Position numbers and translations under genes: made by a program. Of a DNA stretch of 37,052 bases, positions 1 through 37,052 are shown one piece after another (within the stretch, counting starts at the first letter, position 1; each line of letters starts with the position of its first letter). The DNA is from Phycisphaeraceae bacterium (GTDB lineage Bacteria > Planctomycetota > Phycisphaerae > Phycisphaerales > Phycisphaeraceae). The stretch covers positions 1 to 37,052 of the forward strand of contig JANQKT010000049.1 of the NCBI GenBank assembly GCA_028280965.1. Direction: 5' to 3'. The notes beneath the pieces are model-generated. The model saw only the letters and a list, made by a program, of their open reading frames with translations. It was not told where the DNA came from and searched no databases.

Positions 1-1416
1 GTCGTCACCCGCCTGCGCCTCGATCGTGTAGGTGTCGATATCGCCCAGCAATATCGTCTCCGAGAAGGATTGGCCGGAGTTTAACGCGACGTTATCTACG
101 TCCACCGTCGTGTCCAGCACCGTCGCCGTCAGGCTATAGGTGCCCGAGCCGTTGCCGCTGTCGCGCACAACAAAGGTATACGTCCCCGATTGCGTGGCGT
201 TAACCGTGTCTAGACGCAAGAAGTCGTCGTTAAGCACCTCGCTCACCAATTGTCCATCCGGGCCGTATAGCGCCACATCGAACGTGTTCGATCCGCTGCT
301 GGTCTCCGCCAGCGTGAACAGCAGGTCGTCGCCTGCCTGCGCATCGATCGTGTAGGTGTCGATGTCGCCCAGCAGAATCGTTTCTGCGAAGGATTGGCCC
401 GAGTTCAGAACGACGTTGCCGGCGTCCACCGTCGTATCCATCACCGTCGCCGTCAGGCTGTAGCCGCCTGAGCCGTTGCCACTGTCGCGTACAACAAAGG
501 TGTACGTCCCACTTTTGGATGCATTAAGCCGGTCCAGGCGCAGGAAATCATCGTTAAGCACCTCACTCACCAACGCTCCGTCCGGGCCGTACAGCGCCAC
601 ATCGAACGTGTTCGATCCGCTGTCGGTCTCCGCCAGCGTGAACAGCAGATCGTCGCCCGCCTGCGCTTCGATCGTGAAGGTATCAATATCGCCTAGCGCG
701 ATGGTCCCGGCAAAGGGTTGTCCGGAGTTCAGGGCGACGTTATCTACATCCACCGTCGTGTCCAGCACCGTCGCCGTCAGGCTGTAGGTGCCCGAACCGT
801 TATTGCTGTCACACACGACGAAGGTATATGTCCCGCTCTGTGAGACATTCAGCCTGTCCAGGCGCAGAAAATCGTCACTAAGTACTTCGCTCACCAGTGC
901 CCCGTCCGGTCCGTACAACGCCACATCGAACGTGTTCGATCCGCTGTCCGTCTCCGCCAGCGTGAACAGCAGATCGTCGCCCGCCTGGGCATCGATGGTG
1001 TACAGATCGACTTCACGCGCCCTGCTGATCGTGCCTGTTTCGGTCATGCCGCTGGTCAGTTCGGTGGGCACCGCCGGGCCGGTGAAGTCGGCGAAGGCGA
1101 GGGCGAAGTCCGCGTCGTCCACGTCGCCGTCGTTGTCCAGGTCGGCGGCGGGGTTGTTGGATACGACCTCCGGCCCGCTGAATGCGGCGAAGAACAGGGC
1201 GTAGTCCGCGTCATCGACATCGAAGTCCAGGTCCAGGTCGGCGGGCGAGCCGCTGAACAGCAGCCGCGGCTCAAGGGGTTCCATGGGCGGGCGTCGGTCT
1301 GCGGGCGCATCGGCCAGACGTGCGGGGCTGGCCCCGGAGAAAAGCAGGGCACGGCTCTGGATAGAGCGGGAGAGACGGCGCAGGATCGCTAGAGCGTGTG
1401 CGTTGGGTGTCATCAT
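1..1416 (-). CDS. LEPR-XLL surface protein with PPC-like tandem repeats (partial, C-terminus off left edge)
   Basis: Open reading frame with no stop from an ATG at 1416 to the left edge (472 codons visible). The start has an AGAGG-type ribosome site just upstream; a second ATG follows at once. Around residue 46 comes MEPLEPRLLFSG, which matches the LEPR-XLL motif found near the N-terminus of large exported planctomycete proteins. Directly after it are two calcium-loop dockerin-like motifs (DLDLDFDVDDADYALFF and DLDNDGDVDDADFALAF). The rest consists of 108-residue repeats beginning GDDLLFTLAETDSGSNTFDV and resembling bacterial pre-peptidase C-terminal (PPC-like) beta-sandwich domains (VDLYTIDAQAGDDLLFTL..LYGPDGALV). 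It is probably a very large secreted or surface-attached protein; its catalytic or binding function, if any, lies outside the window. The repeat fold is inferred from sequence pattern only. Confidence 0.85.
   Translation of the reverse strand, partial: MMTPNAHALAILRRLSRSIQSRALLFSGASPARLADAPADRRPPMEPLEPRLLFSGSPADLDLDFDVDDADYALFFAAFSGPEVVSNNPAADLDNDGDVDDADFALAFADFTGPAVPTELTSGMTETGTISRAREVDLYTIDAQAGDDLLFTLAETDSGSNTFDVALYGPDGALVSEVLSDDFLRLDRLNVSQSGTYTFVVCDSNNGSGTYSLTATVLDTTVDVDNVALNSGQPFAGTIALGDIDTFTIEAQAGDDLLFTLAETDSGSNTFDVALYGPDGALVSEVLNDDFLRLDRLNASKSGTYTFVVRDSGNGSGGYSLTATVMDTTVDAGNVVLNSGQSFAETILLGDIDTYTIDAQAGDDLLFTLAETSSGSNTFDVALYGPDGQLVSEVLNDDFLRLDTVNATQSGTYTFVVRDSGNGSGTYSLTATVLDTTVDVDNVALNSGQSFSETILLGDIDTYTIEAQAGDD
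4..975 (-). repeat. Three in-register 324-bp coding tandem repeats
   Basis: Equivalent bases of the GDDLLFTL codons fall at positions 1, 325, 649 and 973, an exact period of 324 bp (108 codons). Three full units lie at 975-652, 651-328 and 327-4 on the minus strand, and a fourth begins at the left edge. Units are very similar at base level, for example the shared stretch encoding SGSNTFDVALYGPDG, but have diverged by scattered substitutions and no indels. This is coding repetition, not a CRISPR. Confidence 0.93.
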
Positions 1417-1606
1417 TTTCCTCTCGGAAGCTCGGAAACGGGATGCCGCCGGGCGAGACAGCCGCGGCGAGAGATCCGCAGCAGTACAACACGCGCGGCT
1501 TTCATTGTCAATCCCTTGCCGCGAAAATCTACTGTTCGCGTGGACGCAGCGGGTTAGGCGTCCCTTCCGCCATTAGACGTGCCCAAAAGCGGTGGTTCTT
1601 GAACGT

Positions 1607-1635
1607 TTGACACACCCGGCCGGCGGGCTTACTTT
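1607..1635 (+). promoter_or_regulatory. Sigma-70-type promoter for tRNA-His
   Basis: A perfect -35 hexamer TTGACA (1607-1612) is followed by a 17-bp spacer and a TACTTT -10 element (1630-1635). Transcription would begin near 1642, about 25 bases before the tRNA. Position and spacing support it; the -10 is only a partial match. Confidence 0.6.
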
Positions 1636-1666
1636 CTGGGGCTCGGGACGCAGGGCCCGACGCGGT

Positions 1667-1741
1667 GGTGACTGTAGCTCAGTTGGTTAGAGCGCCGGGT
1701 TGTGATCCCGGAGGTCGTGGGTTCGAATCCCATCAGTCACC
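1667..1741 (+). tRNA. tRNA-His (anticodon GTG)
   Basis: Cloverleaf with acceptor stem GTGACTG/CAGTCAC, anticodon stem CCGGG/CCCGG around loop TTGTGAT (anticodon GTG), and a T-arm GTGGG TTCGAAT CCCAT. The extra G at position -1 (1667) facing discriminator C (1741) is the hallmark of histidine tRNA. The 3' CCA is not encoded. The permease gene begins about 45 bases downstream, so the two may share a transcript. Confidence 0.95.
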
Positions 1742-1785
1742 CTTCTTTCTGTCTCCCCCTTTCGCTGCGTTCGGCCGATTCGAGG

Positions 1786-2631
1786 ATGGTTGTGCCGATG
1801 CTCCTGACCCAATCCTTCGCGCTGCTCGGGCAACACACCCTGGATGTGGTCGAGGGCTTAGGTCGGTTCGCGCGGTTCGCCGCGGCGGCGGGGCGGGGGG
1901 TGTTCGGCGGCCGGCCGGGCTATGGTCGCATACGCCTGCTTGTGCCCCAGCTCTACGAGGTCGGCACGCGCTCCCTGCCGGTGGTCATGCTCGTCGGCGC
2001 GTTCGTCGGCGCGGTGCTCGGCGTGGAGATGTACGACCAGTTCCGGTCCATCGGGCAGGAAAACCGTATCGGCGGGGTGATCAACCTGTCGGTGGTCAAG
2101 CAGATCGGCCCCGTGCTCGCGGCGGTCATGATCGCCGGCCGGGTCGGCGGGGCGGTCAGCGCCGAGATCGGCACGATGCGCGTCACCGAACAGCTCGATG
2201 CGCTACGCGTTATGGGCACCGACCCGCTCCGCCACCTGGTCGTGCCGCGCGTCCTGGCCTGCGTGATCATGGTCCCGGTGCTGACCGTGATCAGCGATCT
2301 CATGGGGATGCTAGGCGGGTGGCTGGTCGTCGTTGTCGGGCTCGGGGTTGAGGCGAGCGCGTACTGGCGCTTCTCCGCCGACTTCGTCGGCTCGTTCGAT
2401 GTGATCACTGGGCTGGTCAAAGCGACGGCGTTCGGCCTGCTGATCGGTCTGATCAGCTGCTATAAGGGTTTCACGTGCAAGGCCGGCGCCGCGGGCGTAG
2501 GACGGGCGGCGACCGACGCGTTCGTCACCAGCTTCATCGCCATTATCATCGCCAACTTCTTTTTGGCGAAGTTCATGAACGAGCTGTACACGTTGTTGTA
2601 CGGGCGGCTGCTGAACGCTTTTTCGGCGTGA
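1786..2631 (+). CDS. MlaE/YrbE-family ABC transporter permease
   Basis: Integral membrane permease of the MlaE (PF02405) family. In the lipid-asymmetry/MCE transporters this subunit sits in the inner membrane, bound to an MlaF-type ATPase and an MCE protein, and moves phospholipids or other lipids. The family core is clear: PVVMLVGAFVGAVLGVE, a conserved AVMIAGRVGGAVSAEIGTMR segment, EQLDALRVMGTDPLRHLVVPR, and a C-terminal hydrophobic helix ending FFLAKFMNELYTLLYGR. Length (281 residues) fits the family. The start is uncertain: ATG 1786, GTG 1792 and ATG 1798 are in frame, and a GAGG at 1782-1785 is best spaced for 1792. The frame is open further upstream, but that would overlap the tRNA. No ATPase or MCE gene is adjacent; the next gene converges from the other strand. 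Confidence 0.9.
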   Translation: MVVPMLLTQSFALLGQHTLDVVEGLGRFARFAAAAGRGVFGGRPGYGRIRLLVPQLYEVGTRSLPVVMLVGAFVGAVLGVEMYDQFRSIGQENRIGGVINLSVVKQIGPVLAAVMIAGRVGGAVSAEIGTMRVTEQLDALRVMGTDPLRHLVVPRVLACVIMVPVLTVISDLMGMLGGWLVVVVGLGVEASAYWRFSADFVGSFDVITGLVKATAFGLLIGLISCYKGFTCKAGAAGVGRAATDAFVTSFIAIIIANFFLAKFMNELYTLLYGRLLNAFSA

Positions 2632-2656
2632 TGGAGTGAGCCGTGGACGGAAGCCG

Positions 2657-3751
2657 CTACTCCGCTCCCGCGACCTCTTTCCAGGCATCAAGCTCGCGTG
2701 ATGAGATCGTTAGAAACTCGCTGTCATCGCGTCCGGTCAGCCACTGGCGCATCGCCAGAGGGGAACTGCTGTCGATCAGCACCGCGTGGACAGCCAGGTC
2801 TTCCTCGCCGATAAGACGCTTCCACAGATCGACCTGCTCGTCGGTCCCGCCGGAGAAGATGAGGATGAGCATGTCCGGCCGGGTCTTGAGCGCTTCATCG
2901 ATCGCGCCGGCGCGATCGATTTTTTCCTCGTCCGCGAACCCAAGGCCGGCAAACCAGGCGTCGAGCTTGCCCTGGCTGATCTTGCCGACCGGAGTGGGCC
3001 GACCGCTCCCAAACCCCACGGTCTCCCCACCGCTGGCGGCGAAGAGCACGGCCTGCGCGGACGAACCACCCGCGCGCAGCCCTGACTTGATCAGTTCCGC
3101 CGCCTGCGGCATCCAGTACTCGCTCTCGCCGTTGGTTGCCTCGGTGACGATCGCGACTTTTCCGTCCAGCGGCAGACCCGCGATGTTGGCGAACTCCAAG
3201 TCGTAGGGGTTCAGGCTAGGGTCATACTCCGGCGGGCCGGCGTCTGCGGCTTCACCCGACGAGTCCGGTGTGCCCGACGTGTTGCCGCTGCTGAGCATGG
3301 CCCACACCGCGATCACGGCGATCACGGCCACACCGAGCACAACCGACAGGAACACTGCCGTGGTCACGATGCGGACCTGCCTGCGTTTGCCCTCCGCCAT
3401 GGGCACACGGGTCGGCGCATCGACACGCACGACTTTGCCGCTGGCCGTGCGGTACTCACCCGCCTCGATCGTGGCCGAGCGCACCGGGCGGTTGCGCTTG
3501 CCGCGTTTGCCGCCACGCGACCGCGAACCGGCACGCTGGCGCGGTGCCCGACCGACACCCATGGAGCCCGCCGACGTGTCACTCAACTCGCCGGCCCCCA
3601 CGGGCGCGGTGAGTTGCTCGGCGCGGCCCGCCTCGCGCGGGACGGTCATCAGCGTCCCGCAACTGGAGCAGCGGCAGACCCCGCCGGCGAAACCCGCGTC
3701 CAGTTCGAGGTGCTCCCCGCAGGAAGGGCATTCCAGGTCCAGCGTCTGCAT
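2657..3751 (-). CDS. Zinc-ribbon, single-pass membrane protein with VWA-like C-terminal domain
   Basis: No named family recognised. Residues 8-31 form a zinc ribbon (C8, C11, C28, C31: CPSC and CRCSSC). A basic low-complexity stretch (about 65-90, RQRAGSRSRGGKRGKRNRP) follows, then one transmembrane helix (about 128-153). The C-terminal half (about 190-364) alternates strands and helices in a von Willebrand A/Rossmann-like order: GKVAIVTEATNG, AQAVLFAAS, PDMLILIFSGG, LAVHAVLIDSS. The metal-site DxSxS is absent, so any VWA relation is structural guesswork. An AGGA ribosome site precedes the ATG. It lies 40 bases downstream of the sppA-like gene on the same strand and is probably co-transcribed, which hints at a role in envelope protein handling. 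Confidence 0.75.
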   Translation of the reverse strand: MQTLDLECPSCGEHLELDAGFAGGVCRCSSCGTLMTVPREAGRAEQLTAPVGAGELSDTSAGSMGVGRAPRQRAGSRSRGGKRGKRNRPVRSATIEAGEYRTASGKVVRVDAPTRVPMAEGKRRQVRIVTTAVFLSVVLGVAVIAVIAVWAMLSSGNTSGTPDSSGEAADAGPPEYDPSLNPYDLEFANIAGLPLDGKVAIVTEATNGESEYWMPQAAELIKSGLRAGGSSAQAVLFAASGGETVGFGSGRPTPVGKISQGKLDAWFAGLGFADEEKIDRAGAIDEALKTRPDMLILIFSGGTDEQVDLWKRLIGEEDLAVHAVLIDSSSPLAMRQWLTGRDDSEFLTISSRELDAWKEVAGAE

Positions 3752-3791
3752 TCAATTCCTATCCGATCGGCGGTTGCGGCACGGCCCGGTG

Positions 3792-4805
3792 TCAACGGAC
3801 GCCCGGCAGCCAGACATAATAAAACCCCGGGTTGGGCAGGGTGCCCAGCGAGCCATCGAGATTCAGTTGGATCAGATTAATCTGGCTCGCTTCAGCCTGA
3901 GTGCGCGGTCCGGCGGGCTGGCCGGACGCATACACCGAGCCGACATACTCCAACGGCCGGTGGTAGCGGATCATCGAGGCATCCTTGATGTCGGCGAGTT
4001 GCTTGGACTTGGCGAACGCGTCATCCAGGTCGCCGAGTTCATCGACCAGGCCGACCGCGTATGCCCGTTCGCCGCTGACGATCCGGCCGTCGGTCACTTC
4101 TTTGAAGTCTTCTTCAGAGATACCAGGCCGGGCGTCGCGGACGATCCTTGTGAAGCTGGCGTAGAACTCATCGACCATGTCCTGCATGACGGCGCGGTGG
4201 CCACCTGTCATCGCGCTCAGGGGCGAGCCGGCGTCCTTGTTCGGCCCGCTGGTGATCGCCTCGGTCTGGATACCGATCGACGACAGCGCCGGCTGGAGCG
4301 AGACGGTCTGGATAATCACGCCGATACTCGCGGTCACGGTGCTGGGGTAGGCGACGATGTGGTCGCCCGCGCACGCGAGGTAGTACCCGCCGCTGGCCGC
4401 GACGTCCATCATCATGACGACGACCGGCTTGCCCGTGCTTTCTTTGAAGGCCAGCACATCGCGGTACATCGCGTCGCTGGCGGTGACGGCCCCGCCGGGC
4501 GTGTTCAGCCGGAGGATCACCGCCTTGACGTGCTTGTCATCCGCCGCGATATCCAGCGCCTCGCGGAACCGGCTGACCGGGTTCTCGCCCTCGCTCAACA
4601 GTCCCGGCGTCCGGGCGTTCATGATCAGGCCGGTCACATCGATCACCGCGACGCGGTTGCGCGTCCGGCCCTCAGCGGGCTCGATCACGGTGGCCTTCAT
4701 GACCTGGTCGCCGGGCGCAACACCGACGACGAACGTCGTCGGGCCGCAACCGGTCACAGACAGCACAAGCATCAGGCCCCCGGCGATCACAAGCAACCGT
4801 TTCAT
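3792..4805 (-). CDS. SppA-like signal peptide peptidase (S49 family), lipoprotein
   Basis: Serine protease of family S49, which degrades cleaved signal peptides and other membrane-associated peptides with a Ser-Lys dyad. A lipoprotein signal (MKRLLVIAGGLMLVLSVTGC, Cys20) suggests membrane anchoring outside the cytoplasm rather than the usual transmembrane anchor. The core is visible: VAVIDVTGLI, AVILRLNTPGGAVTASD, then the nucleophile in DVAASGGYY (Ser138), and the general-base lysine in ITSGPNKDAGSP (Lys190). At 337 residues it matches the short, single-domain bacterial SppA form. The downstream zinc-ribbon gene and the upstream small gene share its strand, so a three-gene unit is plausible. 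Confidence 0.92.
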   Translation of the reverse strand: MKRLLVIAGGLMLVLSVTGCGPTTFVVGVAPGDQVMKATVIEPAEGRTRNRVAVIDVTGLIMNARTPGLLSEGENPVSRFREALDIAADDKHVKAVILRLNTPGGAVTASDAMYRDVLAFKESTGKPVVVMMMDVAASGGYYLACAGDHIVAYPSTVTASIGVIIQTVSLQPALSSIGIQTEAITSGPNKDAGSPLSAMTGGHRAVMQDMVDEFYASFTRIVRDARPGISEEDFKEVTDGRIVSGERAYAVGLVDELGDLDDAFAKSKQLADIKDASMIRYHRPLEYVGSVYASGQPAGPRTQAEASQINLIQLNLDGSLGTLPNPGFYYVWLPGVR

Positions 4806-4907
4806 CCGTTGTACTCCGTGGTTCAGAACGAATCACCACATCATACAACGAAGCAGGGCGGGCCCTGCGTCTCAAGCCCGGGGCTCTGTGCGATCGAAAC
4901 CCCGAGG

Positions 4908-5306
4908 TCAGCCCGCACCCGCCAACGGACGCGCCGAGGGGTGTGTGTACCGCCGTGGCTCGGGGCGCTGGTCGGCGTACTCGGCGTAGTCGAAGGGCAG
5001 CCAGACCGCGCTAAAGCGGCACAGGTCGTGCGCCCGGCGCTTGACCTCGATGAAAGGGCGGAACAGGTGTCGGTACTCGGTGATCCGCGGGTCGGTCCGC
5101 AGCTCCAGCGCGGCGCCCGGGTCCTCGCCCAGGTCGTCGACCGCAGAAGGGCAGCTCCGCAGCATCGCCTCGATCCGCTCGGCGTCGGCGGGGTCCAACT
5201 CGGACAGGTTCAACGCGTAGTGCTGCTCATTCACGACAGCTCCTTCCACATCGATCTGCGGGATGGTCCAGTACACCACGTGGTGGCAGATGATTGAGTC
5301 GGTCAT
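4908..5306 (-). CDS. Hypothetical protein, 132 residues
   Basis: Not recognised. A small, probably soluble, acidic protein beginning MTDSIICHHVVYWTIPQID. No signal peptide or membrane segment. The middle (ELDPADAERIEAMLRSCPSA) looks helical, and the C-terminus (RRAHDLCRFSAVWLPFDYAEYADQ) is aromatic-rich. ATG 5306 is preferred over an in-frame GTG at 5327 because AGGGG lies six bases before it. It is followed 102 bases later on the same strand by the sppA-like gene. Codon use resembles its neighbours, and overlapping frames give no better candidate. Confidence 0.6.
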   Translation of the reverse strand: MTDSIICHHVVYWTIPQIDVEGAVVNEQHYALNLSELDPADAERIEAMLRSCPSAVDDLGEDPGAALELRTDPRITEYRHLFRPFIEVKRRAHDLCRFSAVWLPFDYAEYADQRPEPRRYTHPSARPLAGAG

Positions 5307-5755
5307 GATCGCCCCTGGCGCAAGCACATCGCGGGCCCCGATGCCGACCTTTGTCGGCTGCGATCATCCTTGAATGGCCTGGCCCACCGCCGTGTCGCTT
5401 GGACACCGCTGGTCAACACGCCCGGCGAACGCATCCCTGGATCCGGGCACAGCAAGCAACAGGTAGTCTAAGCGCGAACCCTCACGGGCAAAGCCGTGCT
5501 GAACAATTTTCGACCCCAGCCCATACCCAGCGACCAAACCCGCCCAAAACCGCGGTTTATCACGCGTGCCGGGCCGAAACCAGCAGCGGTGGGGCGGGGT
5601 GACCGGCGATGTTATCGGCGGGTTACCCACCGTAATTTGCATAGCCAGTCGCGCACATGATCCCGAAACACACCGTTCGGGCACCAAGCTTGCTAGACGG
5701 GTTAGGTCTGCTACACTTTCGGGTCTCGGTCGTCCTACCACGGCGATCGCCGACA
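5307..5755. other. Gene-poor gap between hypothetical gene and tRNA-Phe
   Basis: About 450 bases with no convincing gene. It holds upstream sequence for the minus-strand gene at 5306, a short hairpin GCCGAC-CTTT-GTCGGC (5343-5358), a hairpin CCCGAA/TTCGGG (5662-5681), and the tRNA-Phe promoter at its right end. A minus-strand open frame here runs into the tRNA and is judged spurious. Confidence 0.6.
5690..5717 (+). promoter_or_regulatory. Candidate promoter for tRNA-Phe
   Basis: TTGCTA (5690-5695) and TACACT (5712-5717) are separated by 16 bp, each matching four of six consensus bases. Transcription would start near 5723, about 33 bases before the tRNA. Confidence 0.5.
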
Positions 5756-5828
5756 GGCCAGATAGCTCAGTTGGTAGAGCACGGCATTGAAAATGCCGGT
5801 GTCCCCGGTTCAAGTCCGGGTCTGGCCA
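5756..5828 (+). tRNA. tRNA-Phe (anticodon GAA)
   Basis: Cloverleaf with acceptor stem GGCCAGA/TCTGGCC, D-arm GCTCAGTTGGTAGAGC, anticodon stem CGGCA/TGCCG around loop TTGAAAA (anticodon GAA), T-arm CCCGG TTCAAGT CCGGG, and discriminator A at 5828. The 3' CCA is not encoded. Confidence 0.96.
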
Positions 5829-5832
5829 CTTG

Positions 5833-5875
5833 ACCGCACCGCGATGCAGCCCCCTGCATCGCGGTGCGGTTTTCT
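5833..5875 (+). terminator. Strong Rho-independent terminator after tRNA-Phe
   Basis: A perfect 17-bp stem (5833-5849 with 5854-5870) closes a CCCC loop and is followed by TTTCT. It begins five bases after the tRNA ends, so tRNA-Phe is a single-gene transcript. Confidence 0.92.
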
Positions 5876-6116
5876 ATAGGGGCCATTCGAAAACACGCCT
5901 TTATTTATATAGACAGGGTGTTGGCGATCTACCCCCCAAACCGGGCATGGACGGGCGATTAAGGCCGTTCCAAGGACCCTGTGGTGCCTGAAAATGCCGG
6001 ACGGAGCCCTGGCAGGCGTCAAGTGACCGCAGATAGTACGAAAATCACTCCAAAGTGCCATCAGTTCCCCCCTCATTTCTCGCGGTGCGATGGATAGAAC
6101 TAATAGAAGGATGTCT

Positions 6117-6668
6117 ATGTCGGAAGACCAGACCAATCAGCGCTTCGAAATCGACACCCGCGTCGAGCTGACGCGTCTCTGGCTCAAACACCTGCCCGCA
6201 CTCGAGGTCTTTGTCAGCGGCGCCGTCTCAGACCGACACGCCAGAGAAGACATCATCCAATCGACCGCCGAGCAGGTCTCACGCAACTTTGACCAGTATG
6301 ACCGGTCGCGCCCGTTCAACGCCTGGGTGATCGGGATCGCGAAGTATGGCGTGCTGGCTTACTACCGCGCCCGGCAACGCGACCGCCTCGTCTTTGGTGA
6401 GTTGGAACTCGACCTCTTATCCAACGCCGCGGAAAAGGTCTCAGAAGATGTCGACGCCCGGATGGCCGCTTTGGACAAGTGCATGTCCAAGCTCTCGGTC
6501 AATCACAAAGAACTGATGCGCTGGCGCTATGTCGAAGGCGTCAAGACCGGCGCGATCGCTCAGAAGATCGGGGCCAATCCCAACACGGTCTCGGCGACGC
6601 TCCGGCGTGTCCGGCTGGCGCTCGCGGAATGCATCCGCAGGCAATTGGGCTCGAGTGCGGGCCGATGA
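6117..6668 (+). CDS. ECF-type RNA polymerase sigma factor (Rhodopirellula/Verrucomicrobium type)
   Basis: A 183-residue alternative sigma factor that directs RNA polymerase to a small set of promoters. Region 2 (about 20-90) includes DIIQSTAEQVSRNFDQYD and FNAWVIGIAKYGVLAYYRARQRDR. Region 4 (about 118-175) includes LSVNHKELMRWRYVEG and the helix-turn-helix GAIAQKIGANPNTVSATLRR. The pattern fits the planctomycete/verrucomicrobial ECF group. ATG 6117 is chosen because GAAGG (6106-6110) sits six bases before it; ATGs at 6090 and 6111 are in frame but badly spaced. Its stop overlaps the next start (ATGA at 6665-6668), so the FecR/LamG protein is translationally coupled and is the likely regulatory partner. 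Confidence 0.92.
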   Translation: MSEDQTNQRFEIDTRVELTRLWLKHLPALEVFVSGAVSDRHAREDIIQSTAEQVSRNFDQYDRSRPFNAWVIGIAKYGVLAYYRARQRDRLVFGELELDLLSNAAEKVSEDVDARMAALDKCMSKLSVNHKELMRWRYVEGVKTGAIAQKIGANPNTVSATLRRVRLALAECIRRQLGSSAGR

Positions 6669-8503
6669 ACATGGAAGAACTGATCTACGACTACATCGCG
6701 GGCGAAATCAGCGATGAACAGTTCGCCGAGTTACGGCGCTGGCTGAACGAGTCGCCCGATCACCCCATCTTCTTCGCGCAATTCATCGCCGATGACCGCG
6801 CGATCTCGCGGCACCTGCAGCATGACCACGCGATGGCCGGGCTGGAACTGCCCCGCGTGGTCGCCGACAGCGGACTCGACGGGCCCCGCAACGAGTCCGA
6901 CCTGCTCGAATCCCTCGCACAGATGGAGATCGCCGCGAAAGGCACCGTTGTCGAGATGACGACGGAGCAACACGATGCCAAACCGGCACGGCGAAATACC
7001 CGAGGCCTTTCCCTGAACACGAATTCATCAGGGCACCCCCATGTGCTGGTCATCCCCTGGGCGGCGGTGTGGTCGGCGGCGGCCGCGGTGATCCTCCTTG
7101 CGGTCTGGACGGGCTGGCTCATCATCGGCGACGGCAAGACAGCTGATGATGACCTCGCCGTCGAATCCACCGGGCCCGAAGACACCGCACCGCAGAACGC
7201 AACGATTGCGATGGTTGACTACGCGATCGACGCGCAGTGGGCCGACGGCCGGGGCCCGGTCAACGGCAAACTGGCACCCGGCCAATACACGCTTGAGCAG
7301 GGCATGGTCCGGCTGAAGTACACCAACGGCGTGACCGCCGTGCTCCAGGCACCCTCCGAAGTCCGGATCGAGGACGCGATGCGGCTAGACATGCAACGCG
7401 GCCGGCTCAGCGTCATGGTCGCCGATGAGCGCGGGCACGGCTTCACCGTCATGGCGCAGGGTGTCGAAGTCATCGACTACGGCACGGAGTTCGGCGTCGT
7501 CGCCGACCCGAACGGGGGCGTCCAGACGCATGTTTACCAGGGCCGGATTTCCTCTCGGCGAGTGGACGAGCAGGCCAGCGATAACGCGGTCTTCCTCGGC
7601 AAGGGCGAGGCGTTGAGCTTTTCGGATGATCGGGGTGCGCAGAAAATCCCCGCCAACGACGTCGCCGTCGTACGACAGGCTGAGTTTGACACGCGTGTCC
7701 GGGCGAGCGAAGGCTCTGCCTACGACAAGTGGCTCGTGTCGACGTACGAGCTCAGGCGCGACCCCGACATGCTCGCGTACTACCTGTTCGATCAGGACGA
7801 CAGCGAGCGTGGCGTGCTCATCAACCAGGCCCACCAGACCTATGGCGCGTTCGATGGCGTCTTCGGCTGGCGGCAGAACCCTCGGTCTGCTCCAGAGGTC
7901 GGGGCCGACCGTTGGGGCGGCCGCTCCGCACTGCGGTTCACCTCCGAGCAGATCGACGTCGTCCGGGTGCCCGCGGCATCCGCGACAGGCCTGGATCATC
8001 TTGACACGTTCACGATCGCCGCATGGGTCAAACCCTCAGAGCTGGCGGGGATCAGCCACCACCTGATCACCAAGCGCGATTGGCAGTCGGACGCGCTCAA
8101 TTTCGTGCTGATGCGCGAAGGCCAGCTCCCCGAAGACCGCAAGAACACGCTGCTGTTCAATGTCCACGCGGACCGCTCAGGCCTGAAGTACACCGAGCAC
8201 CAGGCGACAGAGCACGTCATGCCACAGCAGAGTCGCTGGGTGCACGTCGCCGTGACATTTGATCGCGGATACCGGATGTTCTACGTAGACGGACAGCTTG
8301 TTGATAGCAAGCGCAGAAACGGTGCCGCCGCGATCCCGGCAAACAACGCCGAACTGATCATCGGCGGCACGACTGTGCACATCAACGAATCGAGAACCTT
8401 CTTGGACGGTGAGGTGGATGAGCTTTTCATCCTCGGCCGTGTCATGACACCCGACGACATCTCAACGCTCCATGAGCAGGGGGTGCCGACTGATGAACTT
8501 TGA
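6665..8503 (+). CDS. FecR-domain transmembrane regulator with C-terminal LamG lectin-like domain
   Basis: A 612-residue membrane protein. The cytoplasmic N-terminus (1-100) starts MNMEELIYDYIAGEISDEQF and resembles anti-sigma segments but lacks a zinc HxxxCxxC motif. One transmembrane helix lies at about 128-154. A FecR domain (about 185-300) includes VRLKYTNGVTAVLQAPSEV and EVIDYGTEFGVV. A LamG/concanavalin-type domain (about 366-605) includes TFTIAAWVKPSEL and RWVHVAVTFDRGYRMFYVDG. FecR proteins usually hold or release an ECF sigma factor. The LamG domain outside the membrane suggests a glycan ligand, which is inference. The start overlaps the sigma gene stop by four bases, and hairpins follow the stop. 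Confidence 0.9.
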   Translation: MNMEELIYDYIAGEISDEQFAELRRWLNESPDHPIFFAQFIADDRAISRHLQHDHAMAGLELPRVVADSGLDGPRNESDLLESLAQMEIAAKGTVVEMTTEQHDAKPARRNTRGLSLNTNSSGHPHVLVIPWAAVWSAAAAVILLAVWTGWLIIGDGKTADDDLAVESTGPEDTAPQNATIAMVDYAIDAQWADGRGPVNGKLAPGQYTLEQGMVRLKYTNGVTAVLQAPSEVRIEDAMRLDMQRGRLSVMVADERGHGFTVMAQGVEVIDYGTEFGVVADPNGGVQTHVYQGRISSRRVDEQASDNAVFLGKGEALSFSDDRGAQKIPANDVAVVRQAEFDTRVRASEGSAYDKWLVSTYELRRDPDMLAYYLFDQDDSERGVLINQAHQTYGAFDGVFGWRQNPRSAPEVGADRWGGRSALRFTSEQIDVVRVPAASATGLDHLDTFTIAAWVKPSELAGISHHLITKRDWQSDALNFVLMREGQLPEDRKNTLLFNVHADRSGLKYTEHQATEHVMPQQSRWVHVAVTFDRGYRMFYVDGQLVDSKRRNGAAAIPANNAELIIGGTTVHINESRTFLDGEVDELFILGRVMTPDDISTLHEQGVPTDEL

Positions 8504-8508
8504 TGTCC

Positions 8509-8556
8509 CGGTGCCGGTTTCTTTCCGGCACCACAAGCGGCGGGGCCGTGTTGGCC
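8509..8556 (+). promoter_or_regulatory. Tandem hairpins between the FecR/LamG gene and the first PEP-CTERM gene
   Basis: First hairpin: GGTGCCGG (8509-8516) pairs with CCGGCACC (8523-8530) across a T-rich loop. Second: GGGGCC (8540-8545) with GGCCCC (8551-8556) across GTGTT. No long T-run follows, so this may be an attenuator or mRNA-end structure rather than a full terminator. The GGCCGTGTTGGCC core recurs at 9388. Confidence 0.5.
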
Positions 8557-8592
8557 CCACCAAATTTACTTCCTTCCGTTTGGAGAATTGAA

Positions 8593-9258
8593 ATGATGAA
8601 TCGTATGTTGATTGCAGGGATCGTGGCGACGAGTGTCAGCGCTGCCGCCAGCGCGAGCCTGATCGCCAACGGCGGCTTCGAGACGAATCTCGATAACGTG
8701 GACGGCCGCGCCGGTATCGGCGCCCCGAACCCGACGAATGTCGAGATCCCCGTGAGCCTGACCGACTGGACCTCGTCCGGTCAGCTGCTGCGTTGGCCCG
8801 ACAGCGAGTCGCTGTTCGGCGGGGTCGACATCGGCACCCCGACCGGTGACGGCGAGGTCGTGCTCAACTTCGGCGGCGTGGGCATCATCTCGCAGGATAT
8901 CACGACCGTCATCGGTGAGACTTACACGATCTCCTACGAACTCGGTGCCCTTGGCGGCGTCTTCGCCCCCGACCCCGACGGCTTTGTTGCTGACATCAAC
9001 GTCCTGGTTGATGGCGTGATCGTTGACACCCAGAGCGTGACCCAGGACGCCGACGGCACGAACCTGGCCTTCACGGCTTACAGCGTCGACTTCGTCGCGA
9101 CCGGCACGACCACGACGATCGCGTTTGAAGAAACCGACGATGTGGCCGGCGACGACTACGGTGCGTTGCTGGACAACGTCTCCGTGGTGCCCGAGCCCAC
9201 CTCGCTGGCGCTGCTCGGCCTCGGCGGCCTGCTGGCCGCCCGCCGCCGCAGGGCCTGA
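8593..9258 (+). CDS. PEP-CTERM protein made of one DUF642-like module
   Basis: A 221-residue exported protein. The signal peptide is about residues 1-21 (MMNRMLIAGIVATSVSAAASA). A single beta-rich module (about 22-196) runs from LIANGGFETNLDNVDGRAGI to DDYGALLDNVSV. The NGGFE start, the ISQDITTVIGETYTISYELG core and the LDNVSV end are typical of DUF642/galactose-binding-like jelly-roll modules. The tail is VPEPTSLALLGLGGLLAARR plus RRA, a PEP-CTERM sorting signal that an exosortase (not in this window) would process. GGAG lies seven bases before ATG 8593. The module recurs in the genes at 9436 and 16271. Carbohydrate binding is a guess. Confidence 0.88.
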   Translation: MMNRMLIAGIVATSVSAAASASLIANGGFETNLDNVDGRAGIGAPNPTNVEIPVSLTDWTSSGQLLRWPDSESLFGGVDIGTPTGDGEVVLNFGGVGIISQDITTVIGETYTISYELGALGGVFAPDPDGFVADINVLVDGVIVDTQSVTQDADGTNLAFTAYSVDFVATGTTTTIAFEETDDVAGDDYGALLDNVSVVPEPTSLALLGLGGLLAARRRRA

Positions 9259-9387
9259 GCCAGGCCGAACGCCGGCGTGCATGAGGATGCCGGCTTGATT
9301 TTGTTCCCCATGCCCCGCCGTGGCTGAACCCGTGACGGGGCCATTGAAGGGCCCAGGCCCTGAGCGTGTTGTTCCCATGATCCGGAT

Positions 9388-9405
9388 GGCCGTGTTGGCC
9401 GACTT
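9388..9405 (+). promoter_or_regulatory. GGCCGTGTTGGCC element with T-rich tail
   Basis: The 13-base sequence at 9388-9400 is identical to 8542-8554 and lies at a similar distance (about 35-40 bases) before the next start codon. It can fold as a short GGCC/GGCC stem with a GTGTT loop and is followed by GACTTTATTCCCC. A weak second hairpin, GCCGGC/GCCGGC, sits at 9271-9294 right after the previous gene. Function unknown; attenuation or RNA processing are the obvious options. Confidence 0.4.
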
Positions 9406-9435
9406 TATTCCCCTTTCCTTCGGAGGACTCGAACG

Positions 9436-10953
9436 ATGAAATGGCATGTTTCTAAGCTCTTGGCTGCGGGCGCGGTGTGCGGATTCGCGCACGCCGCCTC
9501 GGCGCAGTCGTACTGGATTGACCTGCAGGGCGACATCAATCACCTCGGCTTTGGCGGCCAGACCGACCCGGTCTTGGAAACCGACGATATCGGCGGCGGG
9601 ACCTGGAACGCCTTCGAAGTGCAGTCCATTGATCTCGCCGGCGTCTCGAGTTTCTCGACCGGCCCGATCTCCCTGCCTCTGGTCGATTCGACCGGCGCGG
9701 CCAGCGGCGTGACGTTCCAGGTCGGGAGCGCCGCCAACGACATTACCGGCTGGGCCGGTGCCGCGGGCGCGGACGCGCTGCAGGGCGACTATCTGATCCA
9801 GTTCGAGGACACGTTCGGGGACGCCAATTTCGGTTTGATTAACCCCAGCTCCGTGCTGGATTTCAGCATCACCGGGCTGACGGCCAACACCAGCTACGAC
9901 CTGACCTTCTTCCACGGCGCTAACAATGACGACCGTGGCCTCGATTTTGTGGCCAACGGCGTGGCGGCCTCGGTGACCGGGGCCACCATGCAAACGAGCA
10001 CGATCTCCGTGACCACCAACGGCGCGGGCTCGATCATCGGCACCAGCACGCTGCTGGCCGGTGCCGACGAAGGCAACTGGTCCGGCCTGGTCATCGGCGA
10101 CCTGCCGGCAGAACCGCCGCCGCCGCCGCCGATCCCCGACCTGGGCCTGATCGCCAACGGCGCGTTCGAGATCAACGCGGACGGCGTCGAAGGCCGAGCA
10201 GGCATCGGTGCCCCGAACCCGACGAACGTCGAACTGCCCGCGAGCCTTCAGGACTGGACCGTTGACGGCCAGATCCTGCGTTGGCCAGACGGCACATCGC
10301 TGTTTGGTGGCGTTGACATCGGCGACTCAGGCGATGCCGGCGAAGTCGTGGTCAACTTCGGCAACCTCGGCTCGATCACGCAGAGCATCACCACTGTGAT
10401 CGGCGAAGAGTACCAGATCACTTATGACCTGGGCGCATTGGGTGGCGCGTTTAGCCCGGACCCCGATGGTTTTGTCGCCGATATCGACGTCCTGGTTGAT
10501 GGCGTCGTGGTCGATACCCAGAGCGTGAGCCAAGACGCCGACGGCACGAACCTGGACTGGACAACCTACACGGTCAACTTCACCGCCACGGGCACCACGA
10601 CGGAGATCAAGTTCGAGGAAACCGACGACGTAGCCGGTGACGACTACGGCGCGATCCTCGACAACGTTGGTGTGTTCCTGGTCGGCTTCGCGCCCGCGGA
10701 CCTGGACCAGGACGGCGACGTGGATGACGCGGACTTCGCGCTGTTCTTCGCCGCGTTCTCCGGACCGGGCGTGCCGACGGGCAACCCGGCGGCCGACCTG
10801 GACGGCGACACGGACACGGACGACGCGGACTTCGGCCTGGCGTTCGCCGCGTTCACCGGCCCCGGCGGCGCCGCGGCCAACGTGCCCGAGCCGGCCAGCC
10901 TCGCGCTGCTGGGCCTCGGTGGCCTGCTCGCCATGCGCCGTCGGCGTGCGTAA
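9436..10953 (+). CDS. PEP-CTERM protein: N-terminal beta domain, DUF642-like module, dockerin-like doublet
   Basis: A 505-residue exported protein. Order: signal peptide (1-24, ending AASAQ); an unrecognised beta-rich domain (about 25-222) with LDFSITGLTANTSYDLTFFH and GNWSGLVIGDL, similar in style to secreted adhesive domains; a proline linker (PAEPPPPPPIPD); a DUF642-like module (about 237-415) close to the whole of the preceding gene product; two dockerin-like calcium loops (about 420-478, DLDQDGDVDDADFALFFAAF and DLDGDTDTDDADFGLAFAAF); and a PEP-CTERM tail (483-505). GGAGG nine bases before the ATG is a good ribosome site. It follows its single-module paralog by 177 bases and probably arose by duplication plus domain gain. 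Confidence 0.88.
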   Translation: MKWHVSKLLAAGAVCGFAHAASAQSYWIDLQGDINHLGFGGQTDPVLETDDIGGGTWNAFEVQSIDLAGVSSFSTGPISLPLVDSTGAASGVTFQVGSAANDITGWAGAAGADALQGDYLIQFEDTFGDANFGLINPSSVLDFSITGLTANTSYDLTFFHGANNDDRGLDFVANGVAASVTGATMQTSTISVTTNGAGSIIGTSTLLAGADEGNWSGLVIGDLPAEPPPPPPIPDLGLIANGAFEINADGVEGRAGIGAPNPTNVELPASLQDWTVDGQILRWPDGTSLFGGVDIGDSGDAGEVVVNFGNLGSITQSITTVIGEEYQITYDLGALGGAFSPDPDGFVADIDVLVDGVVVDTQSVSQDADGTNLDWTTYTVNFTATGTTTEIKFEETDDVAGDDYGAILDNVGVFLVGFAPADLDQDGDVDDADFALFFAAFSGPGVPTGNPAADLDGDTDTDDADFGLAFAAFTGPGGAAANVPEPASLALLGLGGLLAMRRRRA

Positions 10954-10972
10954 GTGAATCGATCCTCCTTCG

Positions 10973-11017
10973 CCCGGCCGATGCCTAACCGCATTGGTCG
11001 GGTTTACTACCCCTTTT
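10973..11017 (+). promoter_or_regulatory. Stable intergenic hairpin before the first pseudopilin gene
   Basis: Bases 10973-10984 pair with 10991-11002 (12 pairs, two of them G-U) around loop CTAACC, followed by TTTACTACCCCTTTT. It lies 19 bases after the preceding stop and could act as a terminator or attenuator. The core CGATGCCTRACCGC recurs at 11851 before the next pseudopilin gene with the same fold. Confidence 0.6.
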
Positions 11018-11031
11018 ACAAGGCCTCTGCC

Positions 11032-11841
11032 ATGAATGCATACCGACGCCAGGGCTTCACGCTGATCGAACTGCTTGTGGTCATCTCCATCATCGCGTTG
11101 CTGATCGCTATCCTCCTGCCGGCGCTGGGTGCCGCTCGAGAATCGGCGCGGACAATCCAGTGTACCTCCAACGTCAGGCAGTGGGCCACGTTGTACACCG
11201 CGTATTCCGTAGACAACAACAACAAGTTCATGCCACAGGATCAGGGGGCGGCCAACCAGGACTGGATGGGCGTGCTTGAGGACTACTCCGAAGACGACGC
11301 CGGGCGCACCTGCCCCCAGGCATCGGAGGCCCAGGGGCCGGACCTGGGTTTCGGGCAATACGGCGGGACCAACTCGATGTGGCGGATCACGCTGGGCTCG
11401 GATGTTTCGGACCACCGTGAAGGGAGCTACGGGATCAACACCTGGGCATCAGACGTCAGCGATACGCCTGACAACAGGCTCTGGCGCGGACCGGCAACAC
11501 GCAATTACTACTTTGAATCACCAGACAAAGCCAAGTCCGTTTCAGATGTCCCGGTGTTTGGCGACAGCGCCTGGATCAACGGCAACCCCGATGACCTGAC
11601 CCCGGCGAACAACCCCGGCGGGCGTGTCCTGCCGAGCGCAACATTCAACGAAGACCGGGCCGGGTCTCCCGTCTGGGCCTTGGATATGGGCCGCTACCAG
11701 ATGCTCCGGCACAACAACCGCGGCATCAATATGTCGTTTGCCGACGGGTCCGCGCGGTTCATCGAGCTCGAAGAACTGTGGGACATGGAGTGGCATACAC
11801 AGTTTGATCGGGACGACAGCGTCGATGTCCCCTGGAATTAG
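11032..11841 (+). CDS. Pseudopilin-like protein (type II secretion/DUF1559-like)
   Basis: A 269-residue protein with a class III (prepilin) signal: MNAYRRQG then [16 protein letters not shown], predicted to be cut after Gly8, leaving an N-terminal hydrophobic helix for assembly into a pseudopilus or membrane anchoring. The soluble part carries [20 protein letters not shown] and, near the end, [17 protein letters not shown], a version of the H-X9-DG motif typical of planctomycete pseudopilins but with ten rather than nine residues between His and Asp. Such proteins are numerous in planctomycetes and of uncertain function. ATG 11032 is chosen because translation from there gives the standard short prepilin leader. 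Confidence 0.88.
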
Positions 11842-11846
11842 TTTGA

Positions 11847-11872
11847 CGGTCGATGCCTGACCGCGTGGACCG
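11847..11872 (+). promoter_or_regulatory. Second copy of the pre-pseudopilin hairpin
   Basis: Bases 11847-11856 pair with 11863-11872 (ten positions, one G-U and one G-G mismatch) around loop CTGACC. The core CGATGCCTGACCGC differs by one base from the element at 10979-10992, while several outer stem bases differ in both arms and still pair. It begins six bases after the previous stop codon. Confidence 0.5.
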
Positions 11873-11913
11873 ATTCCCCCCGTCCATCAATGATTTTTAA
11901 CCGGAATTCTCCT

Positions 11914-12768
11914 ATGATCAGCCCCCGCCGTCGTGCCTTTACACTCATCGAATTGCTGGTAGTCATCTCGATCATCGCGCTCTTGATCGCGATCCTGCTG
12001 CCCGCGTTGGCCGAAGCCCGCCAGGCGGCGCGGCTGACGGTTGACAAGGCGAATATCCGCAGCAACGCAACGATGCTCTTCGCCACTTCCGCCGATTTCA
12101 ATGACAAGATGCTTGAGGTGAAGAAGGCGGCGGGCCTGGAGGGTGGCGGCAACCCGGAGAACATCTTCGGGACCAACGGGAAGACCATCCGCGAATCGCA
12201 CAGCTTCTGGTCGGGCTACAGCTCGGAATTTAGTTTCATGATCTGCCCGCTCGCCCCCGAAAACCCCCTTGACCCGAGCGATGTCGATGCGTTGGAGTCC
12301 CAGGGCATCCGCACGGTCTACTCCAACTACACGCAGTATTGGGGCAGCGGCGTTGTCTACCCGGGTAAGAATGAAAGGCTTGGGTTCAGCAGCCTGGAGC
12401 AGAGCAACTGGACCTGGTTCGACCGTTCGGGGCAGACGGAAATCAAGACGCGCGTGCTGCTCAGCGACCTGGACTTCCAGGGCGGTGGTGTGATCGAATC
12501 ATCGCACGGGGATGTGAAGTCGGGGAGTATCGAAGAGGTCGTGATCCCAGGGTGGAACGGCTCCCGTGGGTTCTGGGCCTCGGTCTGGTACCAGAACCCG
12601 CTCGAGGCCCGGGATAGGCGATACGACGTCAACTACGCCTTCGTGGATGGGTCGGTGGACACGCTCGGAGACCTAAACTTCTTTCCGCGTGAGCCGGACA
12701 ACCGGGTCGAGCCATTCTTCCGTGTTGGGTCTCGCGTCTACCAGATGCCGACGACTGAAACAGAATAA
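11914..12768 (+). CDS. Pseudopilin-like protein (second copy)
   Basis: A 284-residue protein with a prepilin-type leader, MISPRRRA then [16 protein letters not shown]. The residue before the cut site is Ala rather than the usual Gly, so processing may be less efficient or absent. The soluble part is unlike its neighbour beyond the helix: [20 protein letters not shown], a [20 protein letters not shown] stretch, and [19 protein letters not shown] near the end, which keeps an xFVDGSV form of the terminal DG motif. ATG 11914 is preferred over 11890 because it has GGA eight bases upstream and gives a standard leader. Confidence 0.85.
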
Positions 12769-12862
12769 TTTGTTGGAGCGCAATTGTTGAAGCCGGTGAT
12801 CCGTGATTTAGCATTAGAAACGGTTGCAGTTGCATTGCAGAATGCGCCAACACCGGTTGAAT

Positions 12863-12881
12863 AGCCGACTGCAGATCGGCT
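12863..12881 (+). promoter_or_regulatory. Hairpin upstream of the propeller gene
   Basis: AGCCGA (12863-12868) pairs with TCGGCT (12876-12881) across CTGCAGA, 40 bases before the next start, within a 153-base gap that is AT-richer than its surroundings. It may be a terminator for the pseudopilin transcript or part of a leader; no strong T-run follows. Confidence 0.35.
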
Positions 12882-12921
12882 TGTAAAGAATTTGTGCCTC
12901 TGTTGTTGAAGGGTTGAAGGA

Positions 12922-15900
12922 ATGCTTGGATTGTTTAACCATCGTGTTTTGGCCGTTTGGGTATTGTCGATCTGTGCCGCTGGTGGCCTTGTTCAAGACG
13001 CCGTATCACAGACCCTGGTCAACGACCTGAACGGGACGCTGACACTGGTGCCTGGCGGCCGACCGGTGCCCACCTTCGTGACGCAGATCGCGTTCAAGCC
13101 CGGCGACAACAACCACGTCTACGTCGCCACCGCGGGCGGCGGGGTCCTCCGCTACGACTACGACCCCAACGGCGCGAACGGCAATGCGGTCTTCTCCAAC
13201 CAGCAGACCGCCGTGCCCACCGCGATTACCAACGTCGGCGGGGTCAACGGCTCGCTGGGCCTGGCCTTCCACGAGGACCCGACGCTCGGGACGGTGATGT
13301 ATATCGCCCCGGCGGTCCCGTTTGTTGCGGGTGGCAGCTTCGTGCGTGTGCAGACGATCGTCCGCCTGACGGACGTGGATAACGACGGCGTCTGGGGCGA
13401 GGCCGGCGAGCTGAACCAGACCATCGTCAACAGCGTCGCCGTCACGACCCTGCACGAGATCAACCAGATGCGCGTCGTCGGCGACACGCTGTACGTCAAC
13501 ATCGGTATCCGCACGCAGAACGGCGGGCAGACCGCGGCGCAGAACCAGGCGATCGGCGGGACGGGCGTCGATCAGTCCGACCCGGGCGAGACGGCGTACA
13601 CCGGCTGCCTCTGCTTTATCGAAGACCTGACGCTGCTTTCGAACGATACGACCACGACGAACATCGCGGGCTTCACGATCAACGGCATCTCCGCGGGCGG
13701 GACGCTCACCAACGACGACCGCGTCCGCGAAGACATCCAGCCGTTCATCTCGACCGATCCGAGCAAGCTGCGCAACTACTCGACCGGCTTCCGCAACAAC
13801 TACGGCCTGGGCATCGATGACGACGGCGAGATCTGGGTCTCGATGAACCAGAACGAGAACCCCAATGCGCAGGACCAGCTGCACCGTGGGGTGACCTTCA
13901 AGTCCGACAACGAGTTCTTCAAAGGCAACGACCGGATGGGGGACTGGAAGACAACCGGCGACGAGGCGACCGGGTCGCTGACCGTGGACAACCTGGCCGT
14001 CCTCAACGCCGGCTGGTTCGACCCGGGGAACAGCAACCCCGCCTTCTCGCTCCTGGGATTCAACGTCTCGGCCAACGGCATGGCGTTCTACCCCTCGGAC
14101 TTCCCCAACACGCCGCTGGCCGGCGATGTGCTGGTGTGCCGCAACTCCGGCGGCGGCAGCGACATCATCCACGTGGACGAGGCGACCGGCGGGACGCAGC
14201 TTGTGGTTGAAGGCCTCGCCGGCGCGTTGGATATCGAGCGTGACCCCTTCGGCAACTTCATCGCCGGCGGCTCGACGCAGCTGATCCTGCTCCGTGTTGA
14301 TGAGGGCGACGCACCGCCCCCGCCCGGACAGGCCGACGCGATCCACCTCAGCCTCGGCGAGGAAGTCGGTGCGCCCGGTCAGGAGATCCTTAACGGGGAT
14401 ACCTGGAACAACCTGGTCGGCAGCGCGGGGACCGACAACAGCCTCCAATACGCCGACGGCTCGCCGGCGACGGGCATCAGCGCGACGCAGTTTGTTGCAG
14501 ACGCCGAGTTCGAAGGCAACAACCCGAACGACGCACAGGGTGCCGGCTACGTCACCGGCCTGGACAGCGCGACCACGACACTGATCTTCTCCGGCGGCGC
14601 GAGCCTGAACGGCCAGTGCCAGTTGACGGTCAACGGCCTACCGGTCGGTTCGGAGTGGACGGTCCTGGTTTATGCCGGGCTGAACGACGGAACCAGCCGC
14701 CAGCAAACCCTCACGGTCAACGGCACGGGGATCGTTGCGCCGATCTTTTCAACCTATAACTCGGGACAGCCGGTGACCTTCAGCAATGTCGTGGTCGGCC
14801 AGGACGGGCAGATCCAGGTCACCGCGGACGACGAGACCAGCGGCAACAGCACAGCGGTCACCTTCATCCAGGCCGTCTCCCTGATCCCGGTACCCCCGCC
14901 GGTCGATCCATCCGCCTTCGTCGGCGCCCACCTGGCCTACGGCGGCGGGGCGTTCGGCGAGCCGGAAACGGCATTCCGGTTCTACCCGTACAGCGACGGC
15001 GCCCTGTTCGGCGGGCCCAATGATGACAACCCGGGTGAACAGCCCTTCGACCTGTTCGGCGGGTCCGGCCTACCCGTTGACCCTTCCGACGGTGTCCTGA
15101 ATATCGATGAACTGCCCGCGGGCACCTACAGCTTCCTGTTCCAGGAAAACAACACCATCACCGTCGAGTACGAGTTCGAGCTCATCACCGTGCAGGCGCC
15201 GGGTTCCTCGGCCAACCCACCGACCAACGACCTGACCGAAGCCCCCGGTGTTGACAGTATCTCGAGCGACTACGCCAACCCGAGCAACCTGACCCTGGGC
15301 CTGGGCAGCAACATCATCAGCGGTGAGGTGGGCGAGTCGGGCATCCCGGGAACCATCCTGGCCGATGGCTCAGACAACAACACGGATGGCGACTACTTCA
15401 CGATCACCGTGCCCGACGGCCTGGTGCTCGACCAGATGATCGTCAACCAATACAACAACGGCCTGCAGCGCGGCTTCCTGATCTACGCCCCGGGCTCGAC
15501 GCTGCAGGGCATCACCGCCCAGAACTCGGGCATCGCGGCCGACAAGCAGCCGCTGCTGGGTGGCGAGACGGCGACGTTTGCGAACTACTCGAGCTACTCC
15601 CGCGGCATCAACCGGGTCCTTATCGATATCGATAACCTGCCCAACGACGGCGCAGACCTGACCGCCAGCGACTTCGAGTTCCGCGTCGGCAACGATGACA
15701 CACCCGACAGCGCCGGCGTCTGGCCGGCCGCGCCGGCACCGTCCTCGATTTCGGTACTCGCCGGGGGCGGGGATAACGGCAGCGACCGCGTCGTCATCAG
15801 TTGGCCCGACAACGCGATCGACAACACCTGGCTGCAGGTGTCGGTCAAGGCCAACAACAACACGGCCCTGCCCGAAGACTTCACGCTGCCGACATCGGGT

Positions 15901-16218
15901 ATGGGGGCGCAGTTCTACTTCGGCAACGCGATCGGCGAGAGCGGATCGACGGTCCCCGGCTCGGCGCCTGTTAACTTTGTCGATGTCATCCTGACCTGGA
16001 TCGGGCAGTCCGCCTCGGGCGTGCCGATCACCAGCCCGTTTGACTACAACCGTGACGGCATGATCAACATCACGGATGTCAGCGTCGCCTGGCTCAACCG
16101 GGCCGAGGGTGCCGCGGCGCTCCAGTTGATCATGCCCCCGGGCCCGATGGCCCAGCGCTTCCCGCAGGATGAGAACCTGCTCGCGCGTCTGCTCGCCCCA
16201 CAGCGCGATGCACGTTGA
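12922..16218 (+). CDS. Large secreted protein with sorbosone/glucose dehydrogenase-like beta-propeller
   Basis: A 1098-residue protein with a signal peptide (about 1-29, ending DAVSQ). Residues about 30-450 look like a PQQ-glucose/sorbosone dehydrogenase-type propeller (QIAFKPGDNNHVYVATAGGG, NGSLGLAFHEDP, STGFRNNYGLGIDDDGEIWV, GDVLVCRNSGGGSDI). No catalytic claim is made. A DUF642/malectin-like beta domain follows (about 475-655, with GSEWTVLVYAGLNDG). Further on is a region with DGDYFTITVPDGLVLDQMIV, resembling a PPC-like domain. One dockerin-like loop, FDYNRDGMINITDVSVAWLN, lies near residue 1040-1065. Unlike its neighbours it has no PEP-CTERM tail, ending ARLLAPQRDAR. GAAGG elements precede ATG 12922. 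Substrate unknown; a polysaccharide-linked surface role is inferred from context. Confidence 0.82.
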   Translation: MLGLFNHRVLAVWVLSICAAGGLVQDAVSQTLVNDLNGTLTLVPGGRPVPTFVTQIAFKPGDNNHVYVATAGGGVLRYDYDPNGANGNAVFSNQQTAVPTAITNVGGVNGSLGLAFHEDPTLGTVMYIAPAVPFVAGGSFVRVQTIVRLTDVDNDGVWGEAGELNQTIVNSVAVTTLHEINQMRVVGDTLYVNIGIRTQNGGQTAAQNQAIGGTGVDQSDPGETAYTGCLCFIEDLTLLSNDTTTTNIAGFTINGISAGGTLTNDDRVREDIQPFISTDPSKLRNYSTGFRNNYGLGIDDDGEIWVSMNQNENPNAQDQLHRGVTFKSDNEFFKGNDRMGDWKTTGDEATGSLTVDNLAVLNAGWFDPGNSNPAFSLLGFNVSANGMAFYPSDFPNTPLAGDVLVCRNSGGGSDIIHVDEATGGTQLVVEGLAGALDIERDPFGNFIAGGSTQLILLRVDEGDAPPPPGQADAIHLSLGEEVGAPGQEILNGDTWNNLVGSAGTDNSLQYADGSPATGISATQFVADAEFEGNNPNDAQGAGYVTGLDSATTTLIFSGGASLNGQCQLTVNGLPVGSEWTVLVYAGLNDGTSRQQTLTVNGTGIVAPIFSTYNSGQPVTFSNVVVGQDGQIQVTADDETSGNSTAVTFIQAVSLIPVPPPVDPSAFVGAHLAYGGGAFGEPETAFRFYPYSDGALFGGPNDDNPGEQPFDLFGGSGLPVDPSDGVLNIDELPAGTYSFLFQENNTITVEYEFELITVQAPGSSANPPTNDLTEAPGVDSISSDYANPSNLTLGLGSNIISGEVGESGIPGTILADGSDNNTDGDYFTITVPDGLVLDQMIVNQYNNGLQRGFLIYAPGSTLQGITAQNSGIAADKQPLLGGETATFANYSSYSRGINRVLIDIDNLPNDGADLTASDFEFRVGNDDTPDSAGVWPAAPAPSSISVLAGGGDNGSDRVVISWPDNAIDNTWLQVSVKANNNTALPEDFTLPTSGMGAQFYFGNAIGESGSTVPGSAPVNFVDVILTWIGQSASGVPITSPFDYNRDGMINITDVSVAWLNRAEGAAALQLIMPPGPMAQRFPQDENLLARLLAPQRDAR

Positions 16219-16270
16219 CCCCCATGCCTTGGAATTGACCATTATTTGTGAATTGGAGTGGTAGAGCGAG

Positions 16271-17614
16271 ATGAAAAAGACTTTGTTTACAACACTTTCG
16301 ACCCTCTCGGCGTGCCTGCTGCCCGGCGCATCGGCCTTCGCCGCGACCTCCCTGACCTTCGGGCCGGGCCTGACAGACCTGCAGTTGCTGCCCAACACCG
16401 CCGGGCAGACCGTGGACCTGTTCTTAAGTTCTGATGACAGCCCGCTGACCGCGGGCGCGAACCTGCAACTGATGGTCGCGGCGGGGGGGCCTGCTGTCGA
16501 TTTCGGTTCTTTGTCCGGAACAATTTATGACGGCGGGGCGCTCCTGGCCGACGAAGATGCCTCGCCGTTGGGGCTGGACCTGGGCCTGCTCGGGCCGTTG
16601 CCGCCGACAACCCCGATCAACAATACGGGAACCCAGCGGCTCGGCACGCTGACGTTTGACACGACTGGCCTTGCCGCTGGAGGTACTTTTGCGCTGGACT
16701 TCTCGGATACCACGCTGTTTGATGAGACTGGGACACTCATCAACTTCAGCCTGGTTGGTGGGGCGTCGGTCAGCGTGCCGTCGCCGCCGCCCGTGCCCGG
16801 CCAGGAGTTGATCCTCAACGGCGGGTTTGAGATCAACGCGGACGGCGTCTCCGGCCGAAACGGCATCGGTGCGCCAAACCCGACGAACGTCGAGCTGCCC
16901 GCGAGCCTGGAGGACTGGACGGTTTCGGGGCAGGCGCTGCGCTGGCCCGATGGCGTCCAAGGCCTGTTTGGTGTGGTTGACATCGGCGATTCGCCCGGTG
17001 ATGGCGAGGTCGTCTTCAACTTCGGCGGCCTGGCCTCCGTCTCTCAGGACATCACCACCACTGTCGGTCAGGAGTACATCATCTCCTACGACCTGGGCGC
17101 GCTGGGCGGCCCCAACTCCCCGGACCCCAACGGGTTTGTCGCCGACATCAACGTCCTGGCCGACGGCGTACTCGTTGATACCCAGAGCGTGGCCCAGGAC
17201 GCCGAGGGCACGAACCTGGACTGGACGAGCTATACCGTCAGCTTCGTCGCCACCGATACCGTCACGACGATCACGTTTGAAGAAACCGATGACGTGGCAC
17301 CCGACGACTACGGCGCGATCCTCGACAACATCTCGGTCGTTGCCGCCTTCGACCCGGCGGACCTGGACCTGGACGGCGACGTGGACGACGCGGACTTCGC
17401 CTTGTTCTTCGCCGCCTTCTCCGGCCCCGGTGTCCCGACCGGCAACCCCGCCGCGGACCTGGACAACGATGGCGACACCGATGACGCGGACTTCGGCTTG
17501 GCCTTCGCCGCTTTCACCGGGCCCGGCGGCGCGGCCAGTGTCCCCGAGCCGGCCGGCCTGGTTGTGTTGGGCATGGGCCTGCTGACGCTCGCGAGCCGCC
17601 GCCGACCTGATTAA
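16271..17614 (+). CDS. PEP-CTERM protein: cohesin-like domain, DUF642-like module, dockerin-like doublet
   Basis: A 447-residue exported protein. Signal peptide about 1-24. Residues about 25-165 have the strand pattern of cohesin/CBM-like domains often seen in PEP-CTERM proteins (TVDLFLSSDDSPLTAGANLQ, then RLGTLTFDTTGLAAGGTFAL). A proline linker (PSPPPVPG) leads to a DUF642-like module (about 176-357, ILNGGFEINADGVSGRNGI to YGAILDNISVV), two dockerin-like loops (about 361-420), and a PEP-CTERM tail (VPEPAGLVVLGMGLL then SRRRPD). It shares its last three blocks with the protein at 9436 but has a different first domain. The cohesin assignment is by pattern only. Confidence 0.85.
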   Translation: MKKTLFTTLSTLSACLLPGASAFAATSLTFGPGLTDLQLLPNTAGQTVDLFLSSDDSPLTAGANLQLMVAAGGPAVDFGSLSGTIYDGGALLADEDASPLGLDLGLLGPLPPTTPINNTGTQRLGTLTFDTTGLAAGGTFALDFSDTTLFDETGTLINFSLVGGASVSVPSPPPVPGQELILNGGFEINADGVSGRNGIGAPNPTNVELPASLEDWTVSGQALRWPDGVQGLFGVVDIGDSPGDGEVVFNFGGLASVSQDITTTVGQEYIISYDLGALGGPNSPDPNGFVADINVLADGVLVDTQSVAQDAEGTNLDWTSYTVSFVATDTVTTITFEETDDVAPDDYGAILDNISVVAAFDPADLDLDGDVDDADFALFFAAFSGPGVPTGNPAADLDNDGDTDDADFGLAFAAFTGPGGAASVPEPAGLVVLGMGLLTLASRRRPD

Positions 17615-17623
17615 ACAGTGCAT

Positions 17624-17650
17624 GCCGCCTGGGATCTGACTCAAGGCGGC
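17624..17650 (+). terminator. Hairpin after the PEP-CTERM gene
   Basis: GCCGCCT (17624-17630) pairs with AGGCGGC (17644-17650) just after the stop at 17614. No T-run follows, so termination strength is uncertain. It separates the PEP-CTERM group from the hydrolase trio. Confidence 0.4.
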
Positions 17651-17697
17651 AATGCGCCACGCGACCATCACTCTAAACACGATCAGGAGTGTCTCCT

Positions 17698-18771
17698 TTG
17701 ATTCGGAAAAATCTATCGGTCGGAACGGGCTTCGTCGCTTCCCTGGTGCCCCGACGCACCGTGTTCTGCATGGCGATCATGGTGTGGGCGGCTGTCTTTG
17801 CCCATACCCAGGCCCTTGCGGATGATCACGCAAGCGACGAACCGCGCAAGCTCCAGCCCAAGCTTGTCGGCGAGTGGTGGCAGGTCGCAAACAACCCGGA
17901 CCTGGGCGAGCTGAGTTCCGACAACCAGCAGCCGGTGGACTTCGGCGTCTGGCAGGCCAACGACGGGACCTGGCAGCTGTGGTCCTGCATCCGCCACACC
18001 AAGGAGCCGGGCAAGACGCGGCTGTTCTACGGCTGGGAGGGCGCAAAGATCACGGACAAGGACTGGACCGCCGAGGGGATCAAGATGCGCGCCAACCCGC
18101 GCGTCGGCGAGACGGCGGGGGGGATGCAGGCGCCGCACGTCATCCGCGGGGCGCACACCGGCACGTTCCAGATGTTCTACGGCGACTGGAACAATATCTG
18201 CCTGGCACGCAGCCCCAAGGACAACGGCAAGGCCTTTACCCGCGTGGTGCAGGACAACCAGTCGCGTGTCACCGCCATGTTCACCGAAGGCGCCGGCACC
18301 AACACCCGTGACGCGATGGTCATCTTCGTTGAAGAAGAGCAGCTCTACTACTGCTACTACTGCGCCGGGGTCGGCTTTAGAGCAGAGAGCCATAACAAAA
18401 CCGGGGCGGTCTATTGCCGGACCTCCAAAGACCTTCGCCACTGGAGTGAATCCAAGATCGTTTCCAAGGGCGGGCGGTCCGGCAACGGCTGGGGCCAGCA
18501 CGAGTGCCCGCACGTCGTCTACATCGACGGCTACTACTACCTGTTCCGAACGCAGTACTACGGCCGTGGCAACAAGAGCTTCATCTACCGGTCCAAGGAC
18601 CCGTTGGACTTCGGCATCGGCACGGATGAAGGCTACTTCGTTGGCGAGTTGCCCGTCGCCGCCATGGAACTCGTTGAGCACGAAGACCAGTGGTACATCT
18701 TCGCGCTGAACCCCGGCCTCGACGGCATCCGGGCATCCCGGCTCGAATGGGTATCGCAAGAGGATCAGTAA
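17698..18771 (+). CDS. GH43-like secreted glycoside hydrolase (five-bladed propeller type)
   Basis: A 357-residue protein with an N-terminal hydrophobic signal (FCMAIMVWAAVFAHTQALA). The mature part has the blade pattern of GH43/GH32-related propellers: VDFGVWQANDGTWQLWSCIR (first-blade acidic residue), RLFYGWEG, GGMQAPHVIRGAHTGTFQMF, GDWNNICLARSPKDNGKAF, CPHVVYIDGYYYLFRTQYYG and MELVEHEDQWYIFALNPG. Start: TTG 17698 has AGGAG eight bases upstream and is preferred to GTG 17689, which overlaps that site; ATG 17770 is possible but lacks a ribosome site. Very close to the gene at 22239; the two flank the GH116-like gene. GH43-type enzymes act on arabinan, xylan or related sugars, but substrate is not readable here and a non-catalytic role is possible. 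Confidence 0.8.
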   Translation: MIRKNLSVGTGFVASLVPRRTVFCMAIMVWAAVFAHTQALADDHASDEPRKLQPKLVGEWWQVANNPDLGELSSDNQQPVDFGVWQANDGTWQLWSCIRHTKEPGKTRLFYGWEGAKITDKDWTAEGIKMRANPRVGETAGGMQAPHVIRGAHTGTFQMFYGDWNNICLARSPKDNGKAFTRVVQDNQSRVTAMFTEGAGTNTRDAMVIFVEEEQLYYCYYCAGVGFRAESHNKTGAVYCRTSKDLRHWSESKIVSKGGRSGNGWGQHECPHVVYIDGYYYLFRTQYYGRGNKSFIYRSKDPLDFGIGTDEGYFVGELPVAAMELVEHEDQWYIFALNPGLDGIRASRLEWVSQEDQ

Positions 18772-18801
18772 CAACCGTGTCGGTTGACTTTTGTTTTCTT
18801 C
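18772..18801 (+). promoter_or_regulatory. Hairpin with T-rich tail between GH43-like and GH116-like genes
   Basis: CAACCG (18772-18777) pairs with CGGTTG (18781-18786) across TGT, then ACTTTTGTTTTCTTC. It starts one base after the stop codon. The fold and tail fit a weak intrinsic terminator or attenuator inside an otherwise co-directional gene set. Confidence 0.5.
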
Positions 18802-18853
18802 ACATCGTTCCACAAAACAGTACTCTCACTCACCACGGCGCAAAGGGTTTGCC

Positions 18854-21800
18854 ATGCAGTCCGAACAGGAATACTCCGTCAATGTCAATGGATCCGATGA
18901 ACAGGCGCGTGGGTGCTGCCCGACACCTGAACCGACCGCCGAGCAAGCGTGCTGTGGCGGCCCATCGCAGCCCCAGCTCGGAGAGGCCGGCTGCTGTGGT
19001 GATGGGATGAGCCGCCGCTCGTTCCTCGCGGCAACAGGCCTGACGACGGCCGGCCTCGTCGCGGGCCTGCCGACCGTGCGTCGGACCTACGCCCAGCCGG
19101 TGAGCGTCGACCACTTCGTGCCCGAAGACAAGCAGCTGACCGCCGAGTGGCTGGCGCAGCTCACCGCCAAGGGCGAGCGAAAGGTCTACCGCGGCGCGGA
19201 GTTGCAAACGATCGGCATGCCCTGCGGCGGTGTGGCGGCGGGGCAGTTGTACGTCCTGGGCGACGGCTCGCTGGGCTACTGGTGGAATGCGAACAACTCG
19301 CACAACACCGGCTACGGCCACCACTACGAGATCGACACGCCGCTGGGCGAGTACCCGGTGACGTACACGCCCGAGCCCTTCACCCCGCCGACGCCGGTGG
19401 ACCAGGGCTTTGCGCTGCGGGTCGGCAACAAGATCTGGCAACTGAACGCCGACGGCTTCGAAGACATCGGCTTCATCGGCGAGTACCCGATCGCGGAGAT
19501 CTCGTACGACAAGGCCAAAGGCGACAGCCCGCCGGTGAAGGTAAATGCGCAGGTCTTCTCGCCGTTCATCCCGATCAACACGCGCGACTCGGCGACGCCC
19601 GCCACGACCCTGCGGTACACCGTGACCAACACCTCGGGCCAGACGCAGGAGGTGGCGCTGGGTGGCTGGCTGCAGAACCCGGTCATGCTCACGCACAAGG
19701 ACGGTTGGAAGGGCGCGGCCCGGCAGCGCAACCAATCGGTCAACGGCAAGGGCTGGTCGGGCGTGACGATGGACTGCGTCGAGAAGCCCCAGCCGGAGGG
19801 GCGCGCTCCCAAGCTCGTGGTCTTCGAGGACTTCGAGGACGGCTACGGCCAGTGGACGCTCGAAGGCCAGGCCTTCGGCGACAAGCCCTCCGGCGGCACG
19901 ATGGACCAGCAGCAGCCGGTCTCCGGCTTCGAGGGCAAGGGCCTGGTCAACACCTTCCGGGGCGGCAGCGATGCGCAGGTCGGCAAAGCGACCTCCAAGA
20001 CGTTCAAGATCGAGATGCCGTATATCTGGTTCCTGGTCGGCGGCGGCAGCCACGCCAACACCGCGATCCGGCTGGTCGTCGATGGCGAGGTCGTCCATGC
20101 CACCTCGGGCGACAACAACGAGCGGCTGAGGGCCGCGTACTGGAACGTCTCTGATTTCAAAGGCCAAGAAGCCCACATCGAGATCGTCGATGAGAACCGC
20201 GGCGGCTGGGGACACATCAACATCGATCAGATCGTGTTCGCCGACCAGCCGCCCAAGCTCGACGGATTCGAAGCCGACCACCAGTACATGGGCCAGGTCA
20301 CGCTCGCGGCGTTGGGCAGCGAGGCGTCAACCCGCGCGGCATACGATTCGAAGCAGGCGTTCCTCGATGCCTTGACACAATCTGACAAGCTTGAGGCCCA
20401 GGCCAAGCAGACCTACGACATCGGCGAGGCGAAGGTCGCCGGCGTCACGGCCTCGGCCACGCTCGAGCCCGGCGAGTCGAAGAGCTTCGACTTCGTGCTC
20501 GGCTGGTACTACCCCAACCGCCGCGCGGACATCCACCGCGGCTGGGGTTCGGCCAACGGCCAGACCGACACGCCCGTCGGCAACCGCTACAACAACTGGT
20601 ACGACCACGCCAACGACGTGATCGACTACATGGCCGCTGGGTACGGCCGGCTGACCGAGCAGACCTACCTCTTCCGCGACACGCTCTACGACACCTCGCT
20701 GCCTTACTGGCTGATCCAGCGGCTGAGCATGCCCCTTGCCAACCTCGCCTCGGAGACCTGCACCTGGCGCGAGGACGGCTACTTCTGGGCCTGGGAAGGC
20801 GTCGGCTGCTGCCTGGGCAACTGCGGGCACGTCTGGAACTACGCCCAGGGCATGGCCCGGCTGTTCCCCGAACTCGAACGCTCGGTCCGCACCAACCAGG
20901 ACTTCAAATCGGGCAACGGCTACGACGACCGCACCGGCCTGATCCGCTTCCGCGGCGCGGGCAGCGGCTGGGCCGGCGACGCCATGGGCGGCTACATCCT
21001 CAAGGCCTACCGCGACCACCTCTGCTCGGCCGACGATTCGTTCCTCCGTGAGTACTACCCCAAGATCAAGAAATCGATCGAGTTCATGGTCGGCGAGGAC
21101 GGCAAGGACGGGAAGGTCGATGGCTTCCTCGAAGGCCGGCAGCACAACACCTACGACATCGACTACTTCGGTGCGAACACGCTCGTCGGCGCGATGTACC
21201 ACGCGGCCCTGCGTGCGGGCGCGAAGATGGCCGAAGTCGTGGGCGACGACGCGTTTGTCGAGCGCTGCACCAAGCTCGCGGACCAGGGCGTCAAGTCCAC
21301 CATGGACCGCATCTGGCGCGAAGACTGGGGCTACTTCATTCAAGACGTTGACCTCGCCAAGCACCCGCATAACCAGCAGGGCGACGGCTGCCTGGCCGAC
21401 CAACTGCTTGGCCAGAGCTTGGCGCACCAGTGTGGCTTGGGCTACATCTACCCCGAGGCCGCGGTCAAGAAGACGATGGCCTCGATCTGGAAGTACAACT
21501 GGGCGCCGGACGTCGGCCCGCAGAACGAGGTACACCCGCCGGAGCGCTGGTACTGCCGGCCCGGCGAAGCCGGCCTGTTCATGTGCACCTGGCCCAAGAC
21601 CAAGCACCTGGGCCCGACATCCGTCCGCTACCGCGACGAGGTCTGGACTGGCACCGAGTACCAGGTCGCCTCGCAGATGCTCTACGACGGGATGATCACC
21701 GAGCCCTTGGCGATCATCCGCGCGATCCACGACCGGTACGACGGTGTCAAGCACAACCCCTGGAACGAGATCGAGTGCGGCGATCACTACGCCCGTGCCC

Positions 21801-22174
21801 TCGCAAGCTGGGGCTGTCTGCTGGGGGTCAGCGGCTTTACGTACGACGGTCCGGCCGGCCACATCGGGTTCAATCCGAAGCTCGAATCGGACGACTTCAA
21901 GTGCTTCTTCAGCGCTGCCGAAGGCTGGGGCGCGTATAGCCAGACGATCAAGGGCAAGGCCCTTGACGCGAAGCTGGACCTGAAGTGGGGCGATCTCAAG
22001 CTGAGCACCATCAGCCTCGGCCTGCCCGAAGGCAGGAAGGCCGCGAGTGTGACTCTCAACGGCAAACAGCAGAAGATCACCACGAACGACGATGGAAGCG
22101 TGACGATCAAGCTCGACAAAGCCACGACCTTCAACCGAGGCGAGGCCATCGGGCTCGAAGTCGCGTTCAGGTAG
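18854..22174 (+). CDS. GH116-like (GBA2-type) glycoside hydrolase, Tat-exported, with inserted jelly-roll domain
   Basis: A 1106-residue protein. The first 50 residues carry three Cys-Cys pairs (21-22, 33-34, 47-48), then a twin-arginine signal SRRSFLAATGLTTAGLVAGL (from 53), implying folded export. The N-terminal sandwich (MPCGGVAAGQLYVLGDGSLG) is typical of GBA2/GH116 proteins. It is interrupted (about 318-467) by a levanase-linker-type jelly roll: VVFEDFEDGYGQWTLEG, IWFLVGGGSHANTAIRLVVD, GGWGHINIDQIVFAD. The catalytic (alpha/alpha)6 part (about 595-1030) shows AWEGVG (candidate nucleophile Glu648), QHNTYDIDYFG (candidate acid/base Asp768) and GCLADQLLGQSLAHQCGLG. GH116 enzymes cleave beta-glucosides or beta-xylosides. 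ATG 18854 follows AAAGGG; ATG 19007 would remove the Cys-rich part. Catalytic residues were aligned from memory. Confidence 0.85.
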   Translation: MQSEQEYSVNVNGSDEQARGCCPTPEPTAEQACCGGPSQPQLGEAGCCGDGMSRRSFLAATGLTTAGLVAGLPTVRRTYAQPVSVDHFVPEDKQLTAEWLAQLTAKGERKVYRGAELQTIGMPCGGVAAGQLYVLGDGSLGYWWNANNSHNTGYGHHYEIDTPLGEYPVTYTPEPFTPPTPVDQGFALRVGNKIWQLNADGFEDIGFIGEYPIAEISYDKAKGDSPPVKVNAQVFSPFIPINTRDSATPATTLRYTVTNTSGQTQEVALGGWLQNPVMLTHKDGWKGAARQRNQSVNGKGWSGVTMDCVEKPQPEGRAPKLVVFEDFEDGYGQWTLEGQAFGDKPSGGTMDQQQPVSGFEGKGLVNTFRGGSDAQVGKATSKTFKIEMPYIWFLVGGGSHANTAIRLVVDGEVVHATSGDNNERLRAAYWNVSDFKGQEAHIEIVDENRGGWGHINIDQIVFADQPPKLDGFEADHQYMGQVTLAALGSEASTRAAYDSKQAFLDALTQSDKLEAQAKQTYDIGEAKVAGVTASATLEPGESKSFDFVLGWYYPNRRADIHRGWGSANGQTDTPVGNRYNNWYDHANDVIDYMAAGYGRLTEQTYLFRDTLYDTSLPYWLIQRLSMPLANLASETCTWREDGYFWAWEGVGCCLGNCGHVWNYAQGMARLFPELERSVRTNQDFKSGNGYDDRTGLIRFRGAGSGWAGDAMGGYILKAYRDHLCSADDSFLREYYPKIKKSIEFMVGEDGKDGKVDGFLEGRQHNTYDIDYFGANTLVGAMYHAALRAGAKMAEVVGDDAFVERCTKLADQGVKSTMDRIWREDWGYFIQDVDLAKHPHNQQGDGCLADQLLGQSLAHQCGLGYIYPEAAVKKTMASIWKYNWAPDVGPQNEVHPPERWYCRPGEAGLFMCTWPKTKHLGPTSVRYRDEVWTGTEYQVASQMLYDGMITEPLAIIRAIHDRYDGVKHNPWNEIECGDHYARALASWGCLLGVSGFTYDGPAGHIGFNPKLESDDFKCFFSAAEGWGAYSQTIKGKALDAKLDLKWGDLKLSTISLGLPEGRKAASVTLNGKQQKITTNDDGSVTIKLDKATTFNRGEAIGLEVAFR

Positions 22175-22190
22175 CAACCGTGATCAGGCA

Positions 22191-22215
22191 GGCAGGAATG
22201 TCTGCCCGACTTTTT
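22191..22215 (+). promoter_or_regulatory. Hairpin with T-run after the GH116-like gene
   Basis: GGCAGG (22191-22196) pairs with TCTGCC (22201-22206), one G-U pair, followed by CGACTTTTTACTT. It lies 16 bases after the stop and 32 bases before the next start, and may be a leaky terminator. Confidence 0.5.
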
Positions 22216-22238
22216 ACTTAACAACAAGAGCTCTGAAG

Positions 22239-23273
22239 ATGTCAAACATAAAACTACTACTGTGTACTGCTCTGGCCTGCTTCACCCTGTTCGCTGGCCA
22301 TGGTGGTGCCCAAGCTCAGGAAATGGCAGCAGAAGAAGATCGCAAGCTCAAGCCTGTCCTCATCGGTAACTGGTGGCAGGTCGCGGGTAACCCCGACCTC
22401 GGCGAGGTCGGTTCGAAAGACCAGCAACCCGTGGACTTCGGTGTCTGGAAGGCGGCCGACGGGACTTGGCAGCTCTGGTCTTGCATCCGCCACACGAAGG
22501 AACCGGGCAGAACGCGGTTGTTCTACGGCTGGGAAGGCAAGCATATCACCGACAAGAACTGGACGCCCGAGGGCATCAAGATGCGCGCCAACCCCCTGGT
22601 CGGCGAAACGTCGGGCGGCATGCAGGCCCCACACGTCATCCGCGGGGCCCACTCCAATGACTTTCTCATGTTCTACGGCGATTGGAACAACATCTGCCTC
22701 GCACGCAGCCCGAAGGACAACGGCAAGGCCTTTGTCCGGGAAACAGAGCACACCTTCCTCGGCGTCTCCGCCCGCTTTACCGAGGGCGCCGCCACCAACA
22801 CCCGCGACGCGATGACCATCTTTATCGAAGAGGAGCAGCTCTATTACTGCTACTACTGCGCGTTTATCTATAAGACGGATGCCTCGGGCAAACGCATTAT
22901 CACCGGCGGGGTGTTCTGCCGGACCTCCAAAGACCTCGTCCAGTGGAGCGACTCGACCCTCGTCTCCTACGGCGGGCGGACCGGCACGGCCTGGCAGGCC
23001 CATGAGTGCCCGCACGTCGTCCACATCGACGGCTACTACTACCTCTTCCGCACCCAACGCTACGGCGGCAACAACATCAGCCACGTCTACCGCTCCAAAA
23101 ACCCGCTGGACTTCGGTATCGGTGATGACAAAGACACCTTTGTCACAACCCTGCCGGTTGCGGCGATGGAACTCGTTGAGCACGAAGGGCAGTGGTACAT
23201 CTTTGCCCTCAATCCCGGCTTGAACGGGATCCGCGCCTCGCGCCTGCAGTGGGCGGAAGACACAAAGCAATAG
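22239..23273 (+). CDS. GH43-like secreted glycoside hydrolase, paralog of the gene at 17698
   Basis: A 344-residue protein with a signal peptide (MSNIKLLLCTALACFTLFAG..AQAQ). It follows the 17698 product block by block: WWQVAGNPDLGEVGSKDQQP, VDFGVWKAADGTWQLWSCIR, GGMQAPHVIRGAH, GDWNNICLARSPKDNGKAF, EEEQLYYCYYCA, CPHVVHIDGYYYLFRTQRYG and MELVEHEGQWYIFALNPGL. The main difference is an insertion after YYCYYCA (IYKTDASGKRIITGG). The shared cysteine-rich EEEQLYYCYYC strand is unusual. The pair, with the GH116-like gene between them, suggests one degradation unit for a single glycan. Substrate unknown. Confidence 0.82.
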   Translation: MSNIKLLLCTALACFTLFAGHGGAQAQEMAAEEDRKLKPVLIGNWWQVAGNPDLGEVGSKDQQPVDFGVWKAADGTWQLWSCIRHTKEPGRTRLFYGWEGKHITDKNWTPEGIKMRANPLVGETSGGMQAPHVIRGAHSNDFLMFYGDWNNICLARSPKDNGKAFVRETEHTFLGVSARFTEGAATNTRDAMTIFIEEEQLYYCYYCAFIYKTDASGKRIITGGVFCRTSKDLVQWSDSTLVSYGGRTGTAWQAHECPHVVHIDGYYYLFRTQRYGGNNISHVYRSKNPLDFGIGDDKDTFVTTLPVAAMELVEHEGQWYIFALNPGLNGIRASRLQWAEDTKQ

Positions 23274-23348
23274 AAAGCCGACCGACAAGACAAGCAAGCG
23301 TACAGAGCCGCTCGGGGATAGTTAAAAAGTCCGATAATGCCTGTTATG

Positions 23349-23354
23349 TATAAT
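23349..23354 (+). promoter_or_regulatory. Candidate -10 element for the zinc-ribbon membrane protein gene
   Basis: A perfect TATAAT lies in an AT-rich patch 43 bases before the next start codon. No convincing -35 hexamer is found 16-18 bp upstream, so the call rests on the -10 alone. Confidence 0.35.
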
Positions 23355-23397
23355 TAAATCGCTGTTTACGGGCCCTGATGGCGGTTATGCTCCACGC

Positions 23398-24090
23398 ATG
23401 GCAAGGAGCGATCATTCGCCGGTTCAACCAGTCAGCCAGACTTCTGAATCGGCGATCGACAGCATCCTCGATCAGGATCTGGGCTGCCCGGGATGCGGCT
23501 ACAACCTCCGCGGGCTCGGCGGCGATCGGGCGACCTGCCCCGAGTGCGGGCTGACCAGCGATGTCGCCAAACTGCTGACCCGGCGGTGGGACAAGCCGTG
23601 GTACAAGGCGCCCGGCTATACGCGGCTGTGCCTGCCGGTCGCCTGGATCATGATCGCGCTGCTCGGCTGGGTCGTCATCTGGGCGGTCGTGGACACCATC
23701 TCGAATAACGGGTTTACGACGCCAAGCCGAACACTATGGCTGAGCCTGTTCTTGCTGTTGACCAGCGGGTGGAGCCTGCTGATGACCTGGGCCTGGCGAT
23801 CAATGGGTGGCGTCGTCGCGGCGGCCTATGCGGTGCTCGCGCATGTGGCGATGGGCGCGTACCTGCTCGGCGTGCCGCTGGTGATCGGCGGCGTGATCGC
23901 CATCATTGCTCAAGCCGTCGATCTTGCTGACCAACGCACCGGCAGGCTGGGCGACTCAGCCATGGCCCTATCACTCAGCGGCGTTGCGCTGGCCGGCGGG
24001 ATCGGGCTACTCTTCCTGGCACGCTGGCTCGAACGCGTCATTGCGGGCTACTGCATCCGTCTGTACCTACGCCGGCCGACGATCAGCTAG
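23398..24090 (+). CDS. Zinc-ribbon multi-pass membrane protein
   Basis: A 230-residue protein. Residues 30-50 hold a zinc ribbon (CPGC and CPEC; Cys30, 33, 47, 50) of the GCPGCGYNLRGLGGDRATCP type, common at the N-terminus of planctomycete membrane proteins of unknown role. It is followed by about five hydrophobic segments (about 79-99, 112-132, 138-155, 158-172, 189-210) and a basic tail. No enzyme motif is visible. No ribosome site precedes ATG 23398. It ends 18 bases before the convergent amylase gene ends. Function unknown. Confidence 0.8.
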   Translation: MARSDHSPVQPVSQTSESAIDSILDQDLGCPGCGYNLRGLGGDRATCPECGLTSDVAKLLTRRWDKPWYKAPGYTRLCLPVAWIMIALLGWVVIWAVVDTISNNGFTTPSRTLWLSLFLLLTSGWSLLMTWAWRSMGGVVAAAYAVLAHVAMGAYLLGVPLVIGGVIAIIAQAVDLADQRTGRLGDSAMALSLSGVALAGGIGLLFLARWLERVIAGYCIRLYLRRPTIS

Positions 24091-24108
24091 AGCCGGGAGC
24101 ATGTCGCT

Positions 24109-27100
24109 TCAGGCCCGACGCCGGCGCGAGGCCGCCAACCCACCCGCGACCACCAGCGTCAATAGCGCCGCGGGCTCGGGCACATTCGCCGCGCTGCCGG
24201 GCCCGGTGAAGTTGGCGAACGCCAGGGCGTAGTCCGCGTCGTCCACATCGTTGTCGCCATCGAGGTTGCCCGACGACCACGGCACCTGCTGGGATGACCC
24301 GTTTGGCCCTGTGAAGCCGGCGAAGGCCAAGGCATAGTCCGCGTCGTCAACATCACCGTCCAGTTCGAAGTCGCCCGGCAGGATGCCGAGGACCTCTTCA
24401 ATCAGCGTATCGACGTCCGCCTCATCGACAACACCGTCAACGTTCAGGTCGTTCTGCCATGTGAAGACACCGAGCTGCTGGTAGAGCGAGTCGATATCGG
24501 TCGTGTCGGTCGTCGGCCCGCCGTTAATGTTGCCGCGGCGCAAGAGGATCGTCTGGTAGGTATCGAGCGTCGCCTGGTCGGCCCCGCCGTTGGCCAGGAC
24601 TTCGCCGAGCGCGTAGAGGTCGAGGTTGTTGTTCAGCCCGTCGCCGTTGACATCCGCAGCGGCGTTGAACAGCGCATCCTGCGCATATAGGTATGTTTCG
24701 AAATTAAGCGGCGCGTTCTCGAGGTCTTCAGGAGAGTAGACGCCGTCCGCGTTGACATCGCCGACGCCCAGGCCGTTGCCGTTGTCCACCGAGATGCCCG
24801 CGAGCCGCTGGACGTTCGATGTACCAGTCAGTTCGAAGGCCACCACCGTGATCGTGTGGTTGCCCGCAGTCACATCGAAGTAGCCGCGCTGGAACAGGTC
24901 GCGGTCGATCTGGTTGGCGTTGCTGCCCCCGCCGACGAGCGCCACGATTTCCTGATCCGTCAGATCCGCTGGCAGATCAAGGAAAAAATGCATGTTGTCC
25001 GCGGTGCCGTCCGTGCTGCGGACGCGGAAGTCGATGTCGTGGCCGTCGGCGCTGAACGGCACCTGCGAATCGTACTCGGCCTCGGGCGGCAGCAGGTCAA
25101 CGTAGACCGTCTGCTTGAAGTCCGAGAACACCGCGGGCCCGCCGTCCCCTCCTGTCGACGGGTCGCGGTGGCGGAAGACGCGGGCGGTGACGTAGTTCCG
25201 CCCTTCCGACAGCTGCGTCGTGTCGATCGTCTGCTCGTAGAACCCGTCGCCGTTCGGGTCGTCGAAGCCGGGGTTGGCGGTGTCGAACTCTTCGAAGCCG
25301 TAGGTAACGCTGCCGGGCGTGACCGTGTCGACCACGCCGTTGCCGTTGAGGTCCAGCCCGTCATTGATCTTGAGCACGCCGAAGTCGCCATCGGCATCGC
25401 GGTCTCGGACGTTGATGTTCTCGATCTGGTTCGTCGCCGGGTTCAGCCACCCGCCGGACAGCGTGACGGGGTCGGTCACGAGCGAGACGGTGAAGCTCGT
25501 GTCCTGGATGACCAGGATGTCCGCCAGCCGGGCCCGGCCGATATCCGCATTGGACGGCGCATCGGGGATCTCGTCCTCATCAGTGTCGATCGTCAGGGGC
25601 ACGGTGTCCGGCCCGATGACCTGCGAGACGTTTGTGAACTGCAGCCCCCCCGCCGACCTCGGGTTCGCGACGCCGTAGACCAAGTAGCCCTTGTCCTGCC
25701 CGTCGTTACGCAGCGCGCGGACGGTGGCCTTGGTCGGCCCCTCAAAGAAGTCATCATCGACGATGACGATCTCGGGGATATCGCTTTCGTTCGCTGCGTT
25801 GCCGGTTAGCTCGATGAGCGGCGTGCCCCAAGGCAGGTCGATATCGACCCGCCGCTGATCGAACCCGCCATCGTTGCGGTTCGAGAGCACGACGAGCGCC
25901 GAGCCCGAGCGCTCGTAGATGTGCGTCTCCTTCTCGGTCAGGCGGTTGCGGTAGTCGCCGCGGCCGTGGGTGTTGCGCAGGCCGACGAGCGTTGCGACCC
26001 CGCCGCCGAAGTTGCCCAGCGCATCGCCCCGGCCGTCATCCGGGAAGTCGCGGTTGTCGCCGTGCTCGAGCGCGTTGTAGTAGACCACCGCGTTGCCAGG
26101 GCGCATCAGGATGTAGGCGTGCGCGACGTTACCCATCGCCAGGCCGGTTTCGAACGGGCTGTCATCATGGCTCTGCACGAACTGAACGCCCGAGCTGCCG
26201 TTGATCAGCCCGTCATCATCATGGTCCGCACCGGCGTTGACAACGTTCCGCCAGTCGTTGCCCAGCGCATTGGCCTGCAGGTTGTTCGTGATCGCGCGGA
26301 ACAGCACGAAGTCCAGCGCGTCGCGGTTCGCGCCGACTCTGCCGATGTCATTGGGGTCGATCGTCTTCTTGATGTGGTCCTGGAACAGCTCGCCGGTCGT
26401 ACCCACCGCGGCCTCGGCGAAGCTGAACGCGTGGATCGGTGAGCCGTCCAGGTTCATGCGCGTGATCGCGCGGTAGGCCGCCTGGTCGAAGAAGTCGTAG
26501 ACGAACGGGTCGAAGTGCCGCGCCGCGTCGAGGCGGAACCCATCGACGCCGACATCCTGCAGCATCCACTGCACGTTGCGCATCAGTAGGCCCATCGCGT
26601 TCTCGGCGACCGCGTCACCCGCCGTCGGGTCCGCGGTGTTGAACGGATAAATCTCGATGCCGCCCTGCCCGGTCTCGGGGTTGAAGACGATGATCGGCTG
26701 CTGGTCGCGGTCGGGGTAGAAACGTGCGTTGCCCGGGTCCGGGATGTTCGCGACCGTGCCGGCGGGGATGTTCAACGGATCGCCGTCGTTGACCGGTGTG
26801 CGGATCGCGAAATGGTTGGTTGTGTGATCGATATCGATCAGCCCGGCCAGGCGGCCGACCAGGTCCGGGTCGCCTACCTCAAAACGCGAGTGGAAATCGC
26901 CATCGGTGCCCGGCACGCCGAACGGGTCGGTCCCGCCGTCGGGGTCTTGGAGGAAGAAGCCCGGGTAGCCGCCGGCCTCGATGAAGCCGGGGCTGGAGGA
27001 GTCGGCGAAGCCGTTATGGTTGAGGATGTAGTCGGCGTAGACGCTGCCGCCGAGCCGGTGCACCTGGCCGGTGAAGTTGCGCAGGCCCGACTCGGTGCCG

Positions 27101-27381
27101 TAGAGTGTCTGCGCGCCGGGGCTGCCCAAGTCGAACCGGTCGCGCACGTCGTACCCGACCGAGAGCCCCCCGCTGTCGGCGATGTGCGTCGGCGGGATCC
27201 AGACCGACCCGTAACCGACCTCGAACAGGTCCGCGAGACGGTTCTCTTGTGCGCTGTAGGTCGATTCAAACCACTGCAGGATCGCAGGCGGGGAAACGTC
27301 CTCGGCCGATACAGGCCCGGCGGTACACAGCACGGCGGCAGGCAACAGACGGATCAAGACGCGGGCGGTCGGTGTACGCAT
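24109..27381 (-). CDS. GH13 alpha-amylase with dockerin-like repeats and PEP-CTERM anchor
   Basis: A 1090-residue secreted amylase cutting alpha-1,4-glucan. Signal peptide about 1-26. The GH13 barrel has all four conserved regions: I, DYILNH (Asp117-His122); II, GFRLDAARH with nucleophile Asp285; III, FAEAAVG with general acid Glu323; IV, VQSHDD (His405-Asp406). The entry segment VWIPPTHIADSGGLSVGYDV is typical. Domain C and beta-rich modules follow, then a run of calcium-loop dockerin-like motifs (GDVNADGVYSPEDL, ADVNGDGLNNNLDL, NDLNVDGVVDEADV, FELDGDVDDADYAL, NLDGDNDVDDADYAL) and a PEP-CTERM tail. Start: ATG 27381 gives a proper signal peptide; the open frame extends to 27495 without one. 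No strong ribosome site is seen. It is the last gene of the leftward arm. Confidence 0.93.
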   Translation of the reverse strand: MRTPTARVLIRLLPAAVLCTAGPVSAEDVSPPAILQWFESTYSAQENRLADLFEVGYGSVWIPPTHIADSGGLSVGYDVRDRFDLGSPGAQTLYGTESGLRNFTGQVHRLGGSVYADYILNHNGFADSSSPGFIEAGGYPGFFLQDPDGGTDPFGVPGTDGDFHSRFEVGDPDLVGRLAGLIDIDHTTNHFAIRTPVNDGDPLNIPAGTVANIPDPGNARFYPDRDQQPIIVFNPETGQGGIEIYPFNTADPTAGDAVAENAMGLLMRNVQWMLQDVGVDGFRLDAARHFDPFVYDFFDQAAYRAITRMNLDGSPIHAFSFAEAAVGTTGELFQDHIKKTIDPNDIGRVGANRDALDFVLFRAITNNLQANALGNDWRNVVNAGADHDDDGLINGSSGVQFVQSHDDSPFETGLAMGNVAHAYILMRPGNAVVYYNALEHGDNRDFPDDGRGDALGNFGGGVATLVGLRNTHGRGDYRNRLTEKETHIYERSGSALVVLSNRNDGGFDQRRVDIDLPWGTPLIELTGNAANESDIPEIVIVDDDFFEGPTKATVRALRNDGQDKGYLVYGVANPRSAGGLQFTNVSQVIGPDTVPLTIDTDEDEIPDAPSNADIGRARLADILVIQDTSFTVSLVTDPVTLSGGWLNPATNQIENINVRDRDADGDFGVLKINDGLDLNGNGVVDTVTPGSVTYGFEEFDTANPGFDDPNGDGFYEQTIDTTQLSEGRNYVTARVFRHRDPSTGGDGGPAVFSDFKQTVYVDLLPPEAEYDSQVPFSADGHDIDFRVRSTDGTADNMHFFLDLPADLTDQEIVALVGGGSNANQIDRDLFQRGYFDVTAGNHTITVVAFELTGTSNVQRLAGISVDNGNGLGVGDVNADGVYSPEDLENAPLNFETYLYAQDALFNAAADVNGDGLNNNLDLYALGEVLANGGADQATLDTYQTILLRRGNINGGPTTDTTDIDSLYQQLGVFTWQNDLNVDGVVDEADVDTLIEEVLGILPGDFELDGDVDDADYALAFAGFTGPNGSSQQVPWSSGNLDGDNDVDDADYALAFANFTGPGSAANVPEPAALLTLVVAGGLAASRRRRA

Positions 27382-27462
27382 AGGACAGCACAATCGGTTG
27401 TCGCCGACAGCTTTCGTCAGCGTTGTAAATGAGCACCCAGCGCATTGAAGCCGGGGCGGAAA

Positions 27463-27492
27463 CCCGGGCCACGCAGTTAAACGAGGCCCGGG
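27463..27492 (-). promoter_or_regulatory. Leader hairpin upstream of the amylase gene
   Basis: CCCGGGCC (27463-27470) pairs perfectly with GGCCCGGG (27485-27492) across a 14-base loop containing GTTAAACGA. On the minus strand it lies after the 27511-27530 terminator and 82 bases before the amylase start. It may protect or regulate the amylase mRNA. Confidence 0.45.
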
Positions 27493-27500
27493 CAAGGAGG

Positions 27501-27530
27501 ATTACAAAATCAACACCGGTCAAGGTGTTG
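27501..27530 (-). terminator. Rho-independent terminator after the PEP-CTERM gene
   Basis: On the minus strand, CAACACC and GGTGTTG (27530-27524 and 27517-27511) form a 7-bp stem around TTGACC, followed by ATTTTGTAAT. It begins ten bases past the stop of the 27541-28467 gene and separates that gene from the amylase. Confidence 0.65.
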
Positions 27531-27540
27531 GGCTCCCGCC

Positions 27541-28467
27541 TTACGCACGGCGACGCCGGGCTACCAGCAGGCCGCCGAGGCCGAGCAGCGCGAGGCTGGT
27601 CGGCTCGGGGACGACGAAGAACTGATCACCCGCGAAGTTGTTGAGATCAACGCCTCCGACGTTACCGGTAAAGCCACCCGTTCCATCGCCACCCAGGTTA
27701 CCTTGGCCAACCGGCAGGCCGCCCAGGAACTGGTTGGACAGGAAGTTGTGGTCCGAGTTGTTGACCATGGCGCTGATCTTGAAGTCGCCGGCCGGGCTGC
27801 CGATCGCAGCAAGCGGGATCGCGAGTTCAATGCCGGTCTGAACGGCCTGGGCCGCGGTTTGATCCGCGGCGTTGCCGGCGGTACCGCCGACACCGGCCGC
27901 GTTAGAGTTGTCATAGGCAACACCGACACCCGCCAGGGGCAGCGCCGCCGCATTCACGCCGGTAAACGACCCGCCAAAGACATCGGCCGCCGCTTCGAAG
28001 GCGCCGAGGCCGCCACCGACGGTTGCAATATCGATGTCGAATCTATCACCACCGAAGTTGCCACTACGGATGATGATCATGTAGTCGGCTTCGAATCCGG
28101 TATCAAACGTAAAACCGTTGTGGTTATTGGCCCAGTTGTCGTTCTCGGGGTTGGTGCCGCCGTTGTTGGCGTCGGCAGTGAGTGTGTTCTGGCCGCCGGC
28201 AACCGTGTCGAAAAAGAGGTTGAGCTTGTTGAAGTTGCTCTCGACCTGGCCTGTGATAGTGAGATAGAGCGTCCCGCCGGAGACCTGCGCGTAGGCGGCG
28301 TTCAGCTCGCTCTGGTTATCACCAAAACCGGTCTCGATCGTCTGAACCGAAACGGCCGAGCCGTAGCCGTCACCGGCGATGCTGCCGTCCAGCGTCACCG
28401 CCGGGGCATGACCCGCCAGGGCCACGGCCATGGCGGCCGCTAACGTAGTCGAAGCTGTTCTTTTCAT
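27541..28467 (-). CDS. PEP-CTERM protein, paralog A, without dockerin-like module
   Basis: A 308-residue exported protein of a PEP-CTERM family I cannot name. Signal peptide about 1-24. The body starts LDGSIAGDGYGSAVSVQTIE and contains SELNAAYAQVSGGTLYLTIT, ESNFNKLNLFFDTVAGGQN, a GFEADYMIIIRSGNFGGDRF segment, and FKISAMVNNSDHNFLSNQFL. It ends DLNNFAGDQFFVVPEPTSLA with the usual GLGGLL and RRRRA tail. CGGAGGA precedes the ATG. The order of strands suggests a DOMON/CBM9-like sandwich, which is unproven. It is nearly collinear with the upstream gene but lacks the dockerin-like doublet, and its PEP motif follows the body directly. Confidence 0.85.
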   Translation of the reverse strand: MKRTASTTLAAAMAVALAGHAPAVTLDGSIAGDGYGSAVSVQTIETGFGDNQSELNAAYAQVSGGTLYLTITGQVESNFNKLNLFFDTVAGGQNTLTADANNGGTNPENDNWANNHNGFTFDTGFEADYMIIIRSGNFGGDRFDIDIATVGGGLGAFEAAADVFGGSFTGVNAAALPLAGVGVAYDNSNAAGVGGTAGNAADQTAAQAVQTGIELAIPLAAIGSPAGDFKISAMVNNSDHNFLSNQFLGGLPVGQGNLGGDGTGGFTGNVGGVDLNNFAGDQFFVVPEPTSLALLGLGGLLVARRRRA

Positions 28468-28523
28468 GAGTTCCTCCGAAGCAAAAGGGGTTTAGAAAAA
28501 CAAAGCACGAGCAACAAAACATC

Positions 28524-28557
28524 AAAAGGCCGGCCCCCGCTTGACACAAGGGCCGAC
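28524..28557 (-). terminator. Hairpin terminator between the two paralogous PEP-CTERM genes
   Basis: On the minus strand GTCGGCCC (28557-28550) pairs with GGGCCGGC (28536-28529), one G-U pair, followed by CTTTTG. It lies 14 bases beyond the stop of the 28571-29728 gene and about 60 bases before the next start. Confidence 0.55.
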
Positions 28558-28570
28558 CCTTCCGGGGTCA

Positions 28571-29728
28571 TTATGACGCTCGCCGACGACGCGCCATCAG
28601 CAGGCCGCCAAGGCCGAGCAGCGCGAGGCTGGTTGGTTCGGGGACGCTCGCCGGCACGCCAGGACCGGTGAACGCGGCGAAGAACAGGCCGTAGTCCGCA
28701 TCGTCCACATCGCCGTCGCCGTCGATGTCACCAAGAAAATTCTCAGGCGGGCCGTTGTCCGGGCCGGTGAAGGCAGCGAAAGCCAGGCCGAAATCCGCGT
28801 CGTCGATGTCGCCGTCGAAATCAATGTCGGCACGACCGGCGAGGGAGATCTGGAAGAACTGATCGCCGTCAAACTGGTTCAGATCGATCAGGGACACGTC
28901 ATTGTTGAAACCGGCAGCACCGTCGCCACCAAGGTTGCCCTGCGGCGCAACGAACCCGCCGAGCGACTGGTTGGACAGAAAGTCGTGGTTCGAGCCGTTG
29001 ACGTGGGCGCTGACCTTGATCGCGCCGGTCGGGCTGCCGATCTCCGACAGCGGAATCGCCAACTCGATGCCGGTCTCTACTGCGATCGCGGCGAGCGGGT
29101 CGGCGGCGATGGTGCCGCCCGCGATACCCGCGGTGTTCGAATTATCGTAGGCCACGCCGACGCCGTTGGTCAACGCCGATGCATTGGCGCCGGTGAAGCT
29201 GCCGTTGAATATATCAAAAGCCTCCTCGAAACCTGCCAGACCACCGCCGACCACCGCGTAATCGACATCGAACTTGTCGTTACCGAAGTTCCCGTTGCGC
29301 AGGATGAGCAGGTAGTCGGCCTCGAAGCCCGCATCGAACGTAAAACCGTTGCCGTTCCCGTCCGCGCTCGGCCCCTGCCCCGAGTAATTCTCGGCCCAGT
29401 CGTCGTTGTTCGGGTTGGTCCCGCCTTCATCGGTGCCCGGGCCGATCTGGTTCTGCCCGCCGGCGACCGAGTCGATGAAGATGTTCAGCTTGTTGAAATT
29501 GCTCTCCAGGTTGCCGGTAATGGTCAGATAGAGCACGCCGTTATCGATCTGCGCGTAAGCAGCGTTGAGTTCGCTGGCGTTGTCGCCGAAGTCGGTCTGC
29601 GTCGTCTGGACCGACAGCGCCCCGCCGTAGCCGTCGCCGGCGATGCTGCCGTCGAGCACCGGTTGAGCAAAAGCGTTGCCGGACAGGCCGGTCAAGGCAA
29701 TGATGAGTGATGCGCGCGTGAACTGCAT
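28571..29728 (-). CDS. PEP-CTERM protein, paralog B, with dockerin-like doublet
   Basis: A 385-residue exported protein, collinear with the 27541-28467 product: LDGSIAGDGYGGALSVQTTQ, SELNAAYAQIDNGVLYLTIT, ESNFNKLNIFIDSVAGGQN, GFEADYLLILRNGNFGNDKF, AIKVSAHVNGSNHDFLSNQS. After the body (QFDGDQFFQISLAG) it carries two dockerin-like calcium loops (DIDFDGDIDDADFGLAFAAF and DIDGDGDVDDADYGLFFAAF) before the PEP-CTERM tail. TGGAGGA lies before ATG 29728. The pair is a tandem duplication in which the module was gained or lost between the body and the sorting tail. Binding of amylase products or of the cell surface is possible but not shown. Confidence 0.86.
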   Translation of the reverse strand: MQFTRASLIIALTGLSGNAFAQPVLDGSIAGDGYGGALSVQTTQTDFGDNASELNAAYAQIDNGVLYLTITGNLESNFNKLNIFIDSVAGGQNQIGPGTDEGGTNPNNDDWAENYSGQGPSADGNGNGFTFDAGFEADYLLILRNGNFGNDKFDVDYAVVGGGLAGFEEAFDIFNGSFTGANASALTNGVGVAYDNSNTAGIAGGTIAADPLAAIAVETGIELAIPLSEIGSPTGAIKVSAHVNGSNHDFLSNQSLGGFVAPQGNLGGDGAAGFNNDVSLIDLNQFDGDQFFQISLAGRADIDFDGDIDDADFGLAFAAFTGPDNGPPENFLGDIDGDGDVDDADYGLFFAAFTGPGVPASVPEPTSLALLGLGGLLMARRRRAS

Positions 29729-29791
29729 GGTGGTATTCCTCCAGGGTTAAGGCATGGTCAGAGCGGACAATCAAAGGGATCGGTATAGCGT

Positions 29792-30715
29792 TTATCGCAG
29801 GTGCGGGCTGATGTAGACTTCGGCAAACTCCTCGGGTGAGGAGGTCTCCGAGTGCCCGTCCGCGAAGTTGATGTTCATGGCGTTGTTATGCCGGTCGTCT
29901 TCGGGCGACTGCTGCTCGATAGGCAGCTTCTTGCTGGCCGAAGGTTGGTTTAAGATCGCTTCAAGCGTGCCCCGTTCGCCGCGGACCCAGGAATCACGTG
30001 CAGAATACATCAGGACATCGCTGCGGTTCTCCGGCGTGCCGGACGTTGTGCCACGCCCACCGCCGTCGGCGAAGAACATCGTCTGCGTCGGGTTCTTGAT
30101 CCGGTTCAGGTCGCCGGGTATCGCCGGGCCGCCGAAGGGCTTGATCGATGTGCCGAAGCCCCAGAACGCGCCGCCGGCATTGTTGCCGGTGTTCTGCCAG
30201 GTCGTCGCCTCGGCGTTGGGTGCATACGAGAGCGGAGCAAAGTCGCTCAGGCCCGAAGAGATGTTGTTGCCGACATAGTGCCCTTCTGTGTACGGGTCGC
30301 TCGGGCAGAGGAAGCCCGCGGAAACTTCCGGATCGGCTTGATCGAAAGCGATGTTTTCTCCGCCGCCCATGTACGGGACCAAAGCGCTCGCCCAATCCTT
30401 GATCCGATACGACGAGTTCGGGTAGCGCGCGACCTTGCCCCGCAGCTCATTGGGGATCCGGCCCGAGCCCTGCCAGGCCAGGTCGGTGCTGGTCAGCGGG
30501 ATGTGGTCTTTGTAATCGATCGAGTAGGTCTGCGCTGCCAGACCCATCGACCGGACGTTCGAAAGGCACTGCGCACTCCGTGCCGCGTTACGCGCCGCGC
30601 CTAAGGCCGGCAGCAGGATCGCGATCAGCAGCGCGATGATGGAGATCACAACCAGCAACTCGATGAGCGTAAACCCACCGCCTCGTTGCGCGGTGTTTGT
30701 TTGGTGTCCTGGCAT
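29792..30715 (-). CDS. Pseudopilin-like protein (DUF1559-like), first gene of the leftward arm
   Basis: A 307-residue protein with a prepilin leader, [14 protein letters not shown] then [16 protein letters not shown], cut after Gly14. The body has [40 protein letters not shown] and near the end [17 protein letters not shown], a perfect H-X9-DG motif. AGGAG upstream of ATG 30715 gives a good ribosome site. It leads a minus-strand set with two PEP-CTERM paralogs and the amylase and is transcribed divergently from the LacI-type regulator. The conserved location of pseudopilins next to exported glycan-related genes, here and at 11-12.8 kb, suggests a surface role beyond classical secretion pili. 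Confidence 0.88.
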
Positions 30716-30762
30716 CGACTGGCTCCTGTGTGGTTACTTGCTGTATCTCGAGGAGGCTCAAA

Positions 30763-30775
30763 TAAAACCGTTAAC
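30763..30775. promoter_or_regulatory. Candidate LacI-family operator 1
   Basis: TAAAACCGTTAAC shares the core AAACCGTT with 30879-30886. It lies about 50 bases before the minus-strand pseudopilin start, where a bound repressor could block that arm. Confidence 0.35.
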
Positions 30776-30875
30776 TGTGGGTAAGATTCTGTGCAAGAGG
30801 CTCGGCTGGTTTGGTTTTAATGCTGTGAGAAGTCTGCGACTGGGTTGCTATGCCTCTTACGGGCCACGCGTATTT

Positions 30876-30889
30876 GGTAAACCGTTTAA
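30876..30889. promoter_or_regulatory. Candidate LacI-family operator 2
   Basis: GGTAAACCGTTTAA: TAAAC and GTTTA form an inverted repeat about a single central C. The half-site GGTAAAC is shared with the palindrome at 31075-31093. Confidence 0.4.
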
Positions 30890-31074
30890 TCATTATAAGC
30901 CTAAGCATTCAGCGGTCAACCCCTTATTTGACAAAAATGCTTCCTGATCAGGCAATAACTACAACTGACTAGGCTTGGCCGCGGTTCTCCTGCCGTGATG
31001 ACGGTTGCGCTGGCCCACCGACCCTGCTTGCCACGCCAGGACTACCCCGAATCTTCGATCCAGGGCTTGACGGT

Positions 31075-31108
31075 GTTTACCATATCGGTAAACTGTTTTA
31101 GTAAACAG
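31075..31108. promoter_or_regulatory. Overlapping palindromic operators just upstream of the LacI-type gene
   Basis: GTTTACC (31075-31081) and GGTAAAC (31087-31093) form a perfect 7-bp inverted repeat around ATATC. Sharing its last base is a second perfect palindrome, CTGTTT-TAGT-AAACAG (31093-31108). The pair ends 29 bases before the regulator start, consistent with autoregulation by a LacI-family dimer. Confidence 0.65.
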
Positions 31109-31137
31109 GTTCCACGTCCCTGCCCTGAAACCGCCCC

Positions 31138-32220
31138 ATGGCCGAAACCTCGCCACCACAACCCGCCGCCAATGGCCGAGCCAAAGGCAAGCCCCGGGGC
31201 GGCAAGCGCGTCGGCATCCGCGAGATCGCCGCGCAGGCCGAGGTCTCGGTCGCGACCGTCTCGATGGTCCTGAATAACAACCCCAAGATCACTGGCGAGA
31301 CCCGCGCCAAGGTCACCAAGGTCATCGATCAACTCGGCTACCGCCCCAACCGCATCGCCCAGTCGCTGTCTAGCAAATACACCAACCTCCTCGCCGTCCT
31401 CATGCCGACGCTGCGGCACACCATGGCGGACCCGTACTTCGGCGAGCTGATCTCCGGTATCTGCGACAAGGCCGCGCGCCTCGGCCAGAAGATCATGCTC
31501 GAGCACGCCAAGCCGGACTTCGTCCGTGAGAAGCGCCACATCGACCTCTTCGACCGCCGATACATCGACGGCATCCTCTGCATCGGTTTCAGCGACAAGC
31601 ACACGTTCCTGGGCGACTTCGCCGAACGCGGTGACCTGGCGCTGATGGTCAACAACGTCGGCTTTGGGCTGGACCACGTCGTCTGCGACTACGCCTCGGG
31701 CGCCGAACAGATCATGACCTATCTGCTCCAGCTCGGGCACCGGCGGATCGGCATGCTGCACGGCTCGCCGGACGTCTACACGATGCGCCAGATGATGGAT
31801 ACGTACAAGAAAAGCATCGCCAGCGCGACCGGCGGCGAAGACGACACCCTGCTGGTTGACGGCCGGTTCACCGAAGAGCACGGTTACACCGCGACCTCAC
31901 AACTGCTCAGCAAGCACCCGGACGTCACCGCGATATTCGCGGGCAACGACAAGATGGCGCTGGGCGCACTCCACTGCGCCGCCGAGCGCGGCCTGTCCGT
32001 GCCCGGCGACCTCTCGGTGGTCGGGTGCGACAACATCCAGTACGCCGCGTTTGTCAACCCGGCGCTCACGACCGTCAATACGCCCTTGTACGACACCGGC
32101 ATGCTTGCCTGCGAGCGGCTCATCGACCGCATCCGCGGGCGCAAGCGCCCCGTGGCCGAGGTGCTGCCGACACACCTGGTACTCCGCGACTCGACATCGC
32201 TTGCTAAGCAAACACAGTAA
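31138..32220 (+). CDS. LacI-family transcriptional regulator
   Basis: A 360-residue DNA-binding regulator. After a basic 24-residue extension (ANGRAKGKPRGGKR) comes the LacI helix-turn-helix (about 25-48, GIREIAAQAEVSVATVSMVL) and the hinge helix YRPNRIAQSLSS (about 68-79). The rest is a periplasmic-binding-like sugar sensor: NLLAVLMPTLRHTMADPYFG, YIDGILCIGF, LGHRRIGMLHGSPD, DVTAIFAGNDKMALGALHCA, LSVVGCDN and LTTVNTPLYDTGMLACERLI. It most likely responds to maltose or a maltodextrin, since a GH13 lipoprotein and a sugar transporter follow, though ligand choice is inference. No ribosome site is seen before ATG 31138. Palindromes at 31075-31108 are its likely operators. Confidence 0.93.
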   Translation: MAETSPPQPAANGRAKGKPRGGKRVGIREIAAQAEVSVATVSMVLNNNPKITGETRAKVTKVIDQLGYRPNRIAQSLSSKYTNLLAVLMPTLRHTMADPYFGELISGICDKAARLGQKIMLEHAKPDFVREKRHIDLFDRRYIDGILCIGFSDKHTFLGDFAERGDLALMVNNVGFGLDHVVCDYASGAEQIMTYLLQLGHRRIGMLHGSPDVYTMRQMMDTYKKSIASATGGEDDTLLVDGRFTEEHGYTATSQLLSKHPDVTAIFAGNDKMALGALHCAAERGLSVPGDLSVVGCDNIQYAAFVNPALTTVNTPLYDTGMLACERLIDRIRGRKRPVAEVLPTHLVLRDSTSLAKQTQ

Positions 32221-32351
32221 ACCCGCGCCCAACGCCGATCAGGCCCAGGCACAAGCGACATCGCCCTACTCGACCCTGGCGACGACATCCCGACAGACCC
32301 TTGAGCCGCCGATGCGATCAGACCGGCGGCTCCATGAACCAGGAGACTGCC

Positions 32352-34886
32352 GTGCCGATCAACCGCTCCTCCCGGCCGCTATGTTTGATGCTCTTGCTGG
32401 TGACCGCCCTGGCCGCCTGCGGATGCTCGGCACAGGCACGCGCCGCTAATCACAGGCACGCCCACACATTTGTGTACAGCCCCGCCGAAGGGATCAAGCC
32501 GCGGACCGTACACCTCGCCGGGCCGTTCAACGGCTGGTCGAAAGAAACCACGCCGATGGCGAGGCGCAACGACGGCAGTTGGGCCGTCACGATCGAGCTC
32601 TCCTCCGGCGTACACCAATACAAGTTTGTGATCGATCAGACCCACTGGGTGAACGACCCGAAATCAGACAAGGAGTACGAAGAAGAAGACGGCCACGGCG
32701 GTGTGAACTCGGCGGTCCTTATCGGCTTAGACGTCCGAACCCTCGGCCCGCCGAAGCCCAACGCCGTCAACCCCGCCGCGCTGCTGCACGACCCCAATTC
32801 CCCAAGCGACCTGCAAGTCGCGGCGAACGACCTGCTTGTGGTGTCCGTGCGGGCCCAGGCCGACGATGTGCAGCGTGTCTTCATCCTGATCAATGACGCG
32901 TTCAACGATGCTGACAAGACGCGTGCGGTTGAACTCCTTAAGATTGAAACGCTACGCGGGATGGATCGCTTCACCGGCGTCGTGTCGGTCAGAGGCGATA
33001 CGGTGAGCTACCGCATCAAAGCCGTCGATGGCGACGACCAACAACTGCTCCCGACAAAGGGAAAACCCAACAGGGTATCCATGAACGAAGGCTTCACGAC
33101 ACCCGAATGGGCCAAGCACGCAGTCTGGTATCAGGTCTTCCTCGAGCGTTTCCGCAACGGCGATCCAACCAACGACCCCGGCGACTTCCACTATGAAAAT
33201 CTGGTCCCCTGGACCAGCGACTGGTGGGCCACCCTGCCCGGCGAGGCCAAGGGCAAGCACAACGTCTACCTCGGCAACGGCAACGTCTGGAACCGGCGCT
33301 ACGGCGGAGACCTACAAGGCCTGCAGGAGAAACTGCCCTACCTCCGCGAACTCGGCATCAACGCGATCTACCTCAATCCGATCTTTGAGGGCGAGTCGAT
33401 GCACAAGTACGATACGGCCGACTTCAGGCATGTCGACGACAACTTTGGCGTTAAGCAAAGCAAACCTTTCAATGGCTTGCCCGGCGAGACCGACGACCCA
33501 GAGACCTGGCGGTGGAGCGGGTCTGACCGCGTCTTCCTTGATTTTCTGAAAGAATCGCATCGGCAAGGCTTCAAGGTGGTGATCGACGGCGTATTCAATC
33601 ACGTCGGCGTCGCGCATCCATTTTTCCAGGACGTGCTAAAGAACGGACGCAAATCCCGATACGCCGACTGGTTCGAGATCACCGACTGGGGCCTTGATAC
33701 GAACGCCGGCAAGCCCAGCAGCTACGGCAAGCCCGGCGGGATCCAGTGGGTTGCGTGGGACCAGCCCAACGGCGCCCTCCCCGCGTTCAAGAAAGACGCG
33801 AAGCTCGGCTTAGCAGAGGGTCCGCGCGAGCACATCTTCGCGATCACCCGCCGGTGGATGGACCCTAACGGTGACGGCGACCCTTCCGACGGTATCGATG
33901 GCTGGCGTCTGGACGTTCCCGGCGACATCCCGCACCCCTTCTGGATCGAGTGGCGCAAGCTCGTCAAATCTATCAACCCCGACGCATACATCACCGGCGA
34001 GATATGGCAGTGGGCACACCCCTGGCTGCAAGGCGATCAATTCGATGCAGTGATGAACTACCGCTTCGCCTCCGCGCTCCAGGACTTTTTCATCGATCAG
34101 AGAACCGCGATCACGCCGACCGAGTTCGGCGCACGCCTGACAGAATTGAGCTATAGCTACCCATTGCAGGTCGCGTTTGTGAACCAGAACCTGATCGGCA
34201 GCCACGACACCGACCGCTTCGCCTCGATGTTCGTCAACCCCGACCTGCCCTACGACGGCAAGAACCGCCTGCAGGACAACGGCCCGGGCTACAACCCCCG
34301 GAAACCGAACGATCTTGAGAGAGCGAAACAGCGCCAAGCGATCGCGTTCCAGATGGCCTTCGTCGGCGCACCAATGATCTACTACGGCGACGAGGCGGGC
34401 ATGTGGGGCCCAGACGACCCGAGTAACCGGATGCCGATGGTCTGGAAAGACCTCGAGCCCTACGACGGCGAGGGCGTCGCGTTCGATCAGGATCTGTTCG
34501 ATTGGTATAAGCGTTGTATCGCAGTACGCAACACCCTGCCCGCCCTCCGCACGGGTGTCTACAAGACGACCTACACTGACAATATGATGGGGATCGCAGT
34601 ATACGAGCGCCGGCTTCATGATCAGGTTGTGTACGTTGCTATCAACCGCAGCGAGCGCCAAGCCAGCCTCTCCCTGGCGGTTGATCCGTCCTTAAACGGC
34701 AAGGCTATCATCGACGCCTTGCACGCAACCCAAATCATGGATCCCAAGGATGCGGCTACAAGGGCGACCATCTTGGGCCCAACCGATCCGATCGGCCTGC
34801 CCCGTGTGACGGACAATCTTCTCAAAACACACCTGCCGCCATGGACGGTGCGTGTACTGATCGCTGAAGATCAGCTTGACAATTAA
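32352..34886 (+). CDS. GH13 alpha-glucan hydrolase, lipoprotein, with N-terminal CBM48-like domain
   Basis: An 844-residue enzyme of the neopullulanase/cyclomaltodextrinase-like GH13 group, expected to hydrolyse maltodextrins. A lipoprotein signal ends LLLVTALAAC (Cys23). An E-set/CBM48-like domain follows (about 37-125, VHLAGPFNGWSKETTPM), then a second sandwich (about 155-245). The catalytic barrel (about 253-720) has region I DGVFNH (Asp412-His417), region II DGWRLDVPGD with nucleophile Asp521, region III TGEIWQ (Glu550), region IV GSHDTDRF (His618-Asp619). GTG 32352 is chosen because AGGAG lies six bases before it; ATG 32334 and TTG 32301 are in frame. The stop overlaps the next ATG by one base (TAATG at 34884-34888), so the transporter is translationally coupled. 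Confidence 0.93.
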   Translation: MPINRSSRPLCLMLLLVTALAACGCSAQARAANHRHAHTFVYSPAEGIKPRTVHLAGPFNGWSKETTPMARRNDGSWAVTIELSSGVHQYKFVIDQTHWVNDPKSDKEYEEEDGHGGVNSAVLIGLDVRTLGPPKPNAVNPAALLHDPNSPSDLQVAANDLLVVSVRAQADDVQRVFILINDAFNDADKTRAVELLKIETLRGMDRFTGVVSVRGDTVSYRIKAVDGDDQQLLPTKGKPNRVSMNEGFTTPEWAKHAVWYQVFLERFRNGDPTNDPGDFHYENLVPWTSDWWATLPGEAKGKHNVYLGNGNVWNRRYGGDLQGLQEKLPYLRELGINAIYLNPIFEGESMHKYDTADFRHVDDNFGVKQSKPFNGLPGETDDPETWRWSGSDRVFLDFLKESHRQGFKVVIDGVFNHVGVAHPFFQDVLKNGRKSRYADWFEITDWGLDTNAGKPSSYGKPGGIQWVAWDQPNGALPAFKKDAKLGLAEGPREHIFAITRRWMDPNGDGDPSDGIDGWRLDVPGDIPHPFWIEWRKLVKSINPDAYITGEIWQWAHPWLQGDQFDAVMNYRFASALQDFFIDQRTAITPTEFGARLTELSYSYPLQVAFVNQNLIGSHDTDRFASMFVNPDLPYDGKNRLQDNGPGYNPRKPNDLERAKQRQAIAFQMAFVGAPMIYYGDEAGMWGPDDPSNRMPMVWKDLEPYDGEGVAFDQDLFDWYKRCIAVRNTLPALRTGVYKTTYTDNMMGIAVYERRLHDQVVYVAINRSERQASLSLAVDPSLNGKAIIDALHATQIMDPKDAATRATILGPTDPIGLPRVTDNLLKTHLPPWTVRVLIAEDQLDN

Positions 34887-37052
34887 TGCAGAGAATCGCA
34901 CGCATCTTGCGGTATGCCATGGGATTGCTCGCCATCGGCTTGGTGATCTGGTCGTTTTACGACGTCGGTCACCGGACTGTCGGCAGCATGCTTGGCGGTC
35001 CCGAGGCTGATGTGACGCTCACCGTGCTGCACTGGGGCACGCCGGAGGAAGAGCAGATCGTTCAGGACATGATCGATGCTTTCGAGGCCGAGCACCCCGG
35101 CGTGAAGGTGCAGCGGATCCATGCGGCTGCGTACGATGCCAAGCTCAAGACGATGCTCGCCGCTGGCACCCCGCCGGACCTGTTTTACCTCAAGCCGGAT
35201 TGGGTCGGCGACTTCGCCGAGTCGGGCATGCTGCTCGACCTCGAGCCTTACGCACAGCAGGAGCGAGAAGCGGGACAAGCCGACTGGCTCGACGACTTCT
35301 ACCCCGAGTTGATGAACGCTTACCGCTGGGACGATCAGCGCGGGATCACCGGCGGGTCCGGGCGGCTCATCGGGCTGCCCAAGGACTTCACTCCGGCGGT
35401 CATGTACATCAACGTGGACCTGTTCCGGCAGGCCGGCTATAGCGACCCACAGCTTGAAGCAGTCCACACAAGCGGCTGGACTTGGGCGATGTACCGCGAG
35501 GCCATGGAGCGCATCGCAACACTCTCTCCTGAAGATAGTCCATCCCAGCGCATCTTCGGCGGGACGATCAAGCACTGGGGCGACCCGATGCGCAACCTCT
35601 TCTGGTCGTTCGGGGCAACCGTCGCTGGAGGCGAAGAGGGTGAAGACTTCACCGACCTGCAACTCGACAGCGAAGCCGGCCTGTCGTGCATGCGGTTCAT
35701 CCGCGACGTCCGCCTGATCGACAAGAGCGTGCTGAACCCCAGCGGCCTGTCGCAGAACGACGACGACCTTTTCATCCGCGGGCGGATCGGCTGCCTCGGG
35801 CCCTACGGGCGGTGGTTCACGCCGAAGCTGCAGGATGTCGATTTTGATTGGGATGTCGTCCCCATCCCGCACGCCCAGGGCGTCGAGCCGAGCAGCTTCC
35901 TCTTCAGCGTCGCCTGGGCGGTCAGCTCGCAGACCAACCACCCGGACGAGGCGTTTGAACTCCTCAAGTCCTTAACAGACAAAGTCGGCCAGGAACGCAC
36001 GGCCCAGAGCGGGCTGGCGATGCCCGCCTCCCGATCGGTCGCGAACTCCCCCGCGTTCCTGGACAGTGGCATGGGCCCGGAGCATATCCGTGTTTTTCTG
36101 GATAGCGCGGAAAACGGCCGGTTGCCACACTTCCCGAGATTGCCGCAATTTAATCGCATCTTTGAGTCGCAGATGAAGCAGACGCTGGTCCTGGACGCCG
36201 TGCCCCCCGAACAAGCCGCGGCGGACGTCAAGAGCCTGTGGGCGAGCGAACTGGCTTCGCCGCTCTATACCAAGCAGTACCGGAAGATGCCTTGGCTTAC
36301 TGTCATCGGGGTCACCGCGGTTGTCGTTGCCATCGCACTGGCAGGGCTTGTCCTGATCGCCCGGCGGGAGAAACTCGGCTCGCTGGCCGGCGCCGAACAG
36401 CGCACCGGCTGGCTGTTTATCAGCCCGTGGGTGATCGGTTTTGTGCTGCTGGTCATCGGGCCGATCCTGCTCGCCCTCCTGCTGAGCCTGACCAAGTGGT
36501 CGGCGATGGCGCCGCTCAGTGAAGCGCGTTATGTCGGGCTGGACAACTACCAACACATGTTCGCCTACGACCCGGAGTACGCGCATTCGCTCTGGGTCAC
36601 GGTGTATTTCACGCTGCTCGCCGTACCGACGACGCAGGTCGCGGCGCTGCTCATCGCGGTGCTGATGAACGTGAAGGTCCGCGGGATCGAGGCGTGGCGG
36701 ACGGTCTATTTCCTGCCATCAGTCGTCACCGGCGTCGCGCTGGTCACACTCTGGATCGCGATGTTCGACAACGACCGCGGCGTGATCAACGCGCTGATCG
36801 AGTTCGTCGGCCTGCCCGCGCCCGACTGGTTCGGTGCCGATGGCGGCGTGTTCGCCATCCCCGCGATCGTCATCATGTGCCTCTGGGGCGTCGGCGGCGG
36901 GATGGTCATCTACCTCGCGGGCCTGAAGAACATCCCCGCCCCGCTCTACGAAGCCGCCCGGATCGTCGGCGCCGGCCCGGTCCGGCAGTTCTTCAACATC
37001 ACCCTCCCGATGCTCAGCCCCCTGATCTTTTTCAACCTGGTCATGGGCATCA
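34886..37052 (+). CDS. Fused sugar-binding protein and MalF-type ABC permease (partial, C-terminus off right edge)
   Basis: One reading frame, no stop, from ATG 34886 to the right edge (722 codons). Residues about 5-22 form a membrane anchor (AMGLLAIGLVIWSF). Residues about 48-455 are a family 1 extracellular solute-binding domain: VTLTVLHWGTPEEEQIVQDM, FEAEHPGVKVQRI, MLAAGTPPDLFYL, LIGLPKDFTPAVMYINVDLF, GGTIKHWGDPMRNLFWSFG. A second hydrophobic helix (about 470-491) leads to a permease: TGWLFISPWVIGFVLLVIGP, VGLDNYQHMF, WRTVYFLPSVVTGVALVTLW, and the ATPase-contact EAA loop YEAARIVGAGPVRQFFNITL (about 688). Frame was checked at 35996, 36599 and 36959. These parts are usually separate proteins (MalE, MalF). 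A MalG-type permease would be expected beyond the edge. Confidence 0.9.
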   Translation, partial: MQRIARILRYAMGLLAIGLVIWSFYDVGHRTVGSMLGGPEADVTLTVLHWGTPEEEQIVQDMIDAFEAEHPGVKVQRIHAAAYDAKLKTMLAAGTPPDLFYLKPDWVGDFAESGMLLDLEPYAQQEREAGQADWLDDFYPELMNAYRWDDQRGITGGSGRLIGLPKDFTPAVMYINVDLFRQAGYSDPQLEAVHTSGWTWAMYREAMERIATLSPEDSPSQRIFGGTIKHWGDPMRNLFWSFGATVAGGEEGEDFTDLQLDSEAGLSCMRFIRDVRLIDKSVLNPSGLSQNDDDLFIRGRIGCLGPYGRWFTPKLQDVDFDWDVVPIPHAQGVEPSSFLFSVAWAVSSQTNHPDEAFELLKSLTDKVGQERTAQSGLAMPASRSVANSPAFLDSGMGPEHIRVFLDSAENGRLPHFPRLPQFNRIFESQMKQTLVLDAVPPEQAAADVKSLWASELASPLYTKQYRKMPWLTVIGVTAVVVAIALAGLVLIARREKLGSLAGAEQRTGWLFISPWVIGFVLLVIGPILLALLLSLTKWSAMAPLSEARYVGLDNYQHMFAYDPEYAHSLWVTVYFTLLAVPTTQVAALLIAVLMNVKVRGIEAWRTVYFLPSVVTGVALVTLWIAMFDNDRGVINALIEFVGLPAPDWFGADGGVFAIPAIVIMCLWGVGGGMVIYLAGLKNIPAPLYEAARIVGAGPVRQFFNITLPMLSPLIFFNLVMGI

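Follow-up and report, generated by a model that had tools for sequence, protein, structure and literature searches.

A conserved fusion of a family 1 sugar-binding receptor to a MalF-type permease in a Phycisphaeraceae bacterium and its relatives

The fusion gene and its continuation on a second contig

The window analysed here, 37,052 nucleotides from a Phycisphaeraceae bacterium, is the whole of contig C54 of a 4.16 Mb genome in 263 contigs. Genes for a LacI-family repressor and a GH13 hydrolase precede an open frame at its 3´ end (Table 1). The frame is free of stops from 34886 to 37051, where it reaches the end of the window, and encodes in order an N-terminal membrane helix, a complete SBP_bac_1 domain (residues 54–369, Pfam E 2.4e-28), a second membrane helix and a MalF/UgpA-type permease, in which the BPD_transp_1 match (residues 588–720, Pfam E 2.4e-7) is clipped by the contig end. 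The UgpA and MalF profiles of NCBIfam both match the permease below their equivalog cut-offs, the former with E 1.4e-27 and the latter over residues 551–713. The first-pass annotation had read the frame as a complete family 1 binding domain and a MalF-like permease in one polypeptide, and the open frame, the Pfam domains and the predicted helices bear this out. Elsewhere in the window, the minus strand encodes two adjacent paralogous secreted proteins with C-terminal PEP-CTERM sorting signals (27541–29728), the second of which carries a dockerin-like D-x-D-x-D repeat recognised by eye, and a DUF1559 (SBP_bac_10) protein with a prepilin-type N-terminal methylation motif (29792–30715).

Table 1. 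Features of the fusion locus in window coordinates.
Feature	Position	Strand	Evidence and remarks
LacI-family repressor, probable operon regulator	31138..32220	+	Pfam LacI and Peripla_BP_3; homologue in relatives
GH13 alpha-glucan hydrolase, neopullulanase/cyclomaltodextrinase-like	32334..34886	+	Pfam Alpha-amylase, E 9e-49; AMPK1_CBM
SBP-MalF fusion gene	34886..37052	+	Open frame, Pfam, continuation, AlphaFold; 5´ 722 of 799 codons
TM1 / signal anchor, residues 2–35, motif W[AS]F-x-x-V-G-x-R	34889..34990	+	Model helix, hydropathy
Extracytoplasmic solute-binding domain, residues about 41–465	35006..36280	+	Pfam SBP_bac_1; structure matches
TM2, linker helix between receptor and permease, residues 470–494	36293..36367	+	Model helix; hydropathy 2.94; 73/73 relatives
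MalF/UgpA-type permease core, residues 499 onward	36380..37052	+	BPD_transp_1; UgpA profile, E 1.4e-27; last 77 residues on C138
EAA loop, EAARIVGAGPVRQFFNITLPMLSP	36950..37021	+	Sequence; EAARIDGAG on C138 and in relatives

Because C54 is a complete contig that ends inside the permease, the C-terminus of the fusion is absent from the window. A DNA search located the last 136 bases of the window on contig C138 of the same genome with 99% identity, and joining the two contigs at an exact 31-base match yields a fusion of 799 amino acids. On C138, the fusion (locus L054) occupies the minus strand and runs to about C138:16657, the start of MalG overlaps its stop (ATGA), and beyond MalG lie a convergent GH31 gene and a convergent MalK/UgpC-type ATPase gene, which was assigned by sequence motifs and homologues and is situated approximately 3.7–4.9 kb from the contig end. 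The extension proposed in the first-pass annotation has thus supplied the C-terminus, MalG and the ATPase gene. The overlap contains two mismatches, one of which turns EAARIDGAG on C138 into EAARIVGAG in the window (36965–36967, residue 694). More than 90% of the relatives share the C138 form, and the window form is therefore a strain variant or a contig-end error; the EAA loop, first described as normal, is so on C138 and deviates in the window copy. The end of C138 (16890–17077) repeats about 57 bases of its own sequence in inverted orientation, which is probably an assembly artefact and would account for the break in the gene.

The junction in related genomes

A sequencing or assembly artefact, in which a lost stop or a frameshift has joined truly separate SBP and MalF genes, would be compatible with a metagenome-assembled contig that stops within the gene, with the mismatches at the contig end and with the inverted end of C138, but it is contradicted by the relatives. 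In a protein search of 60 related genomes, 16 full-length fusions were found in 15 genomes, none of them with a stop; G001 and G009, each a single contig, are among these genomes. About 85,000 species genomes were scanned with one search pattern per half, a design that is biased toward fusions, and the scan returned 78 loci, 73 of which have both domains in one frame; the remaining five are either clipped by contig ends (three) or consist of two adjacent genes (Cohnella L151 and FCPU426 L148). Among 293 other Planctomycetota genomes, searched as a less biased sample of the phylum, at least 15 gave a one-frame match that covers both halves, and many others matched by the permease alone or the SBP alone. 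At the junction itself, the 44 codons of 36200–36331 can be aligned gap-free to seven relatives; identity is 0.64–0.77 at the second codon position compared with 0.34–0.55 at the third, and the first position also exceeds the third, which shows in-frame protein constraint on the junction. The gapless alignment and the codon-position pattern exclude the hidden frameshift at 36200–36330 against which the first-pass annotation had cautioned, and its further concern, that relatives might always carry two genes, is answered by the fused loci of the database scan. Because the same fusion occurs in independent relatives, the artefact was rejected as an explanation and is considered extremely improbable.

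Predicted topology, neighbouring genes and likely substrate

Hydropathy places a helix at approximately residues 4–25 and a strong helix at 473–491, followed by the helices of the permease core. AlphaFold, run with 35 sequences, gave a confident two-domain model (mean pLDDT 87.9, pTM 0.81) in which helix 2–35, a two-lobed receptor, helix 470–494 and the permease follow one another. In structure comparison, the top matches of the receptor are all sugar-type SBPs (Z 43 to 35), including Lmo0181 with cycloalternan (5f7v; Z 43.0, rmsd 2.6 over 383), AbnE (6rjy; Z 39.9) and binders of maltose, trehalose and cyclodextrin. A membrane helix precedes the receptor in 69 of 70 relatives, and all 73 relatives have one at the SBP-MalF junction, where 37–62 residues separate the SBP from the MalF core. 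Pfam, hydropathy, the model and the relatives together uphold the proposal of a true and conserved fusion, the N-terminal anchor and linker helix of which would hold the receptor at the permease. With a helix on either side, the receptor would be the loop connecting TM1 to TM2 in a MalF-like chain of eight helices. Two helices likewise precede the core of E. coli MalF, and by analogy the receptor may occupy a position equivalent to a loop of that protein.

The stop codon of the GH13 gene (TAA, 34884–34886) and the start of the fusion (ATG, 34886) share one base, TAATG, as the first-pass annotation had noted. The GH13 protein has a CBM48/AMPK1_CBM N-domain, a signal peptide and a possible lipobox, LAAC, recognised by eye and pattern; its best NCBIfam matches, maltodextrin glucosidase and cyclomaltodextrinase, fall under their cut-offs. 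No NCBIfam equivalog was found above cut-off for either the fusion or the GH13 protein, so that the substrate cannot be named from families. Most close relatives have LacI, GH13, the fusion and MalG in this order on one strand, with a LacI homologue 5´ of GH13 and the fusion in L055–L061 and L064, and a more distant clade has a divergent GH13 gene and an ATPase gene after MalG. MalG is located directly downstream of the fusion in 71 of 72 relatives, and an ATPase gene is located within 3.6 kb in 40 of 57. From the synteny with GH13 and LacI, we infer that the substrate is most likely maltodextrin or another alpha-gluco-oligosaccharide, although the best sequence match of the receptor among solved SBPs is a binder of arabino-oligosaccharides. 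Other PF01547 proteins of the same genome are encoded in separate frames beside permeases (C140 and C168), and tethering is thus one option in this organism and not the rule.

Three readings would loosen or extend the tether. The N-terminal helix has a position and length compatible with a cleaved signal peptide, and its removal would leave the receptor with a single anchor, as in GlnPQ. However, the motif W[AS]F-x-x-V-G-x-R is conserved, V27 and R30 being the same in all 17 sequences compared, which is unexpected for a removed peptide; no A-x-A site is visible and helix 2–35 is continuous in the model. Cleavage is consequently unlikely and, because of this conserved motif, we think that TM1 is kept. 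Free MalF might also be produced from an internal start or by cleavage of the translated fusion, leaving the receptor tethered only in part: an ATG at 36287 lies within a conserved MPW motif, and the early part of the junction includes a Met in 52 of 73 relatives. This ATG has no good ribosome-binding site directly upstream (CAGTACCGGAAG), the Met is absent in several relatives (L066, L069 and L070), and the narrow range of junction lengths suggests a structural use, which makes additional free MalF very improbable. Finally, the tethered cut-and-import machine envisaged in the first-pass annotation is sound in its genetic part, since GH13 directly adjoins the fusion in 49 of the 62 loci with enough upstream sequence. 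A physical complex, with the exported GH13 enzyme docked on the tethered receptor, could draw on this conserved neighbourhood and on the TAATG overlap, but genetic linkage is expected of any shared pathway, the two genes are on opposite strands in 43 of these 49 loci (six share a strand), and a lipobox occurs in three of 11 sampled same-strand GH13 homologues, the window copy not counted. We regard such docking as highly unlikely.

The favoured reading, to which we assign a probability of roughly 0.88, is that the gene encodes a subunit of a CUT1-type ABC importer in which an SBP is fused to the N-terminus of a MalF-type permease. A MalF-type permease, MalG, an ATPase gene and a family 1 sugar SBP, all recognised from sequence, point to this class, and the importer likely has exactly one captive receptor per MalF-MalG heterodimer. 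The N-terminus would lie in the cytoplasm and TM1 would take the chain into the membrane; the receptor would fold outside, and TM2 would lead the chain back to the cytoplasm ahead of the six-helix MalF core. Together with an unfused MalG and two ATPases, the fusion would provide one captive receptor per transporter. An oligosaccharide supplied by the neighbouring exported GH13 enzyme would be bound and passed on with no need for a diffusing receptor, and, as in the maltose system, receptor closure would send the signal to the ATPases.

Relation to known importers and evolution of the fused state

The first-pass annotation had regarded CUT1 binding proteins as normally free or lipoproteins. This view is not supported, given the MalE-MalF fusion of Bdellovibrio, reported as a transporter for maltose/maltodextrin in which MalE and MalF are fused (Licht et al., 2019, Res Microbiol 170:1-12). 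PMC7756565 cites this fusion as transport-competent, under transport-competent supercomplexes (its ref 38), and PMC9045158 cites the same paper. The MalE domain from Bdellovibrio is deposited as PDB 6ffl under the molecule name 'Maltose/maltodextrin transport permease homologue'. We take this entry and the published fusion to be the same Bdellovibrio bacteriovorus protein, with which the title and molecule name of 6ffl are consistent. As in the present family, a single family 1 sugar SBP is fused N-terminally to MalF in one polypeptide of a CUT1 importer; the present family differs in its GH13/LacI neighbourhood and Planctomycetota distribution. The two fusions probably arose independently, because the SBP profile of the present family ranks free SBPs (AbnE, 7.9e-77; Lmo0181, 3.4e-61) far ahead of the MalE domain from Bdellovibrio (6ffl, 5e-21), the comparison being confined to the MalE domain. 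A search of open papers returned no published CUT1 fusion from Planctomycetota or Phycisphaerae, which is weak evidence. The present fusion is a wide, well-conserved new branch beside the already known sugar CUT1 fusions.

In OpuA and GlnPQ, the receptor is covalently joined to the transmembrane domain (PMC11065425, PMC8025302), and the contrast drawn by the first-pass annotation with these osmolyte and amino-acid importers is correct as far as it goes. OpuA has two SBDs and GlnPQ has tandem SBDs, compared with one SBP per MalF-MalG heterodimer in the present fusion, which has a receptor from a different SBP cluster, apparently anchored on both sides. Its permease is of the MalF type with a separate MalG, and not a homodimeric osmolyte or polar amino-acid domain. 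The E. coli MalFGK2-MalE system has a permease of the same CUT1 family, but its MalE is free in the periplasm. The large periplasmic P2 loop known from the structure of E. coli MalF is absent from the present fusion. Cohnella xylanilytica L151 and the FCPU426 MAG locus L148 have the same gene order and MalF cores that are 45–47% identical, but, unlike the fusion, they have two genes and an SBP that is likely a lipoprotein; these adjacent unfused genes probably show what the ancestral state looked like.

On a tree of 67 MalF cores, built by a quick method with a midpoint root, the fused state requires three changes, compared with a mean of 14.5 after shuffling. The main fused clade (43 rows, support 89) contains Planctomycetota, KSB1 and Chthonomonadales. 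Two more fused groups, L144/L146 and L071–L073, branch near the unfused MalFs L148, L151 and L040, and a distant fused clade (L047, L050 and L074) may be separate. It is possible, although we hold this tentatively, that captive-receptor CUT1 importers were taken up independently and became stably established in Planctomycetota and some other phyla, with the receptor as a loop between two MalF helices, one per transporter and usually linked to an exported GH13, and that further fusions in related lineages (the divergent SBP-MalF clade L047/L050/L074, where a glycosidase-like domain is also present in at least one MalG) point to selection for surface-coupled sugar capture.

Several MalG frames near distant fusions are unusually built. 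L074 (G010:C27) has two tandem MalF/MalG pairs (5808–10393 and 10394–15117), each MalF with an N-terminal SBP_bac_1. Its MalG frames (761 and 782 amino acids) have a partial Glyco_hydro_42 match ahead of BPD_transp_1, with E about 1e-5 (above Pfam's cut-off), a possible fusion to a glycosidase-like domain. Beside distant SBP-MalF fusions, L071 (5201–7024, minus strand) and L073 (3915–5816, minus strand) have MalG frames of about 600 amino acids with a large insert and BPD_transp_1 confined to the last 180 residues.

For annotators, an SBP and a permease in a single frame are no error. Where the binding protein is free, it is usually in excess over its transporter and scavenges by diffusion. 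Fusion sets the ratio of receptor to transporter at one and does away with the docking step, and a large conserved natural family with unfused relatives of the same gene order (Cohnella and FCPU426) offers a direct test of the effect of tethering on affinity, rate and capacity. A fused sugar importer gene, of a kind already characterised in Bdellovibrio, is common to many Planctomycetota and some other bacteria.
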